Shown one piece after another: positions 1 through 64,000 of a DNA stretch of 64,000 bases. Where the stretch lies: the NCBI RefSeq assembly GCF_002831585.1, contig NZ_CP025113.1, positions 4,603,001-4,667,000 of the forward strand, written 5' to 3'. The stretch is from Bradyrhizobium sp. SK17. Lineage in GTDB: Bacteria > Pseudomonadota > Alphaproteobacteria > Rhizobiales > Xanthobacteraceae. The notes below the pieces were generated by a model. The model did no database searches, was not told the DNA's origin, and was given only the letters and a program-made list of their open reading frames with translations. The position numbers and the translations under genes were made by a program. Positions within the stretch are counted from its first letter, which is position 1. Every line of letters begins with the position of its first letter.

Positions 1-173
1 GCGAGTGATCGACTGGGATGCCAGCCCAAGACGTGCCCGCAAGATCGTCGTCCCGAACCGAAACCATTCCGGCGGTGGGCGGTTGTTCTCGCGTGGCCGT
101 AGGGCCTGCGGTCATCATGAAGGCTGCAAGGTGCGTGGTGGCGTGATTGGGCTGCCAGGGTGAGGGCGCGACG

Positions 174-800
174 ATGAGGACCGGATTGTCGTCGTTTTGG
201 AGATCTGCCGCTGAACGTTTCGGTGAGCGCGGCTTCTATGCCGGCCTGCTGTTGCCGGTGATCGCGATCGCCGGGGCTACCGCATGGTTCATGCTCCCGG
301 ACCCGAGTGACGCCGGAGATGAGGACGTCTGGCCAATGTCCTCCACCGTCATCCAGAGCGCGCAAGACACCTCGACCGGGGCGCAGCCTGCCGAGGCGAG
401 AAAGGATACTCCGGCTGTGCCGGCCGATGAGCCGGCCACGGTAAGTATGGCTACCGCTTCGCAGGCGGCGGAGGAGGTACGGCCGTCCGAGCCGGGCTCC
501 GAGCGGTCGCCGCTGAACAAGCTGCGGATCGCCTCGCAATCATGGCGGCGCGGCGGGCTGGGTTCGAAGGTCCTGGTCACCTTGACGCTGCGCAATGCCA
601 ATGATTTCGCGGTCAAGGATATCGAGATCGCCTGCGCCTTCATCCGCCGCGACGGCAGCCCCGTGACCGAGCGCAAGCGACTGATCCCCGACACCATCGC
701 GAGGAGGAGCCGCAAGACCTATTCACGGATGTTAATCGGGTTCGTAAACGTTAACGCGAATAAGGCGAAATGTTCGGTCGTGACCGCCAGCCGGGTCTAA
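174..800 (+). CDS. Membrane-anchored hypothetical protein
   Basis: I do not recognise this gene by name. The chosen ATG follows a GAGGG ribosome site and gives 208 residues; an in-frame start 9 codons upstream is possible. A single hydrophobic segment near residues 20-40 (from GFYAGLLLPVIAIAGA) should anchor it in the inner membrane. An Ala/Pro/Glu-rich linker follows, then a C-terminal region of about 95 residues (from LNKLRIASQSW) that alternates like beta strands, with the phrase VTLTLRNANDFAVKDIEIAC. That phrase resembles extracytoplasmic FxLYD-type beta domains, which is inference. The next gene is also a small anchored, Ala/Pro-rich protein. The 173 bases upstream hold no gene I can support. 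Confidence 0.65.
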   Translation: MRTGLSSFWRSAAERFGERGFYAGLLLPVIAIAGATAWFMLPDPSDAGDEDVWPMSSTVIQSAQDTSTGAQPAEARKDTPAVPADEPATVSMATASQAAEEVRPSEPGSERSPLNKLRIASQSWRRGGLGSKVLVTLTLRNANDFAVKDIEIACAFIRRDGSPVTERKRLIPDTIARRSRKTYSRMLIGFVNVNANKAKCSVVTASRV

Positions 801-862
801 ACCCTTGATCTCGAAAAAGTGACCGGGAATTGACCGGCCGGGTGAACCGTAACGGAGAGGCA

Positions 863-887
863 GGAACTAACTACTAAGCCGACCGTT
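863..887 (+). promoter_or_regulatory. Candidate EcfG general-stress promoter
   Basis: GGAAC (863-867) and CGTT (884-887) are separated by exactly 16 bases. This is the established alphaproteobacterial EcfG (PhyR-NepR-EcfG general stress response) promoter pattern GGAAC-N16/17-CGTT. It lies about 130 bases before the ATG at 1018 and would transcribe that gene. Confidence 0.6.
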
Positions 888-1017
888 AGTGAATGACCGG
901 AGGAGCGCGGATGGCGACCTTCCGGCTGATCATGCGCAGACGATGAATTCGCTGCGCGATGACGTCTGTCGTCGCGCCGAGATGAACCGTGCCCGTGGCG
1001 CGGGGGGAGCTTCCAAG

Positions 1018-1554
1018 ATGCCTGTGGCGCGTTATTTCCTGTTCGTTGGTGGAGTGCTGCTCGCGCTGCTCTTCGTCGTTAACGCCATTGTGCCGCAGGA
1101 CGCGGCTGCTCCCGGCCAGACCCAGAGCCTGTCGTCGCCAGGAGTCGACAAGACGATGGTGCGCATCAGGTCGACCCAGAAGCTGCCGGAACGGGTGGTG
1201 TATGACACCAGCCTGCCGACCATCGTTCCGCCGCAGGTGAATGTGGTGGCTGCGGCAGCGTCGTCGGCCCCGCATGAGGCGTCCGCGCAGTCCCGCGTCC
1301 GCGATACGTTTGCCCAGTTCATTCCGCCGGAGAAGGCGGCTGATGCACAGAAGGGTCCGGTGGTGGCCGAGGCGAAGCCGGCCGAGCAGCCGGCGCTGGT
1401 CCCGCCGCCGGCGCCGAAGAAGCGCAAGGTTGCGCGCAGCCACCCCTATCAGCAGCAGCCGATGCGGCTGGTGCAGCCCGGAATGTATCAGCCTTACCGT
1501 GTCGCACAGCAGCAGCCGCGCATGGGCTTCTTCAGCGGCTTCGGGACCTGGTAA
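1018..1554 (+). CDS. Small anchored Pro/Ala-rich hypothetical protein
   Basis: The open frame extends upstream to a GTG at 889, but ATG 1018 is preferred. It follows a GGGGGGAG ribosome site and starts directly at the hydrophobic anchor YFLFVGGVLLALLFVVNAIV (about residues 5-24). The upstream frame would also overlap the EcfG-like promoter. The remaining ~150 residues are low-complexity, rich in Ala, Pro, Gln and Lys, and end in a basic, Gln-rich tail (QQQPRMGFFSGFGTW). No catalytic motif is visible. A strong terminator hairpin follows, so it is probably a monocistronic stress-induced envelope protein; that role is inferred from the promoter only. Confidence 0.6.
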   Translation: MPVARYFLFVGGVLLALLFVVNAIVPQDAAAPGQTQSLSSPGVDKTMVRIRSTQKLPERVVYDTSLPTIVPPQVNVVAAAASSAPHEASAQSRVRDTFAQFIPPEKAADAQKGPVVAEAKPAEQPALVPPPAPKKRKVARSHPYQQQPMRLVQPGMYQPYRVAQQQPRMGFFSGFGTW

Positions 1555-1579
1555 GCAGGCGCCCGCAATCCGCATCGAT

Positions 1580-1612
1580 ATGCCGCCGCAACTTGGTTGC
1601 GGCGGCATTTTC
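1580..1612 (+). terminator. Rho-independent terminator
   Basis: A perfect 13-bp stem (arms 1580-1592 and 1596-1608) with a 3-base loop ends in a short T run (1608-1611). It lies 25 bases after the stop of the preceding gene and fits an intrinsic terminator for it. Confidence 0.8.
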
Positions 1613-1682
1613 ATGTTCGAGGTGCTAGACCGCGTGATGGAGCCAGCGCGGTACCGATTCAATCAGAACCCGGCAATGCGCC

Positions 1683-2081
1683 TTAGCGCGGCAGGCGCGG
1701 AATCTTGTCGGCGAAGCCGTTGTAGCAGGTCAGCCGTTCGTCCTCTTCCTTGACGAACCGGCACTCGTTGACGCCCTTGGCGGGGGCCGCCTTCGGCTTC
1801 GGCTGCGGCTTGAAGATCTCATCGTAGCAGTTCAGCCGCTCCTTGGTGGCATCGTCGATGTCGCCGCAGGCCTGCAGCTTTTGCGCGACCGATTGCGGCT
1901 TGCCCGGCGCCGGCTTTTCGCCCTTCTTCGCCCCCTTCTTGCCGACCTGGACCAGCGGCTTGTCGCCGACCATCGGCTGAGGGGCCGCCGCCGGCTTGTC
2001 CGCGGCCGGGGGTGGGGTGGTGCCTTGAGCAAGCGCAGCCGCCGGGCACAGGAGCGCCAGCGCGAGGATGATATGCTTCAT
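1683..2081 (-). CDS. Secreted protein with two Cys-RL-CY motifs
   Basis: The start is set at the ATG that begins a classical signal peptide (MKHIILALALLCPAAALAQG), giving 132 residues; the frame runs 22 codons further upstream. After a Pro/Ala/Lys-rich linker come two related motifs, CGDIDDATKERLNCYDEIF and CRFVKEEDERLTCYNGF. Both have the pattern C-x(9-11)-RL-x-CY. This resembles the C..I.D...RL.CYD motif near the N terminus of VasI/TagO-type periplasmic proteins. No type VI secretion genes are nearby, so this is a motif similarity only. The four cysteines could form two disulfides in the periplasm. Confidence 0.65.
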   Translation of the reverse strand: MKHIILALALLCPAAALAQGTTPPPAADKPAAAPQPMVGDKPLVQVGKKGAKKGEKPAPGKPQSVAQKLQACGDIDDATKERLNCYDEIFKPQPKPKAAPAKGVNECRFVKEEDERLTCYNGFADKIPRLPR

Positions 2082-2391
2082 GTCGAAAATGTCCGAAATG
2101 GCGTGATGACCGGAAGGATGGCGCCGGGGATCGGAAAAGCCCGGCAAGCGCCGAGGCTTATCGCAAGTCTTGCCCGAATCCTACCCCCAGCGGCGGCCCG
2201 CCTGGCCGCGATCCACCGGCAAAAATACGGGCAATTCGCCGCCGCTGGATCGTCATGCGTGTGATTTGCCTTTGCCGCACCGGACGGCTATGACGATGCC
2301 ATCTGCGCGACTGGCGCTTGGATGGACCACCATCGGGGAGCGCAGAGACTGATCGCCGCGCGCCTGGGCACCGCTTCGAAACGGAGGTGCC
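2082..2391. other. Gene-free stretch before folD
   Basis: About 310 bases separate the divergent secreted-protein gene from folD. They must hold promoters in both directions. I see no clear -35/-10 pair, repeat or structured RNA; the short open frames here have no ribosome sites. Confidence 0.4.
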
Positions 2392-3255
2392 ATGACGGCG
2401 AATATTCTCGATGGGCATCTGCATGCCCAAATTGTCATCGACAAGGTTGCCAGCGAACTGGACCGGCTGCCCCGCGCGCCGGGACTTGCGGTCGTGCTGG
2501 TCGGATGTGACCCCGCGAGCCAGATCTACGTCCAGAGCAAGGTCAGGATGGCCGAGCGGCTCGGCCTGCGCGGCGAGGTCGTGCGCCTGCCGGACGACGC
2601 CGGCGAGGCCGACCTGCTTGCCAGGATCGAGGCGCTCAATGCCCGCAACGATATCGACGGCATCCTGATCCAGCTGCCGTTGCCGGCGCATATCGACGCT
2701 CTGCGGGTGATGGCCGCGGTCGATCCGGCCAAGGATGTTGACGGCCTGCACGCCCTCAACGCCGGCCGGCTGTTTCACGGCGACGATGCGCTGGTGCCGT
2801 GCACGCCGCTCGGGTGCCTCAGGCTGATCAAGTCGATCCGTCCAGATCTCACCGGCGCTCATGCTGTGGTGATCGGCAGCTCCAACATCGTAGGCAAGCC
2901 GATGGCCGCGCTGTTGCTGCAGGAGCAGGCGACCGTGACGCAGACCCACATCCACACCCGCGGTATCAGCGCCATCTGCCGGCAGGCCGATATTCTGGTG
3001 AGCGCGGTGGGCAAGGCCGGTCTGGTGCGCGGCGACTGGATCAAGCCGCAGGCGATCGTGATCGACGTCGGCACCACGCGCGTCGAGAAGCCGGACGGCG
3101 GTTACATGGTGTGCGGCGATGTCTCGTTCGACGAGGCGCTGCTGGTCGCCGGTGCGATCACGCCGGTGCCGCGCGGCGTCGGCCCGATGACGATCGCCTG
3201 CCTGATGGAGAACACCGTGAAGGCCGCGAAGGCCAGGGCGGCGCGGCTGCAATAG
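2392..3255 (+). CDS. folD: FolD-family methylenetetrahydrofolate dehydrogenase/cyclohydrolase (divergent paralogue)
   Basis: FolD interconverts 5,10-methylene-, methenyl- and 10-formyl-tetrahydrofolate with NADP in the cytoplasm. The 287-residue length is normal and GGAGG precedes the ATG. Family landmarks are present in order: YVQSK (catalytic Tyr and Lys), ILIQLPLP, DVDGL, PCTPLG, the nucleotide-binding GSSNIVGKPM, VIDVGTTR and PVPRGVGPMT. Two positions differ from the usual family pattern: GRS is GSS, losing the Arg that normally faces the NADP phosphate, and PVPGGVGPMT is PVPRGVGPMT. This suggests a paralogue with altered cofactor preference, possibly alongside a canonical folD elsewhere. 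It is followed by an unrelated MaoC-like gene. Confidence 0.88.
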   Translation: MTANILDGHLHAQIVIDKVASELDRLPRAPGLAVVLVGCDPASQIYVQSKVRMAERLGLRGEVVRLPDDAGEADLLARIEALNARNDIDGILIQLPLPAHIDALRVMAAVDPAKDVDGLHALNAGRLFHGDDALVPCTPLGCLRLIKSIRPDLTGAHAVVIGSSNIVGKPMAALLLQEQATVTQTHIHTRGISAICRQADILVSAVGKAGLVRGDWIKPQAIVIDVGTTRVEKPDGGYMVCGDVSFDEALLVAGAITPVPRGVGPMTIACLMENTVKAAKARAARLQ

Positions 3256-3403
3256 CGCGGGATGCGCGCTCGGAGACGCGCGCGGCCGGTGCTGCTCGCG
3301 TCTCGTATGCGCGCATGGCGGTCGCGCGCGAAGTTCATGACCCCAGAGGTAATGGAAAGCGCGCAACGTTCGGCTATCGTCGCGCGGCAGATGGAGGCGC
3401 GCG

Positions 3404-3856
3404 ATGCTGTATGCGGAAGATCTCACCGAGGGCCAGACATTCAAGCTTGGCACCTACACGATCGGAGAGGCGGAGATTCTGGCGTTCGCCGGAAAATATG
3501 ATCCGGTGCCGATCCATACCAATCCGGCCGCTGCTGCCGTGGGGCCGTTCGGAGGGCTGATCGCAAGCGGCTTCAATACCATGGCGATCTATCAGCGCCT
3601 CGTCGTGGAGGCGATCTGGACCAAGGTGGCGGGCATCGTCGGCCGCAGCTTCGAGATCCGGCTTCCCAGTCCGGTTCGGCCGGGAGCGACACTCACCGGC
3701 CAATCGGAAATCCAGAAGATCACCCTCAGGCCGGAGCGGCGCGACGCCGTGGTGATCTTCAAGACCGAACTCGTCAACGACGAGCAGCGCCCCGTTCTCG
3801 TCCTCGTGCTCGATGCGCTGATCCATATGCGACCTACGGCGCGCGGGCAGTCCTAA
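3404..3856 (+). CDS. MaoC-like hot-dog hydratase
   Basis: This 150-residue protein has the R-hydratase/MaoC signature DPVPIHTNPAAA followed by FGGLIASGFNTMA. It carries the catalytic Asp and His of the hydratase-2 motif (D-P-x-P-I-H). Such single hot-dog proteins hydrate trans-2-enoyl-CoA or related CoA esters in the cytoplasm. The length is typical of the small MaoC class. No fatty-acid gene is adjacent, so the substrate is unknown. The 148 bases before it carry nothing I can identify. Confidence 0.8.
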   Translation: MLYAEDLTEGQTFKLGTYTIGEAEILAFAGKYDPVPIHTNPAAAAVGPFGGLIASGFNTMAIYQRLVVEAIWTKVAGIVGRSFEIRLPSPVRPGATLTGQSEIQKITLRPERRDAVVIFKTELVNDEQRPVLVLVLDALIHMRPTARGQS

Positions 3857-3914
3857 CCTCCGCACCGCGGAATTCCCCGCGGCCGCTCGTGCCCGAGCGC
3901 TGCGTTTGCACTAG

Positions 3915-3947
3915 TACCTTGCATTGCATGGTACCTTGCTATATACA
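3915..3947 (+). promoter_or_regulatory. padR promoter with overlapping PadR-type operator
   Basis: TACCTTGCA-T-TGCATGGTA (3915-3933) is a 19-bp inverted repeat with one mismatched pair. It covers the -35 hexamer TTGCAT (3919-3924), which lies 17 bases before a -10 TATACA (3942-3947). PadR regulators commonly repress their own promoters from such palindromes, so autorepression of the padR-DUF1700 operon is inferred. Confidence 0.6.
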
Positions 3948-3971
3948 GTTCCTGTGACGTGCAGGAGTTCG

Positions 3972-4301
3972 ATGGCGGAATCGACGATCCAGGTTCAGCT
4001 CAAGAAGGGAGCGCTCGAGATGTGCGTGCTGGCGCTGCTGGCCCGTGGGGAAAGCTATGCCTATGAAATCGCGAGCACGCTCGCCTCGGGCATCGGGATG
4101 GGCGAGGGCACGATCTATCCTTTGATGCGCCGCATGCAGGATGACGGGCTGGTCGACACGCGCCTCGTCGAGTCCAGCAGCGGGCCACCGCGGAAATACT
4201 ATCGGCTGACGGCGGCTGGCCGTGCCGCGCTCGCCGCCCAGAAGCGCGAATGGCAGGTGTTTACCGACGCGGTCGACCAACTGCTCGGAGAGCGCAAATG
4301 A
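3972..4301 (+). CDS. PadR-family transcriptional regulator
   Basis: The ATG at 3972 follows AGGAG and gives 109 residues; upstream codons in frame overlap the promoter. The protein is a short PadR winged helix: LKKGALEMCVLALLARGESYAYEIAS, the recognition region GEGTIYPLMRRMQDDGLV and the wing SGPPRKYYRLTAAGR. It is the single-domain class that is partnered with DUF1700 genes. The stop overlaps the next start by four bases (ATGA), so the two are translationally coupled. Autoregulation through the palindrome over the promoter is likely. Confidence 0.92.
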   Translation: MAESTIQVQLKKGALEMCVLALLARGESYAYEIASTLASGIGMGEGTIYPLMRRMQDDGLVDTRLVESSSGPPRKYYRLTAAGRAALAAQKREWQVFTDAVDQLLGERK

Positions 4302-4870
4302 ACAGGGCGGCCTTCCTGCGACGTCTCTCGGATGGACTGGCGGGCCTCCCGGCACGTGAAGCCGAGGACATCCTCGATGACTACAGCGCGTATTTCGACG
4401 AGGGTTTCGCAGATGGACGCAGCGAAGAGGATGTCGCGGCGGCGCTCGGCGATCCGGCGCGGCTGGCACGCGAGCTGCGTGCCGAGACCGGCCTGAAGCG
4501 CTGGGAACAGGATCACAGCCTGCGCAACTCGGCATCGGTGCTGCTTGCCATCGGTGGTCTTGCCGCCGTCGACATCGTCGTGCTGCTGCCGCTGTTGTTT
4601 GCGGCGCTGATCACCGTGCTGGTTCTAGGTCTCGTGATGTTCGTGCTCGGGATCGTCGGGATCGGGCTGCTCATCAGCGTCTTCAAGCTCGCCGCGGTCG
4701 CGTCGATTGCGAAGCTGATGCTGCGCACTGTCGCCGGCATCGGACTGCTATCCGCCAGCGGCGGCATCGCGCTGCTGCTGTTGTTCGCTGTCAATGTCGC
4801 GGTCGGCAGGCTCGGCAGCTACGCGCGGCTGCATTACCGATTGCTCAAGCCCGAGCAGCACGCCGGCTGA
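4298..4870 (+). CDS. DUF1700 membrane protein
   Basis: This 190-residue protein has the DUF1700 N terminus (MNRAAFLRRLSDGLAGLPA, then ILDDYSAYFDEGFADGRSEEDVAAALGDP), an alpha-helical cytoplasmic domain. Three to four hydrophobic segments follow (about residues 80-175). PadR-DUF1700 pairs are widespread and thought to sense or tune envelope stress; the precise activity is not established. The ATGA overlap with padR shows they form an operon. The start is fixed by that overlap. Confidence 0.85.
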   Translation: MNRAAFLRRLSDGLAGLPAREAEDILDDYSAYFDEGFADGRSEEDVAAALGDPARLARELRAETGLKRWEQDHSLRNSASVLLAIGGLAAVDIVVLLPLLFAALITVLVLGLVMFVLGIVGIGLLISVFKLAAVASIAKLMLRTVAGIGLLSASGGIALLLLFAVNVAVGRLGSYARLHYRLLKPEQHAG

Positions 4871-4889
4871 ATACCGGAGGAGGGTGACC

Positions 4890-6014
4890 ATGCGTGTGCC
4901 TCAGACTTTCAGGATCGGGATCGATCGGCGTCGCGTTCTGGCCGGGCTGGGGGCGAGCCTGCTCATGCCATCGGCCGCGTCGGCACTGCCGTCGGCGGAG
5001 GACATCGCCCACCGTCTCGCGCAAGCAGAGGGCGCAGATCGGATCAGCGGACTGCACGCGCTGCTGGTGAGCCAGGGCGACCGGCTGCTGTTCGAGCACT
5101 ATGGCAAGGGCGACGACGAATCCGAAATCGGGGGAGCGCTGCACGACGTCGTGTTCGGTCCCGATGTTCCGCATGATCTGCGTTCGGTGTCGAAGAGCGT
5201 GGTCGGTCTCGTCTACGGCATCGCGCTCGCCGCCGGCAAGGTGCCGCCGCCCGAGGCAAAGCTGTACGACCAGTTTCCCGAATATGCCGATCTCGCGCGC
5301 CAGCCGGGCCGCGACCGCATCACGATCCATCATGTGCTGTCGATGACGCTCGGCATCGAATGGGACGAACTCACCGTCCCCTATGGGCGCGACCTGCGTA
5401 ATTCGGAGATCGCGATGGAGGCCGCGCCCGAGCGCTTCCGTTTCATCCTGGAGCGGCCGATCATCGCCGAACCCGGTACCAAATGGAGCTATTGCGGCGG
5501 CGCGACCGCGCTGTTGGGACATCTCATCTCGCAGGGCACCGGCGAGCCGCTGCTCGCCTATTGCCGCCGCGTGCTGTTCGATCCGCTGAGCTTCGGTCGC
5601 GTCGATTGGGCGAAGGGCGTGGGCGATGGCCAGTATCGCGCGGCGTCGGGGCTGCGTCTGCTGCCGCGCGATCTGCTCAAGATCGGTCAGCTGGTGCGCG
5701 CCGGTGGTGCGTGGGGCGGCCGGCAGATCGTGCCGCGCAACTGGCTGACGCGCATGCTCGCGCCGGCGGTCATGATGGAAGATGGCCGCCGCTACGGCTA
5801 CCAATGGTATCTCGGCGCATCGTTCGCCGCCGCGTTGCCGCATCCGGAGCGCTGGGCTGGAGGCATCGGCTGGGGCGGACAGCGTCTCTATCTGTTCCCT
5901 GCGCTCGACCTCGTCGTCGTGCAGTGCTGCGGCAATTACGACAAGCCCGCGGCGGAACAGCGGCGCATCAACGACGTCGTTATCGACGAGGTCGTGCTGC
6001 CCGTCCTGGCCTGA
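4890..6014 (+). CDS. Tat-exported serine hydrolase (beta-lactamase/penicillin-binding family)
   Basis: The ATG at 4890 follows GGAGG and begins a twin-arginine signal (RRRVLAGLGASLLMPSAASA). The mature protein is a class-C beta-lactamase-like serine hydrolase. The catalytic S-x-x-K is in RSVSKSVVG, the region equivalent to Y-x-N is WSYCGGA, and the C-terminal strand motif is GGIGWGGQ in place of KTG. These deviations suggest an esterase or transesterase rather than an antibiotic-degrading enzyme. It is 374 residues long and lies 19 bases after the DUF1700 gene, so it may be the third gene of the PadR operon. Confidence 0.82.
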   Translation: MRVPQTFRIGIDRRRVLAGLGASLLMPSAASALPSAEDIAHRLAQAEGADRISGLHALLVSQGDRLLFEHYGKGDDESEIGGALHDVVFGPDVPHDLRSVSKSVVGLVYGIALAAGKVPPPEAKLYDQFPEYADLARQPGRDRITIHHVLSMTLGIEWDELTVPYGRDLRNSEIAMEAAPERFRFILERPIIAEPGTKWSYCGGATALLGHLISQGTGEPLLAYCRRVLFDPLSFGRVDWAKGVGDGQYRAASGLRLLPRDLLKIGQLVRAGGAWGGRQIVPRNWLTRMLAPAVMMEDGRRYGYQWYLGASFAAALPHPERWAGGIGWGGQRLYLFPALDLVVVQCCGNYDKPAAEQRRINDVVIDEVVLPVLA

Positions 6015-6257
6015 GTTGCTGCGAGAGGAACGCAGCACGCCTGTCGCGCCTTTACGCATCGACTGGTCATCACCACGATTACATGTGGAACCTGCAACGC
6101 GTGCGGTCAAAACTGCACGCCTATGCGGTCAATGCGTCGCATTCGGGAACGTTTCGGTGCCGGATCGGTTCGAGGATTCGAGGCCCTGACGACAAAGGGC
6201 GCGGGCGGGGAGGAACCAGCCAACATCAAGGCCGGAACCAACACGAAGGAGCAGCGG

Positions 6258-6551
6258 ATGAAGCTGAATTCGACTCAAGTCAAACAGACCATGACGCAAC
6301 TCAATGCCCAGGTGCTTCCGGACGATCATCCGGCCGTGCCGCAATTGAACAGCGTGTTCGGCGAACACACATTCTTTGTCGACACCAGCGGACTCAAGGT
6401 CCTCGAACCCGCCCAGTCCTCCGACATGCCGGGGCAGACCGGTGAGGTGGTGAGTCTTGCCGAGTGGAGCGATCCGGAGTTGACCTCGCTTCGGCCGCAC
6501 GAGCCCGAGCCGACCGGCGTGCTGATCGCGCTCGAGCCGAGCAAGCACTGA
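6258..6551 (+). CDS. Hypothetical 97-residue protein
   Basis: The ATG at 6258 follows AAGGAGCAGCGG, a good ribosome site. The product is acidic and has no signal peptide or membrane segment. It begins MKLNSTQVKQTMTQLNAQVL and contains FGEHTFFVDTSGLKVLEP. I do not recognise a family. Its last 16 codons and the sequence beyond lie inside a direct repeat that recurs 3.16 kb downstream, so this gene marks the left junction of the inserted methyltransferase cassette. Confidence 0.65.
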   Translation: MKLNSTQVKQTMTQLNAQVLPDDHPAVPQLNSVFGEHTFFVDTSGLKVLEPAQSSDMPGQTGEVVSLAEWSDPELTSLRPHEPEPTGVLIALEPSKH

Positions 6552-6685
6552 GCGAAGCGCCCGGCACCGCCATCGCCCTCGTGACGGCGACTGCGCCGAC
6601 ATCACCGCAAGAAAGTCACACGGCAAATCGGCGCCGCCTGCGTATCCATCGGTTCGAGGTGGGTATCCAGGCGGTGAGGGGCAGA
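6503..6685 (+). repeat. Direct repeat, left copy (183 bp)
   Basis: This stretch matches 9662-9852 almost perfectly. It lacks 8 bases (AGGTGCCG) present in the right copy and has a few substitutions. It covers the last 16 codons of the 97-residue gene and the intergenic DNA that, in the right copy, leads into the start codon of the Myb-like gene. The left copy has ACG where the right has that ATG, and the match then fades. Confidence 0.93.
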
Positions 6686-6783
6686 CGGATCGTGCCGAGA
6701 AGGCCGAGCTGCGTTCGACCGCCTCTTGATCCTCTATCGCGCGATACTGCTATCAAGAAATCCGCCTGGACATCCCAGGCGCT

Positions 6784-7629
6784 TCATCCAATCGTTGGCA
6801 GAAAGAGACATTCATCGCAAACATGAAGATCGTCTAATGTGATTTGTTTCGCACTACCGAGAACGTGCCCTTGATATCCATATGAGAAGAGCAACTGCTT
6901 GACTTGACGTGCAGAACTGCCACAGCCGACCAGCGCAGCCTCGTTGAGTTCGATCAGGAGAGGAGGTGTCGATTTCAACGTTTGAACCGCGCCTAGGAGA
7001 GCCTGATACTCCGACCCTTCGATGTCTATCTTGATAAAATCGACGCGACGCCCGGCGACAATATCGTCGATTCTGCGGACCGGAACCTGAAAGCTCCGCT
7101 CTCCTGCAACAGAACCGAGAGTGTACATGCCATAGTTGCCCTTCTCGGGAAGGGTCAAGATAGCGGCGCCCTCACTGCTTCCAACCGCTGCGGGAACCAC
7201 CTCGATGTTCTGCAAACGGTTGAGCGCCGCAGCATCGCGGATCGTCTGTGCGTGCGGTGGAGCGGCCTCGATCGCTATGACGTTCCCCGACGAACCGACA
7301 GCGGTTGCTCCTTCAATACTGAAGAGCCCGATGTTTGCGCCGACGTCGAGAAGCGTGCTGCCGGGGCGCAGATGGCTCTTCATAGCCTGTACGCACGAGG
7401 GTTCAAAGATTCCGAGGTAGTAGAGAAGTAGTTGCAGATGATCCACGTGCGTCGTTTTCACCAGCGCACCCGATCGGAGCTTGACGATCGAGGGAGACGG
7501 CTGGAACCGATAGCCCCACCAGAGAGCAACATGTTCGACGGCTGACGTCGGGGGAAGCCTCCGGAGCAAATGACGCAAGAGGAGATCAATCGCGCGGAGG
7601 ACGCCAATCTGGTTCTTCGGTGTAGACAC
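6784..7629 (-). CDS. FkbM-family SAM-dependent methyltransferase
   Basis: This 281-residue protein starts at GTG and has the FkbM layout: SAM-binding motif I STLLDVGANIGLFSIEGA (about 92-109), acidic motif VIAIEAAPPH, and the FkbM signature VDFIKIDIEGSEYQALLGA near residue 200. FkbM enzymes O-methylate sugars or polyketide hydroxyls and are frequent in surface-polysaccharide islands. It is the last gene of the three-gene minus-strand cassette and is separated by 177 bases from the gene before it. The DNA is visibly more AT-rich than the flanks. The acceptor is unknown. Confidence 0.88.
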   Translation of the reverse strand: MSTPKNQIGVLRAIDLLLRHLLRRLPPTSAVEHVALWWGYRFQPSPSIVKLRSGALVKTTHVDHLQLLLYYLGIFEPSCVQAMKSHLRPGSTLLDVGANIGLFSIEGATAVGSSGNVIAIEAAPPHAQTIRDAAALNRLQNIEVVPAAVGSSEGAAILTLPEKGNYGMYTLGSVAGERSFQVPVRRIDDIVAGRRVDFIKIDIEGSEYQALLGAVQTLKSTPPLLIELNEAALVGCGSSARQVKQLLFSYGYQGHVLGSAKQITLDDLHVCDECLFLPTIG

Positions 7630-7806
7630 TGGAATTTACTTGCCGATCTGATTGCGAACAAGGAGGTGCCGCTCTCCTAGCTTACGAGGGGAGCTGCTCG
7701 TTTCGTATCTTGCTGACTACCTTCAATGCTGCGTCCGAAAGACCCGGTCCGATACCGCTGACGATCGTCAGCATATCGAAAAACTGACGCGGAATCCGTT
7801 TGGTCC

Positions 7807-8616
7807 TCAGGACTTTAGTAGCTTCCTAATGCCACGCTTTGCACGTCGTACGCCGGCCGCAATGTTGTTCTTCACGATCTCTGCCGGCATTAGCACCAAG
7901 CCCTTCATTCTCTCTTCCGGTCGGGCTCTGAAGATGGTGCTGTGGCTAGCACCAGTCCAATGTGCCGGGGCCTCCTTGGTGTAGTAGTAAGTTGCAAAAG
8001 ATCGTCGCGGAGCGGGCGCGGAGGGAGAGACCGGGATCACCCCGTGGTAGCTGACCTCGTTGGTTTCAAAGATTACGCAGCGGTTGAATATTGGGTCGAA
8101 TGTCGCTTCGCAGTGCTCTACGTCAGCGTCCCACAACTGGAATTGGCCGCCCCAAGCCTTTTGCCACGGCTCATTGAGATAAAGCAGGAGATTCAATCGC
8201 CGGTGAAGCTGTCTATCCTCGATGAAGTTGAAGTCAACATGAACGTCCAGCCTGCCCCCCGGGCCTGTGATGTGGATGCCGCCGCCGAGCAACTGCTCGT
8301 CAGCAAGGAGATTTGGCATGTTTGTAATATAGGAGAGATCGGCGAGAAACTCTGATGATGCAAGGGCCGTATTCAAGGTGCTGACGGCGCCGGTAAACTT
8401 TCTATAGTCGGAGACTTGGACCTTCTTGCGCTCATTGACCGTTTTGAAGGTCTTACCGAGTTCTAGCGCTGATCCGAAATCGGGATAAGCCGCGACAACG
8501 GCCCTGGCGTCGTCGGCGGGAATAAAGTCATCGATCACGATATGTGGGACAGGCTTTGCTGTCGTAAACTGCTCCCGAAGCTTCTCGCGGTCGAACCGTC
8601 CAAATGGATTGTTCAC
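7807..8616 (-). CDS. 2OG-Fe(II) oxygenase (prolyl-4-hydroxylase-like)
   Basis: The 269-residue protein starts at GTG after a strong GAGGAG ribosome site. It shows the double-stranded beta-helix iron triad: HVDFNF (His and Asp) and SYHGV (distal His). An Arg in RRSFATYYY should bind 2-oxoglutarate. The region RLNLLLYLNEPWQKAWGGQFQLWD is typical of the group of 2OG enzymes found in glycan-modification clusters. The gene follows the SAM methyltransferase by 11 bases, so they are co-transcribed. Hydroxylation of a polysaccharide or a small metabolite is inferred from context. Confidence 0.85.
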   Translation of the reverse strand: MNNPFGRFDREKLREQFTTAKPVPHIVIDDFIPADDARAVVAAYPDFGSALELGKTFKTVNERKKVQVSDYRKFTGAVSTLNTALASSEFLADLSYITNMPNLLADEQLLGGGIHITGPGGRLDVHVDFNFIEDRQLHRRLNLLLYLNEPWQKAWGGQFQLWDADVEHCEATFDPIFNRCVIFETNEVSYHGVIPVSPSAPAPRRSFATYYYTKEAPAHWTGASHSTIFRARPEERMKGLVLMPAEIVKNNIAAGVRRAKRGIRKLLKS

Positions 8617-8627
8617 AACGTATCTCC

Positions 8628-9482
8628 TCAGCTCAAAGCGCTCGCTGACATGAAAGCTGCGTGTTCTTTAATCGTGAGCCCTTTTCTGTTGGCCGGCGAC
8701 TGGCGGGCAGGGTGGTCGAGAACGTGTCCAACGTACATTGCCTGATACCACGCAGCCGCAGCTTTCGGCCTTAACCCTGGCAGGCTTCTATCGCGATCGA
8801 TCTTTCGCATCGCATGCTCGGCATTGAATTCCTCAATTGCCGCGAGCTCGCCGCACCATTTGTTTGCAAAGAAGAAGCTGACGTCGTCGAAATACATGCT
8901 CATCGCGGGAAGGTATTTCTCTGGATCTCCGGTCAGGCATCGGAGCGCTGATTTCGAGGCGCTATAGATATCGACGTCGATTGCGATGAAGCCCAGAGGG
9001 GATTGCGGCCCCAGAGTTCCGGTGAAGCCATCGATCGTCTGGTCGATATTCCCCCATATGATCTCGGCACGACCGCCGATCTTCTTCTCGAGCGATGTCC
9101 GATCTTCCATGGCAAAATCGCCGGGATTCCATATTTCCGGGTGGTCCTTGTAGCTGTCGATCGACGGCAAGCCTGCCCCTGTATCGAAGCCGACAATCCG
9201 GAACGCGACGCCTGTTTCGGCGGTTATCAGTTCCGCACAGTCGATCATGTTGAGCAGTCCACGGCCGCTGGCGACGCCGAACTCGACCACGGTGACGGAA
9301 CTTGCGCCGACGTATCTTGCATGATCGGCTGCGCGCAGCATGCCGTAGACATAATAAGGGCGGCTAACTAGTCCATGGCGCTCGCGAGTCCTGAAGTCGC
9401 CAGTCCGGCCCACCCAGCTATCGACTCCGAGGAAATGTGTCCAAAGCTTCCGCTTGAGACGCAGTGGGAGCGAATCTACCAT
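8628..9482 (-). CDS. Class I SAM-dependent methyltransferase
   Basis: The preferred ATG (9482) gives 284 residues; an in-frame TTG 7 codons upstream is possible, and neither has a strong ribosome site. The SAM-binding glycine motif is VTVVEFGVASGRGLLNMID, followed by IVGFDTGAGLP and the acidic strand GFIAIDVDIYSASKSALRCL. A late DDVSFFF motif could bind a metal, as in TylF-like or catechol-type O-methyltransferases. It is the first gene of the cassette operon. The promoter should lie between 9483 and 9661, outside the right repeat. Confidence 0.75.
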   Translation of the reverse strand: MVDSLPLRLKRKLWTHFLGVDSWVGRTGDFRTRERHGLVSRPYYVYGMLRAADHARYVGASSVTVVEFGVASGRGLLNMIDCAELITAETGVAFRIVGFDTGAGLPSIDSYKDHPEIWNPGDFAMEDRTSLEKKIGGRAEIIWGNIDQTIDGFTGTLGPQSPLGFIAIDVDIYSASKSALRCLTGDPEKYLPAMSMYFDDVSFFFANKWCGELAAIEEFNAEHAMRKIDRDRSLPGLRPKAAAAWYQAMYVGHVLDHPARQSPANRKGLTIKEHAAFMSASALS

Positions 9483-9661
9483 TACAAAAAATCCACGATC
9501 CAAATTAGCTTGAAAAATACTCCACGTTGCTGTGCCCGCCTAGCCCCTTGACAGGCGATAGTTAACTACGGCGGGCTCAGGGTTTGGCGCGTGAAGTCTG
9601 GAGTCGTCACTCTTTATCGCGTCCCGCGATTTGTTCCCGGTTTCGAAGGGAGACCGATGTC

Positions 9662-9852
9662 GCCCGAGCCGACCGGCGTGCTGATCGCGCTCGAGCCGAG
9701 CAAGCACTGAGCGAAGCGCCCGGCACCGCCATCGCCCTCGTGACGGCGACTGCGCCGACATCACCGCAAGAGGTGCCGAAAGTCACATGGCAAATCGGCG
9801 CCGCCTGCGTATCCATCGGTTCGAGGTGGGTATCCAGGCGGTGAGGGGCAGA
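9662..9852 (+). repeat. Direct repeat, right copy (191 bp)
   Basis: This copy matches 6503-6685. It keeps the 16 terminal codons of the 97-residue gene, detached from the rest of that gene, and runs into the A of the ATG of the Myb-like gene. It appears to be the ancestral intergenic region in front of that gene. An ATG at 9658 in frame with the orphan codons creates a 16-residue micro-ORF (9658-9708). Confidence 0.93.
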
Positions 9853-10223
9853 TGGGAATCGTGCGGCGCTGGAGCTCTGACGAGGACGACAAGCTCAGAG
9901 AGCTCGCGAAGGCCGGCAAGAATGCGCTCGAGATCAGCAACGAGCTGACCCGCAGCGCGTCTGCAGTGCGCCGCCGCGCCGAGGTCCTGTCGGTCCTGCT
10001 GATCGCCAAGGCGTTTCGCGCCCGCCCGTCGCACGTCGCCACCCATCTCGAGCGAGTCGCGATCGATGCGATCCGGAATCGCCGATCGTTTCCCGCGGGT
10101 GTCGGCCCCAGCACTATTGCCGGAATGATCGAGAAGGGCTGGATCGTCCCGGAGCTGGGGCGGCGATATCGCGTCACCGACGCCGGCGTCGAGGCGGTGC
10201 GGCGGAAGATTCCCAGCAGCTGA
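9852..10223 (+). CDS. Myb/SANT-like DNA-binding protein
   Basis: The 123-residue protein has an N-terminal homeodomain-like helix-turn-helix (RRWSSDEDDKLRELAKAG, then ALEISNELTRSASAVRRRAEVL) of the kind seen in short alphaproteobacterial SANT/Myb-like proteins. A C-terminal winged-helix-like region ends RRYRVTDAGVEAVRR. It is probably a transcriptional regulator with an unknown target. The ATG overlaps the last base of the right repeat copy, so its promoter lies within the repeat. Confidence 0.72.
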   Translation: MGIVRRWSSDEDDKLRELAKAGKNALEISNELTRSASAVRRRAEVLSVLLIAKAFRARPSHVATHLERVAIDAIRNRRSFPAGVGPSTIAGMIEKGWIVPELGRRYRVTDAGVEAVRRKIPSS

Positions 10224-10241
10224 ACCTCAGGTCGGACTTGA

Positions 10242-11387
10242 TCAGGAAGCCGCCGCCCGATCGCCGAGGTTCAGCTTGCTTTTGTCGCCACCGGCCCAGG
10301 CCAGCGCCTTCGGGTCCATCACCCGGAACCAGAGCGGCGGGATCGCGGCGAGCCCGAACATGCCGGTGTAACCGTTCGGCAGCCGCGGGATGTCGTCGAA
10401 ATCGCGCAGCGACTGGTAGGGACGCATCGGGTTGGCGTGGTGGTCGGAGTGCCGCTGCAAATGCAGCGTCATCAGGTTCGAGACGATGTGGTTGGTGTTC
10501 CAGGAGTGCCGCGGCTCGACCGCCTGGTAGCGGCCGTTCGGCAGTTTCTCGCGCAGCAGGCCGTAGTGCTCGACATAGTTGGCCTGGGTCAGCGCATACC
10601 AGCCGAGGAAATGATGCGCGACGATGAACGGCGCGACCTTCCAGCCGAACAGCGCGATCAACCCGGCCGCCACCACGAGCGTGAGCGCGAAGCCCTGCAG
10701 GATTTCGTTATTGACCGACCAGACCGGCTCGCCGCGCCGGGTCAGCCGTTCGGCTTCGTTGCGCCAGCCGCGCTTGAACGCGCCCGGCAACTCGCGCAGC
10801 GCAAACGCGTAGATCGATTCCCCGAACCGTGCGCTGGCCGGATCCTCTGGCGTTGCGACCCAGGTGTGGTGGCCGCGATTATGCTCGATGCGGAAATGGG
10901 CGTAACCCACCGCGCAATTGGCGAGGGTGCCGAACAGGATGTTGAGCCGGTCCGACTTGTGGCCGAGCTCGTGCCCGATCAGCAATGTGCCGCCGTTGAT
11001 GGTGCCGACGCCGAGCAGCAGTGCGATGTAGGACCACCAAGGCAGCTCCTGGGTGCCGAAGAAGGCGATCAACGCGATGTAGTTGATCCAGGGGAACGCC
11101 ACGCTGAAGCGCGCCAGCCGCAGATAGTATGGATCGGCCTCCATCGCGGCCACCACTTCGGCCGGCGGATTGTGGGTGTCCTCGCCGAACGCGACGTCGA
11201 GCAGCGGGATCAGGATGAAGATGAAGGCGAAGGGGATCAGCGTCACCAGCGGATTGTGCGTCCGCAGGTACAGCCAGTACGACAACAGCGGGATCAGCGG
11301 CGGAATGAACGACAGCATCCACAGATAGCGCTTGCCGTCACGGTAGGTGACGGTTTCGCCAGCGGCATTGGTGCCCGTGAAGATCAT
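10242..11387 (-). CDS. alkB: Alkane 1-monooxygenase (AlkB-type membrane di-iron hydroxylase)
   Basis: AlkB hydroxylates terminal carbons of medium-chain alkanes using O2 and rubredoxin electrons in the inner membrane. The ATG after GGAGGGA gives 381 residues, usual for the family. All histidine motifs are present: HELGHK, EHNRGHH, NYVEHYG and LQRHSDHHA. About six membrane segments precede or separate them. No rubredoxin or rubredoxin reductase gene is in the window, so electron transfer must use proteins encoded elsewhere. A divergent AraC-family regulator lies 156 bases upstream and probably controls it. Confidence 0.94.
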   Translation of the reverse strand: MIFTGTNAAGETVTYRDGKRYLWMLSFIPPLIPLLSYWLYLRTHNPLVTLIPFAFIFILIPLLDVAFGEDTHNPPAEVVAAMEADPYYLRLARFSVAFPWINYIALIAFFGTQELPWWSYIALLLGVGTINGGTLLIGHELGHKSDRLNILFGTLANCAVGYAHFRIEHNRGHHTWVATPEDPASARFGESIYAFALRELPGAFKRGWRNEAERLTRRGEPVWSVNNEILQGFALTLVVAAGLIALFGWKVAPFIVAHHFLGWYALTQANYVEHYGLLREKLPNGRYQAVEPRHSWNTNHIVSNLMTLHLQRHSDHHANPMRPYQSLRDFDDIPRLPNGYTGMFGLAAIPPLWFRVMDPKALAWAGGDKSKLNLGDRAAAS

Positions 11388-11543
11388 CGCATTCCCTCCG
11401 GCATCTCTTCGGGTCGGCATTCGCCATTGTTGTGTGGAGCATGCTGCGAGGTGGCCCGGTGCCGCCAGTTCCCAACAGGCCAATTTTGTGGCATTTTGCG
11501 CCACAACCGCTCAGCCGGACGTGTGCGAGGGAGGGGCCGACAC

Positions 11544-12548
11544 ATGCAGAGATCGGAGACCGATGCCCTTCGGACGCCGGTGTCCGCGGCCTATGCGCGA
11601 GCGCTGGTGCGAACCTTCGGCAAGACACGGAACGAGCGTGAAGCGCTGCTGAAGGGCACGGCTATTCAGCAGGATGCGCTCGACCAGCCCGGCGCGCACA
11701 TGCCGGTGTCGTCGCTGGTGATGCTGGCCGCCAACATCACCCGGGCGCATGGCGAACTGTGGCCGCTGTCGGCCGCGGCGGTGTGGTCGACATCGTTGCA
11801 GGGCGCGCTCGATGTGGCGACCAGGACGGCGCCGACCATCGCGGATGCGCTCAATACCGGCGCGCGTTTCGGATCGACCCGCGCGCCATTCGTTCGCAAC
11901 CGGCTGCGCAAGACCGTGCGCTCGATCCAGATCGAGATCTCCCCTGCCGTCGCGATGGACGACGCGCTCTGGCGCGCCGTGGCGCTGGCGGTGAGCCTCA
12001 ACGTGCACGCGGTCTATGTCGAATTGCTCGAGGACGCGATCGGGCAGGCGACGCTGGAATTTCCCTGGGCTCCGCCCGCGGGCGCGGAGCGTTTGGCGCC
12101 GCATTTTTCCTGCGCGGTGAAGTTCAGCGCCGGCGCTTTCCGCTTCGATGTGCCGAAGCAGCTCTGCGCGCGGCCATCGCCGTTTGCCGATCCGGAATTG
12201 CACGCCAAAGCGATCGAAGCGCTCGAGGCGATCGAGAAGCCGCGTTCGGATGCCGAGGCGCTGACGCGGATCGTCGAGAACCTGATCGCATCGCGCCTGC
12301 CGCATCGCCTCGGCGAAGAGGAGGCGGCGCGCTTGATCGGCACCTCGCAGCGCACCCTGGTGCGGCGGCTGGCGGAAGCCGGCGGCGCGTTCCGCCCGCT
12401 GCTCGACAGCGTGCTGCGCGAGCGGGCGCGGGCGATGCTCGCGGACGGTACGCGGTCGCGCGAGGAGATGGCGGCGGCGCTCGGCTACACCGATGCGACG
12501 AGTTTCAGTCGGGCGTGCCGGCGGTGGTTCGGGGAGAAGGCCGCGTGA
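11544..12548 (+). CDS. AraC-family transcriptional regulator, divergent from alkB
   Basis: The open frame continues far upstream through antisense of alkB, but the ATG at 11544 is the plausible start, giving 334 residues. The N-terminal ~200 residues look like the ArmAraC-type effector domain (SLVMLAANITRAHGELWPL). The C terminus has the double helix-turn-helix (LGEEEAARLIGTSQRTLVRRLAEAGG, then SREEMAAALGYTDATSFSRACRRWFG). The divergent arrangement suggests it activates alkB in response to alkanes or fatty acids, which is inference. Confidence 0.88.
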   Translation: MQRSETDALRTPVSAAYARALVRTFGKTRNEREALLKGTAIQQDALDQPGAHMPVSSLVMLAANITRAHGELWPLSAAAVWSTSLQGALDVATRTAPTIADALNTGARFGSTRAPFVRNRLRKTVRSIQIEISPAVAMDDALWRAVALAVSLNVHAVYVELLEDAIGQATLEFPWAPPAGAERLAPHFSCAVKFSAGAFRFDVPKQLCARPSPFADPELHAKAIEALEAIEKPRSDAEALTRIVENLIASRLPHRLGEEEAARLIGTSQRTLVRRLAEAGGAFRPLLDSVLRERARAMLADGTRSREEMAAALGYTDATSFSRACRRWFGEKAA

Positions 12549-12573
12549 GCATAGCAGTCCGGTTCGCAGCCCG

Positions 12574-12593
12574 GGCGAGCCCAGAGGCTCGCC
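12574..12593 (+). terminator. Hairpin after the AraC gene
   Basis: A perfect 8-bp stem (GGCGAGCC / GGCTCGCC) with a 4-base loop lies 25 bases after the stop. No T run follows, so it may be a weak terminator or simply an mRNA 3' stabiliser. Confidence 0.35.
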
Positions 12594-12614
12594 GACCGGA
12601 CGATGTCGATCCCG

Positions 12615-12701
12615 TCAATGCGTGTGCAAGGCGTCGTAGGCGTGGGCAAAAAATATCGCGGCGCTGAGCAGCAGCAGCGCGACAATGGTCGCTTCCATCA
12701 T
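12615..12701 (-). CDS. 28-residue membrane microprotein
   Basis: A GGGGAAG ribosome site lies correctly before ATG-ATG. The product is MMEATIVALLLLSAAIFF followed by AHAYDALHTH. It is a single hydrophobic helix with a short His-containing tail. I do not recognise a family. The ribosome site, compact gene boundaries and typical membrane-peptide composition support a real gene, but there is no independent evidence. Confidence 0.5.
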   Translation of the reverse strand: MMEATIVALLLLSAAIFFAHAYDALHTH

Positions 12702-12830
12702 GACACTTCCCCACAATTTCTTTGATTATTCGGGGGAGCGTACCGGCCAATTGTTTCCGCCCGGTTTCGCCGGCCGAGGAAAATGGTTTCGCGGCTCTCG
12801 GCACCAGCTGCGACCGTGGCGTCTGAACAA

Positions 12831-12907
12831 TGGCGCGCTCGGAGAGATTCGAACTCCCGACCCTCGGAATCGAAATCCGATGCTCTATCCAGCTGAGCTA
12901 CGAGCGC
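12831..12907 (-). tRNA. tRNA-Arg (anticodon TCG)
   Basis: The reverse strand folds as a complete tRNA. The 7-bp acceptor stem is GCGCTCG/CGAGCGC, the anticodon stem TCGGA/TCCGA encloses the loop TTTCGAT with anticodon TCG, the T-loop is TTCGAAT, and the 3' CCA is encoded. It reads CGA and probably other CGN codons. Confidence 0.97.
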
Positions 12908-13004
12908 GTTGCGGGTCGATTATCAGACTTGGGCGGGCAGGGCCAGCAACCTCGGCAGGGTCTACCGTCGGGACCCAGCCATTGGCGCTAGCCCGCGCAA
13001 CTCC

Positions 13005-13292
13005 TCAGAAGCAGGGATGCCGGCGGCGGTCCTGGCCGATATAGGTGGCCGAACTCTGGTAGCATTTGTTGGTCGCCGGGCCGTCGTAATAGGCGAAGCT
13101 GCCGGCGGTCGGACCCGGGCCGTAATTGTGCAGATAGCTGATGTGGTAGGGCAGGCCCCAATAGGCATGGTGGCGGTGGTGATGCCGGTGGTGGGGATAG
13201 GCGGTGAGGTCGGCCGCGGCCGCCGGGGTGAGGGCCGAAGCGGCCAACGACACGGTCACGGCAAGGGCGGCGTACAGCTTGGTCTTGGTCAT
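13005..13292 (-). CDS. Secreted His-rich small protein
   Basis: GGAGG precedes the ATG of a 95-residue protein with a clear signal peptide (MTKTKLYAALAVTVSLAAS, cleavage near AAAAD). The mature part has a histidine cluster (YPHHRHHHRHHAYWG) and two cysteines (KCYQ and the C-terminal HPCF). It could bind metal in the periplasm, judged only from composition. The longer in-frame start lacks a ribosome site. Confidence 0.65.
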   Translation of the reverse strand: MTKTKLYAALAVTVSLAASALTPAAAADLTAYPHHRHHHRHHAYWGLPYHISYLHNYGPGPTAGSFAYYDGPATNKCYQSSATYIGQDRRRHPCF

Positions 13293-13516
13293 TGGCGGCC
13301 TCCGGCATTCACGCTGGAGCGGCATCCCGGGCCACTCCAGAATCCTCATTACGGCACATTTAACCCGGAAACCGGCCGGAAAGCTGCGGGAAATCAGTCA
13401 CAGCGCGCCAAATTTTGCCTTCTTGCGGATGCTTAACGGATTGCCAACACAGTCCGGCCAGAGTCCTGCGGTCAGGTCCGCCCGGACCCGGCCTTTTCCT
13501 CGGTTTCGAACATTCC

Positions 13517-13963
13517 ATGCGCATCACGCCCCTTGTCGCCCTGCTGCTGTCGGTTCTGGCTGCGACGCCGGCGCGGGCGGTGCTGCACATCACGCGCGAC
13601 CATGGCGGTTATGTCGAGGAGTACAAGGCCAAGTACAAGCAGATCCGCGACCGCCGCGAGCGCGTCGTCATCGACGGCATCTGCAATTCGGCCTGTACGT
13701 TGGTGTTCGGCATCGTGCCGCTGAACAAGATTTGCGTCACGCCGAAGGCCAGCATCGGCTTCCACCAGGCCTATTACGACAAGGCCTTCACCTTCGGCAT
13801 CAAGGTCACCAGCCTCGAGGGCACCTCCGACCTGATGTCCTATTACCCCGATACGGTGAAGGACTGGATCCGCCGCAATGGCGGGCTCACCACCGAGATG
13901 AAGAAGATCAAGAACGGGGTCGATCTCTGGAAGATCGTCGATCCCTGCCCGGAAGAGTGGTAG
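13517..13963 (+). CDS. Periplasmic ClpP/crotonase-fold protein (COG3904-like)
   Basis: The 148-residue product starts with a signal peptide (MRITPLVALLLSVLAATPARA). The core reads RVVIDGICNSACTLVFGI and then ITPKASIGFHQA-like residues (VTPKASIGFHQAYYD). A Ser in the NSAC turn and a His in GFHQ match the serine-histidine arrangement of ClpP-like periplasmic proteins. Whether it is proteolytic is unknown. It stands alone between a divergent secreted protein and small membrane genes. Confidence 0.72.
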   Translation: MRITPLVALLLSVLAATPARAVLHITRDHGGYVEEYKAKYKQIRDRRERVVIDGICNSACTLVFGIVPLNKICVTPKASIGFHQAYYDKAFTFGIKVTSLEGTSDLMSYYPDTVKDWIRRNGGLTTEMKKIKNGVDLWKIVDPCPEEW

Positions 13964-14136
13964 GGCGCTGGCGCTGCGTTTCGTCCGAAGCCATCCTTTG
14001 CCGGCCGGTTTTATTTGGAACCGGGGACCGCTTCGTCGGTTGGCTGCTCATGATGTGTTCATCGTGATGATGCGAATATCCCCATGCGCTAGCCCGGCCG
14101 CCAAGGCGGCGTCGCGGCTTGCAGGATCGGGAGGCC

Positions 14137-14262
14137 ATGATGGCGACCAGAACCAATCTTTCGAAAGCTGAACTTGCACGCAGCCTCGCGGGTGTGGCGT
14201 CGGCGCTGGTACTGACCGGGCTCGCGCTGTTCGCGGCTGCTCACCATCTCAGCGGCGGGTAG
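14137..14262 (+). CDS. 41-residue membrane microprotein
   Basis: GGGAGG precedes ATG-ATG by a usual distance. The product starts MMATRTNLSKAELARS and has one hydrophobic helix (LAGVASALVLTGLALFAAAHH) and a short tail. A GGAAC-N16-GGTT sequence at 14017-14041 resembles an EcfG promoter with one deviation. Function is unknown. Confidence 0.5.
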   Translation: MMATRTNLSKAELARSLAGVASALVLTGLALFAAAHHLSGG

Positions 14263-14316
14263 GGCGCGCGGTACGTCGGCGGCTTGAGGCGCTGACAATC
14301 GTCAGGCACCGACCAC

Positions 14317-14445
14317 TCAGGAGAACCAGAACACCCCGATCAACAGGCCGGCCGCGAATGCCCAAAGCCCGAGGGTGCAGGCCGAGATGACCCGGACGAA
14401 ATTCCGCAAGTCGATGTCTTGTGCGGCGCGGGATCGATCGGTCAA
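14317..14445 (-). CDS. 42-residue membrane microprotein, TTG start
   Basis: A TTG start follows AGGGGG by nine bases. The product, TDRSRAAQDIDLRNFVRV after the start, continues into one strongly hydrophobic helix ending GLLIGVFWFS. The topology mirrors the 41-residue gene just upstream on the other strand. A non-ATG start and the lack of homologue evidence keep this tentative. Confidence 0.38.
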   Translation of the reverse strand: MTDRSRAAQDIDLRNFVRVISACTLGLWAFAAGLLIGVFWFS

Positions 14446-14607
14446 TTGCAGACACCCCCTGCGGCGGCAGCCTTTGACATGTCTCGGAGAGAGCCTGTTC
14501 CGGATCGATGCCCAAATGAAGGCAAAATCCGGTCACGCTGGATCACGCATCTGCGAGCGCCGGCCGCCCAGCGCCCTTGGAATGCCGTCCTGCCGGCGCC
14601 GCGCTGA

Positions 14608-15417
14608 TCAGGCTGCGAAAGCCGGGCTGCCGCCTTGCACGATGTCGCTGAGATATTTCGCCGGCGGCTTGCCGAGCGCCTTCTTGAACATCGTGATGAA
14701 CGCGGTGACCGATTCATAGCCGAGTTCGGTCGAGACCTGCTGGACGCTCGCGCCGGCCGAAAGCTCGCGCAAGGCCACGATCAGATGCAATTGCTGGCGC
14801 CAGCGTCCGAATGTCAGGCCGGTTTCCCGCAGGATCAGACGCGCGAGGCTGCTCTCGCTGAGCGCCATTCGGTCGGCCCATTCGGCCATCGTGCTGCGAT
14901 CGGACGGATCGTCGGCGAGCGCCGCTGCGATCCGCTGCACGCGCGGTTCGGTCGAGATCGGCAGATGCAGCCGCTGGATCGGCATGCGCGGCAACTCGCT
15001 CAGCAGCAATTGCGCGACGAGAGGCGCATTGCCGTGATCCGGCAGCATGTGATCCGAAAGCGCGATGATGAGCTCGCGCAGCAGTGGTGAGATCGACAAG
15101 GTGCAGCAGCGGTCGGGCAATTCGGCCGCGCCGGGTTCGACGAAGACAAACAGGATCCGCGCGTTGGCGGTCGCGATATTGGTATGGCGCGTACCGCCGG
15201 GGAGCCAGACGCCGCAATGCGGCGGCACCATCCACAGCCCGTCAGGAACGCGGCACATCACGCCGCCGCCGAGTGCAAAGACCAACTGACCCTTCCGGTG
15301 GGCGTGTTCGGCCGCCTCGGCCCTGTTCTCGGTGATGTCGAGGCGGACCGCGATGGCCGGGGCTGCCACGTCATCGGGATCGAGGTCCGGCCAGGGATAG
15401 CGAAGCTGGAAGCCCAT
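14608..15417 (-). CDS. AraC-family regulator, NimR-like
   Basis: The open frame runs on into antisense of the MFS gene, but ATG 15417 starts a normal AraC protein of 269 residues. An N-terminal cupin (AEAAEHAHRKGQLVFALGG, then WLPGGTRHTN) precedes the DNA-binding domain (MAEWADRMALSESSLARLI, then SVQQVSTELGYESVTAFITMFKKALG). In E. coli the same family (NimR/YeaM) lies beside and represses the CynX/NimT-type exporter gene nimT. The identical pairing here, divergent by 154 bases, supports control of the neighbouring transporter. Confidence 0.85.
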   Translation of the reverse strand: MGFQLRYPWPDLDPDDVAAPAIAVRLDITENRAEAAEHAHRKGQLVFALGGGVMCRVPDGLWMVPPHCGVWLPGGTRHTNIATANARILFVFVEPGAAELPDRCCTLSISPLLRELIIALSDHMLPDHGNAPLVAQLLLSELPRMPIQRLHLPISTEPRVQRIAAALADDPSDRSTMAEWADRMALSESSLARLILRETGLTFGRWRQQLHLIVALRELSAGASVQQVSTELGYESVTAFITMFKKALGKPPAKYLSDIVQGGSPAFAA

Positions 15418-15571
15418 TCTGTGACCGAATTTAGCGATCGATAGAGCAGATATATAAATTCTTGCGGGCACCGAGTCGATAGTTTCGCGGCCGTGAATGG
15501 CCGGTGCGTTTTCGCACGAAGCGAATGCGGCGAGACGCCAATTCCGGGCAAAGGGCCTCCAGGAGCATGCG

Positions 15572-16756
15572 ATGACGATGATAACGCCGATGCGCGTGCT
15601 GGGCGGGCAGGGGCTGTTGCTCGGCGGAATCCTGCTGATTGCCTCGGCGATCCGCGCTCCGATCACGGGTGTCGCGCCCATGCTCGGCTTGATCCGCGAG
15701 AGCAGCGGCATCAGCGCAGCCGAGGCAGGGATCCTCACCACGCTGCCCCTGCTGGCGTTCGCGGCGATGTCGCCGGTCGCGGCCATCCTGGGGCGCCGAT
15801 ACGGTATGGAGCGGTCGCTGTTCGGCGCGCTGCTGATCATTGCGGCCGGGATCGCGCTGCGTTCGACCGGGCCGGTCTGGGCGCTGTTCCTCGGGACCGG
15901 CACGCTGGGGGCCGGAATTGCCATTGCGAATGTCCTGCTTCCGAGCCTGCTGAAACGGGACTTCCCGACCCGCATCGCCAGCCTGACCGGCGCCTACGCG
16001 ATCACATCAGGATTGGCCCAGGCGCTCGCATCCGTTGCGGCGATTCCGTTCGCCGAATTGCCCGGCTCGAGCTGGCAATTCTCGGCTGCCAGCACGCTGG
16101 TCTTTCCATTGACCGCGCTGATGGTGTGGATTCCCCAGCTTCGACAGGCCTCGGTGCCCGCCGGCGAGCTTGCTTCGCTGCCGCGTGGCGGACCCATCTG
16201 GCACTCGGCGCTCGCCTGGCAGGTGACGGGCTTTCTCGGCCTGACCTCACTGGTGTTCTACATCATCGTCGGATGGCTGCCCGGCATTCTCGTGCAGGCA
16301 GGTTATCCGGCGGCGATGGCAGGCTCGCTGCACGGCGTGTCGCAATTGGCGACCGCGGTGCCGGGATTGATCCTGGGTCCGATGGTCGCGCGGATGAAAG
16401 ACCAGCGCGCGCTCGCGATCGCAGTCTCGGTGACCACCTGCATCGCACTGCTCGGGTTGTGGCAGCTTCCGTCGCTTGCGATGCTATGGGTCGCGCTGTT
16501 CGGCTTCGGGGCTGGAGCCGCCTTCATTCTCGGCCTGACATTCGTCAGCCTGCGAACCGCGCACAGCCATCAGGCTGCCGCGCTGTCGGGCATGGCGCAG
16601 TGCCTCGGCTATTCGCTGGCGGCCGCGGGTCCGCCGCTCGCCGGCCTCGCCCATGATGCGACCGGCGGCTGGGAGCTCGCACTCGCCTGTTGCGCGGTCG
16701 CGACCGTGCTGATGGCGGTGCTCGGCAGCTTCGCCGGACGCGCGGCGACGATCTGA
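15572..16756 (+). CDS. MFS transporter, CynX/NimT family
   Basis: AGGAG precedes the ATG; the product has 394 residues and 12 predicted membrane segments. The N terminus (LLLGGILLIASAIRAPITGVAPML) and the loop GRRYGMERSLF are characteristic of the cyanate/2-nitroimidazole transporter group. The divergent AraC regulator makes the pair look like nimT-nimR. The likely role is export of a small aromatic or anionic compound; the substrate cannot be read from sequence. Confidence 0.87.
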   Translation: MTMITPMRVLGGQGLLLGGILLIASAIRAPITGVAPMLGLIRESSGISAAEAGILTTLPLLAFAAMSPVAAILGRRYGMERSLFGALLIIAAGIALRSTGPVWALFLGTGTLGAGIAIANVLLPSLLKRDFPTRIASLTGAYAITSGLAQALASVAAIPFAELPGSSWQFSAASTLVFPLTALMVWIPQLRQASVPAGELASLPRGGPIWHSALAWQVTGFLGLTSLVFYIIVGWLPGILVQAGYPAAMAGSLHGVSQLATAVPGLILGPMVARMKDQRALAIAVSVTTCIALLGLWQLPSLAMLWVALFGFGAGAAFILGLTFVSLRTAHSHQAAALSGMAQCLGYSLAAAGPPLAGLAHDATGGWELALACCAVATVLMAVLGSFAGRAATI

Positions 16757-16811
16757 GGTTCGTTCGGTGCGGCGGTTGGCGTGGCGGCTGCCTGGGTAAA
16801 TCTCCGCGAGG

Positions 16812-17639
16812 TCATGGCGCGCCTGCCGCGCCGGGCTGCTCCGGCTGTTGCAGCAGCGACGGCCGGTAGGGCGGATAGGGATCGTCATCGTCAGGGATCG
16901 CGCAGTAGCCGAACTCCTGGCGGATGCGCTGGATCTCGATGACGCGATCGTTCAGCCGTTGCAGATGCTCGAGCGATGTTGCCTTCCAGTAGCGGAAGCT
17001 ATCGTGGGTGATCGGCACGAAGGCGGTGCCGAACAGCGTCGGGGCGGGCACGATGGTTCTCCCGAGCAGCAAATATTTGTCGTTGCCGACCATGACGAGG
17101 GTGGCATAGGGGTGACCTTCGCTCACCCTCAGCCCCTTGAGCGATAATTCGCAGAGCTTGCTGAAACAGGGTTCCTCGCGCCAGCGCTCGGCGGCCGCGA
17201 GATCGACCTGCACATTCAGGGAGTCGAGCCCGAAATGCGCCACCATGCCCGCGGTTTCGGGAAACCAGTCGTCGTCGAGATGGCCTTGCAGCCAGGCGCA
17301 GCTGAATGAGCGGCACTGCCGGGGGCGCTCGCTGTAGATCTCGCATCCGCCGCCAGCCTGAATGTGGTTGCAGACGGTGTTCAGCGGTTTGCCGAGATCG
17401 GTGACCTCAAGCACCTTGCAGCAGAGCGTGCACGATCCGCATTGCCGGACCGTCGGTCTCACCGGAATACCGAGAGCCCACGAGCCCTGGCTTTCGCGGA
17501 ACAGCAGCTTCTGTTTCTCCAGCGTGCCTAGTGCACGCTCGACTTTAAGGCGGGACAATCCGGTTGCACCGATGATGCCCTTTGTCGTCGTCGCGCCGCC
17601 TTCGACGGCGCGAACGACGACCAATGTCACTTGGTCCAT
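16812..17639 (-). CDS. YkgJ-type cysteine-cluster protein with N-terminal HTH
   Basis: This 275-residue protein has a short winged-helix-like N terminus (TKGIIGATGLSRLKVERALGTLEKQKLL). The cysteine cluster follows: CGSCTLCCKV, then CNHIQAGGGCEIYSERPRQCRSFSCAWL. This is the pattern of the UPF0153/YkgJ zinc- or iron-binding family, whose activity is not established. The fusion to an HTH is unusual and could make it a metal- or redox-responsive regulator, which is speculative. The C-terminal ~130 residues have no recognised motif. Confidence 0.72.
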   Translation of the reverse strand: MDQVTLVVVRAVEGGATTTKGIIGATGLSRLKVERALGTLEKQKLLFRESQGSWALGIPVRPTVRQCGSCTLCCKVLEVTDLGKPLNTVCNHIQAGGGCEIYSERPRQCRSFSCAWLQGHLDDDWFPETAGMVAHFGLDSLNVQVDLAAAERWREEPCFSKLCELSLKGLRVSEGHPYATLVMVGNDKYLLLGRTIVPAPTLFGTAFVPITHDSFRYWKATSLEHLQRLNDRVIEIQRIRQEFGYCAIPDDDDPYPPYRPSLLQQPEQPGAAGAP

Positions 17640-17928
17640 TTTTCTTTTTCTTGTCCGGCTCGTGGCCGGTTCTTCTTGTGCAGTGTTTTTGGCCGCCGGT
17701 ATTCGGCGACGGCATTTTCCGGTGCGAACCGGAACGCGCCGCGACCGACGGCTGCGAAGTTGTCTCGCAGCCTATCGGCGCAGACGTGATGCCGCATCCG
17801 ACAAAGCTGCATGGCATCGTTGACGACACATCGTCGTGATCTACGCGATGTTCGGAGAACGAACGCATCGCTGCGCGCGCTGGTTCGTCTTTTCAGAATT
17901 CAATTTGACTGCCGACCCACACTCAGTT

Positions 17929-18048
17929 TCATCCCGGCGAAAGCAGGGATCCATAACCACTGGCGGTCATGGGTGAGTGATGTCGGAATGGCGAGTCCCT
18001 TCGACAACATCCGTCGCGGCGTATGGGTCCAGGCCTTCGCCGGGACGA
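17929..18048. repeat. Palindromic intergenic repeat
   Basis: Two inverted arms, TCCCGGCGAAAGCAGGGATC at the left and its partner ending GGCCTTCGCCGGGACGAC at the right (18021-18048), bracket about 70 bases. This is the familiar short palindromic repeat of Bradyrhizobium-type genomes. It sits in a 490-base gene-free stretch (17640-18129) between the cysteine-cluster gene and the DMT transporter; the rest of that stretch shows no feature. Confidence 0.75.
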
Positions 18049-18129
18049 CACTGTTCGTGGGGCATCGGCGTGGCCTTCGCGAAATTCGCGATTGCCGGCT
18101 GCCTCATCTTCAGGCAATGACGACCGGCA

Positions 18130-19002
18130 ATGAACAAGAGCTTCGAGGAAACTGCCGCTCGTCTGGCGCCGGCGATCTTTGTCGTGCTGTGGAGCACGGG
18201 ATTCATCGGCACCAAGTATGTCATCAACAATGCCGAGCCGCTGACCTATCTGTCGATCCGGATGGCGTTCGTGGTGGTCGTGATGGCGATCATCGCGGCG
18301 GTGGCACGGCCGAAATGGCCGGACCGCACCGGCGTGTTCCACAGCGCGGTCGCCGGCATCCTGGTGCACGGCTTCTATCTCGGCGGCACCGCGATCGCGA
18401 TCGCGCATTCGATTCCCGCCGGCCTCTCGGCGTTGATCCCGGGCTTGCAGCCGATCCTGACCTCGACCATCGCCAATCGCTGGCTCGGCGAGCGCGTCAC
18501 GCCGCTGCAATGGGGCGGCTTGCTGCTCGGGCTCGCCGGCGTCGTCTTGATCCTGCACAACCGGCCGATGACGGGCGATGCGGGGTGGGGCTGGCTTGCC
18601 TCCGGCGTCTCGCTGGTCAGCATCACGCTCGGGACGCTCTATCAGCGCCGCTACTGCAACCAGATCGACTGGCGTGCCGGCAACCTGGTGCAATACATCG
18701 CGGTCACGATCTTCTTCGGCATCGGCGCCTATCTGTTCGAGACCAATGTCGTGCACTGGACCAGCGAGTTCGTGCTGGCGCTGGCCTGGCTGGTGTTCGC
18801 GTTGTCGATCGGCTCGATCGGGCTGCTGTACTGGCTGATCCGTCACCATGCCGCGACCTCGGTCGCGAGCCTGTTCTATCTGGTGCCGGCAACGACCGCG
18901 CTGATGGCCTACCTTCTGTTCGACGAGAAGCTGGACACCGTCGCGATCGCAGGCATGGCCGCCTGCGCCGCGGCGGTGCTGCTGGTCAACCGCCGGAGTT
19001 AG
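18130..19002 (+). CDS. DMT-superfamily (EamA) transporter
   Basis: This 290-residue inner-membrane protein has about ten hydrophobic segments and two EamA halves. Landmarks are FVVLWSTGFIGTKYVINNA at the N terminus, the first-half end WLGERVTPLQWGGLLLGLAGVVLIL, and the equivalent second-half end LFDEKLDTVAIAGMAACAAAVLL. Members export metabolites or amino acids; the substrate is unknown. Its stop overlaps the convergent photolyase stop by four bases. Confidence 0.88.
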   Translation: MNKSFEETAARLAPAIFVVLWSTGFIGTKYVINNAEPLTYLSIRMAFVVVVMAIIAAVARPKWPDRTGVFHSAVAGILVHGFYLGGTAIAIAHSIPAGLSALIPGLQPILTSTIANRWLGERVTPLQWGGLLLGLAGVVLILHNRPMTGDAGWGWLASGVSLVSITLGTLYQRRYCNQIDWRAGNLVQYIAVTIFFGIGAYLFETNVVHWTSEFVLALAWLVFALSIGSIGLLYWLIRHHAATSVASLFYLVPATTALMAYLLFDEKLDTVAIAGMAACAAAVLLVNRRS

Positions 19003-20462
19003 TCCTTGCCGCGGATTTTCGCGTAGGCCGCCAGCGCGCGTTCGCGGCCCTGCTTGTGGTCGACGATCGGCTGCGGATAGGTCTTGCCGAGCTCGATGCC
19101 GGCGCTGGCGAGCTCGATCGGAGTCGCCGTCCAGGGCTGGTGGATCAGGTCGTCGGGCAGTTGCGCGAGCTCGGGCACCCAGCGCCGGACATAGCCGCCG
19201 TCGGGATCGAACTTTTCGCCCTGAAGGATCGGATTGAAGACCCGGAAATAGGGCGCGGCGTCGGCGCCGGAGCCGGCGACCCATTGCCAGTTCGCCGGAT
19301 TGGAGCCGGTATCGGCATCGACCAACGTGTCCCAGAACCATTGTTCGCCGGCGCGCCAGTCGATCAGCAGATGCTTCACCAGGAACGAGGCGACCACCAT
19401 CCGGACCCGGTTGTGCATCACGCCGGTGTGCCAGAGCTCGCGCATGCCGGCATCGACGATCGGGTAGCCGGTCAGGCCACGCTGCCAGGCCTTCAATGCG
19501 CGCGCGTCACGTTTCCAGGGAAAGGCGTCGAACTGCTCCTGCAAATTACGCTCGGCCAGGTCGGGGATGTCGAACAGCAGGTGGCGGCAGAATTCGCGCC
19601 AGCCGAGCTCGCTCAGGAACTTGTCGATGTCGCCGGCGAGGCGCGGATGCTCGGCGGCCGTGAAACGCGCGGCGTACCAGAGCTGGCGCGGGCTGATCTC
19701 GCCGAAGCGCAGATGCGGCGATAGGCGCGAGGTGCCGTCGCGGTCAGGCCGGTCGCGGTCGTCGGTGTAGCCCTTGATGCCGTCGTCGAGGAACGCCTTC
19801 AGCCGCGCCTGTGCGCCGGCTTCGCCTGGCGTCCAGCTCTCGCGCAGGCCGCCGGCCCAATCCGGCCAGGTCGGCTCGAGCTTCCAGTCGTCGAGGTCTT
19901 CGCTCGCGATGCCGCTGATGGATGCGAGCTGCTTCGGCGCTGGCAACGGCTTCGGCGGATCGCCGAGACCTTGCACGCGCCGCCAGAATGGCGTGAACAC
20001 GCGCAGGCCGCGGTTCTCCTTGTTGCGGATCGCCCTGGGCTCGACCAAGAGATCGCCGGAGAAAATTTCCGAGGTCACGCCGTCCCTTGCGAGCGCGGCT
20101 TCAACATCGGCGGCAACCGCCTGATGCGGTGCCTGCGCAATCCCGTTCCAGAACACGGTGCCGGCATTGATTTCGCGCGCCAGCGTGGCGATCACAGCGG
20201 CGGCCGGTCCGGTCCGCAACACCAGCGTTCCGCCGATCGCCTCGAGACTGCTGCGGAGCGCGCGGAGCGACTGCGCCAGCCACCAGCGCGTCGCGCCCCC
20301 GAGGGGGCGCGACGCCGGTGGTTTCAGGGCACGGCTTTGTTCGTCGCGGACATAGACGCCCACCACGGGCGCGCCGCGGCTGGCTGCTTCGTAAAGGCCC
20401 GGGTGATCCGACAGCCGCAGATCGTCGCGGAACCAGACGATGGCGGGCTGTATCTTTACCAC
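18999..20462 (-). CDS. phrB: Deoxyribodipyrimidine photolyase
   Basis: Photolyase repairs UV-induced cyclobutane pyrimidine dimers with blue light and FAD. The 487-residue length is normal. The N-terminal antenna domain starts IVWFRDDLRLSDHPGL. The FAD-binding region shows GEISPRQLWY, ELGWREFCRHLL, WQRGLTGYPIVDAGMRELW, the FAD/DNA contact MHNRVRMVVASFLVKHLL, and DADTGSNPANWQWVAGSGAD. All are conserved in class I CPD photolyases. It is followed 21 bases upstream by the peroxiredoxin gene on the same strand, so the two may be co-transcribed as a photo-oxidative stress unit. Confidence 0.95.
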   Translation of the reverse strand: MVKIQPAIVWFRDDLRLSDHPGLYEAASRGAPVVGVYVRDEQSRALKPPASRPLGGATRWWLAQSLRALRSSLEAIGGTLVLRTGPAAAVIATLAREINAGTVFWNGIAQAPHQAVAADVEAALARDGVTSEIFSGDLLVEPRAIRNKENRGLRVFTPFWRRVQGLGDPPKPLPAPKQLASISGIASEDLDDWKLEPTWPDWAGGLRESWTPGEAGAQARLKAFLDDGIKGYTDDRDRPDRDGTSRLSPHLRFGEISPRQLWYAARFTAAEHPRLAGDIDKFLSELGWREFCRHLLFDIPDLAERNLQEQFDAFPWKRDARALKAWQRGLTGYPIVDAGMRELWHTGVMHNRVRMVVASFLVKHLLIDWRAGEQWFWDTLVDADTGSNPANWQWVAGSGADAAPYFRVFNPILQGEKFDPDGGYVRRWVPELAQLPDDLIHQPWTATPIELASAGIELGKTYPQPIVDHKQGRERALAAYAKIRGKD

Positions 20463-20483
20463 TCGACCCCTTCGTCCCGCGCG

Positions 20484-21143
20484 TTACTTCGGCTGCGGCA
20501 CAATACGGATGTAGGGCTTCGGTTCCTTCCAGCCCTGCGGATAGATCGTCTTGGCCTCGTCGTTGGTGACCGAGCCCGCGATGATCACGTCTTCGCCCTG
20601 CTTCCAGTCGGCCGGGGTGGCGACGCGATGCTTGGCGGTGAGTTGCAGCGAGTCGATGACGCGCAGGATTTCGTGGAAGTTCCGGCCCGTGGTCATCGGG
20701 TAGACCAGCACCAACTTGATCTTCTTGTCGGGGCCGATGATGAAGACGTTGCGGACGGTCTGGTTGTCGGCCGCGGTGCGGGTGAGGGGATCGCCCGAGG
20801 TTGCGGCCGGCAGCATGTCGTAGAGCTTCGACACGTTGAAGTCGATGTCGCCGATCATCGGATAGTTCGGCGCCGCGCCCTGGGTTTCCTTGATGTCCTC
20901 GGACCATTTGGCGTGACGGTCGACCGGGTCGACCGAGAGGCCCATCAGCTTGACGCCGCGCTGATCGAACTCGGGCTTCAGGCGGGCGAGCGTGCCGAGC
21001 TCGGTGGTGCAGACCGGCGTGAAGTCCTTGGGATGGGAGAACAAAAGCGCCCAGCTGCTGCCGATCCAGTCGTGGAACTTGATCTTGCCTTCGGTGGTCT
21101 CGGCCTCGAAATCGGGGGCGGTGGCGCCAATCTGAAGTGCCAT
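20484..21143 (-). CDS. 1-Cys peroxiredoxin (Prx6 group)
   Basis: The 219-residue protein reduces hydroperoxides in the cytoplasm. The peroxidatic cysteine is in SHPKDFTPVCTTELG, with the conserved Pro and Thr of the active site and the distal Arg in a region around SGDPLTRTAADNQTVRNVF. The C-terminal extension through PADWKQGEDVII is typical of the Prx6 class. GAGGTAAG precedes the ATG. It is followed directly by the photolyase gene. Confidence 0.93.
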   Translation of the reverse strand: MALQIGATAPDFEAETTEGKIKFHDWIGSSWALLFSHPKDFTPVCTTELGTLARLKPEFDQRGVKLMGLSVDPVDRHAKWSEDIKETQGAAPNYPMIGDIDFNVSKLYDMLPAATSGDPLTRTAADNQTVRNVFIIGPDKKIKLVLVYPMTTGRNFHEILRVIDSLQLTAKHRVATPADWKQGEDVIIAGSVTNDEAKTIYPQGWKEPKPYIRIVPQPK

Positions 21144-21200
21144 GATCTTACCTCATCTAATTGTAGTTACAGGTGAATCTGATTTAGAGGTGCCGACGTC

Positions 21201-21229
21201 AGTATAGGAGGCGGCAAGGACTAAGTGAA
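21201..21229 (-). promoter_or_regulatory. Candidate promoter of the peroxiredoxin gene
   Basis: On the minus strand a -10 TATACT (21206-21201) lies 17 bases after a weak -35 TTCACT (21229-21224). It is about 60 bases before the ATG and would also drive photolyase. The rest of the gene-free stretch 21144-21530 shows no clear feature. Confidence 0.4.
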
Positions 21230-21530
21230 CCGGTTCTGAAAAAAGGTGAGAAATTTCTCCTGGAGGCTGGAATTCCAAGCAACTTGTTTTGATCCAAAAC
21301 CCTGCGGCGAAACATCTCTTGCGGAACAAAAGCCTGGAAATGCCCAGATTAAGCCGCTTATCGCCGTCATCACGCCGGCCCCGGCTGCTATAGGACTGAA
21401 CCGTGACACCCTTCAAAGCGACCAAATAGCAACCATCTAAAAATCTCGGAACGCAAGTTTCGAATCATTAACCACTCGTTTACGCCGGCATGGAAAAGCT
21501 GGCCTGAGATAGGAATTGAAAGCTCCCACA

Positions 21531-22112
21531 ATGTCTGCCCCAAGTACCAAGACCGCTGAGGCTCTCAGCGGTGCGTTGTCTCCATCCTGCCGCAAGACCG
21601 CCGCCCATGCGCTGACCATCGTGCGCGACGGCGTGATCACCGGCGAAGGCCCGACCACCAAGGGCCGCATCCACTTCTCCCGCTCGCTCGACGCCGATGA
21701 CGCTGCCTGGTGCGCGCGCATCCTGACGGCCGCAGCGGTCGAGCATCAGCCGGTGAGCCGGGCCGAGATCGAGGCGCTGTTCGCGATCAACGAGGCCGCG
21801 GCCGAGCGCAGCGATGGCGGCCGGTTCGACGATCTGCTCGCCAAGGCAATTGCCCATCACGCAGCGTCCGAGTCCGGCCTGCCGGTGCCGCCGCGCACCG
21901 TGGCGCTGTCGCCCGAGACCGAGATCGATCGCTGGGCGCCGAAGCAGGGCGCCAAGATGGACACCAAGGTTCTGGAATGGATCGCCGCCCGGATGCGCGG
22001 TCAGCGCCGCACCGGTCGTGCGCTGGCGGCGATGGTGGCGACGCTGGTCGGCGCGGCTGCACTGCCGCTCGCGACCCAGCTGCCCAACGTGTTCGACATC
22101 GGGATGATGTGA
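21531..22112 (+). CDS. Hypothetical protein with C-terminal hydrophobic helix
   Basis: The ATG at 21531 gives 193 residues; a TTG five codons upstream lies right after AGGAA and is an alternative. The first 150 residues are soluble and Ala/Glu/Arg-rich, containing ALTIVRDGVITGEGPTTKGRIHFSRSL-like text split over two strands. A terminal hydrophobic segment (ALAAMVATLVGAAALPLATQLP) may be a tail anchor. I do not recognise a family. A strong terminator follows. Confidence 0.6.
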   Translation: MSAPSTKTAEALSGALSPSCRKTAAHALTIVRDGVITGEGPTTKGRIHFSRSLDADDAAWCARILTAAAVEHQPVSRAEIEALFAINEAAAERSDGGRFDDLLAKAIAHHAASESGLPVPPRTVALSPETEIDRWAPKQGAKMDTKVLEWIAARMRGQRRTGRALAAMVATLVGAAALPLATQLPNVFDIGMM

Positions 22113-22164
22113 TCGCCCGGGACGATGCCTGCATCGTCCCGAACGAAAAGGCTTCAAGCGAAAG

Positions 22165-22191
22165 CGGCGGGGATCACTTCCCCGCCGTTTT
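22165..22191 (+). terminator. Rho-independent terminator
   Basis: A 9-bp stem (22165-22173 with 22179-22187) and 5-base loop are followed by TTTT (22188-22191). It ends the 21531-22112 transcript; the stop codon of the convergent phosphodiesterase gene lies inside its loop, so the stem is shared by both genes. Confidence 0.78.
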
Positions 22192-24015
22192 CTGTTTGCC
22201 GGCGGTCTCCTCGAGCCCGAGTGTCCGCCCCGGGAACCCGGCGACGTCGAAATAGCGGGTCGAGAGCACGCGCTGGAATTTCAGCACGGTGCGCAGGCCG
22301 TTGGCCGAAGCCTTCTTGGACATCAGGGTGCCTTCGGCCATCTTCGGCACGATGCCGTTCGGCAGTGCCTCCGACATCACCCGGCCGACCAGCCCGCCAT
22401 TGTTCGGGGTGTGCAGGCCGAGCAACTGGGCCGCGGTCATGCCGACATCGGCGTTGCTGACCGGGAGCGGATCGACATAGCCGGCCTTGAAGTCGGGGCC
22501 GATCGCGGCGGTGAAGTTGTAGGTGTCGCCGCGGCTGAAGCTGCCATGCATGCCCTGGCCCTGGCGCAGCACGGTGTCGGCGATCTGGACCGAGCAATTG
22601 GTCGGGATCTCGCAGCCGCTCGACCAGGAGCGGAAGTTGACCACGATCGACGGGTTCGGCGTCACCGCCTTGCCCTTCAGGTTGAGGTTCGACATCGGCA
22701 GTGTGCCGGGGAAGTTGCCGAGCTTGTCGTCGACGAACAGGCCGCTGACGTAGTCCTGATCGAGCAGCGCCTTGATGACCCGGTCGGCGAGCTTCTTGTC
22801 GCGGTTCGGCAGGTAGATCAGGTCCGAGCCGCCATTGGTCGCGATCACGACGTCGGGCTTGGCCGGATCCTGGCCGAGCACGCCGTTGCCGGCCTTCGGG
22901 TGGGCGTTGTCGGCGACCTTGGCATTCTTGTCGTTGGGGTCGAACAGCGGCAGGTCCAGCGCCTTGGCGAGATCGATCGCCAGGAAGCCCATCGGCAGGA
23001 AGTCCTTCGGCGTGTCGTCGTAAGCGATCTTGGCCGAAGGGCTGGTCTTGCTCTCTTTCGAGATGGTCGAGAAGCCGTGGTCGGACGACACCATGATGTT
23101 GGTGTTGGCCGAGAGCCCAAGCTCGTCGAGCGCCTTGCGAAGCTGGGCGAGGTTGTTGTCGGCATTCTTGATGCCGGCCATCGAGGTCGGGCCGTTGATG
23201 CCGGGGGTGATAGTGTTGAGGCTGTCGCCGGTGTTGTGCTGGCTGCCGTCCGGATCGCGCGACCAGAACACCAGCACGAACGGCTTGTTGCGCGCCTTGA
23301 AAATCGGCAGCACGACCTTGGTCGCGACATCGGCCATGTAGGCCTGCTGCGCGACGTTGGCGACCGTGGTGCCGGGCGTCTTGGCGTCGCCCGCCTTGGC
23401 ATTGTCGCCGCGGCTCGGGGTCGCGAGCGGCAGGCCGGCCTTGGTCAGCGCCTCCTTCACCTCGTCGGAGAGCGGAACGCCGGTCTTGCCGCCGGTGGAA
23501 TCGTCGACCACGATCGTGTTCTTGCCGCGATCGGTATGGTCGAACAGCAGCGTCGGGCCGACCTTGCCGATGGCGGCGGTGCGGAAGCCCTCGCGGCGGG
23601 CCATCTTCAGCAGCGTCTCCTCGTTGAGGTAGTCGCCATTGAAATGGTCATCGATGTCGGCGAGCACCGCATCGTTCTCGATGAAGGGGACAACCGTGTC
23701 GCCAGCGGGCACCGAGGTGTAGCCGGTAAAGATCGTGTTGGAGAAGGTGCCGGTGTCGCCGAGATAATGGCCGGTCGACAGCGCCGAGCTGTTCGCCATC
23801 GTGAAGGTCGGGAACAGCGAGTGCGAGTTCTTGAAGTGGACGCCCTTGTCGCGAATCTCGGCCATCGCGGGCGCCGTCTCCGGCGTCACGATGCCGCCGC
23901 GCAGGCCATCGGGGACGAACAGGATCAGGTTGCGCGGCTTGGCGTTCTCTGCCGAGGCGGTGCCCGCTGAAAGCGCGATCATGCTCGCAGAAAGCAGTGT
24001 AATGGCACGGCGCAT
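22174..24015 (-). CDS. Secreted alkaline phosphatase-superfamily phosphodiesterase (NPP-like)
   Basis: A signal peptide (MRRAITLLSASMIALSAGTASA) precedes a 590-residue alkaline-phosphatase-fold domain. The metal site starts with NLILFVPDGLRGG, and the nucleophile is the Thr in FPTFTMANSSALSTG, as in nucleotide pyrophosphatase/phosphodiesterases. Later ligands are in VFWSRDPDGSQHNTGD and VSSDHGFS. It probably releases phosphate from organic phosphodiesters or monoesters in the periplasm. A Pho box 65-82 bases before the start indicates phosphate-starvation control by PhoB. It has no operon partner. Confidence 0.85.
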   Translation of the reverse strand: MRRAITLLSASMIALSAGTASAENAKPRNLILFVPDGLRGGIVTPETAPAMAEIRDKGVHFKNSHSLFPTFTMANSSALSTGHYLGDTGTFSNTIFTGYTSVPAGDTVVPFIENDAVLADIDDHFNGDYLNEETLLKMARREGFRTAAIGKVGPTLLFDHTDRGKNTIVVDDSTGGKTGVPLSDEVKEALTKAGLPLATPSRGDNAKAGDAKTPGTTVANVAQQAYMADVATKVVLPIFKARNKPFVLVFWSRDPDGSQHNTGDSLNTITPGINGPTSMAGIKNADNNLAQLRKALDELGLSANTNIMVSSDHGFSTISKESKTSPSAKIAYDDTPKDFLPMGFLAIDLAKALDLPLFDPNDKNAKVADNAHPKAGNGVLGQDPAKPDVVIATNGGSDLIYLPNRDKKLADRVIKALLDQDYVSGLFVDDKLGNFPGTLPMSNLNLKGKAVTPNPSIVVNFRSWSSGCEIPTNCSVQIADTVLRQGQGMHGSFSRGDTYNFTAAIGPDFKAGYVDPLPVSNADVGMTAAQLLGLHTPNNGGLVGRVMSEALPNGIVPKMAEGTLMSKKASANGLRTVLKFQRVLSTRYFDVAGFPGRTLGLEETAGKQKTAGK

Positions 24016-24079
24016 CTTCTTCGTCCCCCTGATGAAGCCCCGCGGCAGCCCGCCGCATGACTTCGTTTAGTTTTGTCAT

Positions 24080-24097
24080 ATGACAGAAATGTTACAG
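24080..24097 (-). promoter_or_regulatory. Pho box upstream of the phosphodiesterase gene
   Basis: The minus strand reads CTGTAAC-ATTT-CTGTCAT, two 7-base half-sites separated by four AT-rich bases. This is the established PhoB binding pattern. The second half-site overlaps the perfect palindrome TGTCATATGACA. It lies at a suitable distance before the ATG at 24015. Confidence 0.72.
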
Positions 24098-24155
24098 TGC
24101 CGGTTCGGCGCTGTAACTGCCGGTCTTTTTCTGCGGACCGCCGGTCGGCACGCCG

Positions 24156-27100
24156 TCATTCCGCAGGCTGAATCGCTGTCGTCCCATTGCGCGCAGCGCT
24201 GCCGGCATGCCCGTACCGTGCATAGAGCGCGGGCAGCACGGCAAGTGTCAGCAGGGTGGCGCTGATCAGGCCGCCGATCACCACGGTGGCGAGCGGCTTC
24301 TGCACCTCGGCGCCGGTGCCGGTGGCGAACGCCATCGGGACGAAGCCGAGCGAAGCAACCAGCGCCGTCATCACCACGGGTCGGAAGCGAGTGAGGGCGC
24401 CTTGCTCGATCGCTTCGCGCATCGGCACGCCTTGCTCGCGCAATTGGCGGACGAAGCTCAGCATCACTAGCCCGTTCAGCACGGCCACGCCGGACAGCGC
24501 GATGAAGCCGACCGCCGCCGAGATCGAGAACGGCATGCCGCGCAGCAACAGCGCCGCGATGCCGCCGGTCAACGCCAGAGGCACCGCACTGAACACCAGG
24601 AGCGCGTCGCGCGCCGATCCCATCGCTGCCAGCAGCAGCAGGAAGATCATTGCAAAGCAGGCCGGCACCACGACGGCGAGCCGCTGCCGCGCAGCGGCAA
24701 GGTTCTCGGACTGGCCGCCCCAGGTCATCCAGTAACCCGGCGGCAGCTGCACCGCTTGTCCGACCTTCTTCTGTGCCTCCTCGACCACCGAGCCGAGATC
24801 GCGGCCGCGGACATTGGCGGTCACCACGATACGGCGCTTGCCATTCTCGCGGCTGATCTGGTTCGGCCCTTCAGTGAAGGAGAACTGCGCGACGCGGTTG
24901 AGCGGCAGGCTCTGCACCGGCGAACTCGGCGTCGCCTTCGGCAATGCCACCGGCAGGTTGCTCAAGGCTTCGAGATCGGAGCGCACACTCTCCGGCAATC
25001 GCACCACGATGTCGAAACTGCGGTCGCCCTCATACACGACACCGGCATCCTGGCCGCCGACCGCTGCACCGATCACGTCCTGGACCTCGGAGACGCTGAG
25101 GCCGCGCCGGGCGATCGCCGCCTTGTCGACCTTGATCTCGAGCACGGGCAGGCCGCCGGCCTGCTCGACCTTGACGTCGGTCGCGCCCGGCACGCCGCGC
25201 AGCGCCGAGGCGATCTGGTTGGCGGCCTTCTGCATCGGCTCGAACTCGTCGCCGAACACCTTGACCGCGATGTCGCCGCGAACGCCGGCGAGCAGTTCGT
25301 TGAAGCGCATCTGGATCGGCTGGGTGAATTCGTAGACGTTGCCGGGCAGCTGGTTGACCGCCTTCGAGATGTCCTCGATCAACTGCTCCTTGGTCAGCGA
25401 CGGATCAGGCCACTGATCGCGCGGCTTGAGGATGATGAAAGTGTCGGACGCGTTCGGCGGCATCGGATCGCTCGCCACCTCGGCGGTGCCGGTCTTGGAG
25501 AAGATGAACGACACCTGGGGGAAGCGGCTGACCGTCCTCTCGACCGACAGCTGCATCGCCTGCGACTGCGACAGCGACGTGCTCGGAATCCTGAGCGCAT
25601 GCAGGGCGATGTTCTTCTCGTCGAGCGAGGGAATGAACTCCTGGCCGAGGCGGAAGAACCCGAACAGCGCGGTGGCGAACAGCACGACCGCCGCCGCGAT
25701 GACCGGCACGGGCGTCGCCACCGCGCGCCGCAGCAGCGGGCTGTACCACCGCTTCATGACGGCGACGAGCCAGTTCTCCTTCTCCTGCACACGACCGGTG
25801 ATGCAGATCGCGATCAGTGCGGGCACCAGCGTCAGCGACAGCACGAAAGCGGCAGCGAGCGCGAGGATCACGGTCAGCGCCATCGGCTCGAACATCTTGC
25901 CTTCGACGCCGGTGAAGGTGAGGAGCGGCACGTAGACCAGCAGGATGATGGCCTGGCCATAGAGGCTCGGCTGCACCATTTCCACGGCAGAGGCCCGCAC
26001 CGTCTCCAGCCGTTCGTCGCGGGTCAGCACGCGGCCGAGCGCGTGCTGTTTCTCGGCGAGGTGGCGCAGGCTGTTCTCGGTGATGATGACCGCGCCGTCG
26101 ACGATCAGGCCGAAATCCAGCGCGCCGAGGCTCATCAGATTGGCGCTGATACGGCCCTGCCACATGCCGATCGCCGTCATCAGCATCGCGATCGGGATCA
26201 CCAGCGCGGTGATCAAGGCAGCCCGGAAATTGCCGAGCAGCACGAACAGCACCGCGATCACCAGCAAGGCGCCTTCGCTGAGGTTGCGCGCCACCGTGCC
26301 GATGGTCGCATCGACAAGCTGGGTGCGGTTCAGCACCGTCTCGACCTTGACGCCGGCCGGCAGGGACGGCGTGATCGCCCGCAACTTGGCGTCGACCGCG
26401 GCCGACACGGTGCGGCTGTTGGCGCCGATCAGCATCAAGGCGGTGCCGACCACGACCTCGCGGCCGTTCTCGCTGGCGCTGCCGGTGCGCGTCTCGCCAC
26501 CGATCGAGAGCGTCGCGAGGTCGCGGATCCGGACCGGCACGCCGCCTCGGGTGGTGACGACGACGGCGCCGAGCTCCTCCATGGTCTCAAGACGTCCGCC
26601 GGACCGCACCACGAATCCTTCGCCATTGCGCTCGATGTAGCGCGCGCCGCGGCTGACATTGTTGGTTTCGATCGCCTTGGCGACGTCGGCAAAGGTGAGG
26701 CCGAGCGCGATCAGCTTCGCCGCATCGGGATGGACCTGGTACTGCTTGAGATAGCCGCCGATCGAATCGACGCCGGCGACACCCGGCACCATCTTGATCT
26801 GCGGCTTGATGATCCAGTCCTGCACCGTGCGCAGATAGGCGTCCTTCTCGACCTCGCTTTGCAGCACCTGGCCGTCCGCCGTCAGGAAGCGGCCGTCGCT
26901 CTGCAAGCCTGGCGATCCGTCAGTCTGCGCCTTCTCGCCGGAATAATGGACGGTCCACATGGAGATCTCGCCGAGGCCGGTCGAGGTCGGCCCGATCCGG
27001 GGCTCGACGCCCTGCGGCAGGCGCGCGCGCACCTCGGTCAGGCGCTCGCCGACCTGCTGGCGGGCGAAATAGATGTCGGTGGCTTCGCTGAACACCGCCG

Positions 27101-27380
27101 TGATCTGCGAGAAGCCGTTACGTGACAGCGATCGCGTGCTCTCCAGCCCCGGCGCGCCCGCCAGTGCGGTTTCGATCGGGAAGGTGATCTGCTTCTCGAT
27201 CTCCGCCGGCGACAGCGCGGGTGCCACGGTATTGATCTGCACCTGCTTGTTGGTGATGTCGGGCACCGCGTCGATCGGCAGTTTCGTCAACGCGAAGCCA
27301 CCAAAAAACATCAGGACCGCCGCCAGGGCGACGACCACCCAGCGCCGCTGGATCGCAAGACCGATGATGCGCTCAATCAT
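24156..27380 (-). CDS. Heavy-metal efflux RND transporter (CzcA/CusA family)
   Basis: This 1074-residue inner-membrane pump exports divalent or monovalent metals through a tripartite complex. It starts MIERIIGLAIQRRWVVVALAAVLMFFGGF. It holds the proton-relay signature of the HME group in membrane helix 4, GALDFGLIVDGAVIITEN, which contains the two essential Asp and one Glu. FRLGQEFIPSLDE and the C-terminal LAVLPALYARYG are also typical. It overlaps the stop of the adaptor gene by 8 bases. No outer-membrane factor gene follows, so the complex must recruit one from elsewhere. Confidence 0.92.
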   Translation of the reverse strand: MIERIIGLAIQRRWVVVALAAVLMFFGGFALTKLPIDAVPDITNKQVQINTVAPALSPAEIEKQITFPIETALAGAPGLESTRSLSRNGFSQITAVFSEATDIYFARQQVGERLTEVRARLPQGVEPRIGPTSTGLGEISMWTVHYSGEKAQTDGSPGLQSDGRFLTADGQVLQSEVEKDAYLRTVQDWIIKPQIKMVPGVAGVDSIGGYLKQYQVHPDAAKLIALGLTFADVAKAIETNNVSRGARYIERNGEGFVVRSGGRLETMEELGAVVVTTRGGVPVRIRDLATLSIGGETRTGSASENGREVVVGTALMLIGANSRTVSAAVDAKLRAITPSLPAGVKVETVLNRTQLVDATIGTVARNLSEGALLVIAVLFVLLGNFRAALITALVIPIAMLMTAIGMWQGRISANLMSLGALDFGLIVDGAVIITENSLRHLAEKQHALGRVLTRDERLETVRASAVEMVQPSLYGQAIILLVYVPLLTFTGVEGKMFEPMALTVILALAAAFVLSLTLVPALIAICITGRVQEKENWLVAVMKRWYSPLLRRAVATPVPVIAAAVVLFATALFGFFRLGQEFIPSLDEKNIALHALRIPSTSLSQSQAMQLSVERTVSRFPQVSFIFSKTGTAEVASDPMPPNASDTFIILKPRDQWPDPSLTKEQLIEDISKAVNQLPGNVYEFTQPIQMRFNELLAGVRGDIAVKVFGDEFEPMQKAANQIASALRGVPGATDVKVEQAGGLPVLEIKVDKAAIARRGLSVSEVQDVIGAAVGGQDAGVVYEGDRSFDIVVRLPESVRSDLEALSNLPVALPKATPSSPVQSLPLNRVAQFSFTEGPNQISRENGKRRIVVTANVRGRDLGSVVEEAQKKVGQAVQLPPGYWMTWGGQSENLAAARQRLAVVVPACFAMIFLLLLAAMGSARDALLVFSAVPLALTGGIAALLLRGMPFSISAAVGFIALSGVAVLNGLVMLSFVRQLREQGVPMREAIEQGALTRFRPVVMTALVASLGFVPMAFATGTGAEVQKPLATVVIGGLISATLLTLAVLPALYARYGHAGSAARNGTTAIQPAE

Positions 27381-28596
27381 GGCCGTGCTCCGCCTCGTCC
27401 TTTTCGACCTCCGCTTTCAGCGTGAAGGTGTTCTGCACCGCGATGGTCTCGCCGGCGGCAAGACCGGTCACGATCTCGATATCGTCATCGTCCTCGCGGC
27501 CGGTTCGCACCGACCTCGCCTCGAAGCCGTCGGCGTCGCGGACGAATACGGTCGGTGTGCCCTTGACGGTTTGAATGGCCTTCTTCGAGACCATCACGGC
27601 GGACGGGGCTCCGGCGAGCGGGACCTCCGCCGTGACGAAGGTGCCCGGCTTCCAGCGGTGGTCCTTGTTGGGCAGCGTTGCGATCACCCGTGCGTTGCGG
27701 GTCTCGCGGTCAAGCAGGGGGCTGACGAAAATGACGTTCGCGCTGGTCTGATCTTCGGTGCCGATGGCACGGATATTCACCGACACGCCTTCGCGGACCG
27801 CGCCGATGTCTTCCGGCGAGACGGCCAGTTCGACCCAGATGTCATCGAGATTGACGATGACGTAGAGCTCGCTTTCCTGCCCCTCGCGTCCGATCAGTCC
27901 GCCGAGATCGACGCGCCGCTCCGAGATCCGGCCGCTGATCGGCGCACGCAGGAACTGGGTTCGCAGGCTCTCCTGCGGCTGGTTGGGCAGGTCGGCGATC
28001 TCGCTCTCCGACAGGCCGAGCGCAAACAACTTCTGCCGCGCGCCGTCGAGCTTGATCTGGGCGTCGTTCGCGGTCAGGCGGGTGCGCAGGAACTCGTTTT
28101 CCGACACGATGCGGGTCTCGACCAGCGTCTTCTGCCTGGCATAGAGGGTCTGCTGCAGATCGTTGGTCAGCCGTGCAGCGAGGTATTCGCTCTTGGCGTC
28201 GGCCACCTCGCGGCTTTCGATCGCCGCGACGATCTCGCCCTTCTCGACGACGTCGCCGAGACGCTTGCGCAGTTCCGTGACCGTCGCGAGCACCCGCACC
28301 GAGACGCGGCCGATGTGGTCGGCGTCGGGGATGAGCGACCCCGGCGCCAGGAAATGCCGCTTCAGCACGCCGCCGCTGGCCTGCGCCAGGGTGATGCGGG
28401 CTTCGCGAATCTGGTCTTCGCTCAGCTCGATATGGCCGGGCGCTTCATGCTTGGCCTCGGCTTTCGGCACGTCGGTGGCTGCGGCCTCCTGCGTCCCGGC
28501 CGGGAATTTAACCGGCCAGCCGATCGATCCGGCAGCCAGGACGACAAGTGCAATACCGGCGGCTACGCCGGCGAAGAATAGAACAACCCGTTTCAT
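27373..28596 (-). CDS. RND efflux periplasmic adaptor (CzcB-like)
   Basis: The ATG starting MKRVVLFFAGVAAGIALVVLAAG gives 407 residues with an N-terminal membrane anchor; an upstream in-frame extension lacks support. The CzcB-type barrel-sandwich and hairpin domains are recognisable: GRVSVRVLATVTELRKRLGD, a long alpha-hairpin (SEYLAARLTNDLQQTLYARQ), and APISGRISERRVDLGGLIG. The C terminus has a Asp/Glu/His-rich tail (DEAEHGHD). It joins the CzcA-type pump to an outer-membrane channel. It is the first gene of the pump operon, probably behind the small HGDHC protein. Confidence 0.88.
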   Translation of the reverse strand: MKRVVLFFAGVAAGIALVVLAAGSIGWPVKFPAGTQEAAATDVPKAEAKHEAPGHIELSEDQIREARITLAQASGGVLKRHFLAPGSLIPDADHIGRVSVRVLATVTELRKRLGDVVEKGEIVAAIESREVADAKSEYLAARLTNDLQQTLYARQKTLVETRIVSENEFLRTRLTANDAQIKLDGARQKLFALGLSESEIADLPNQPQESLRTQFLRAPISGRISERRVDLGGLIGREGQESELYVIVNLDDIWVELAVSPEDIGAVREGVSVNIRAIGTEDQTSANVIFVSPLLDRETRNARVIATLPNKDHRWKPGTFVTAEVPLAGAPSAVMVSKKAIQTVKGTPTVFVRDADGFEARSVRTGREDDDDIEIVTGLAAGETIAVQNTFTLKAEVEKDEAEHGHD

Positions 28597-28709
28597 ATGC
28601 GCCTCTCCGCAGCGCATGCCGATGGCCCTGCGCTGTCGCGACATCGATCTGTGCGAAAGGGTGCGCGCGGCCTGACGGCTGCGGCACACGACCGGTCATG
28701 TTGACCGGA

Positions 28710-29078
28710 TCAGGCACGCGGTGGCTCGAATGGAGAGAGGCGATCGGCCGCCTCCGGCAGGGCGATGCTGTCATCGCCGTAGCTATGCACCGCATAAGCG
28801 ATCGGGAAGGCGGTCTCTTGCGGAGCGACCGAAGCGACATGCGTCAGGCAATGATCGCCGTGAAGCGAAGCCGGATGCGCCGGGGCCTTGCCGCCGGTGT
28901 CGTCGATCGACAGTGCGATCGAGGCGACGGGAGCTGCATCGTCATCACGGTCGGAGGTCCAGCCGTGGAAGAACGACAGCACCAGCGCAAGCGAAATCAG
29001 TCCCGCGAGCAGGCTGCGCCAGCGGCGCGATCCCGATGCGTGAGCGGAAGACTGAATCATGGTGCGCGAAGCGGCCAT
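28710..29078 (-). CDS. Hypothetical metal-associated periplasmic protein
   Basis: The 122-residue protein has one membrane or signal segment (LLAGLISLALVLSFFHGW) and a mature part with HGDHCLTHVAS, a His/Cys cluster that could bind metal. It lies just upstream of the czcB-czcA operon on the same strand, 113 bases away. That is a typical place for small accessory proteins of metal-resistance operons. The start may instead be the ATG six codons in. The metal-binding role is inference. Confidence 0.6.
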   Translation of the reverse strand: MAASRTMIQSSAHASGSRRWRSLLAGLISLALVLSFFHGWTSDRDDDAAPVASIALSIDDTGGKAPAHPASLHGDHCLTHVASVAPQETAFPIAYAVHSYGDDSIALPEAADRLSPFEPPRA

Positions 29079-29152
29079 GCGCCTTAATTAGCGCCCCGAC
29101 CGCGCGCATTCAAGTTCGTCTCCGCGACAGATTGGCTACGGATACTATAACG

Positions 29153-29380
29153 TTACGCGGTGTCCGCGGTTCGACGTATCAGCCATCGGCGCGCCGCAAC
29201 GACGGCCCAGATCGCTTCGACCAGGCCGAACGGCCAGGCGCCCTGCATGAAACCGTAGGCCGAACCCAGCGCGCACGAGACCGCGAAGGCCAGGATGAAC
29301 CAGGGGCTGCGGTCTTCGGCTGCGTAGCAGACGAGCATCATGGTCACGGCGAACAATCCGAACAGCGTCAGTGCGTCCAT
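29153..29380 (-). CDS. Small three-helix membrane protein
   Basis: The 75-residue protein starts MDALTLFGLFAVTMMLVCYA and has three hydrophobic stretches (also SPWFILAFAVSCALGSAYGF and WPFGLVEAIWAVVAA). It ends in a basic tail. The ribosome site AGGAG is 13 bases away; an ATG nine codons upstream is the alternative start. I do not recognise a named family. Confidence 0.6.
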   Translation of the reverse strand: MDALTLFGLFAVTMMLVCYAAEDRSPWFILAFAVSCALGSAYGFMQGAWPFGLVEAIWAVVAARRWLIRRTADTA

Positions 29381-29407
29381 TTCGCGGCAGAACTCCTGTT
29401 GTCGCAA

Positions 29408-29730
29408 TGTCGATATCTGAGCAGGCCCGGGATGGCATGGCCATCGCCCGTCGCCGACCGAAAGGATTGCCCGTCAAGCGCGTTGCTGATGGTGAGTTCT
29501 GTGCGATCGCGAACTCCTGTGCGAGTTTATAGCCTGGATGAGACGACGCGAAATCCGGGCGCGCGCCAGCCCTTGTGAAGGCTCCCCGGACTTCCCTTCG
29601 CTTCATCCCGCTACGCATCGCCGGGCCAGCCGTCACGTCGACGCAACCGGCTACCGCTGTAAGCAAAGGCTTAATGCCTGCGACATAATATCGCTCCGAT
29701 CGAGGCCTTCGCGCTAACCTTCGGGTAACT
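29408..29730. other. Gene-free stretch with a degraded palindromic repeat
   Basis: At 29529-29559 the sequence TAGCCTGGATGAG followed by CGCGAAATCCGGG looks like a decayed copy of a common short rhizobial palindrome. The rest must hold the promoter of the downstream gene; the string CATAATATC near 29680-29695 is AT-rich but no full promoter is clear. Confidence 0.4.
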
Positions 29731-30267
29731 ATGCGGCTTTTGCCAATCAAGGATCCCGAGCGGTCCTGGCGTCTTATCAAGGCACAATGGAAGAAGGACG
29801 CTGAAGGCGTCGGCGAGGATATTGCGACCTTCGGCGGCATGAGCGCCTTTGAGGCGCTGACGGCCAGGGAAGGTGACAGCCAGGGGCTGTATCACCTGAC
29901 CGACGGAGAACGGGTCCACGCGGTCTGCCAGGTCAGACGTCTCTTGATGAGCCGATATTCGGCGCCGGCGCTCAGCGCGCGCTTCGTCAACGTGTCTCCG
30001 ATCTACGATCTCGGCATCGCCGGTGCCGGCGATTACGCGCAGATGCTGGTGGCGCTGTTCTCCGGCGTGGTCTGGCTGTCGCGTGACGCGCTGTCGGCCA
30101 ACCACGTGCGGTTTCTCCTGAAGAGCCCAGGTGACTCGCAATTCTTCGCCGCGCTCAAGGCCGTAACGCCGTTCTCACCGTTCTCGAAATTCACCATCGA
30201 AGGCGCGTTGATCGAGTGCAGCCTGAAGGAAGCGACGGCGTCGTCGCTCGCTGCGGCCGCGTCCTGA
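29731..30267 (+). CDS. Hypothetical cytoplasmic protein
   Basis: This 178-residue protein starts MRLLPIKDPERSWRLIKAQW. It contains GVVWLSRDALSANHVRFLLKSPGD and SKFTIEGALIECSL. No signal peptide or membrane segment is clear. It precedes the GGDEF-EAL gene on the same strand by 116 bases and could be functionally linked to it. No family was recognised. Confidence 0.6.
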   Translation: MRLLPIKDPERSWRLIKAQWKKDAEGVGEDIATFGGMSAFEALTAREGDSQGLYHLTDGERVHAVCQVRRLLMSRYSAPALSARFVNVSPIYDLGIAGAGDYAQMLVALFSGVVWLSRDALSANHVRFLLKSPGDSQFFAALKAVTPFSPFSKFTIEGALIECSLKEATASSLAAAAS

Positions 30268-30383
30268 CGATCGTCGTACCGATCGACGTTTTCTGCGCAT
30301 CCGCCTTAACCGTCCGATAACTGATTTTCCTAACCACCCCTTGGGTTGTGTTCCCGTACAAGAGCACCCGCAGGGGCAGGAAA

Positions 30384-33095
30384 ATGTCGGTTGTCTCAAC
30401 GAACAGCGTGAAGCCGGAGTACCGGCGGCTGTCGATCAAAGGTGTGTTGCGCGCGATCAGGATGGGCGCCATTCAGTGGCTCGTCCTGAGTGCCGCGCTG
30501 CTCGTGCTCGCGATCACGCTCGGTACCGGCTATCTCGCGCTGCAGTTTCGCGAGCGCGCGCTGGAGATGTCCGAGCGCGAGCTCAACAACACCGCGCTGC
30601 TGCTGTCCCGGCATTTCGACCAGCAGCTCAGCGATCTCCAGCATATCCACGACGATGTCTTGAACTATCTGCGGTCCGAACAGGTCGAGACCGCCGACCA
30701 GTTCGAGAAGAACATGTCGCTGCTGAGTGCGCACGAGATGCTGCGGACGCGGCTGGCGGCGCTGCCGCATGTCGGCGGTCTCAATCTTTTCAGCGCCAAG
30801 GGATGGCTGATCAACTCATCCGAGATGTGGCCGGTGCCCGACATCAGCATCGCCGACCGGCGCTATTTCAAGGAATTCACCTCGGGGCGGCCGACATCGC
30901 CCGTCATCGTCGAGCCGGCGGTGAGCAAGGTGACCGGCAACTGGACCACGATCTTTGCGCGCAAGATCACCGGGCGTAACGGCGAGATCATCGGCTTCGC
31001 CAGCCGCGGCGTCGAGCCCAGTCATTTCGAGGATTTCGTGGGCTCGCTGGCGCTGAACGGCGACACCGTGATCTCGATGATCCATCGCGACGGCACGATC
31101 ATCGCGCGCTATCCGCAGGACGCCGGCGTGGTCGGCCACAACATCGTCGACCAGCCGCTGTTCCGGAAGGTCATCAGCCTCGGCGGCAACACGTCCGGGC
31201 GGTTCGTCGGGGCCTCCGGCGAGGAGAATGTCGGGGCGGTGAAGTCACTGTCGCACTTTCCGATCATGATCCTTGCCACCACACGGACTGCCAGCGCGCT
31301 GGAGGACTGGCGCGCCCAGACCAAGCTGCAATTTTGCGCTGCGGTGCTCGCGGTGCTCATCGTCATCATGACGATCTTCCTGATCGTCCGCCAATTGCAG
31401 CGACAGCATGATGCGGCCCAGCGCAAGCTGTCCGAGAAAAGCCAGCACCTCGACACCGCGATCAACACCATGGCGCAGGGGCTGCTGCTGTTCGACGCCT
31501 CGGCGCGACTGGTGATCTGCAACCAGCAATATATCGAGATGTTCGGCCTATCGCCCGATGTCGCCAAGCCCGGATGTCATCTGCGCGACCTCATCCTGCA
31601 CCGCGAGGCGACCGGCTCGTTCGTTGGCGATGTCGATGGATACTGCGCCCGATTCACCAATCCTGACAACGACAGGGTCCAGGATGTGGTGATCGATACC
31701 CCGGACGGCCGCAGCATCCACCTGATCTACAAGCGTGCGCCGGATGGCGGCTGGGCCACCACGCTGGAGGACGTCACCGACGGGCGGCGCGCGCAGGCGC
31801 GGATCGAATATCTCGCGCATTATGATGCCTTGACCAATCTGCCGAACCGCATGCTGTTCCAGCGTCATGCCGAAGAACTGCTGCGCAAGGCCGCCGGGCG
31901 CGAATTCGCGATCCACTATATCGACATCGACGAGTTCAAGCGGATCAACGACACGCTCGGTCATCTGATCGGCGACGAATTCCTCCGCGGCGTGGCCGGC
32001 AAGCTGCGCCAATCGGTCGGGGCGAATGACTTCATCGCGCGCCTCGGCGGCGACGAGTTCGCGATCGTGCAGCACGACATCGCGTCCGACGACGCTGTCA
32101 GCGACCTCGTGGCGCGCATCTATCAGTCGCTGCGCACGCCGTTCGACTGCCTCGGCCATCGGCTCTCGAGCGATGCCAGCATCGGGATCGCGATCGCGCC
32201 ACGCCACGGCACCGATCTGTTCGAATTGCTGAAATGCGCCGACCTTGCCATGTATGCGGCAAAGGCTGCCGGCCGCCGGACTTATCGTTTCTTCGATCCG
32301 GCGATGGAGAAGCAGGCCAATCTGCGCCGCGCATTGGAGGCCGATCTGCGCAGCGCGTTGGCCGAGGGCGGTTTCGAGCTGCACTACCAGCCGCTGGTCG
32401 ATCTGCGCAGCGACGAGGTGACCGGCTGCGAGGCGCTGCTGCGCTGGCGTCATCCGGTGCGCGGCATGATCTCGCCGGTCGAGTTCATCCCGGTGGCCGA
32501 GGAAACTGGATTGATCGAGGAGATCGGGCAGTGGGTGCTGCGCACCGCCTGCATCGAGGCGGCGGGGTGGCCGGCGCATGTGCGCGTCGCCGTCAACGTC
32601 TCGCCGATCCAGTTCAAGTCGGAGACGCTGGCGCTCAAGGTTGCGAACGCGCTGGCGGAGAGCGGGCTCGACCCGCGCAGGCTCGAACTCGAGATCACCG
32701 AGGCAGTGCTGATCGCCGACGACGATGCGGCGCTGGTCACGCTCGGCCAGCTTCGCGCACTGGGCGTCCACATCGCGCTCGACGATTTCGGCACCGGCTA
32801 CTCGTCGCTGCAATATCTGCAACGATTTCCGTTCGACAAGATCAAGATCGACCGCAGCTTCGTCAAGGAAGTCACCCGCAATTCGGGCTCGGCGTCGATC
32901 ATCCGTGCGGTGGTGTCGATCGCCGCCGACCGCAACATGATCACCACCGCCGAGGGCGTCGAGACCGATCAGCAGCGCGACACCGTGCAGATGCTCGGCT
33001 GCACGCAAATGCAGGGCTACCTGTTTAGCAGGCCGGTTCCGGCGCAGGACGTCCGGACGCTGCTCGCGGCGGAAGGCGTCGAAAACGCCGCTTGA
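30384..33095 (+). CDS. Membrane c-di-GMP enzyme with Cache, PAS, GGDEF and EAL domains
   Basis: The ATG at 30384 follows GGGGCAGG and gives 903 residues. Two membrane helices (about 36-58 and 315-337) flank a periplasmic double-Cache-like sensor. A PAS domain follows, then GGDEF (active motif RLGGDEFAIV near residue 555) and EAL (GCEALLRW near 680, then DDFGTGYSSLQYL and AEGVET). Both catalytic motifs are intact, so it may make or degrade cyclic di-GMP depending on the ligand. Its likely effects are on motility or biofilm formation. Confidence 0.93.
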   Translation: MSVVSTNSVKPEYRRLSIKGVLRAIRMGAIQWLVLSAALLVLAITLGTGYLALQFRERALEMSERELNNTALLLSRHFDQQLSDLQHIHDDVLNYLRSEQVETADQFEKNMSLLSAHEMLRTRLAALPHVGGLNLFSAKGWLINSSEMWPVPDISIADRRYFKEFTSGRPTSPVIVEPAVSKVTGNWTTIFARKITGRNGEIIGFASRGVEPSHFEDFVGSLALNGDTVISMIHRDGTIIARYPQDAGVVGHNIVDQPLFRKVISLGGNTSGRFVGASGEENVGAVKSLSHFPIMILATTRTASALEDWRAQTKLQFCAAVLAVLIVIMTIFLIVRQLQRQHDAAQRKLSEKSQHLDTAINTMAQGLLLFDASARLVICNQQYIEMFGLSPDVAKPGCHLRDLILHREATGSFVGDVDGYCARFTNPDNDRVQDVVIDTPDGRSIHLIYKRAPDGGWATTLEDVTDGRRAQARIEYLAHYDALTNLPNRMLFQRHAEELLRKAAGREFAIHYIDIDEFKRINDTLGHLIGDEFLRGVAGKLRQSVGANDFIARLGGDEFAIVQHDIASDDAVSDLVARIYQSLRTPFDCLGHRLSSDASIGIAIAPRHGTDLFELLKCADLAMYAAKAAGRRTYRFFDPAMEKQANLRRALEADLRSALAEGGFELHYQPLVDLRSDEVTGCEALLRWRHPVRGMISPVEFIPVAEETGLIEEIGQWVLRTACIEAAGWPAHVRVAVNVSPIQFKSETLALKVANALAESGLDPRRLELEITEAVLIADDDAALVTLGQLRALGVHIALDDFGTGYSSLQYLQRFPFDKIKIDRSFVKEVTRNSGSASIIRAVVSIAADRNMITTAEGVETDQQRDTVQMLGCTQMQGYLFSRPVPAQDVRTLLAAEGVENAA

Positions 33096-33153
33096 GTCGG
33101 CAGTTCCTTCGACGGCAAGTTCCTAGAAATCGACCGGCTGGCGCGACGAACAC

Positions 33154-33178
33154 GGAACCGAAACCGTGGAACCGCGTT
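33154..33178 (+). promoter_or_regulatory. Candidate EcfG general-stress promoter
   Basis: GGAAC (33154-33158) and CGTT (33175-33178) are spaced by exactly 16 bases, matching the EcfG consensus. The ATG of the RlpA-like gene is 31 bases downstream, an ideal distance for a short 5' leader. Confidence 0.65.
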
Positions 33179-33208
33179 CCCTTGCGGGGCTCGACCGGCA
33201 GGCGATCA

Positions 33209-33505
33209 ATGAAAACCGCAATGATGTCCGCGGCCATGCTGCTGTTTGCGTCATGCATGGCAAGCGCGGAAAGTGGCCTTGCGTCCTATTATCGTGGCAT
33301 CGGCAAGAGTGGCGAGATGACTTGCGCGCACCGCAAGCGGCCATTCGGCAGCATGGTCACGGTGTCCTATCGCGGAAAATCGATCCGCTGTCGCGTCAAT
33401 GACCGCGGCCCGTTCGTCCGCGGACGGATCATCGACGTCTCGACCACGGCGGCCCGCGCGCTCGGCATCCTTCAGCTCGGCGTTGCGCATGTTGAGATCG
33501 AGTAG
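33209..33505 (+). CDS. RlpA-like double-psi beta-barrel protein
   Basis: The ATG at 33209 starts a signal peptide (MKTAMMSAAMLLFASCMASA) and a 98-residue protein; upstream codons in frame would cover the promoter. The mature part is a minimal RlpA barrel: GLASYYRG, MTCAHRKRPFGSMVTVSY, VNDRGPF and the catalytic-type IIDVSTTAARALG. RlpA proteins are lytic transglycosylases acting on denuded peptidoglycan. There is no SPOR domain here. A consensus EcfG promoter suggests general stress control. Confidence 0.85.
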   Translation: MKTAMMSAAMLLFASCMASAESGLASYYRGIGKSGEMTCAHRKRPFGSMVTVSYRGKSIRCRVNDRGPFVRGRIIDVSTTAARALGILQLGVAHVEIE

Positions 33506-33525
33506 GGCGTAGCCGGCGCTCGTGG

Positions 33526-35994
33526 TCAGGACTTGGCCGCTGTCGTCCGCTGCTCGGCGATCGCCTTGCGGAGCGTGCGCGACAGCGCCTCGACCGAATA
33601 GGGCTTCTGGATCAGTTCGAAGCCGCTGTGTGCGTTCTCGGCGAGCACGTTGCTGTAGCCGCTGGTCAGCACCACCGGCAGGCCGGGAAAGCGATCGCGG
33701 ATCACGCCGGCGAGTTCGACCCCGTTCATGCCCGGCATGATCACATCCGAGAACACGAGGTCAGCGGCGAACTCGTTCTCGGAGAGGATCGAGAGTGCCG
33801 CATTGGCATTTGCCGCGCGCTTGACCGAATAGCCGAGGTCCTCGAGCAGTTCGGTGGAGAACTGGCCGACATCGTCGTTGTCTTCCACCACGAGGACGCG
33901 ATAGCCGCGGCCGATCGATGCCTGCTCGATGCCTGCGCTGGCGGCGACCTTGGTGTCGGCCGGGCGCATCGCCTGCGGCAGATAGATGGTGAAGGTCGCG
34001 CCGTGCCCGGGCGTGCTGGTGACCTCGATGTCGCCGTCGGATTGCTTGACGAAGCCGAACGCCTGGCTCAAGCCCAGGCCGGTTCCCTTGCCGACCTCCT
34101 TGGTCGTGAAGAACGGCTCGAAGATCGCATCGAGATTTTCCGGCGAGATGCCGGTGCCGGTATCCTGGATCGAGACGGTGACGAAATCGCCGCTGCGCGA
34201 GGCCTGGGCGCGCAGGGCAGGGATGTTCCTGACCTTCCTGACGCCGATCGTCAGCAAGCCTTCGCCGTTCATGGCGTCACGGCCGTTGACCGCAAGGTTG
34301 ATCAGCGCGGTCTCGAACTGGCCGATATCGGCGATCGCGAAACAGTCGGGATCCTCGATCCGGACTTCGATGTGAATCCGTCCACCGACCAGTGGGCGGA
34401 TCAGCTGCGCGACGCTGTCGACTTGCGACCCGACATTGAACACTTCGGGTTTGAGCGGCTGCCTGCGCGCGAATGCCAGCAGTTGCGCGGTGAGCTTGGA
34501 GGCGCGCTCAACGGTCTCCGAGATCGCGTCGATGTAGCGGCGGCGCCGTTCATCCGGCAACTCGCGGCGGCGCAGGAAGTCGGTCGCCGAGCGAATGATC
34601 GTGAGCAGGTTGTTGAAATCATGCGCGACGCCGCCGGTGAGCTGGCCGACCGCTTCCATCTTCTGCGATTGCCGCAAGGCTTCCTCGCCGCGGCGCCGTT
34701 CGGTGATGTCGACGGCCTCCGGCACCGCACCGACGATCGTTCCATGTTGGTCCCGCAGCGGCCGCATCTCGAAGTCGAAATGGCGGTCACCGATCGGCAG
34801 CCGCAGCGGCAGTTCGGACTTGACGTCCTCGCCGCGCATTGCCGTGGTGAAGGCATCCCTGATCGTTTCCGGCGCGCCTTCGGTCGCGCTGAACCAGGGC
34901 GTCTCCCAGAACGGCTTGCCGACGACATCGGCGGCGCCGGCGCGAATGCCGGCCAATGCGGTGCGGTTGGCGTAAAGCAATTCGCCGTCCTGGTTGAGCA
35001 GCCCCTGATGTTGATGGCTGGTCTCCAGGATCGCGCGCATCTGCGCCTCGCTGGACTCGAGCTGCGCGGTGCGTTCTGTGATACGCCGCTCCAGCGACTC
35101 GTTGAGCTTGCGCAGCTCGATCTCGGCCTGCTTGGCGGCGGTGATGTCGTGGGCGACGCCGATGAAGCCGATATGCTTGCCGTTCGGATCCCAGCGCGGC
35201 TGCGACTCCGAGCGTAGCCAGCGCCAGTCGCCGGCGGCGTTTCGATAGCGGGCCTCGAGCACGAATGGCTTCAGCGACAGCTCGCCGGTGATCTGCTCTT
35301 GCAGGATCTTGGGCAGATCGTCCGGATGCAGCGCCTTGCGCCAGTCGAACACGATCGCTTCCTCGAACGGCAGTCCGAGGAAATCGAGATAGGCCTGGTT
35401 GGCGAAGGAGCGGGTGCGGTCCAGCTTGGTCACCCAGATCGGGACCGGGGCGCTGTCGGCGATCAGGCGGAAGCGTTCCTCGCTTTCGCGCAGGGTCTCC
35501 TGCGCCAGCATCTGGTCGGTGACGTCGAGATCGGCGCCGACCAGCCGCAGCGCGCGGCCGCTGCGGTCGCGCTCGATCTTGGCGACGACGCGGATCCAGC
35601 GGTTCTCGCCATCGTTCGGCCGGACGATGCGGTACTCCGCCGTGTAGTCCTCGCCGCCGGATTTGAGCACGCCGAACAGGTGGCGGATGGTGCGTTCGCG
35701 ATCGTCGGGATGGATGCGCGCGACCCAGTTCTCGTAGGTCTCGTTGACCTCTTCCGGCGGCAGGCCGTGTACCAGCAGATATTCGGGAGAGCGGCGGTTG
35801 CGCACGCCGTCGCGGAAATCGATCTCGAGCCCGCCGACCCGGGCGATGCGCTGAATTCGCGCCAGCTCCGCCTCGCGCTCGAGCAGCTCGCGATGGGCCC
35901 GGTCGCGCTCGCGTGCGATCTCCTCAAGGTGCTGCCGCAGCCGTTCGGCTGCCGCCGCTTCGGGGAGCACATCAGAGGGATCGGAAGGGGTCAT
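33526..35994 (-). CDS. PAS-containing hybrid histidine kinase
   Basis: The preferred ATG gives 822 residues; an in-frame TTG four codons earlier is less likely. An N-terminal coiled coil leads to three PAS domains (starting near IARVGGLEIDF, FRLIADSAPVPIWVT and MRAILETSHQHQG). The kinase core has the phospho-His in GGVAHDFNNLL, an N-box in LINLAVNGRDAM, DTGTGI and GTGLGLS. A C-terminal receiver has its Asp in LVFSDVIMPGMNG. There is no membrane segment, so it is a cytoplasmic sensor. No separate response regulator is adjacent. Confidence 0.92.
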   Translation of the reverse strand: MTPSDPSDVLPEAAAAERLRQHLEEIARERDRAHRELLEREAELARIQRIARVGGLEIDFRDGVRNRRSPEYLLVHGLPPEEVNETYENWVARIHPDDRERTIRHLFGVLKSGGEDYTAEYRIVRPNDGENRWIRVVAKIERDRSGRALRLVGADLDVTDQMLAQETLRESEERFRLIADSAPVPIWVTKLDRTRSFANQAYLDFLGLPFEEAIVFDWRKALHPDDLPKILQEQITGELSLKPFVLEARYRNAAGDWRWLRSESQPRWDPNGKHIGFIGVAHDITAAKQAEIELRKLNESLERRITERTAQLESSEAQMRAILETSHQHQGLLNQDGELLYANRTALAGIRAGAADVVGKPFWETPWFSATEGAPETIRDAFTTAMRGEDVKSELPLRLPIGDRHFDFEMRPLRDQHGTIVGAVPEAVDITERRRGEEALRQSQKMEAVGQLTGGVAHDFNNLLTIIRSATDFLRRRELPDERRRRYIDAISETVERASKLTAQLLAFARRQPLKPEVFNVGSQVDSVAQLIRPLVGGRIHIEVRIEDPDCFAIADIGQFETALINLAVNGRDAMNGEGLLTIGVRKVRNIPALRAQASRSGDFVTVSIQDTGTGISPENLDAIFEPFFTTKEVGKGTGLGLSQAFGFVKQSDGDIEVTSTPGHGATFTIYLPQAMRPADTKVAASAGIEQASIGRGYRVLVVEDNDDVGQFSTELLEDLGYSVKRAANANAALSILSENEFAADLVFSDVIMPGMNGVELAGVIRDRFPGLPVVLTSGYSNVLAENAHSGFELIQKPYSVEALSRTLRKAIAEQRTTAAKS

Positions 35995-36095
35995 ACGCGC
36001 CGGCAACCTCTTGGCGCAGTGTCACACAGGACGAGGCGGCTTTGCCAGCCTGATTTGCGGCGATCTCTGCTCTTCACTCGCTCGTCACTTGTGCT

Positions 36096-36857
36096 TCATT
36101 TGCCCTTCGGTGGACGGCAATTATAGGCCCGGCGGAACCCGGCGGCCTGCGCATCCTCCTCGGAGCAGAACCAGCGATCCGGATTGCCGAGGCCCGGGTA
36201 ACTGCGGCAGGCCTGCAAATGATAGATGCCGACATTGCCGGTGACGCGGGCACGCACCGCGTACTTGCCCTTGATGTTGCAGCTTGCCGGCATCGGCAGG
36301 TCGGCGGGAAACAGCGCGTCGCGGATCTGCGTGTCGCGATCGGCCGGGCAGGCGGTGCCGAGCAGGGTGCCATCCTTCTTGCCGAGACGAAAATCGCGCG
36401 GCGCCACGAAGCATCCCTTCCAGAGGCCCACGCGATTGTCCCTGGCGGTGGCTTCATCCGGCTTGAATCGGCCAGTGGCCGAGCTCTCGACATTGAGGGC
36501 GTAACCCTTCTGAATCATGACCTGGCTGAGGCTGGTCGGGTCGCCCTCGAGCTTGCAGACGCCGAGCCGGCGCTTCTTGAAGCTGGGGTCGACGCCGATA
36601 TCGTCGCAGTGAACCTGCTTGCCGCCGATCAGTCTCGTCAGCTGGTCGCGCGCTTCGATCCCGCAGGTCCAGACGTCGGCATGCTCGTCGATGCAGAGTT
36701 GGTCGACCGCCGGCGCGTCGATGCCGTCGAGCCGGTAGGTGGTGTTGCCGAGCTGAACGGTGCCGGCGTCCTTGACGATCGCCGTGGCCGAGAAACCAGG
36801 GCTCGCCGACAGGCATGTCAGGAGAAGGGTCGTGATGACCGGATGACGAAACCGCAT
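36096..36857 (-). CDS. Secreted thermonuclease-fold protein with C-terminal Cys/His module
   Basis: A signal peptide ([19 protein letters not shown]) precedes an SNase-like OB fold ([53 protein letters not shown]). Some catalytic Arg/Glu positions of micrococcal nuclease are preserved in DGIDAP and the GLW motif. The last ~60 residues form a separate small module ([14 protein letters not shown], then [23 protein letters not shown]) that resembles an Ada-type metal-binding end often found on rhizobial SNases. It may degrade DNA in the periplasm; this is inferred from the fold. Confidence 0.8.
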
Positions 36858-37020
36858 GTTCTCACTTCGGATCTTTGGCGGGCAGCCGGACTTCTAGCAC
36901 ATGCAGGTACGATCCAACCAAGGACTGTTCGCGAGAAGAGACAGATGCGTGCGCACCGTCACAGCCTGACAGGCGTTCCGCGACGTAGAACGGCCAGATG
37001 CCTCCATGGAAGGGATGCAC

Positions 37021-37146
37021 ATGGCCGAGTTCATCATCAACATCCTCGCCGACTTCATCACCGACATCTGGACCCTGCAATGCCTCGCGCGCTGGCGGAA
37101 GAAGAAGGCGCCCCAAGAGGCAGCGTCCGATCAAAGATCCGATTGA
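37021..37146 (+). CDS. 41-residue microprotein
   Basis: GGAAGGG precedes the ATG at 37021 by six bases; in-frame ATGs at 37015 and 37006 have poorer sites. The product starts MAEFIINILADFITDIWTLQ and ends in a strongly basic then acidic tail (RWRKKKAPQEAASDQRSD). It looks like an amphipathic or membrane helix with a cytoplasmic tail. Function is unknown. Confidence 0.5.
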   Translation: MAEFIINILADFITDIWTLQCLARWRKKKAPQEAASDQRSD

Positions 37147-37169
37147 CTCGATAGGAACAAAATAGGAAC

Positions 37170-37406
37170 ATGATGCATCAACTGAATCCCGGATACTCCA
37201 TGATGTCTGCACGGCCCGAATCTGACGACGATGACGGGCTGGAAGGCGCTGTCGATCAGGCCATTTCCGCCTGCGGCGGGGACTTGCGCGCTACCATCCG
37301 GGCGCTGATCGTGGCCAATGAATTCCTGGAGAACGAGGTCAGCGAGCTGATGAAAGCCGTGGCCAAGGCCTATTCGCGCGGCCGGTTCAAGACCTATTCG
37401 GGCTGA
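37170..37406 (+). CDS. Small hypothetical protein
   Basis: The open frame gives up to 78 residues; starts at 37173, 37200 or 37203 are possible because ATG pairs occur twice. The core GAVDQAISACGGDLRATIRALIVANEFLENEVSEL predicts helices without a membrane segment. It follows the 41-residue gene by 23 bases and may be co-transcribed with it. No function is recognised. Confidence 0.55.
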   Translation: MMHQLNPGYSMMSARPESDDDDGLEGAVDQAISACGGDLRATIRALIVANEFLENEVSELMKAVAKAYSRGRFKTYSG

Positions 37407-37586
37407 GATACTCCTCAGGCTACCGCCGCGGACCGGCGAAGCACCGGGGAGGTCCTGCATTAGACCGTTGCCTCCGGGGCAATTTGCTGTACCAACGGAG
37501 TGGTTACGCCCAATCGCCCGTGCCAGATTGCGCGGGGAGGAATCCTGCCAACAGCCCAAGTCCTAAAAAGCCCAAGCAAGAAGAGC

Positions 37587-39602
37587 ATGTTCAAACGAAT
37601 TCTGATCGCCAACCGCGGCGAGATCGCCTGCCGGGTCATCAAGACTGCGCGCCGTATGGGGATTGAGACGGTCGCCGTCTACTCCGAGGCCGACCGCGAC
37701 GCGCTGCATGTCGAGATGGCCGACGAGGCCGTGCTGATCGGTCCGCCGGCTGCGGCCGAGAGCTATCTGTTGATCGACAAGATCGTCGAGGCCTGCCGCA
37801 AGACCGGCGCGCAGGCGGTGCATCCCGGCTACGGCTTCCTGTCCGAGCGCGAGGCGTTTCCGCGCGCGCTGGAGGCCGCCGGCATCGTCTTCATCGGTCC
37901 GAACCCCGGCGCGATCGCCGCGATGGGCGACAAGATCGAGTCCAAGAAGGCGGCTGCGAAGGCCAAGGTCTCGACCGTGCCCGGTCATCTCGGCGTGATC
38001 GAGGACGACAAGCACGCGGTCCAGATCGCCGACGAGATCGGCTATCCCGTGATGATCAAGGCCTCTGCCGGCGGCGGTGGCAAGGGCATGCGCATCGCGC
38101 ATTCGAAGGGAGAGGTCGCTGAAGGCTTCAACCTCGCCAAGGCCGAGGCGAAGGCGTCGTTCGGCGACGATCGCGTGTTCATCGAGAAATTCATCGTCGA
38201 TCCCAGGCACATCGAGATCCAGATCCTCGGCGACAAGCATGGCAACGTAATCTATCTCGGCGAGCGCGAATGTTCGATCCAGCGCCGCAACCAGAAGGTC
38301 ATCGAGGAGGCGCCGTCGCCGCTGCTCGACGAGACCACCCGCCGCAAGATGGGCGAGCAGGCCGTCGCGCTGGCCAAGGCCGTGAACTACGATTCGGCCG
38401 GCACCGTGGAGTTCGTCGCTGGCCAGGACAAGAGCTTCTACTTCCTGGAGATGAACACCCGCCTGCAGGTCGAGCATCCCGTTACCGAACTGATCACCGG
38501 CATCGACCTCGTCGAGCAGATGATCCGCGTCGCCGCCGGCGAGAAGCTCGCGCTCGCGCAGAAGGACGTCACCTTGACCGGCTGGGCGGTGGAGTCCCGC
38601 GTCTATGCCGAGGATCCGTTCCGCAACTTCCTGCCGTCGATCGGCCGCCTCGTGAAGTACCGCCCGCCGGCCGAAGCCAGCCATGACGGGATCACCATTC
38701 GCAACGACACCGGCGTGCAGGAAGGCGGCGAGATCTCGATCTATTACGACCCGATGATCGCCAAGCTCGTCACTCACGCCCCGTCGCGCGCTGCCGCGAT
38801 CGAGGCGCAGGCGACCGCGCTCGACGCCTTCTATGTCGACGGCATCAGGCACAACATCCCGTTCCTGTCGGCGTTGATGAATCATCCGCGCTGGCGCGAG
38901 GGACGGCTCTCGACCGGCTTCATCGCTGAGGAATTCCCCAAGGGATTTTCGGCGCGCGCGCCCGAGGGCGAGATCGCTCGGCGGCTTGCGGCAGTCGGCG
39001 CCGCGATCGATCATGTGCTGGGCGAACGCAAGCGGCAGATTTCCGGCCAGATGGGCGGCCGCGTGGTGCAGCGCGAGCGCCGCCGCGCGGTGTGGCTCGA
39101 TCGCGCCGAGATTGCGCTCGACGTCGCGCGCGAGGATGACGCCATCGCGGTGCGCTTCGTCGGCGCCGACGGGCTGCCCGGCAATCCGCACAATCTGGTG
39201 TCGAGTTGGGCGCCGGGCGAGCCGGTCTGGCAGGGCACCATCGACGGCAATTTCGTCGCCGTGCAGGTGCGGGCGATCAACAACGGCTTCCGCCTCGCGC
39301 ATCAGGGTTTCGAGGTGCCGGTCTATGTCTTCACCGAGACCGAGGCGACCTCGGCGCGGCTGATGCCGGTGACCTCGGCGGCCGACACCGGCAAGAAGCT
39401 GCTGTGTCCGATGCCGGGTCTCGTGGTCTCGATCGCGGTGACCGAGGGCCAGGAGGTCAAGGCCGGCGAGACGCTCGCGGTGGTCGAAGCCATGAAGATG
39501 CAGAACGTGCTGCGCGCCGAGCGCGACGGCACGGTGAAGAAGATCCACGCCACCGCCGGCGCCACGCTCGCGGTCGACGCGCTGATCCTGGAGTTCGCAT
39601 AG
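37587..39602 (+). CDS. pccA: Acetyl/propionyl-CoA carboxylase alpha subunit (biotin carboxylase + BCCP)
   Basis: This 671-residue subunit carboxylates its own biotin with ATP and bicarbonate, and hands the carboxyl to a partner carboxyltransferase. The ATG at 37587 follows AGAAGAG; an upstream in-frame GTG is not supported. Biotin carboxylase landmarks are KRILIANRGEIACRVI, KASAGGGGKGMR, LGERECSIQRRNQKVIEE and EMNTRLQVEHPVTE. The C-terminal BCCP carries biotinylation site EAMKMQN. Propionyl-CoA or a related acyl-CoA is the usual substrate for this architecture. The beta subunit is not in the window. Confidence 0.92.
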   Translation: MFKRILIANRGEIACRVIKTARRMGIETVAVYSEADRDALHVEMADEAVLIGPPAAAESYLLIDKIVEACRKTGAQAVHPGYGFLSEREAFPRALEAAGIVFIGPNPGAIAAMGDKIESKKAAAKAKVSTVPGHLGVIEDDKHAVQIADEIGYPVMIKASAGGGGKGMRIAHSKGEVAEGFNLAKAEAKASFGDDRVFIEKFIVDPRHIEIQILGDKHGNVIYLGERECSIQRRNQKVIEEAPSPLLDETTRRKMGEQAVALAKAVNYDSAGTVEFVAGQDKSFYFLEMNTRLQVEHPVTELITGIDLVEQMIRVAAGEKLALAQKDVTLTGWAVESRVYAEDPFRNFLPSIGRLVKYRPPAEASHDGITIRNDTGVQEGGEISIYYDPMIAKLVTHAPSRAAAIEAQATALDAFYVDGIRHNIPFLSALMNHPRWREGRLSTGFIAEEFPKGFSARAPEGEIARRLAAVGAAIDHVLGERKRQISGQMGGRVVQRERRRAVWLDRAEIALDVAREDDAIAVRFVGADGLPGNPHNLVSSWAPGEPVWQGTIDGNFVAVQVRAINNGFRLAHQGFEVPVYVFTETEATSARLMPVTSAADTGKKLLCPMPGLVVSIAVTEGQEVKAGETLAVVEAMKMQNVLRAERDGTVKKIHATAGATLAVDALILEFA

Positions 39603-39608
39603 ATTCAT

Positions 39609-39694
39609 CATTGCGAGCGCAGCGAAGCAATCCATCTGACCGCGCAAGCGTATGTGAGAGATGGATTGCTTCGTCGCTTCGCTCCTCGCAATGA
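39609..39694. repeat. Palindromic intergenic repeat
   Basis: Inverted arms CATTGCGAGCGCAGCGAAGC (left, 39609-39636 with the following bases) and GGATTGCTTCGTCGCTTCGC continuing to CGCAATGACG (right, 39661-39694) form a long hairpin. This is a known type of short palindromic repeat in Bradyrhizobium. It sits between the carboxylase and decarboxylase genes and could end or attenuate transcription between them. Confidence 0.82.
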
Positions 39695-39713
39695 CGTCGA
39701 GGGAAACAACAAC

Positions 39714-40580
39714 ATGGCCTTCCGCAAACGCCGCGAAGCTCTGCGATCCATCCTCAACGGATCGAGCTGCATTCGGCCGGGCTCGGTTTATGATGCGACC
39801 TCGATCCGGATCGCGGAAGATCTCGGCTTCGAGCTCGGCATGTTCGGCGGCTCGGTGGCCTCGCTCGCCGTGCTCGGCGATCCCGACATTGCACTGATCA
39901 CGCTGACCGAGTTCGCCGAGCAGATCCGCCGGATGTCGCGTGCATCGACGCTGCCGGTGCTGGTCGATGCCGACCATGGCTACGGCAATGCGCTCAACGT
40001 TCGCCGCACGGTCCAGGAAGTGGAGGCCGCCGGTGCCGCCGGCCTCACCATCGAGGACACGCTGCTGCCGCAGGCGTTCGGCGAGGCCAAGACGCAGCTG
40101 ATCTCGTGCGAGGAGGGCGTCGGCAAGATGAAGGCCGCGCTCGACGGCCGCAGCGATCCATCGCTCGTCATCCTGGGCCGGACCGGCGCCGCCTCGATCA
40201 CCAATCTCGACGACGCGATCGCGCGCGCGAAGGCCTATCAGGCGGTCGGCGTCGACGGCTTGTTCTTCACCGGCATCAAATCCCGTGGCGAATTGGAGGC
40301 GCTGTCGGCCGCGACGACGCTGCCGATCGTGCTCGGCGGCGCGCCGGAGGAGATGACCGCGCCGGACTATCTGGCGAGCCAGCGCGTCAGGATCGCACTA
40401 CAGGGCCATGCGCCGTTCGCTGCCGCGACCCAGGCCGTCTACGAGACGTTGAAGGCGCTGCGCGAAGGCACTTCGCCGAAGAACCTCAAGGGTATCGCAT
40501 CGTCCGAACTGACCGGTCGCGTGATGCGCGAGGCCGAGACCAGGGCGCGCAGCGGCGAGTTCCTCGGCCTGAAGAAGTGA
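39714..40580 (+). CDS. Oxaloacetate decarboxylase (isocitrate lyase/PEP mutase superfamily)
   Basis: The ATG at 39714 gives 288 residues; codons further upstream come from the palindromic repeat. The protein has the barrel motifs GSVYDATSIRIAEDLGFE, the Mg-binding LVDADHGYGNALNVRRTV, and LTIEDTLLPQAFG in place of the isocitrate-lyase KKCGH signature. This matches the Pseudomonas-type oxaloacetate decarboxylase group, which removes CO2 from oxaloacetate. Its neighbour is a biotin carboxylase, so the pair may balance carboxylated intermediates. Confidence 0.82.
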   Translation: MAFRKRREALRSILNGSSCIRPGSVYDATSIRIAEDLGFELGMFGGSVASLAVLGDPDIALITLTEFAEQIRRMSRASTLPVLVDADHGYGNALNVRRTVQEVEAAGAAGLTIEDTLLPQAFGEAKTQLISCEEGVGKMKAALDGRSDPSLVILGRTGAASITNLDDAIARAKAYQAVGVDGLFFTGIKSRGELEALSAATTLPIVLGGAPEEMTAPDYLASQRVRIALQGHAPFAAATQAVYETLKALREGTSPKNLKGIASSELTGRVMREAETRARSGEFLGLKK

Positions 40581-40876
40581 GCGGTGTGATCCGCCACGTC
40601 ACGATCACCGGACGCGTCCAGGGCGTCGGCTATCGCGCCTGGGTTCGCGAACATGCGAACGCGCGCAGCCTCGAAGGCTGGGTCCGCAACCGCCGCGATG
40701 GCAGCGTCGAGGCGGTGTTCGCCGGTCCCGACGGCGTCGTCGCCGACATGATTACGGCATGCGGCCGCGGCCCGATCTCGGCGCGCGTCGACCGCGTGCG
40801 GGAAGATGCCGGCACGTCCGATTTGTTGAATCTGCGCGGGGCGGGTGAGCGGTTCGCCTTCCTGCCGACGGTCTGA
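40577..40876 (+). CDS. acyP: Acylphosphatase
   Basis: The GTG start overlaps the previous stop by four bases (GTGA), showing translational coupling. The 99-residue protein hydrolyses acyl phosphates. The family phosphate-binding loop VQGVGYRAWVREHA contains the catalytic Arg, and GWVRNRRDGSVEAVF contains the catalytic Asn. The downstream body is standard for the family. Its coupling to oxaloacetate decarboxylase suggests removal of a carboxyphosphate or acylphosphate side product, but this is inference. Confidence 0.9.
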   Translation: MSGVIRHVTITGRVQGVGYRAWVREHANARSLEGWVRNRRDGSVEAVFAGPDGVVADMITACGRGPISARVDRVREDAGTSDLLNLRGAGERFAFLPTV

Positions 40877-40940
40877 CCTGCCACAACGCCATCCATCTCA
40901 CCGTCGACGACGTTTGCGGCCGAACGGCCTTTGGCGGCTC

Positions 40941-40986
40941 TTGACTTCCAGTCCGAATAATCTGATATTTCTGTTATGACAGAAAT
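40941..40986 (+). promoter_or_regulatory. Leaderless promoter and operator of the GbsR-like gene
   Basis: A -35 TTGACT (40941-40946) and -10 GATATT (40964-40969) are spaced 17 bases, putting transcription start at about the ATG (40976). An inverted repeat with arms ATTTCTGT and ACAGAAAT (40967-40986) covers the start codon. No ribosome site is present, so the mRNA is likely leaderless and autorepressed. Confidence 0.6.
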
Positions 40987-41533
40987 AACAGCTAAGAAGA
41001 AACTTCCTGCCGTCGTCGAACGCTTCATCCTGCATTGGGGCGACATGGGCGACGAATGGGGGGTCAACCGCTCGGTCAGCCAGATCCACGGGCTGCTCTA
41101 TCTCGCCGAGGCGCCGATGACGGCGGAGGACATCGCCGACACGCTCGGCATGGCGCGCTCCAACGTCTCCAATTCGATCAAGGAGCTGTTGTCCTGTGGC
41201 CTGATCCGGCGGGTACCGATCCTCGGCGACCGTCGCGACCACTTCGAGGCCGAGACCGACATCTGGGAGGTCGCGGCGAAGATCGCGGCCCGGCGCAAGG
41301 AGCGCGAGATCGATCCCGCGCTCGCCGCGCTGCGCGCCTGCGTCTCCGACGCTGCCGACGATCCCACCATCAGTCCGCTCGCCAGCAAGCGGCTGAAGGA
41401 GATGCTGACATTCACCGAACTGGTCGACCGCTGGTACTCGCAGATGCTGAACGTGCCGCGGCCGCGTCTGGTCGCGCTGATCAAGCTCGGCGAGAAGATC
41501 GTGAGTTTCCTGCCCACAGGCAGAGCCAAATAG
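40976..41533 (+). CDS. GbsR/MarR-family transcriptional regulator
   Basis: The 185-residue protein has the GbsR-type N terminus (LPAVVERFILHWGDMGDEWGVNRSVSQIHGLLYL) and winged helix (MTAEDIADTLGMARSNVSNSIKELLSCGLIRR, with the wing VPILGDRRDHFEA). The usual GbsR body length is 160-190 residues. It leads a compact operon with a DUF4166 gene (26 bases later) and a membrane-fused epimerase. An operator-like palindrome spans its own start codon. Confidence 0.85.
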   Translation: MTEITAKKKLPAVVERFILHWGDMGDEWGVNRSVSQIHGLLYLAEAPMTAEDIADTLGMARSNVSNSIKELLSCGLIRRVPILGDRRDHFEAETDIWEVAAKIAARRKEREIDPALAALRACVSDAADDPTISPLASKRLKEMLTFTELVDRWYSQMLNVPRPRLVALIKLGEKIVSFLPTGRAK

Positions 41534-41559
41534 GGGCCACGGCGTAACGGGAGTGTGCG

Positions 41560-42225
41560 ATGGCGTCAGCGAGGATACCCACCTTAAAGACAGCGCCGGC
41601 TTCCGATACCAAACTGCTCGATGACCGTCGCTTCCGCGCCTTGCTGTCGGACGAGGATTGGGGCCGGCTGCCGGTTGCGATCTGGCGGCGGTTCTCGACG
41701 CGCGTCGAGGACGGCAACACCGTCGTCTATGTCGGCGAAGTCGAAGAGGCCTCGAGCAGTCGCGCCGGCTGGTGGCTGGCGCAGGTTGCACGGCTGATCG
41801 GCGGACCGCTTCCGACCGGCAACGAGATGCGCGTGCCGATGATCGTCACGGTCACCGAGAACGCTGCGAGCGGCGGCCAGATCTGGACCCGCATCTGTGC
41901 CCGCCGCAACGGCTTCCCGCAGGTGATTCATTCCGCCAAGCGCTTCGCCGGTCCGACCGGGCTCGAAGAGTATGTCGGCTTCGGCATCAGCATGGCGCTT
42001 GGGATCTCGGTCGAGCACGAGGCGCTGGTGTTTCGCAGCGTCGGCTATTCGCTGCAACTCGGTCCGTTCCGGCTGGCGCTGCCCGAATGGCTCACGCCCG
42101 GCGACCTCACGGTGACTCATTCCGATCTCGGCTGCGGCGACTTCCGCTTCACGCTGGAGATCATCCACCCGCGTTTGGGCCGGCTGCTGCGGCAGTCCGC
42201 CGTGTTCAGGGAGGCCTCGTCATGA
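41560..42225 (+). CDS. DUF4166 protein
   Basis: The 221-residue protein starts MASARIPTLKTAPASD and contains the DUF4166 landmarks FRALLSDEDWGRLPVAIWRRF, IWTRICARRNGFPQVI and LEEYVGFGISMALGI. The family function is unknown. It is often found with, or fused to, NAD(P)-binding oxidoreductases, as here. Its stop overlaps the next start by four bases (ATGA), so the two proteins are probably made in equal amounts and may act together. Confidence 0.82.
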   Translation: MASARIPTLKTAPASDTKLLDDRRFRALLSDEDWGRLPVAIWRRFSTRVEDGNTVVYVGEVEEASSSRAGWWLAQVARLIGGPLPTGNEMRVPMIVTVTENAASGGQIWTRICARRNGFPQVIHSAKRFAGPTGLEEYVGFGISMALGISVEHEALVFRSVGYSLQLGPFRLALPEWLTPGDLTVTHSDLGCGDFRFTLEIIHPRLGRLLRQSAVFREASS

Positions 42226-43658
42226 CACCGCTGCTATGGACCCTGGTCGCGATCCAGATCGCGATGGGCGCGTTCGACACCTTCTATCACCACGAGTTCA
42301 CCGAGCGGCTGGCGTGGCGTCCGTCGCAGCGTCGTGAGCTGCAACTGCACAGCCTGCGCAACATGCTCTATGCGCTGCTGTTCCTGGTGCTCGGCTGGCT
42401 CGAGGTGCACGGCGTTCTCGCGATTGCCGTGCTGGTCGTGCTGGTCGTCGAGATCGTCATCACCCTGCTGGATTTCGTCGAGGAGGATCTAAGCCGCAAG
42501 CTGCCGCCGAGCGAGCGGATCAATCACACGCTGCTGGCGATCAATTATGGCGCGATCCTCGTGCTGCTGGTGCCGGTGCTGATCGGCTGGGCCATGCAGC
42601 CCACCGCCGTCGTGCCGGCCTATGCCGGTGCCCTGAGTCTGTTTGCGACCGCCGCGGCGGTCGGTGCGGCACTGTTCGGTGCGCGCGACGTTGCCGCGTC
42701 GCGACGCCTCGGGCGGATGGCAAGCCGGCCGGCCGCGATGCTGGTCGAGAAATTGCCGGCGCGGCAGACCGTGCTGGTCACCGGCGCGACCGGCTTCATC
42801 GGCAGCCGCCTGGTCGCGGGTCTCACCGCATCGGGTCATCAGGTGATCGCGTTGATCCGCAACCCGGCCAAGGCCGAGACGCTGCCGCCGCCGGTGACGC
42901 TGATCACCAGCCTCGACCAGTTGCCCGCCAGCTCGACGATCGATGCCATCGTCAATCTGGCCGGCGAACCGATCGGCAACGGCCTGTGGACCGAGGCCAA
43001 GCGGCGCAAGATCATCGCCTCGCGTGTCGACATGACCGCTGATGTCGTCAAGTTGATCGCGCGCCTCGAACGCAAGCCGCAGGTCTTGGTCAGCGGCTCG
43101 GCGATCGGCTGGTACGGGCTCTGGCAGGACCAGGTGCTGACCGAGTCGGCGAAATCCCATGCCTGCTTCAGTCACGAGCTATGCGAGGCTTGGGAGAATG
43201 CAGCCAGACCCGCCGCCGATCACGGTGTGCGCGTGGCTTATTTGCGAATCGGTCTCGTGGTCGGCACCGATGGCGGCTTCATCACGCGGATGCTGACGCC
43301 GTTCGAGTTCGGGCTCGGCGGCCCGCTCGGCTCGGGCAGGCAGTGGATGTCGTGGATCGAGCGCGACGATCTGGTGCGCCTGATCGCCCATGTGATTGCG
43401 AAGCCCGAGCTCTCCGGTCCGATCAACGCGACGGCGCCGATCCCGGTGACCAACACGAAATTCACCGAGGAGCTCGGACGCCGCTTGCACAGGCCCGCGA
43501 TCTTCCGCGTGCCTGCCGCGCTGCTACGCACCATCGGTGGCGACTTCGCCGACGAACTCCTGCTCGGCGGCCAGCGCGTGCTGCCGAACAAGGCGCTCAG
43601 CAATGGGTTCGTGTTCCGACACGAGACGCTGCGCAGCGCGTTCGAGGCGATCTTGTAG
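42222..43658 (+). CDS. Membrane-domain + TIGR01777-type NAD-dependent epimerase fusion
   Basis: The 478-residue protein starts with about 170 residues of four to five hydrophobic segments (from MTPLLWTLVAIQIAMGAFDTFYH). The rest is a short-chain dehydrogenase/epimerase: Rossmann motif VLVTGATGFIGSRLVAGL, VNLAGEPIGNGLWTEAKRRKI, VLVSGSAIGWYG, and the C-terminal DUF1731-like end ADELLLGGQRVLPNKAL. This is the YfcH/TIGR01777 branch, normally a soluble protein of about 300 residues, so the membrane fusion is notable. The substrate is unknown. It is coupled to DUF4166. Confidence 0.82.
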   Translation: MTPLLWTLVAIQIAMGAFDTFYHHEFTERLAWRPSQRRELQLHSLRNMLYALLFLVLGWLEVHGVLAIAVLVVLVVEIVITLLDFVEEDLSRKLPPSERINHTLLAINYGAILVLLVPVLIGWAMQPTAVVPAYAGALSLFATAAAVGAALFGARDVAASRRLGRMASRPAAMLVEKLPARQTVLVTGATGFIGSRLVAGLTASGHQVIALIRNPAKAETLPPPVTLITSLDQLPASSTIDAIVNLAGEPIGNGLWTEAKRRKIIASRVDMTADVVKLIARLERKPQVLVSGSAIGWYGLWQDQVLTESAKSHACFSHELCEAWENAARPAADHGVRVAYLRIGLVVGTDGGFITRMLTPFEFGLGGPLGSGRQWMSWIERDDLVRLIAHVIAKPELSGPINATAPIPVTNTKFTEELGRRLHRPAIFRVPAALLRTIGGDFADELLLGGQRVLPNKALSNGFVFRHETLRSAFEAIL

Positions 43659-43669
43659 AGGAGAGCGGG

Positions 43670-44152
43670 ATGTCCAGCGTCTGTTCCCGGGCATTCGGAG
43701 GGTGGCTTGCCGCGTGTGGGGCCGCGACGGCGGTTTCCTCCGGCTTCGAGATGATCGTCGTTGTGATCGGGGTAAGCCGAAGTCCGCCGTCGCCAATTTT
43801 TCTAACCGGTTCGATAGTTCCGCTTCTCGTGCTCATCGACTTTATCTTCATCTGCTTGTTGTCAGCGATTCCATCAGCCATCGTCATCTGCTTGAGTGAA
43901 AAATTCCGGGTGCGCTCAGTCGTTTTCTTCGGCTGCGCAGGTGCGGTGATTGGAGCTGTTTGCGTTGGCTTCTTCGATCGGGTCACCGCAGCATGTGCGC
44001 GGGGGCAGGGTGGCCCGATCGATCAGCCATTCGCGATATGGACATCGGGCGCTGCCGGAGTGTTCGTTGTGGCCGGACTTGCTGCGGGTGTGACGTATTG
44101 GTTCATCGCCGCAAAGGCCTCGCTTCGGAGCATCGCCTCTGAGCCGGTATGA
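43670..44152 (+). CDS. Hypothetical four-helix membrane protein
   Basis: GAGGAGAGC precedes the ATG at 43670; the longer in-frame extension lies antisense to nothing but inside the epimerase gene and is not supported. The 160-residue product has four hydrophobic segments (including GSIVPLLVLIDFIFICLLSA and TSGAAGVFVVAGLAAGVTYW). It is 11 bases after the epimerase gene and may be the last gene of that operon. The base composition is slightly more AT-rich. No family is recognised. Confidence 0.62.
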   Translation: MSSVCSRAFGGWLAACGAATAVSSGFEMIVVVIGVSRSPPSPIFLTGSIVPLLVLIDFIFICLLSAIPSAIVICLSEKFRVRSVVFFGCAGAVIGAVCVGFFDRVTAACARGQGGPIDQPFAIWTSGAAGVFVVAGLAAGVTYWFIAAKASLRSIASEPV

Positions 44153-44226
44153 CTCGTTTGACCGAGCGCTTCGGATAGGCCGCGGAACGTGACGTCGCCG
44201 GTCTTGTCGAAAAAGCGGAGCGAGTC

Positions 44227-44955
44227 CTACGCAGTCGCTTCCGGCAGGCGCGCCGCGATATCTCCAAACACCTCGGAAAACGCCTGCCGGAGCGCGATGT
44301 CGACATCGGCCATCGTGACCGGCAGCCCGAGATCGATCAGCGAGGTGACGCCATAGCGCGGATCGACCACGCCGCAGGGCACGATCGCCTGGAAGTGCGA
44401 TAGCTCAGGCTCGACATTGATGGCGATGCCGTGGAACGAGACCCAGCGGCGCAGCCGCACGCCGATCGCGGCGATCTTGTCCTCAAAGCCCGGCCCCTTG
44501 TCCGGCCGTTTCACCCAGACGCCTACGCGGTCCTCGCGGCGCTCGCCGCGGACGTTGAAGGCAGCCAGGGTACGGATGATCCATTCCTCCAGCGAGGCGA
44601 CGTAGGCGCGCACGTCCGGCCGACGCCGCTTGAGGTCGAGCATGACGTAAGCCACGCGCTGGCCCGGACCGTGATACGTGACCTGGCCGCCGCGGCCGCT
44701 CTGGAAGGTCGGAAAGCGCGGGTCGAGCAGGTCGTCGGCCTTGCCGCTGGTGCCGGAGGTGTAGAGCGGCGGGTGCTCCAACAGCCAAACCAGCTCCGGT
44801 GCCTCGCCCGCAGCGATGGCGGCGACCCGTGCATCCATCGTGGCGAGAGAATCCGGGTAGGGCACCGCCTGGTCGGAAATCCGCCATTCGACCGCGCCGC
44901 CGCCCGCAGGGCGTGCAAACGTTGTCAGATCGAGGCTTTGGCGGTCGTTAACCAT
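44227..44955 (-). CDS. lipB: Octanoyltransferase (lipoate biosynthesis)
   Basis: LipB transfers octanoyl from acyl carrier protein to lipoyl domains of 2-oxoacid dehydrogenases and the glycine-cleavage system. The 242-residue protein has [41 protein letters not shown], the catalytic Lys in [12 protein letters not shown] and the nucleophile Cys in IVPCGV. All are invariant in LipB. It is divergent from the fliN gene, with 60 bases between. Confidence 0.96.
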
Positions 44956-45015
44956 TAGCTAACCCTAACGTGGTCAGGTGAACTCACAATTTAGTTCCCG
45001 TTCGGCGGTTCAGAA

Positions 45016-45261
45016 GTGCCCACCCTCGATAAAGTCAGCGTAGATCTCATGGTGGTCCTCGGCACCACCACCATGCCGATTCACCAGGTCATGCGGCTGT
45101 CCCGTGGCGCCATCATCGAACTGGATGCCACCGAGGCCGACGAGGTCAAGATCCTCGCGAACAACCTGCCGGTCGCGAGCGGCGTGGTATTGGTCGACCG
45201 CAACCGGATTGCGGTCGAGGTCAAGCAAATGCTGCCGAAATCTCCCGGGGTTCGCAGTTAA
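45016..45261 (+). CDS. fliN: Flagellar motor switch protein FliN (isolated gene)
   Basis: The 81-residue protein from a GTG start is a complete SpoA domain: VSVDLMVVLGTTTMPIHQVMRLSRGAIIELD, then DEVKILANNLPVASGVVLVDRNRIAVEVKQML. It builds the cytoplasmic C-ring that reverses the motor. It lies apart from any flagellar operon, beside lipB. Single small FliN genes elsewhere in the chromosome are known in Bradyrhizobium. The ribosome site is weak. Confidence 0.88.
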   Translation: MPTLDKVSVDLMVVLGTTTMPIHQVMRLSRGAIIELDATEADEVKILANNLPVASGVVLVDRNRIAVEVKQMLPKSPGVRS

Positions 45262-45353
45262 TTCAAGCATCAAGCCGCTTGTCCCTGCATCCGTGATTTG
45301 TTACATGGCCCCGTCGATGCGGCGGCGCCTTAGGGTTCCATCCGACATCCTTA

Positions 45354-45439
45354 GCGCTCGTGGCGGAATTGGTAGACGCGCTGCCTTGAGGTGGCAGTGG
45401 GTAACACCGTGGGGGTTCGAGTCCCTCCGAGCGCACCAC
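45354..45439 (+). tRNA. tRNA-Leu (anticodon GAG)
   Basis: The sequence folds into a class II tRNA with acceptor stem GCGCTCG/CGAGCGC, D-loop, anticodon stem CTGCC/GGCAG around TTGAGGT (anticodon GAG), a long variable arm (TGGGTAACACCGTGG), T-loop GTTCGAGTC and encoded CCA. It reads CUC and CUU codons. The retron operon ends 226 bases downstream, so this tRNA may mark an integration hotspot; that gap shows no gene. Confidence 0.97.
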
Positions 45440-45665
45440 CCCCAGAATTTGCATTGAAATCGTTACGGTTTTGGTTCCGGCGCGGCCCGATATGGGCGTG
45501 GTGGGAACCCTGGATGTTGGGGTTTGGCGTCCGGTTCTGGCTCGCGCAGAAGCCCACCACCATGCCGCGGCCTGCGTTGAATCGCCCACAGCGATTCTTC
45601 CGCTCGAACTCCCGATCGCCTGTTCGGCTTTGGCCGCTCGAGCCTGATCAGACAGGGGCGTTGGC

Positions 45666-47489
45666 TCAGCGCCGCCACCATCGCCTGAAGTAGAAAAACA
45701 ATATTGCGCCGGCGATCGCGGGGCCGCCGGGGACCGGCAGCAGGGCGAGCGCGGCCAGGATCACCAATGCGGTGACGAACCACGGTGGCCTTTTCCTGCC
45801 AGGTGCCGTCGCCGGGCCTGCCGCGGGGGCAGGCTGCGGGCCGGCTGCGTGCGTCGCACCCGCCGGTGGAGGCGGAACATTGGGCATGCGCGACGGGCTG
45901 GGCGCTGCCGTGCGCGCTTGCGCAGCCCGCTTCTTTTCGTCCTGCCGTGCCAGCGCGACCAGCACTGGGTCCGGCGCTGGCGGTGGGCGCTCCGCGGGTG
46001 CCCATTGTCGGCCAGGCGGCATCTGGCCGGTGGCCGCGGCCTTGCGGAATGCGGCGCGGGTCGGGCGCCGCGCGGAGCGCGTTGGCGCGTATTGCGCGGC
46101 GAGGCGTTGCGCACGCTGAAGCAGCGGCGTGCCGCTCGCAGGATCCACCATCACGGCGAAATGGCCGAAGCCGAGCAGCGAGCGGATCACGTCCTTGCCG
46201 GGGCCGAAATGCTTGCCCTCCGGCCCGTGGCGCTCGACCTGCTGCAGCACGGCGCGGTAGCGGCGCAACAGGTCGCGCGGCACCGCCGCCGCCTCGTTCA
46301 CGGTGAGGCCGGTAACCTCCTGGCGCGACGAGCGGCGCATCACGCGCGTCTTGTCCGGATGGATATTGAACCCTTCGGCCCCGACGATACCGTGCACGGC
46401 CTTGAGCAGTGTCCCGATCTTTTTCACCGCTTCGCCCGAGCCGGAGAAGGTCAGGTCGTCGGCGTAGCGGCTGTAGACGAAGCCGAGTGTCCGCGCGAGG
46501 CCGACAAGGCGCCGGTCGAGTTTGCGGCAGATCAGGTTGGTGATCGCCGGGCTGGTCGGCGCGCCCTGCGGCAGCAGCCGCGGGCCGTCGGCGATGAAAT
46601 GGCGCTCGCCATCGAGCGACACTTCGTCGACCATCGGCTCGGTGCACAGCAGCGCAAGCGGGATCGCGACCGCCTCCGTGTAGCCCAGCGCCTCGAACAA
46701 ACCCTTGACGCGAGCATAGGTCAGGGTCGGGAAGAAGTCCTTGAGATCGAGATTGATCACCACGTCGCGGCCGACATGGTTGCGCGCATTGGTCAGGATG
46801 GAACGCTCAGGCGCAAATCCATGCGCGGCATCATGCAGCGGCACCCGCGCGAGAATGTTGTCGAGCACCCAGTACTGCGCGCGCTTGAGGCGCGGCATCG
46901 GCGCCGAGATCAACCGCTCGCCGCCGCTCTTCTTGGGGATCGTGAAGCGCTGGTAGTGATTGACCGAGGCCACTTTCCTGTTGAAGGCGAGGAAGCGCAG
47001 CTCACCCAGCGGCACGCCCATCGCGTCGGCCAGCGCCTTGGCATCGGTGAGCGGGGGCAGGCCATCGCGCAGGGGCGTGGCGGTGGTGTGGGTATGAAGG
47101 CCGTGCGAGACGTCCTCGCCGAGATAGAGCACATCGCGCTTGCGCCGATCGTACCAGGCAAAGGCCCGGCTTTGTCGTGCCTCGGCGTTGCGACGCTTGG
47201 TCTCCTGCCGCCGCGCCATCGCCTCGGCCTTGCGGCGCTTGTGCATTTCCTTCAGCGCCCGCGCGGGATCACCGAGCGTGGCGTTCTGGCGCTGCAACTC
47301 GGTAAGCTCGCGCATCGCATCGGCGCGGGCGCGGATCACCTCCGCGGCGGGCGCCGGTGCGTCTTCGCCGTCGGGCCAGAAACCGAGCCGGATCATCTCT
47401 TCGAGGATGACCTCGTCCTTCGACGACTGGCGGATGCGGTCGTAGAGTTCCTGACGCGTCAGCGTGCCCGGAGCAACGGTCTCGTTCAC
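45666..47489 (-). CDS. Retron reverse transcriptase with C-terminal membrane tail
   Basis: The frame runs up into the ncRNA, but GTG 47489 follows GGAGGG and gives 607 residues. A helical, Arg/Lys-rich N-terminal region spans 1-115. The RT core shows NARNH (234-238, the retron NAxxH motif), LDLKDFF (247-253), QGAPTSP (308-314), YADD (342-345) and VTG (392-394, the retron VTG motif). The enzyme should copy part of the upstream RNA into msDNA in the cytoplasm. A Pro/Ala-rich tail (about 485-567) and two hydrophobic stretches (570-600) ending RRWWRR follow, unusual for retron RTs and suggesting membrane attachment. It is the last element after WGR/HEAT, SWIM and ncRNA. Confidence 0.94.
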   Translation of the reverse strand: MNETVAPGTLTRQELYDRIRQSSKDEVILEEMIRLGFWPDGEDAPAPAAEVIRARADAMRELTELQRQNATLGDPARALKEMHKRRKAEAMARRQETKRRNAEARQSRAFAWYDRRKRDVLYLGEDVSHGLHTHTTATPLRDGLPPLTDAKALADAMGVPLGELRFLAFNRKVASVNHYQRFTIPKKSGGERLISAPMPRLKRAQYWVLDNILARVPLHDAAHGFAPERSILTNARNHVGRDVVINLDLKDFFPTLTYARVKGLFEALGYTEAVAIPLALLCTEPMVDEVSLDGERHFIADGPRLLPQGAPTSPAITNLICRKLDRRLVGLARTLGFVYSRYADDLTFSGSGEAVKKIGTLLKAVHGIVGAEGFNIHPDKTRVMRRSSRQEVTGLTVNEAAAVPRDLLRRYRAVLQQVERHGPEGKHFGPGKDVIRSLLGFGHFAVMVDPASGTPLLQRAQRLAAQYAPTRSARRPTRAAFRKAAATGQMPPGRQWAPAERPPPAPDPVLVALARQDEKKRAAQARTAAPSPSRMPNVPPPPAGATHAAGPQPAPAAGPATAPGRKRPPWFVTALVILAALALLPVPGGPAIAGAILFFYFRRWWRR

Positions 47490-47537
47490 GCGGCCGGCCC
47501 TCCGGTCAGGAGTGTGGCGGAGTCGCGGAGGGGGATC

Positions 47538-47769
47538 GGAAAGGGCGCAGGCCGGATTGCCTTCGTCTCTTCTAAGAACTGGATCGATCCACTCGACGCC
47601 GGGGCGTCCACCCGTACGCAATTGGGTTCAAAGAACCCATTCTGCGATTGCGTACGGGTGGACTGCCCCGGCCCAGTGAAGATCGGGCCAGTGACGCATG
47701 CGTGGTCATGGTGCAAGGACGGCGATACGCCGCCCGGGTTGCAAGGTCCTGACCGGCCTGCGCCCTTCC
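47538..47769 (-). ncRNA. Retron msr-msd RNA
   Basis: On the minus strand a1 (47769-47753) and a2 (47555-47538) are complementary over about 17 bases with one bulge, the defining a1/a2 pairing. Between them lies msr with small hairpins (CGGCG/CGCCG at 47720-47732 and GGCCC/GGGCC at 47670-47689). A 75-base msd hairpin (47598-47672) follows: 8-bp outer stem GCCGGGGC, a 17-bp inner stem GTCCACCCGTACGCAAT paired with its perfect complement, and a terminal TGGGTT/AACCCA hairpin. The RNA sits between the SWIM and RT genes. The priming guanosine should lie just after a1, perhaps in AGG at 47750-47748, but the usual AGC is not obvious. Confidence 0.9.
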
Positions 47770-47838
47770 GAATGCAGTGATACGCGAATTGTCGCCGGAG
47801 ATTCAAGCCGGCTCTGGCGCTCGAAGCTTTCATGTCAC

Positions 47839-49509
47839 TCATGCGATGGCGGGTCCGTCCTGGGCGACGCCCTCGACTTGCGAATGGAAGATCCGGCGCA
47901 GCGCGAGCATGTGCTCGCAAGGACCGCGCATCATCTTGTTGTGGCCGTAGAAGTGACAGCTGCATCGCGCCTCGATGAGACGGTCGTCCTCGTCGATGAC
48001 GAGGTTCACCTGCTCGGTGCGGGCATTGTCGAGCACGCTGCCGCTGATGGCGCGAGCGCCCTGGTTGCGATCGATGCTGCCGATCGTCACCAGGTTGGCG
48101 TCGATCAGGCGATCGGCCTTCTCCTCCTGCGCGCTCGAGAAGCGCAACTGGGCCGGCGACAACGGCTCGCGCGTCAGCTCGCGCAGACGGTACAGCGACT
48201 TGTCGAGATCGAACATGGCGCGCCCGGCCTGGGTGTAGGCCGTCAGCGCCGCGTGCACGAGCGTCTGGTCGACGCCGGTCTGTCGTGCCAGCTCGGCGGC
48301 GCTCGCCGCGTGGGACTTGCCGAGCGCCGCGAAAACACGTTGCGCGGTGTCGTTGTCGACCTTGTGGCGCGGCGCGAGCAAATCGAATTGTCCGGCGGAC
48401 GACCAGTCATTCGCGGTCCAGCCCGACAGGCCGAGCGTGAAGCGCAGGCCGCCGAAGTCGACGACGAAGAACGACGGCAGGCCACTCCCGGTCAGGTGCA
48501 CCCGCACCGAGCGCGCCAGGGGCAGCGCCCGCCCGAGGATCGCCAGCCGCCGCCGGCCCCAGATGCGGATCTCGGCGGCTGAACTGCCGCGATAGATCGA
48601 GCGACGGAACGTGAGTCGCTCGCCCCATGGCTCGATCACCACTTCCACCGGCGCGTCCGGCTTCAGCACGAACCGCAGCGAACGCGGGCCGGCCTTCTCC
48701 TTCTTCTGCGCGAGGCGGGTGAGGATGTTGGCCATGTCCACGGGATGCAGGTCGAATACATGCGCCGGCAGGGTCATGGCGCTCGACACCTGCAGGAAGC
48801 CGCGCACCCAGCTATCCGGCAGGTCGATCTTCTCCTCGCGGAAGTCGAGCTCGTCGCCGGTCTGCACCTCGAACCCGGTGGGGTCGATGGTGAGCGTGGT
48901 GTCGCGATAGGAGCGGATTTTCTGGAATTCGTCGTAGAGCGCGTGGCTATAGTCGATATTGGTGGTGCCGAAAGCCATCTCGCCGAGGTTCTCGAACACG
49001 TCGTGGTCGCACGACAGCCGCCCGTAGCTCGATTCGTCGAGGCTGAAGCACTCGAAGAAGATCTCGTCCGGGTGCACTGTTATGACCGGATCGAGCACGA
49101 TCCAGGCGTCGCGGTTCTGCTTGTAGAGGTAGTTGAAATAGGATTGCCGCGCCGCCCAGAACGGCTTCATCAGCCGATCGCGCTCGCGGTCGAAGCCGCG
49201 GATGCGGTCCTGCAATTCCGCGATGCGCGGCCTGATCGCCGCGGACTGCGTTGTCGCCTCGGCGAGGAAGTTGGCCTCGTTCTGCTTCAGCCACTCGAAA
49301 TAGGCGGTGCGGTCGCGCGGCTTGAAGCGCAGGTCCGAGACGACGACATGATGCAGCGCGGAGATCGCCTCGCGGAATGCGAGGTGACGCGCGACCTTGC
49401 CGGTGAAGAACGTCGGCTGACGCAGCGTGTCCGGCGCGAAGGCGAACGACGATGAGGCGGCGTCGGACGAGGCGCTGGTGCTGCCGAGAAATCGATATGC
49501 GAAATTCAT
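47839..49509 (-). CDS. Retron-associated winged-helix/SWIM zinc-finger protein
   Basis: The 556-residue protein has no catalytic motif that I can see. A coiled-coil region (about 95-130) precedes several beta-rich domains. A winged helix (AASAAELARQTGVDQTLVHAALTAYTQAG) follows. The C terminus is a SWIM finger with C516, C518, C531 and H533 (CSC, then PCEH). SWIM domains bind DNA or proteins through zinc. The start overlaps the stop of the WGR gene by four bases. With the RT and ncRNA it matches the WHSWIM component of the retron class I recall as type XIII. Confidence 0.88.
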   Translation of the reverse strand: MNFAYRFLGSTSASSDAASSSFAFAPDTLRQPTFFTGKVARHLAFREAISALHHVVVSDLRFKPRDRTAYFEWLKQNEANFLAEATTQSAAIRPRIAELQDRIRGFDRERDRLMKPFWAARQSYFNYLYKQNRDAWIVLDPVITVHPDEIFFECFSLDESSYGRLSCDHDVFENLGEMAFGTTNIDYSHALYDEFQKIRSYRDTTLTIDPTGFEVQTGDELDFREEKIDLPDSWVRGFLQVSSAMTLPAHVFDLHPVDMANILTRLAQKKEKAGPRSLRFVLKPDAPVEVVIEPWGERLTFRRSIYRGSSAAEIRIWGRRRLAILGRALPLARSVRVHLTGSGLPSFFVVDFGGLRFTLGLSGWTANDWSSAGQFDLLAPRHKVDNDTAQRVFAALGKSHAASAAELARQTGVDQTLVHAALTAYTQAGRAMFDLDKSLYRLRELTREPLSPAQLRFSSAQEEKADRLIDANLVTIGSIDRNQGARAISGSVLDNARTEQVNLVIDEDDRLIEARCSCHFYGHNKMMRGPCEHMLALRRIFHSQVEGVAQDGPAIA

Positions 49510-52500
49510 GCGGCGGTTCCGCTGGTTTGCGAGCCGCCGCCCGGCGCCGTGCGACCGGCGCGGGCCACGGTGATGGGCAGCGCGAGATCCGGCCAGGCAT
49601 GCGCGACGTCGCGCAGGATGATCAACGCGGGCGCCTTGTCACGCAGGGTCACGCTGAGCGTGAAGTCGTGCAGGAGCTGTGCGATCGCGGCCGCGCGATC
49701 GCGGTGCGCCAGCGCCTCGTTGCGCAGTGCCGTGAAGATCCGGTCCTTGGCGATACGCCCGCGGTTGATCTGCATCAGGATGATGCGGGCCTGGGTGAGG
49801 AACTTGGCGAAGATCGTCGCATCCGCCAGCGACTGGCCGGTGATCAATTCGGTGACAAAGAGATGGAAGCTGCCGGAAGGGTGCTCCAGCACGCGCCCCA
49901 GCACCTCGGCGATATCGCCGTCGGCGAGGCTGCGCCGCAGCAGCAGGCGGGCGCCGTCCTGCACCGCCGGTACGGTCGAGTCCGCCATGACGGCCAACGC
50001 GGCCGCGGGCAGCGCGTCGCCGGGCCAGGCGGTGAGGCGGTTCACCGCGGTCGTTCGTACGTCGTCCCACTCGCTCTCGACCAGCAGCACGGCGTTCTGC
50101 GGGTCGGCGCGGAAGCGGGCCTCGTCAGCTTCAAAGGCATGAAGCGCGAAGCGGCGCACGGCGGCGAACGGATGGTTGCCGAGGCGCGCAAGCTGCCGGA
50201 TCGAGAAGTGCGACGGGGCGCGGCTCTCCAACAGTGTCGCGCCCAGCATGCGGGCGCCGCCGGCACGTGCCTGCAACAGGCGCCAGAGCGTACCATCGTC
50301 GATGCCGGCCGCGGCCTGCGGCAAGGCTTCGACGAACAGCGTCACCATGTCGGCGGCATGGCCTTCGACCGGCTCGGCGCGGAAGAAGCCGGCCATCAAT
50401 GCGTCGCGCAGCCGGATGGCAAAAGCTTCATCGGTCGCCGCAAGACGCGCGACAAGCGGACGGGCGGCCGCGCGCAGCCCGGCATGGGCGCCGGTGGCCG
50501 CCAGGGTGATGCCATCGCGATGCTGCGCAAGCGCTGCGTCGTCGAGCCGCGCCAGCAGGCGCATCGAGGCGATGCGGATCTCCGGCGCATCGGCCTGCAA
50601 GATGGCCTGCCAGAATGCTTCCGGCAGGTCGCCGGGCTGCGTCGGCGTCACGGCGATGAGCTGGATGCTGGCCGCCTGCACGTCGGGGCTGGCGTGGCCG
50701 GTCAGGCCTTCGATCACCTCGGGCTCGAGGGGGCAGTCGCGATCTGGCCATAGCTGAGGCAGCAGCGCGAGAGCCGCGGCGAGGCCGGCGCGCTGCAGGG
50801 CGTCAAGTTCTGCCGGTAACTGCGCGAGCCAGGCCGCGAACGCCTGCGTTGCGCTGGCGCGCTGCTCTCGTGCTGGCGCGCGATCGCGCAGCCAGTGGCG
50901 AGCGCGGCCTTGCACGTCGTCGTACGGGCTCGTCAGCGCGGCGCGAGCAAGCGCGGGGTTGGCCCACGGCCAGTCGGCGCGATCGTCGATGGCGCGGATC
51001 GCCAGATCGCGCATCTCAGATGCCGTCGTCTCGAGCAGTGCGGCGATCAACGCCGCATCGGCCCTGCCGGCATCGATCAGACGCCGCGCGATCGCGGTCG
51101 CGAGCGTAGTGACTTCCGGATAGGGCGAGGCCAGCAGGCCGCCGATCGCGGCGATATCCATCGCATCGGGGCGTGCTGGACCCTCACGCAGTGCTTCGGC
51201 CGCGAACCGCGCCGCCGCATGATTGCGCGCCAGCGCCGCGACGCGCAGCAGCCGCTGCGGCTGGGCATCCCATAGCGCGGGGAACGCTTCCTCGCGCTGC
51301 GCTGGCGCACGCGCGCCGACATGGCGATGCGTGAGCGCTTTGTCATAGAAGCGCGTGGTTGCAGCCGTGGCATGCAGCAGATGGCTGACGCTCCAGACGC
51401 GGCTGAGCGCTTCGGTGGAATGGGGGATGGGACGAAAGCTGCCGTCGATCCGGACATGCTCGGTCCACGTCGCCGGCTTGGTGCCATCGGCGTCGGTGAA
51501 GGCGAGGAGGAGGTCGCTCGCCATCGCCGTGAAGGCGTCCTGTCCGAGCTCGGCGCGCTTGCGCAGCATGCGCCAGGTGCGCCGCTTGAAATAGAGCAGC
51601 GTCTGGTCGGACAGCGCGATGCGCGGAGCTGCGCTCTGCTGTTCCTCGCTGAGCTTCAGCGCCTGGCGGGAACCCGGTATCCAGACGCGGTCGTTATAGA
51701 TCCGGCCGCGATAATACATCGGCGTCGCCAACTCGAATTGCCGTGCCGTCGCGGCGAACAGCGGACCGTCGTCGGTGAGATCGGCATATTTGAACAGGCG
51801 CCGCAGCACCTGCACGAAAGGCGGCCGCGGGCTCATCGCGTGCACGGCCGCGAGCAGCGTCTTGCGCGCGGCGGAGTCTGCGAGTGCTTGATGGGCGAGG
51901 GCGATCAGGAACTGATTGGCAAAACCTGGATGCGCGCCGTTCGCCGCCAGCAGCGCTTGCGTCAAGCCGGCGCCATTGCCGTTCACGAGCGCCATCTCAA
52001 TGTCGCGCATCGCCGCGGTATCTGACGCTCGCGGCAGCGACAGTCGCGGTGACGATCGCCGCGTGCCCATCAATTCGCTTGCGAGGGCATAGGCCGCGTA
52101 ATCGCGCGTCACCGGACTGGCATTGACGTCGGCGCAGCGGCGCAACACGTCGAAGGCGTCCGCGCCGCCGCAGCGTGCCAGCGCATACACCAGGCTGTAA
52201 CTCGCATGCGCCGCGCCAAACTTCTCGGCGAGGGCCGCGAGTTGAGGATAGGCCGACGCCAGCCGGACTACGCCGAGGCGCCACAGCAGGCGGTCGCGCT
52301 CCTTTTCCGGCCACGCGTTTCGCGCACAGATCGCGAGCTTTCTGAGAAGTTCCGCATCGCGTCCGTTGGCATCGGCAGCAGCATCGCGAGCGATCAACGG
52401 CGGTGCATCGCCCTCGATGCGGCGGTAGCCACCGTTGATCTTGGATACCACGACGCTGTCGAACAGCTTTTCGGCGTTCGCGCGCGTAACCGGCGATGTC

Positions 52501-52664
52501 GTCTTGGTTCCGTCCCTCAGGGATGTGCCGCGGCGGCCATATCTAAAATTGACGAGATAGCGTGCGTCGTTATCGGCACGTTCCAGATCGACCAGATCGA
52601 TTTCGTAGAGCTTGTCGGAACCGCCTTCCTTCATCCAGAGGCGAACGGAACGTACGACTTGCAT
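49506..52664 (-). CDS. Retron-associated WGR + HEAT/ARM-repeat protein
   Basis: The 1052-residue protein starts MQVVRSVRLWMKEGGSDKLYEIDL and has an N-terminal WGR domain (to about residue 90; YLVNFRYGRRGTSLRDGTKT). WGR domains bind nucleic acid or its ends, as in PARPs. The remaining ~950 residues are alpha-helical repeats typical of HEAT/ARM proteins (units such as ALPAAALAVMADSTVPAVQDGARLLL). No enzyme motif is visible. It is the first gene of the retron operon, its 3' end coupled to the SWIM gene. The pairing corresponds to the ARM component of retron type XIII. Confidence 0.88.
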   Translation of the reverse strand: MQVVRSVRLWMKEGGSDKLYEIDLVDLERADNDARYLVNFRYGRRGTSLRDGTKTTSPVTRANAEKLFDSVVVSKINGGYRRIEGDAPPLIARDAAADANGRDAELLRKLAICARNAWPEKERDRLLWRLGVVRLASAYPQLAALAEKFGAAHASYSLVYALARCGGADAFDVLRRCADVNASPVTRDYAAYALASELMGTRRSSPRLSLPRASDTAAMRDIEMALVNGNGAGLTQALLAANGAHPGFANQFLIALAHQALADSAARKTLLAAVHAMSPRPPFVQVLRRLFKYADLTDDGPLFAATARQFELATPMYYRGRIYNDRVWIPGSRQALKLSEEQQSAAPRIALSDQTLLYFKRRTWRMLRKRAELGQDAFTAMASDLLLAFTDADGTKPATWTEHVRIDGSFRPIPHSTEALSRVWSVSHLLHATAATTRFYDKALTHRHVGARAPAQREEAFPALWDAQPQRLLRVAALARNHAAARFAAEALREGPARPDAMDIAAIGGLLASPYPEVTTLATAIARRLIDAGRADAALIAALLETTASEMRDLAIRAIDDRADWPWANPALARAALTSPYDDVQGRARHWLRDRAPAREQRASATQAFAAWLAQLPAELDALQRAGLAAALALLPQLWPDRDCPLEPEVIEGLTGHASPDVQAASIQLIAVTPTQPGDLPEAFWQAILQADAPEIRIASMRLLARLDDAALAQHRDGITLAATGAHAGLRAAARPLVARLAATDEAFAIRLRDALMAGFFRAEPVEGHAADMVTLFVEALPQAAAGIDDGTLWRLLQARAGGARMLGATLLESRAPSHFSIRQLARLGNHPFAAVRRFALHAFEADEARFRADPQNAVLLVESEWDDVRTTAVNRLTAWPGDALPAAALAVMADSTVPAVQDGARLLLRRSLADGDIAEVLGRVLEHPSGSFHLFVTELITGQSLADATIFAKFLTQARIILMQINRGRIAKDRIFTALRNEALAHRDRAAAIAQLLHDFTLSVTLRDKAPALIILRDVAHAWPDLALPITVARAGRTAPGGGSQTSGTAA

Positions 52665-52692
52665 TGACCACCCTGGGATGTCCGGGGCGGAC

Positions 52693-52721
52693 TACATCGC
52701 AAGCGGAGCGCGCTGCGTCAA
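52693..52721 (-). promoter_or_regulatory. Candidate retron operon promoter
   Basis: On the minus strand -35 TTGACG (52721-52716) and -10 GATGTA (52698-52693) are separated by 17 bases. The predicted start point is about 20 bases before the ATG of the WGR gene. The rest of the 234-base stretch to 52898 carries no clear gene. Confidence 0.5.
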
Positions 52722-52898
52722 TGGGCGCCTGGTGCAGACGGACTTCGCGTGTGACGTCGAGGTTCCGACCGATGCGGTTCTGTAACACCAGCCGGGTAGG
52801 GTAGCTGTTGCACGGCCTTGCTGGTATGGCGCTGCTGACCGGAGGTCGCTGCGTCTCCCGATCGCGCCGCCGCGAGCCTGCCCCACCCGGAGTATCCG

Positions 52899-53273
52899 AT
52901 GATCCTTGCCAGCTACGCCTATCGCGCCCTCTCCAATTTCGTGTTCCTGGGGCTGGTCTATTTCACGCTGAACCTGCTGGAGAAGTACGAGCAGCGCGCG
53001 ACGGTCGCGATCCTGATCCTGGTCTATGCGGCGATGCATGCGTTCTCCGGCCTGCGCTCGTTCTATTTCTTCCAGCGGATCGAGCGGCTGGAAGGCGAGA
53101 CGCGGCGGTTGGCCGCAGCGGCCGGCGAGGGCCCCAATGCGGCGGCCTCGCGCAAGCAGATCGTCGCCGGTGTCACCGAACTCAGGCATGCCGGCGAGAT
53201 CAAATCCTATATCGACATCTTCTTTCTGGCGCTGGTGATCCTGCTCTGTGTCGCCAAGATCGTGGCCAGCTAG
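52899..53273 (+). CDS. Small membrane protein
   Basis: The 124-residue protein has three hydrophobic segments (LSNFVFLGLVYFTLNLLEKY, RATVAILILVYAAMHAFSG and IKSYIDIFFLALVILLCVAK) and a short cytoplasmic helix between the second and third. It has no recognised motif. It converges on the polysaccharide deacetylase gene. Confidence 0.65.
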   Translation: MILASYAYRALSNFVFLGLVYFTLNLLEKYEQRATVAILILVYAAMHAFSGLRSFYFFQRIERLEGETRRLAAAAGEGPNAAASRKQIVAGVTELRHAGEIKSYIDIFFLALVILLCVAKIVAS

Positions 53274-53279
53274 ATCGCA

Positions 53280-54626
53280 CTAATCAGGTACGCGCTTGCT
53301 GGCGGCCGAGGCTTCGGCGCGCGGCGTGCGCTTGGTGACGTGTACTGCCGCGTTGCTCGCGGCCGGCAGTCCGACATGCTGCGGCATGCCGTGGCCTCTG
53401 CCATGCGGAGCGGGGATCTGATGCGCGGCCTGCTTCGGACGCCTGGCCTGGCGTGCCGAGATCGCCTGCGCGCGCGGTGCACCGGCGGCTGGACCAACCG
53501 CGTGTTGAGCGAGACGACGGCTTGCCGCCGATCGGGACGCGAGCAATGTTACGTCCAGCGCCTCGGGAACGCGAAACACGTCGGCCGCCGGAACAGGCAA
53601 TGTCGAGGCCGCCGCGAACTGCGTCGGCTGCGGCTGTGGCCATGCCGTGCGGACCGGCATGCCGATCCGGGCGTGCTGCGCGTGATCGAGGATGTCGGCG
53701 TCACGCCAGTCCATGTCTGCAAACACAGGCGCAGGCAGCGTGCGAGTAGCGGTGAAGATGAAGTTCGGAATCCTCGGCCAGCGCGAGATCGCCACGGTCT
53801 CGGTCGGCGGACGCATGAACCATTGCTGCGGCTGGGTCGGCGTTGCCGGCCGGTCGGCCGTGGCCGGCACCACATGGACGATGCGATAGCCGCGCTCTTT
53901 CAGCGTGGCGAGGATGCGCGGCAGCGCCGCGACGGTGCGCGGCTGGATGTCGTGCAGCAGCAGGATGCCCTTGTGCTTGGCCTCGATGCGCTGGATCGCG
54001 AGATCGTAGACCCGCTGCGGCGAGATGTGGCGCCAGTCGTCGGCCGGGAAGTCAGCGCTCCAGACCTGGATGCCCTGCGACGCCAGATAGGCCTCGGGAA
54101 TCTCGGCGCGCATCAGGCCGGGGATCCGGAAGAACGGCGCCAGCTTGCTCTTGTCGCCGTTGAGCGCTGCGAGCGTCGAGGCGATGCCGTCGTCGACTTC
54201 CTTTTGCACCTTCTCGAGCGGCATCTTGTTCATCGTCAGCGGATGATTCTGGCTGTGGGTGCCGACGGTATGGCCTGCCGCGATCAGCTTGCGCACGCCC
54301 TCCGGATTGGCCCTGGCCTGCGCGCCGATGGTGAAGAAGGTCGCCTTGACGCATTGGCTGGCGAGGATGGCCAAAATCTGGTTGCTGTATTTCGGCAGCG
54401 GTCCGTCATCGAAGGTCAGCACCACCTCGTGATCGGCGAGCGGCAAGGTCTCCGGATACTGCATGGTGCCGATCCGCGGATGCTCCCTGGGGTCGACGAC
54501 GAGGGTCCGCGAGGTGCCGAGCGCGTTCGGGTTACCCTGGCACTCCGCAGCGCCCGCCTGCTGCGTCAGCAAGCACGAGCCCAGCAGCGCCGCGCCGATC
54601 ACGGTCCGCGACCGCTTCCGGATCAT
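53280..54626 (-). CDS. Polysaccharide deacetylase with long C-terminal extension
   Basis: The preferred ATG begins a signal peptide (MIRKRSRTVIGAALLGSCLLTQQAGA); in-frame starts 7 and 16 codons upstream are possible. The NodB domain follows with TFDDGP (catalytic Asp pair), HSQNH (metal His) and FRIPGLMR, then SADFPADDW. These enzymes remove acetyl groups from surface glycans or peptidoglycan. The C-terminal ~160 residues are Pro/Ala-rich and basic, without known domains. It is followed by a second, frameshifted copy upstream on the same strand, so the pair is a tandem duplication. Confidence 0.85.
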   Translation of the reverse strand: MIRKRSRTVIGAALLGSCLLTQQAGAAECQGNPNALGTSRTLVVDPREHPRIGTMQYPETLPLADHEVVLTFDDGPLPKYSNQILAILASQCVKATFFTIGAQARANPEGVRKLIAAGHTVGTHSQNHPLTMNKMPLEKVQKEVDDGIASTLAALNGDKSKLAPFFRIPGLMRAEIPEAYLASQGIQVWSADFPADDWRHISPQRVYDLAIQRIEAKHKGILLLHDIQPRTVAALPRILATLKERGYRIVHVVPATADRPATPTQPQQWFMRPPTETVAISRWPRIPNFIFTATRTLPAPVFADMDWRDADILDHAQHARIGMPVRTAWPQPQPTQFAAASTLPVPAADVFRVPEALDVTLLASRSAASRRLAQHAVGPAAGAPRAQAISARQARRPKQAAHQIPAPHGRGHGMPQHVGLPAASNAAVHVTKRTPRAEASAASKRVPD

Positions 54627-54743
54627 CACCAGGACGTTTGCAATCATCGAATCTCGGCCGCATTCCAAACGCACTGACGAATCCTTAGGTGCCGCGCCAT
54701 GAACGCCGCCTTAACAGTCTGTAATCCAGCCTTGGGCCTGGGT

Positions 54744-55558
54744 TCAATGTGTCCGATCCGACACGGTTTTCATCGCCGCCGGCACAATGTGGACGACGTG
54801 AAAATTATGCTCCTGCAGATACCTCAAAAAGGCGGGCAGCATTTCGGCGGTTCGCATTTGCGGGTCGTGTAGCAGGATAATTCCCTTGCGGTGGGCTTCG
54901 AGCCGCCCGGTGAGCAGCTTGAGTTCCTCCTCAGGGGTCATCTTGTTCCAGTCGCTGGCCCAGAAGTCGGCCCCGAACACCGCGATACCGCGCTTTTCCA
55001 TGCGGTCCAGCAAAGCGGGGGTCGATTCGAAATACGGGAACCGGAAGAACGGCGTGCTCGGAACCGAGCTCACGGTACCGTGCAGGGCCTTGCCGACTGC
55101 TTCGATCCCCTGGTTGATGTTCGCCTCGGCCTGATCCGTCGGCATCTTGTTGAGATGCGGATGGTCCCAGCTGTGATAGCCGATGCTGTGCCCGAGGCGC
55201 GCGATCTTGCGGACCATGTCGGGGTGATCGGCGGCATTGCGGCCAACCATGAAGAAGGTGGCCAGCACGCATTCGGTCCCGAGCGCGGTCAGCACCTTGT
55301 CGGTGACCCCGGCGTCGGCCCGTCGTCGAAGGTCAGCACCACCTCGCCATCCCTGAGCGGCAGGGTCTGCGGAAAGCTCTTCAGCCCGACGCGCGGATAG
55401 GTCGCAGGATCGACCTCGAGCACACGCGAGGTACCAAGCGCGTCCTTGCGCGGGCATTCGGCGGCGTGGGCCGGGGCGACCAGCGCGGCGGGCGCGAGTG
55501 CGATCAGGATCGCGACAACGTTCAGGATCGGTCGTGGTGCGCTCGACATATTTCTCAT
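54744..55558 (-). pseudogene. Second polysaccharide deacetylase, frameshifted
   Basis: The N terminus (signal peptide MSSAPRPILNVVAILIALAP, then EVVLTFDDGPTPG) is in one frame and the rest (VTDKVLTALGTECVLATFFMVGR, YHSWDHP, FRFPYFES) in the next. Restoring one G in the run at 55307-55310 would give PTPGVTDKVLTALG and a complete NodB protein of about 270 residues. All deacetylase motifs are intact across the break, so it is either a recent loss or a sequence error in a G/C run. It lies beside its paralogue, which supports duplication. Confidence 0.8.
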
Positions 55559-55642
55559 TGCACTGGCCCCCGCCGATTAGGTAATCCGTTCCGCACTCAT
55601 CCAACCAGTTTTTCCCCTCCTGTCAAACCGGCGAAACACGGC

Positions 55643-57064
55643 ATGGCCGAGAATTTCGACGTTGCCGAACCCGCCGAGGCCGACCCGCTGGCGCAGATGC
55701 CGATGCGGGACGAGGAGGGCCAGCTTCGCCCCGAATTCGTCGCTGGCATCACCCGGGCCATCCACGCCGCTGACCGGCCGCTGCTGTGCGAGGTGGTCGC
55801 GGAGCTGCACGAGGCCGATCTCGGCGACCTGATCGCGGCGCTGGAGCCGGACGACCGCGTCACCCTGGTGGAGATCACCGGCACCGATTTCGACTTCTCG
55901 GCGCTCAACGAGGTCGACGAGACGGTCCGCGAGGAAATCCTCGAGGAGCTCGAGCCGGAGACGGTTGCGGAGGGTGTCCGCGAGCTCGAATCCGACGACG
56001 CCGTCGAGCTGCTGGAGAGCCTCGACGAGGAAGACCAGGAAGAGATCCTGGAGAAGCTGCCGGCGGCCGAGCGCGAGGACATCGAGCGCAGCCTGCTGTA
56101 TCCGGAGAATTCCGCTGGCCGGCGGATGCAGACCGAGTTCATCGCGGTGCCGCCGGATCGGACGGTCGGGCAGGCGATCGACTACATGCGCGATACGCCC
56201 GATCTGCCGGACCGCTTCTATGAGATCTATGTGGTCGACGCCGACAGGCACCTGCTCGGCGCGGTGCCGCTCGACGTCCTGCTGCGCACGCGCCGTCCGG
56301 TTCCGGTCGCGGAGCTGATCGACGAGGACCGTCGCCGGGTCTCCGCGCTGGAGGACCAGGAAGCGGTCGCGCGGATGTTCGGCAAGTACAATCTGGTCGC
56401 AGCGCCAGTGGTCGATACCACCGACCGGCTGGTCGGCGTCATCACCATCGACGACGTCGTCGACGTGATCGAGGAGGAGGCCGACGAGGACCTCAAGGCG
56501 CTCGGCGGCGTCACCCATCCGGAAGAGCTGTCCGACACGGTCTGGACCATCGCCCGCGGTCGCTTCAACTGGCTCCTGGTCAATCTCGCCACCGCATTCC
56601 TCGCCTCGTCGGTGCTCGGCCTGTTCGAGGGCCAGCTCGAGAAGATGGTGGCGCTCGCGGTGCTGGCGCCGATCGTGGCGAGCCAGGGCGGCAATGCCGC
56701 GACCCAAACCATGACGGTCGCGGTGCGCGCGCTCGCCACCCGCGAGCTCGGCTCCTACAACGCGATGCGCGTGGTGTTGCGCGAGACCATGGTCGGGCTC
56801 GTCAACGGCATCGCCTTTGCCGTCATCACCGGAATTGCCGCGGTGGCCTGGTTCAAGATTCCGGGGCTTGGCCTCGTGATCGGGCTTGCGATCATCTGCA
56901 ACCTGGTCGCCGGCGCACTCGGCGGCATCCTGATTCCGATGGTGCTGGAACGGGTGCGTGCCGACCCCGCGGTCGCCTCCGGCATGTTTGTCACGACGGT
57001 CACCGACGTGGTCGGCTTCTTCTCGTTCCTCGGCATCGCCACGCTGTGGTTCGGGCTGAAATAG
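55643..57064 (+). CDS. mgtE: Magnesium transporter MgtE
   Basis: MgtE is a Mg2+-gated channel in the inner membrane. The 473-residue protein starts at ATG 55643 (upstream in-frame codons overlap the deacetylase promoter). An N-terminal acidic helical domain (DLGDLIAALEPDDRVTLVEI and following repeats) leads to two CBS domains (VVDADRHLLGAVPLDVLLR and VVDTTDRLVGVITIDDVVDVI). The C-terminal five-helix pore includes the signature ASQGGNAATQTMTVAVRALA. All parts are full length. Confidence 0.95.
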   Translation: MAENFDVAEPAEADPLAQMPMRDEEGQLRPEFVAGITRAIHAADRPLLCEVVAELHEADLGDLIAALEPDDRVTLVEITGTDFDFSALNEVDETVREEILEELEPETVAEGVRELESDDAVELLESLDEEDQEEILEKLPAAEREDIERSLLYPENSAGRRMQTEFIAVPPDRTVGQAIDYMRDTPDLPDRFYEIYVVDADRHLLGAVPLDVLLRTRRPVPVAELIDEDRRRVSALEDQEAVARMFGKYNLVAAPVVDTTDRLVGVITIDDVVDVIEEEADEDLKALGGVTHPEELSDTVWTIARGRFNWLLVNLATAFLASSVLGLFEGQLEKMVALAVLAPIVASQGGNAATQTMTVAVRALATRELGSYNAMRVVLRETMVGLVNGIAFAVITGIAAVAWFKIPGLGLVIGLAIICNLVAGALGGILIPMVLERVRADPAVASGMFVTTVTDVVGFFSFLGIATLWFGLK

Positions 57065-57145
57065 CGGGAGCCTTGACGACCGGCTTATCGTTAATCGCGG
57101 CTTAACGGGGTTGGTGGAAGATGCGCCATCTCGAAGGGGGCCATC

Positions 57146-57466
57146 ATGCAGCGATTGCGGCTCAAGGCGGACGGACGGATCGTTGAATTGCGGGACGGGC
57201 AGGAAGTCCCGCTCGTGCCCGCGCATCCGGCCGAGGCGGCGACGGCGGCCGGCGCCACGCAACCTGCCGTGCGGGATCTGCGCCGCCGCGCCCAGCTCAC
57301 CCAGCTCGAATTCGCTGCCAAGCTCGGCGTGCCCGTGGAAACCATCCGCAACTGGGAGCAGGGCAAGCGCGCACCGCGGGGACCTGCCCGCGCGCTGCTC
57401 GCCGTGATCGCCCATTCGCCGGAAACGGTGTTCGCCGCGCTGTCGAGCGAGCCGACGGCGGCGTGA
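57146..57466 (+). CDS. Helix-turn-helix regulator (HigA/XRE-like)
   Basis: The 106-residue protein has a short N-terminal beta region (MQRLRLKADGRIVELRDG) and a C-terminal HTH (DLRRRAQLTQLEFAAKLGVPVETIRNWEQGKRAPRGPARALLAVI). That arrangement is like MqsA/HigA-type antitoxins. No toxin gene is adjacent, so it may be a stand-alone regulator. Confidence 0.82.
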   Translation: MQRLRLKADGRIVELRDGQEVPLVPAHPAEAATAAGATQPAVRDLRRRAQLTQLEFAAKLGVPVETIRNWEQGKRAPRGPARALLAVIAHSPETVFAALSSEPTAA

Positions 57467-57539
57467 GCCGACACGACCAGCGTGCGCTCCACCTGGCCTG
57501 CGATTCAGCCCTGTGTTGCTTGCCGGATTGTTTTGCCGA

Positions 57540-57920
57540 TCACCTGAGGTGATACTTCCTGCCGTTGGTGTTCGGGTCGGTATTGTCGCTGGTGGAGAAC
57601 ATCAGGGCCGGGCCGAAATAATTCCAGCTGTCCCGGTAGAGCCAGAAGCGGCCCGCGCCCTTGTCGATGATGTCCTGCTGGGGCGTGTTCGCCGGGCCGA
57701 GCAGTCGGTCGTCCTCATACAACTTGGCGGCATCAAGCGGGCCGTCAAAATATTTGACGGGCATCAGATACGCATGGCCTTGGTAGAGCCGCATCATGCC
57801 CCGGAGGAGATGTTTGTCGATCGGGCTTGGAGGAACCAGGTAAAGCAGCGCAGTTGACGCGAGCGCAAACAGCGTCGATCCGATTACGATGCGGGTGCTT
57901 GCTGATGTCTTATGCGCCAA
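57540..57920 (-). CDS. Hypothetical anchored protein
   Basis: The 126-residue product has an N-terminal hydrophobic segment (RIVIGSTLFALASTALLYLV) that is a signal anchor. The outer part is rich in Tyr/Asp/Asn (AGRFWLYRDSWNYFGPALMF). Its start overlaps the end of the 63-residue gene by 11 bases. I do not recognise it. Confidence 0.6.
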   Translation of the reverse strand: MAHKTSASTRIVIGSTLFALASTALLYLVPPSPIDKHLLRGMMRLYQGHAYLMPVKYFDGPLDAAKLYEDDRLLGPANTPQQDIIDKGAGRFWLYRDSWNYFGPALMFSTSDNTDPNTNGRKYHLR

Positions 57921-58101
57921 TTTTCTCAGGCTCCTTGTTGTGAGGCTTTCCTTCCAGACCAGCTCCCCTGATCCCGAATAGCCGATAGGAGTCCGTCAAG
58001 CCCTGTTCGTGGCCTTCGCGAAAACCAACCCGATACGCCATGCGCGCGCTGACACCGAGCAGAGCAACCATGCCAAGAGCGAGGAGGAATGCGGTCAGCA
58101 T
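57910..58101 (-). CDS. Small membrane protein
   Basis: The 63-residue product starts MLTAFLLALGMVALLGVSAR and continues with a polar tail containing YRVGFREGHEQGLTDSYRLFG. The single helix anchors it. It overlaps the next gene, so the two are co-transcribed. The 302 bases between it and the LysR gene carry no feature I can support. Confidence 0.58.
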   Translation of the reverse strand: MLTAFLLALGMVALLGVSARMAYRVGFREGHEQGLTDSYRLFGIRGAGLEGKPHNKEPEKIGA

Positions 58102-58403
58102 GGGGCAGGGCCAACGGTGGCTGTAAGCTGGATCGTGAACCTATACAGCCGTTCATCATGCCAATCTATATCCGACTTGCGGCTTTCCCATGCCGGATTC
58201 GCAAGAAGTTTACATCGGTTGTGGCGAAACACCGTCCGCACGCGCTGGGGGAATTTGGCGATCGGCGGCCGCGTGATTGCTCGAAACGATCGGCGTGTTT
58301 GGACATCAACGCTGTCCGGGTGGTTCGCTGCGTTGGGTCACGGCCAGGCTTTTCATCTTTTGATCGGTGATTTCGCGCACGGGATGGGAACCTCCCGGCC
58401 GGT

Positions 58404-59291
58404 TCAGCCACTGCGATCGCTTTCCGTCATGCGCCGCACCGTATCGATGAACGCCTTGATGATCGGGGAGTGCCCGCGCCCGCTGTGGTGGGCGATGCTG
58501 TATTGGGTCGTGATGGTGCGGTCGCTGATTTCGAGCGTGCGCAGATTGGGATGCGGAACGAATTCGAAATCGGCAACCACGCTGATGCCGAGCCCGCGCT
58601 CGACCGCCTTCCAGACGCCCTCGCGGCTCTCGATCTCGAACACCGGCTCGATCCGGATGCCTTCGGCCTGCATCGTCGCCTCGAACGCGCGCCGCGTGGT
58701 CGAGCCACGCTCGCGCAGCACGATCGGCTGGTCGGCGAGTTCGCGCAGCCTGACCGACTTCCGCTTGAACCAGGGATGATCGCGGTTGACGAACACGATC
58801 ACGCGGTGCGTGCGGTAAGGGATCATGGTGACGCGCGGATCCTCCGGGACCTCCGCGAGGATCGCGACATCGGCCTCGAAGTCGACGATGTGACGCAGGG
58901 TGCGCTCGGAATTGCCGAGCAGGGTCGAGATCTGCACCTCCGGATGATCGCGCTTGAAGGCGGCAATGATCTCGGTGGCGTGAAATGGGCCGACGGTCGC
59001 GACCCGGAGATGCCCCTTGGTCGCCTTGCCATGCGCGGCCAACAACTCATGCGCCTCGTCGCAGAACGTCATGATGCCGCGGGTGATCTCGAACAGTGCG
59101 GCGCCGGCTTCGGTCAATTCAGTGTGGCGCGGTTTCCGGATCAGGAGTTCGACGCCGTAGGTCTCCTCCAGCTCCTTGACCTGGATGGTCAGCGTCGGCT
59201 GGCCGACATGGAGCACACGCGACGCCGCGGTGAAGCCGCCATGGGCGGCGACCGCGTGGAAGGCGCGGAGCTGGCTGAACGCTATTGACAT
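58404..59291 (-). CDS. LysR-family regulator of the phosphonate cluster
   Basis: The 295-residue product from ATG 59291 (MSIAFSQLRAFHAVAAHGGF) has the LysR winged helix (FTAASRVLHVGQPTLTIQVKELEETYGVELL). The effector domain starts near GHLRVATVGPFHATEI. It is divergent from the phosphonate genes, with the operator-like palindrome over its own start codon. It probably activates the cluster on a phosphonate ligand and represses itself. A longer TTG start 12 codons upstream would cross the palindrome. Confidence 0.9.
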   Translation of the reverse strand: MSIAFSQLRAFHAVAAHGGFTAASRVLHVGQPTLTIQVKELEETYGVELLIRKPRHTELTEAGAALFEITRGIMTFCDEAHELLAAHGKATKGHLRVATVGPFHATEIIAAFKRDHPEVQISTLLGNSERTLRHIVDFEADVAILAEVPEDPRVTMIPYRTHRVIVFVNRDHPWFKRKSVRLRELADQPIVLRERGSTTRRAFEATMQAEGIRIEPVFEIESREGVWKAVERGLGISVVADFEFVPHPNLRTLEISDRTITTQYSIAHHSGRGHSPIIKAFIDTVRRMTESDRSG

Positions 59292-59300
59292 AATCAATAG
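59282..59300. promoter_or_regulatory. LysR-type operator over the regulator start codon
   Basis: CTATTGA-CATAA-TCAATAG is a perfect 7-bp inverted repeat with a 5-base spacer; it contains the T-N11-A pattern of LysR boxes. It includes the ATG of the LysR gene. On the minus strand TTGACA (59327-59322) lies 17 bases before TGTTCT, so the regulator mRNA may be leaderless. Confidence 0.6.
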
Positions 59301-59371
59301 AACACATCCGAAGAATGAATTTGTCAATGGCAGGCAGTGCCGTACTTTCGCGCCAAACGGAGGACGCGTGG

Positions 59372-60502
59372 ATGGTCTGGAGCTATTGCAACCCGGTAAG
59401 GATCGAATTCGGAGCCGACAGCTTCGACAAGCTGCCGGCGTTGATCGGCAAGCGCGCCTACGCGCTCGTGACCTATGGCGAGCCGTTCTTCGACGAATTG
59501 GAGCGGCGGTTGCGCGCCGCGGCAGGCCCGTCCGTCCTGACGATCCGCGACGTCGCCCCCAATCCGGACTACCGCCTGCTCACCGAGCAGTCCGCGCGCT
59601 TTGCCGGGCTTGCCAGTCAGCCCGAGGTGATCGTCGCGCTCGGCGGCGGCTCGGTGATCGATTCCGCAAAGGTGTTCGCGGCGGCGGGCGGTGACTTCGC
59701 GACAGTCAAAACCTATCTCGAGACGCAGCAGGGCGCCGAGCGCCTCGCGGCGATCCCGATCATCGCGGTGCCGACCACCGCCGGCACCGGCAGCGAGGTG
59801 ACCTGCTGGGGCACGGTGTGGGACGAGGCCAACGGCAAGAAATATTCGCTGGCACGCGCATCGCTCTATCCGACCCATGCAGTGATCGATCCCCGGCTGA
59901 TGCTCGGCAAGCCGCAGCTGCTCACCATCAGCACCGGCCTCGACGCGCTGTCGCATGCGCTGGAGAGCATCTGGAACGTCAACAACAATCCGGTGTCGGC
60001 CAATCACGCGGTGGCGGCGGCGCGTGGTGTTCTCGACGTGCTGCCGAAGCTCGCCAATGATCTCGGCAATCTCGAGCTGCGCAGCCGCATGGCGCAAGCG
60101 GCGCTGTGCGCGGGCCTGGCGTTCTCCAACACCAAGACCGCGATCGCGCATTCGCTGTCCTATCCGATCACGCTGCGGCACGGCGTGCAGCACGGCATCG
60201 CCTGCTCGTTCTCGCTGCCGATGGTGCTGCGGAGCGTGAAGGGGGCGGGCGGGCTCTGCGAGGACAGCCTGCGGCAGATCTTCGGTGCTGACCTCACGCG
60301 GGCGGCCGACGATCTCGAGGACTTCATGGCGCGGCTCGGCATCTCCTGCAATCCGGCCGCCTACAGGATCGAACGTGCGGAATGGCACGCGCTGATCGCG
60401 GACTCGCTCGAGGGCGAGCGCGGCCGCAACTTCCTTGGCTCGAAGGAGCGGCTGATCGAGGCATCGCAGACACAACGCATGCCGAGCGCGGTCAGCGCGT
60501 GA
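59372..60502 (+). CDS. Iron-containing alcohol dehydrogenase, probable phosphonoacetaldehyde/hydroxyethylphosphonate enzyme
   Basis: GGAGGA precedes the ATG at 59372, giving 376 residues. Class III alcohol dehydrogenase motifs are intact: GGGSVID (91-97), TTAGTGSEVT, metal ligands D191 and H195 (LDALSHALE), H260 (AIAHSLSYP) and H274 (GVQHG). It is 28 bases before phnA. Relatives of this family (for example PhpC-type enzymes) interconvert phosphonoacetaldehyde and 2-hydroxyethylphosphonate. In this cluster it likely oxidises hydroxyethylphosphonate to supply PhnY; that substrate is inferred from its neighbours. Confidence 0.85.
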   Translation: MVWSYCNPVRIEFGADSFDKLPALIGKRAYALVTYGEPFFDELERRLRAAAGPSVLTIRDVAPNPDYRLLTEQSARFAGLASQPEVIVALGGGSVIDSAKVFAAAGGDFATVKTYLETQQGAERLAAIPIIAVPTTAGTGSEVTCWGTVWDEANGKKYSLARASLYPTHAVIDPRLMLGKPQLLTISTGLDALSHALESIWNVNNNPVSANHAVAAARGVLDVLPKLANDLGNLELRSRMAQAALCAGLAFSNTKTAIAHSLSYPITLRHGVQHGIACSFSLPMVLRSVKGAGGLCEDSLRQIFGADLTRAADDLEDFMARLGISCNPAAYRIERAEWHALIADSLEGERGRNFLGSKERLIEASQTQRMPSAVSA

Positions 60503-60530
60503 CGACGGCGTAGCGCCAAGGAGAGACATC

Positions 60531-61775
60531 ATGCAAGACAATCGCAAGACCATCACCGTCAACGGTCGCGGCTATGGCGCGCCGACGCGGCCGACCGTCG
60601 TGATCTGCCTGGACGGTTCGGAGCCGGGCTATATCGAGCAGGCGATCGAGGCCGGCGTGGCGCCGACCTTCGCCCGCTTCATGACGGAGGGCGCGCATGT
60701 TCATGCCACCAGCGTGATCCCGAGCTTCACCAATCCGAACAACCTTTCGATCATCACCGGACGGCCGCCCGCGGTGCACGGTATCGCCGGCAATTACTTC
60801 TATGACACGGCGAGCAATGCCGAGGTCATGATGAATGACCCGAAATTCCTGCGCGCGCCGACCATCCTCGCCGGCGTTCATGACGCCGGCTACAAGGTCG
60901 CCGCGGTCACCGCCAAGGACAAGCTGCGCACGTTGCTCGCCTTCGGGCTCGACCATGCGAGCGGCCGCGCCATCGCGTTTTCGTCGGAGAAAGCCGACCA
61001 GGCCACCAAGGCCAACAACGGCATCGACAACGTGCTCGACTTCGTCGGCCTGCCGCTGCCCGAGGTCTACTCGGCCGACCTGTCGCGCTTCGTGTTCGCG
61101 GCCGGCGTCAAGCTGGTCGAGCGCCATCGTCCTGATCTGATGTACCTGTCGACCACCGACTACATCCAGCACAAGGTCGGGCTCGGCACCAAGGTCGCCA
61201 ACGACTTCTACGCGATGATCGACGGCTATCTAGCCAAGCTCGACGCGCTCGGCTGCAACATCGTGGCGACCGCCGACCACGGCATGAACGACAAGTTCCT
61301 GCCCGACGGCAAACCGGACGTGATCTATCTCCAGGACGTCATGGACGACTGGACGGGTGCGGGCGCCGCGCGCGTGATCCTGCCGATCACGGATCCCTAC
61401 GTCGCCCATCACGGCTCGCTCGGCTCGTTCGCGACCATCTACACGCCCGAAGGCGCCGACGTTGGCACGCTGCTGATGCGGCTGCGCGACATCAAGGGCA
61501 TCGAGGTGGCGCTGACGCGTACGGATGCTTGCGCCCGGTTCGAGCTGCCGCCGGACCGGATCGGCGACGTCGTCGTGATCTCGACCAAGCACAAGGTGCT
61601 CGGCACCAGCGCAGCCAAGCACGATCTGTCCGGCCTCACCGAACCGCTGCGCTCGCATGGCGGGCTGACCGAGCAGCGGGTGCCGCTGATCGCCAACCGC
61701 AAGATCGAGCTGCCGGCCGGTCACGCCCTGCGCAATTTCGACGCCTTCGACGTCGCGCTCAACCGCATCCAGTGA
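60531..61775 (+). CDS. phnA: Phosphonoacetate hydrolase
   Basis: PhnA cleaves the C-P bond of phosphonoacetate to give acetate and phosphate. The 414-residue protein is of the alkaline-phosphatase fold. Metal and catalytic residues are in [12 protein letters not shown] (D28), SFTNPNN (nucleophile T67, equivalent to Thr68 of the Sinorhizobium enzyme), [12 protein letters not shown] and TADHGMNDK. The substrate is made by PhnY, whose gene begins 25 bases downstream. GGAGAG precedes the ATG. Free phosphate is released in the cytoplasm. Confidence 0.95.
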
Positions 61776-61800
61776 CGCCTCCGGACTCAAGGACAACGCC

Positions 61801-63249
61801 ATGAACATCCAGACCCCGGCCGTTCGCCACGAGCAGATGCGGATCGCAGGCACCCTCGTCGACACCGAGGAGCATGTCGAGGTTTTCAATCCCTACACCA
61901 ACAAGGTGGTCGGCACGGTGCCGGCGGCGCGCCCGGAGCATGTGCGCAGCGCATTTGCCAAGGCGGCCGCGTTCAAGCCGAAGCTGACGCGTTACGAGCG
62001 GCAACGCATCCTGCTGCGCACCGCCGAGCTCCTGGCCGGCCGCAAGGAGGAGTTCGCGCGACTGATCACCGCGGAATCCGGGCTGTGCTGGAAGGATTCG
62101 CTCTATGAGGCCGGCCGCGCCTACGACGTCTATTCGTTTGCCGGACAGCTCGCGATCAAGGACGATGGCGAGACGTTTTCCTGCGACATCAGCCCGCAGG
62201 GCAAGGCGCGCAAGATCTTCACGACGCGGACGCCGCTGCTTGGCGCGATCTCGGCGATCACGCCGTTCAACCATCCGCTCAACATGGTGAGCCACAAGAT
62301 CGCTCCCGCGATCGCGACCAACAACCGCGTGGTGCTGAAGCCGACCGAGCTGACGCCATTGACCGCGCTCGCGCTCGCCGACGTGCTCTATGAAGCCGGG
62401 CTGCCGCCCGAGATGCTGTCGGTGGTGACCGGCAATCCGCATTCGATGGGGGATGCGATGATCACCGATCCTGACGCCGATCTCGTGACCTTCACGGGCT
62501 CGGTCCGGGTCGGCAAGCACATCGCGGCCAAGGCGGGCTACAAGCGCCTGGTGCTCGAGCTCGGCGGCAACGATCCGCTGATCGTGATGGAGGATGCCGA
62601 CCTCGAGAAGGCGGCGGAGCTTGCGGTCACCGGCGCGACCAAGAATTCGGGCCAGCGCTGCACCGCCGTCAAACGCATCCTCTGCGTCGAGGCGGTTGCC
62701 GACGACTTCTCGGCTCTCGTTCTGAAGAAGGCGCGGATGCTGAAATGCGGCGATCCGATGGATCCGACGGTCGACGTCGGCACGGTGATCCATGAGGGCG
62801 CGGCGAAGGAATTCGAGCGCCGCGTCAATGCAGCGGTCACCGACGGCGCCGAGCTGCTGCATGGCAACGACCGCCAGGGCGCGCTGTATCCGCCGACGGT
62901 GGTCGATCGGATTCCCTGGACCAGCGAATTGGTGATGCAGGAGACCTTCGGGCCGGTGATCCCGATCATCCGGGTGCCCAACGACATCGAGAGCGTGATC
63001 CGGATTTCGAACGCGACCGCGTTCGGCCTGTCGTCCGGCGTCTGCACCAACCGGCTCGACTACATTACGCGGTTCGTCAGCGAGCTCGACGTCGGCACCG
63101 TCAATGTCTGGGAAGTGCCAGGCTACCGGATCGAGATGTCGCCGTTCGGCGGGATCAAGGACTCCGGCCTTGGCTACAAGGAAGGCGTGCAGGAGGCGAT
63201 CAAGAGCTTCACCAACGTCAAGACCTACTCGCTGCCCTGGCCCGCATAG
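61801..63249 (+). CDS. phnY: Phosphonoacetaldehyde dehydrogenase
   Basis: PhnY oxidises phosphonoacetaldehyde to phosphonoacetate with NAD. The 482-residue aldehyde dehydrogenase has N157 in TPFNHPL, K180 in VVLKPTE, E253 in LELGGNDPL and the catalytic C287 in [10 protein letters not shown]. The adjacent phnA identifies the substrate. No PhnW transaminase gene is seen, so aldehyde may come from the iron-dependent dehydrogenase instead. Confidence 0.93.
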
Positions 63250-63344
63250 GGACGCGCGTCGATCCGAACGAGGGCCGCACGCGCACCACAAGAACGGCGC
63301 GGCGGCCGAGCTGAACAACAAAACAATCACCAGGGGAGGCTGCA

Positions 63345-64000
63345 ATGTCGATCACGTTCAGTCCGTCGGGCGTCGGCTCGGTCGGAGTCCAGAATCCGGA
63401 GCTTGCGACATCGTTCCGCCGCGCGCAGTGGCGGATGCTGTTCGCGGCGATGTTCTGCTATCTGTTCTTCTACACCGGGCGGCAAACCTTCGGTTTCGCG
63501 ATTCCCGGCATCCAGGCCGAGTTCGGCGTCACCAAGGAGGCGCTCGGCTGGGCCAGCGCGGCGCTGTTGTGGTGCTATGCGGTCGGCCAGGCCATCAACG
63601 GCAATCTCGGCGACAAGTTCGGCGGCCGCCGCGTGATGAGCGCGGGCGCGATCCTCTCCTTCATCATGAACTGGGCGACCAGCCTCTCGACCGGCATCGT
63701 CAGCCTGACCGCGTTCTGGGGCATCAACGGCTATTTCCAGTCGATGGGATGGGCGCCGGGCAGCCGGCTGCTGTCGAACTGGTGGGGCCGGCACGAGCGC
63801 GGCACGGTCTACGGGCTCTACACTTTCGCGGCGGGTCTCGCCTCGGTGCTGTCCTTCGTCACCTCGCTGGTCGTGGTCGGCTATTTTCAGCTCGACTGGC
63901 GCTGGATCTTCCGCATCCCGGTCGTGCTGCTGCTGCTCGGCGGCATCGCGTTCTACCTGATCGCGCGCGAGAAGCCGGAGGACATGGGCTTTGCCTCGCC
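63345..64000 (+). CDS. OPA-type MFS transporter (GlpT-like), 5' part
   Basis: GGGGAGG precedes the ATG; the gene runs off the window after 218 codons. It has a GlpT/UhpT-type N-terminal half: YLFFYTGRQTFGFAIPGIQ (substrate-site Arg), NGNLGDKFGGRRVM, and GYFQSMGWAPGSRLLSNWW. Organophosphate:phosphate antiporters exchange phosphorylated or phosphonate substrates for inorganic phosphate. Its place after phnY, 95 bases away, suggests uptake of the cluster's phosphonate in exchange for the phosphate released by PhnA. Confidence 0.88.
   Translation, partial: MSITFSPSGVGSVGVQNPELATSFRRAQWRMLFAAMFCYLFFYTGRQTFGFAIPGIQAEFGVTKEALGWASAALLWCYAVGQAINGNLGDKFGGRRVMSAGAILSFIMNWATSLSTGIVSLTAFWGINGYFQSMGWAPGSRLLSNWWGRHERGTVYGLYTFAAGLASVLSFVTSLVVVGYFQLDWRWIFRIPVVLLLLGGIAFYLIAREKPEDMGFAS

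Follow-up and report, generated by a model that had tools for sequence, protein, structure and literature searches.

A predicted type XIII retron of Bradyrhizobium sp. SK17 with a membrane-type reverse transcriptase tail, a predicted clamp-fold partner and orphan msd copies elsewhere in the genus

Type XIII is one of the classes in the retron classification that Mestre and colleagues are said to have published in 2020. In the open-access literature searched, "retron" and "type XIII" were found together only in the PADLOC annotation of a Variovorax strain; the matches listed held nothing on WGR/SWIM retrons or membrane-bound retron reverse transcriptases (RTs), and those listed for WGR-SWIM-MoxR systems, PCNA-fold SWIM proteins and msDNA end joining likewise held nothing on these subjects. 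Retron Eco1 (Ec86) has accessory proteins that differ from those of the operon described here. The two systems are alike in their a1/a2 repeats, msr hairpin and msd stem and in a retron-like RT core: residues 141-464 of the SK17 RT match the Ec86 RT with E 6e-41, and to this core the SK17 RT adds a 140-residue N-terminal extension and a hydrophobic C-terminal tail.

Type IX retron-Kva2, in the main-text account of PMC13405049, resembles the SK17 operon in combining an RT and an RNA with two accessory proteins. The tip of its msDNA stem-loop, which is conserved, rests in a cradle formed by a winged-helix protein, an arrangement that parallels the nearly invariant tip and variable stem of the msd found here; in contrast, the Kva2 effector is a HEPN RNase, and the words "WGR" and "membrane" are absent from that main text. 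A passage of a review (PMC6868368) describes msDNA-like repeats and a partial msDNA copy in Nannocystis exedens (Lampson and Rice 1997; Lampson et al. 2002), where, as here, msr/msd-derived sequences lie away from the RT and were proposed to be retrotransposed. Unlike that case, the copies reported below form nine loci across a genus, match resident retrons, include an empty site and a deletion junction, and lack the msr hairpin. The same review counts 10 of 63 rhizobial isolates as msDNA producers, with no retron type given in that passage.

The locus analysed here lies in a 64,000-nt window of Bradyrhizobium sp. SK17 (GCF_002831585.1, NZ_CP025113.1, positions 4,603,001-4,667,000 of the forward strand), and all coordinates refer to that window. 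An earlier note on this DNA had described four retron elements on one strand, and these are indeed found together on the minus strand at 45666-52664, in the order WGR/HEAT gene, SWIM gene, RNA and RT gene. The operon's first gene encodes a WGR/HEAT-repeat protein of 1052 aa (49506-52664, minus) and the second a SWIM protein of 556 aa (47839-49509, minus); the two overlap by the four bases 49506-49509, as the note had it. The RNA (47769-47539, minus) separates them from the gene of the 605-aa RT (45666-47483, minus), whose translation contains the NARNH, YADD and VTG motifs, again in agreement with the note. We prefer the GTG at 47483 as the RT start over the TTG at 47621 given in the open reading frame list, because relatives start at the matching position (for example M-TETVSPGTLTRQ) and because the RNA occupies the interval between the two.

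This operon is almost certainly a complete type XIII retron, judging from its sequence. The profile searches of the RT, SWIM and WGR proteins against retron models that the note had proposed were run, and all three proteins match curated PADLOC profiles of type XIII, which supports the earlier reading. The RT scores 597.9 bits with RT_XIII against 328.9 for the next best model, an assignment made by profile (Pfam RVT_1, 75 bits); the accessory proteins score 751.3 (SWIM_XIII), 824.3 (WGR_XIII) and 55.3 and 51.7 bits (HEAT-ARM_XIII). A grouping of the RT with group II introns or DGRs, which the note had named as evidence against a retron, is not what the profiles give: we rejected the former (57 bits with the group II intron model, cut-off 300) and the latter (no DGR model among six NCBIfam matches or the best 25 of 47 PADLOC matches). 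The order WGR-SWIM-RNA-RT is common to 22 of 24 distinct type XIII loci examined with tblastn (WGR of L072 by profile; nine second copies dropped), the exceptions being a remnant (L009) and a contig end (L043). With the same three proteins by profile and the same gene order as other type XIII retrons, the operon shows no difference that would remove it from the type. The membrane-type tail and the clamp fold, described below, appear to be type XIII features that the PADLOC model names do not mention.

Outside the Ec86 match, the N-terminal RT extension (residues 1-140; 47064-47483, minus) is conserved, with a mean identity of 0.58 across 43 homologues under 62% identity. At the other end, a hydrophobic segment with basic flanks (about residues 569-600; 45684-45779, minus; 19-residue hydropathy 2.18) can be read, from its hydropathy, as a membrane hairpin. 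Such a tail is present in 29 of 31 distinct type XIII RTs, those of L012 and L043 failing the hydropathy cut, versus none of 17 testable other RTs, and we consider the RT likely to be membrane-bound. That the segment is itself the killing part is rather doubtful. A reading which we rate a little short of an even chance holds that the tail is merely an anchor, or is no membrane segment, and that the killer is the WGR/HEAT or the SWIM protein. Its low sequence identity (0.23) and the RT of L012, which has no tail, fit this reading; it accords less well with the retention of hydropathy as the sequence drifts (seen in 107 of the 118 sequences longer than 540 aa, with the query counted) and with the L012 operon's separate 180-aa membrane-type protein, encoded between WGR and SWIM and carrying a strongly hydrophobic stretch (2.97).

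The most conserved part of the WGR/HEAT protein is the WGR domain (residues 1-85; 52410-52664, minus): across 50 homologues of less than 60% identity, its mean identity is 0.56, as against 0.27-0.33 for the remaining blocks. Pfam WGR matches weakly at residues 15-83 (16.7 bits, cut-off 22). The protein's profile also matches designed HEAT-like repeats (alphaRep, E 7.9e-21). In PARP proteins, WGR domains bind DNA ends.

The SWIM protein is modelled with the two-domain fold of a PCNA sliding clamp at residues 34-365 (48415-49410, minus), in one AlphaFold2 run with weak stretches at residues 60-67, 82-89, 133-138 and 222-228. We regard this predicted fold as very likely real. PCNA clamps among the matches listed are 8-13% identical to the protein, a search of its profile against PDB sequences returned weak matches (best E 0.34), and the clamp fold was recognised from the predicted structure. 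Unlike in PCNA, the clamp part is fused to a winged-helix-like part (about residues 385-430; 48220-48357, minus), for which Pfam wHTH matches are all under cut-off and the model places helices at 386-399, 404-411 and 415-427 and strands at 431-434 and 439-442, and to a SWIM zinc-finger motif CxC...CxH (residues 516-533; 47911-47964, minus; Pfam SWIM 19.6 bits, at cut-off) present in 119 of the 120 homologues listed. The partner proteins showed no convincing PIP-box or beta-clamp-like pattern: the PIP-box pattern is absent from the window's RT and WGR proteins and occurs in 19 of 120 RT and 4 of 120 WGR homologues listed. The SWIM protein had no match in the phage collection, and a pattern search of viral contigs found no relative.

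A tRNA-Leu(gag) gene (45354-45438, plus; ARAGORN, Rfam) lies some 230 bp past the RT stop, and the adjacency recorded earlier is correct. The accompanying description as an exchanged defence island holds in part. Three relatives (L087, L089 and L091) have the same flanks and lack about 7.3 kb containing the operon (45443-52769, with limits 45443/45463 to 52755/52769); however, among its ORFs the insert has no integrase and none recognised beyond the operon's own genes, and no tRNA-end repeat was found at its far side among the 9-base words shared at the junctions. A classical integrase island at a tRNA was rejected on these two grounds. A decayed retron, of which only a damaged RT is left, lies at the tRNA-Leu site of L009 and, as an indistinguishable copy, in genome G152.

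We think defence by abortive infection, a reading made from sequence comparisons, fairly probable. Less likely, and on balance improbable, is a DNA-damage or replication-stress device, in which the clamp and WGR proteins would work on forks or breaks, with the msDNA as a signal or repair partner. The predicted PCNA fold, the conservation of the WGR domain, the DNA-end binding of such domains in PARP proteins and the msd copy that marks a deletion junction (below) all speak for such a device. Against it, the full retron RNA is present sporadically, in 14 of 242 genomes, and is present or absent beside a tRNA gene, both of which favour defence. The same is favoured by the finding, as given in PMC12548924, that retrons in general are anti-phage systems.

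The RNA with a1/a2 repeats and a long msd stem that had been described upstream of the RT is borne out by folding (241 nt, -148.4 kcal/mol, z -11.1 versus shuffles) and by strong covariation in a 25-sequence alignment. The a1 arm (columns 11-27; 47753-47769, minus) pairs with the a2 arm (columns 225-241; 47539-47555, minus), which follows a conserved GACGAAGGC, in a duplex whose corrected length is 17 pairs, with 98.1% of cells paired and seven two-sided changes. The msr hairpin GGGCGGCG-TAT-CGCCGTCC (columns 45-63; 47717-47735, minus) is 100% paired in the 25 sequences and in all 31. In the long msd hairpin (columns 108-182; 47598-47672, minus), covariation is seen in helix 6 (columns 88-133 with 158-202), where 25 of 40 pairs have two-sided changes and 99% are paired. 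Six of the seven pairs of the tip, TGGGTTC..GAACCCA (columns 141-157; 47623-47639, minus), are constant in the 25 sequences while the stem beneath varies freely; the tip differs in six f86-type sequences. AGC, the motif expected around a priming G with a 2'-5' link, directly follows a1 in four RNAs out of 25 (two from L069, one each from L071 and L079), and the window has GGTCAGGACC there. A helix GGUCA/UGACC beside a1 in the window's best fold was dropped, since by eye the L071- and L078-type sequences do not preserve it. Homologous loci lacking the hairpin RNA, which the note had listed as counting against a retron, were looked for: an alignment of the RNA was obtained for 30 loci, the window among them (31 copies). 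The RNA was not found at the gene remnant L009 or at L043, whose contig ends 214 nt upstream, and L012 was left out because its sequence diverges too far for alignment. The RT very probably copies the msd, making msDNA, for which the orphan copies described next are indirect evidence.

Part of the msd recurs as orphan copies, whose outer limits (columns 74-186; 47594-47706, minus) suggest the template of the mature msDNA. Using columns 80-190 alone as query, we found nine such loci in 14 of 242 genomes, with WGR, SWIM and RT absent within 1.5 kb on each side (in G001, whose copy is split across two contig ends, as far as the contig reaches). The search for orphan pieces from the rest of the operon covered plasmids: among 72,556, the whole operon matched seven Bradyrhizobium plasmids, in the msd alone, and one Methylobacterium plasmid record, which carries a related operon; the f86-type msd (L082) matched none. 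Of the 14 genomes that have a full retron, 5 carry orphans, against 9 of the 228 that have none (Fisher p 0.00045), or 4 of 223 (p 3.7e-5) when one orphan shared by six genomes is counted once. The resident retron was the best or joint best match among 25 RNAs in all five cases, four of which are ties. Shared ancestry of host and retron could likewise make a resident the best match to an orphan. Matches to the second strand of the msd in G000, G171 and G183 (75% identity) are explained by the self-complementarity of the hairpin and were left out of the count; a second weak match in G166 (columns 161-203) is of the kind that the same hairpin's opposite strand would produce.

The orphans probably derive from msDNA, to judge by these comparisons. 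They have no msr hairpin, and the cDNA start (columns 187-224) is missing from them too; for an msDNA origin, the 5' part would have to be trimmed away, or the molecule captured once its RNA-linked end had gone. A small palindromic mobile element (REP- or MITE-like) moving as DNA, of which the retron msd would be one captured copy, is a distinctly poor alternative: the near-perfect msd hairpin and the copies in nine of 228 genomes without a retron suit it, but the orphans end at varying and asymmetric positions (columns 83-183, which is 47697-47597, in the plasmid copy, and 87-180, 74-186 and 110-179 in others), and seven loci have no end direct repeats above 4 bases, L149 and L141 each having a 4-base word at, or close to, the two ends. 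The match to resident retrons, the replacement of about 730 bp of gene sequence by one orphan, and the covariation of the msd as a stem in RNAs of six bacterial families (f1, f31, f35, f42, f50 and f86) also argue against it. Leftovers of decayed whole retrons are the least probable source: a decayed retron does exist (L009/G152), but no orphan, two of which are short (30 and 47 nt), has a WGR, SWIM or RT trace beside it, three match the resident msd at 100% identity (one across 30 nt only) and are too fresh for the rest to have gone, and relatives without the copy are known for the sites in G170 and G161. Returning to msDNA as the source, the copies point to a mature molecule that is probably nearer 100-113 nt than the 70-80 nt predicted earlier.

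The explanation that we favour, with moderate confidence as a whole, joins a type XIII retron, an msDNA of about 100 nt, a membrane-bound RT, DNA-sensing partners and msDNA capture at breaks. The RT would copy the msd into a mature msDNA with a hairpin of about 31 bp and a short 3' tail, while its C-terminal segment would hold it at the membrane. The clamp/winged-helix/SWIM protein may bind the msDNA tip, and the WGR/HEAT protein may sense altered DNA, such as broken ends or phage replication intermediates. A phage that disturbs the msDNA or its binders would release the complex and stop the cell, possibly via the membrane segment, and some msDNA would be captured at host chromosome breaks during end joining, giving orphan copies. 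We advance more tentatively, as an idea that could well be wrong, that type XIII retrons are membrane-tethered systems with their own clamp-like protein and DNA-end reader, working at forks or breaks, and that msDNA passed to breaks leaves a natural record of capture, the native counterpart of retron genome recording.

The anatomy of the operon gives type XIII a testable mechanism, built on the membrane-type tail of the RT, the predicted clamp fold and the nearly invariant msDNA tip. The orphans are of wider interest: should they prove to be captured msDNA, retron DNA enters chromosomes in nature and is joined into breaks there, and the mature ends of the molecule are recorded in the copies. 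Such capture, if true, would bear on retron genome editing and on the old question raised for Nannocystis.

The operon lies on the window's minus strand, from 52664 to 45666, and encodes, in this order, a WGR/HEAT protein of 1052 aa, a SWIM protein of 556 aa whose gene start overlaps the WGR/HEAT gene by four bases, an RNA and a reverse transcriptase (RT); the four-part retron operon described in the earlier note is thus present in full. GTG 47483, where its relatives begin, is the most likely start codon of the RT and would give a protein of 605 aa. PADLOC profiles name all three proteins as type XIII (RT_XIII, 597.9 bits; SWIM_XIII, 751.3; WGR_XIII, 824.3), the type that had been proposed, and Pfam detects RVT_1 clearly, a SWIM finger at the cut-off and a WGR domain under it. 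The 12 closest named records to the RT are 11 Bradyrhizobium (one a Bradyrhizobiaceae MAG) and one Foetidibacter. In Bradyrhizobium embrapense (L011, 2819-5972 and 8004-9796) the WGR and RT genes each seem to be split between two frames, through decay or sequencing error.

The RNA, of ~231 nt, lies between the SWIM and RT genes on the minus strand. Compared with shuffles, this interval folds with a z of -11.1; the opposite strand also folds strongly (z -9.7), as expected for a hairpin. We aligned 31 copies from 30 loci, including the window; L009 and L043, in which an RNA was looked for and not found, were left out, as was the Foetidibacter locus (L012), which is too divergent to align and in which a1/a2 and msd arms are visible by eye. 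From the msr motif CTTGC to the GACGAAGGC that precedes a2, all 25 copies belonging to the window's order have one and the same spacing; the six copies of family sample f86, from another class, share a spacing that is 12 bases longer. Across the 25 sequences, which are related rather than independent, 98.9% of cells are paired, against 33-46% in controls slid by 1-3 columns, which preserve that relatedness; two-sided changes number 145 against a shuffled mean of 29, with none of 500 shuffles as high. The msd tip hairpin is nearly unchanged among these 25 RNAs while the long msd stem varies freely, which suggests that the tip is the part read by a protein; the tip of the f86-type msd differs. 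One locus, L069, contributes two tandem msr-msd RNAs (4028-4280 and 4544-4796, minus strand) with different msd stems and a single RT, and may make two msDNAs.

RT residues 141-464, the core, match the Ec86 RT. C-terminal of the core, a poorly conserved linker leads to a hydrophobic segment of ~32 residues with a proline/glycine turn inside and basic residues on its flanks. A 19-residue window above 1.6, at most 90 residues from the end, is present in 107 of 118 RT sequences of more than 540 aa, the query among them. Among type XIII RTs, 29 of 31 distinct loci pass this hydropathy cut (RTs ending in a stop, after removal of repeat copies of the same loci and of two loci truncated at contig ends), as do none of the 17 other RT loci with a testable tail among the 18 found in the same search. 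The two failing loci are L012 and L043. In L012 the RT lacks the tail, and between WGR and SWIM lies a gene for a 180-aa protein (5397-5939) that has one strongly hydrophobic stretch and a weak YcxB match, under the cut-off; in L043 the type XIII-like RT (206-2668, reverse strand) has a ~340-aa C-terminal extension with two moderately hydrophobic stretches, judged by eye. These membrane-type features are suggestive, at one locus each. Some RT homologues without the segment terminate in a short basic stretch that looks amphipathic by eye. Other Bradyrhizobium RTs (L028-L042), to which the type XIII model gives about 216-244 bits, form a different group; several are 557 aa long with a terminal protease-like GMSGGPL stretch.

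At E 1e-60 the RT model matches 31 of 242 Bradyrhizobium genomes, 15 of them with at least 500 bits, one of these (G152) containing a remnant of the same kind as L009; full RNAs occur in 14 of the 242. The RT was found in 7/347 genomes of an order-wide sample (E 1e-110) and 7/398 of a phylum-wide sample (E 1e-90; four at 589-601 bits, three at 311-345), own genome included in both, and in 5/248 and 6/150 genomes of two other families.

The operon had also been read as an exchanged island beside tRNA-Leu. The flank gene at 52899-53273 is found in 60/60 genomes sampled, and in three of these (L087, L089, L091) both window flanks match and the 7.3 kb between them is absent, which supports exchange, whereas a tRNA-end repeat was looked for on the side of the insert away from the tRNA gene and none was found. 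This gene adjoins the retron in 9 of 16 Bradyrhizobium loci examined; in L007, L055, L062 and L064 it is absent within 2.8-3.9 kb upstream, so these retrons sit elsewhere, and L003, L008 and L058 end too soon to judge. L009 (8001-9476) is a remnant at the same tRNA-Leu site with a damaged RT alone left; WGR, SWIM and RNA were looked for there and not found. Two polysaccharide-deacetylase-like genes, so judged by eye, adjoin the insertion (53280-55604) and are largely kept at the empty site. Elsewhere in the window, in this genome of 8.29 Mb, lies a ZMP/ZTP riboswitch (2297-2376; Rfam RF01750, 59.9 bits).

Pieces of the msd also occur away from retron genes. The RNA matched seven Bradyrhizobium plasmids of ~980 kb each over alignment columns 83-183 only, and with the whole operon as query the msd was the sole operon part matched in them; one such plasmid compared with the operon held nothing else of it, and in the two opened the copy adjoins LrgB and IS21 genes. 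Searching the 242 genomes with columns 80-190, a query to which isolated msr pieces are invisible, and re-aligning with the full RNA gave nine orphan loci in 14 genomes, whose main matches stay inside columns 74-186 with extension allowed. One is common to six genomes (columns 83-183; 3.1-kb loci 99.9-100% identical); others are in G049 (87-180), G192 (135-182) and G217 (102-154, 87%). Five genomes also have a retron: G170 (110-179, a 100% match to the retron of that genome), G161 (113-186, 97.3%), G166 (84-130, 91.5%), G183 (119-148, 100%) and G001 (74-132 and 106-186, each likewise a 100% match to the resident retron), the last possibly an assembly effect because its two parts lie at separate contig ends. 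A second, weak match in G166 (161-203) would be expected from the complementary strand of the same hairpin. In every one of these five genomes the orphan matches the resident retron at least as well as any other of the 25 RNAs compared, with ties in four.

Two sites reveal the way in which orphans came about. Of eight relatives compared at the G170 site, two align on both flanks without the msd copy: G024 (L170) reads CGATCATCCGT-GGCG-CTCAGCTATGAG, against CGATCATCCGT-[msd]-CTCAGCTATGAG in G170, and G001 (L169) has a related, shorter gap. At the G161 site, ~66 nt of msd stand in place of 730-733 bp of transporter-operon sequence present in five relatives, the closest of 16 found. No target duplication longer than four bases was seen at orphan ends. 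Ku-type end joining occurs in rhizobia, and the orphans fit filler DNA that was inserted as breaks were joined. As DNA, columns 83-183 fold into a 5' hairpin with a free 3' tail of ~25 nt; orphan ends that lie close to the base of the hairpin are consistent with a trimmed single-stranded 5' part.

In retrons generally, as outlined in PMC12548924, RT, RNA and DNA restrain a toxic effector, and the type IX account in PMC13405049 describes a winged-helix protein that holds the msDNA tip, with a phage protein as trigger. By analogy with type IX, the clamp/winged-helix/SWIM protein would hold the msDNA tip and the WGR/HEAT protein would be the sensor; the latter changes fastest of the three (42% identity against 68% and 61%, L068). 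The putative membrane segment of the RT tail is a first, tentative candidate for the killing part. A review (PMC6868368) relates that 10 of 63 rhizobial isolates made msDNA, and Nannocystis exedens, also treated there, offers a precedent for chromosomal msDNA-like repeats. The system is thus a retron of an already known class; within the literature searched, the orphan msd copies, the RT tail and the predicted clamp fold are new to us.
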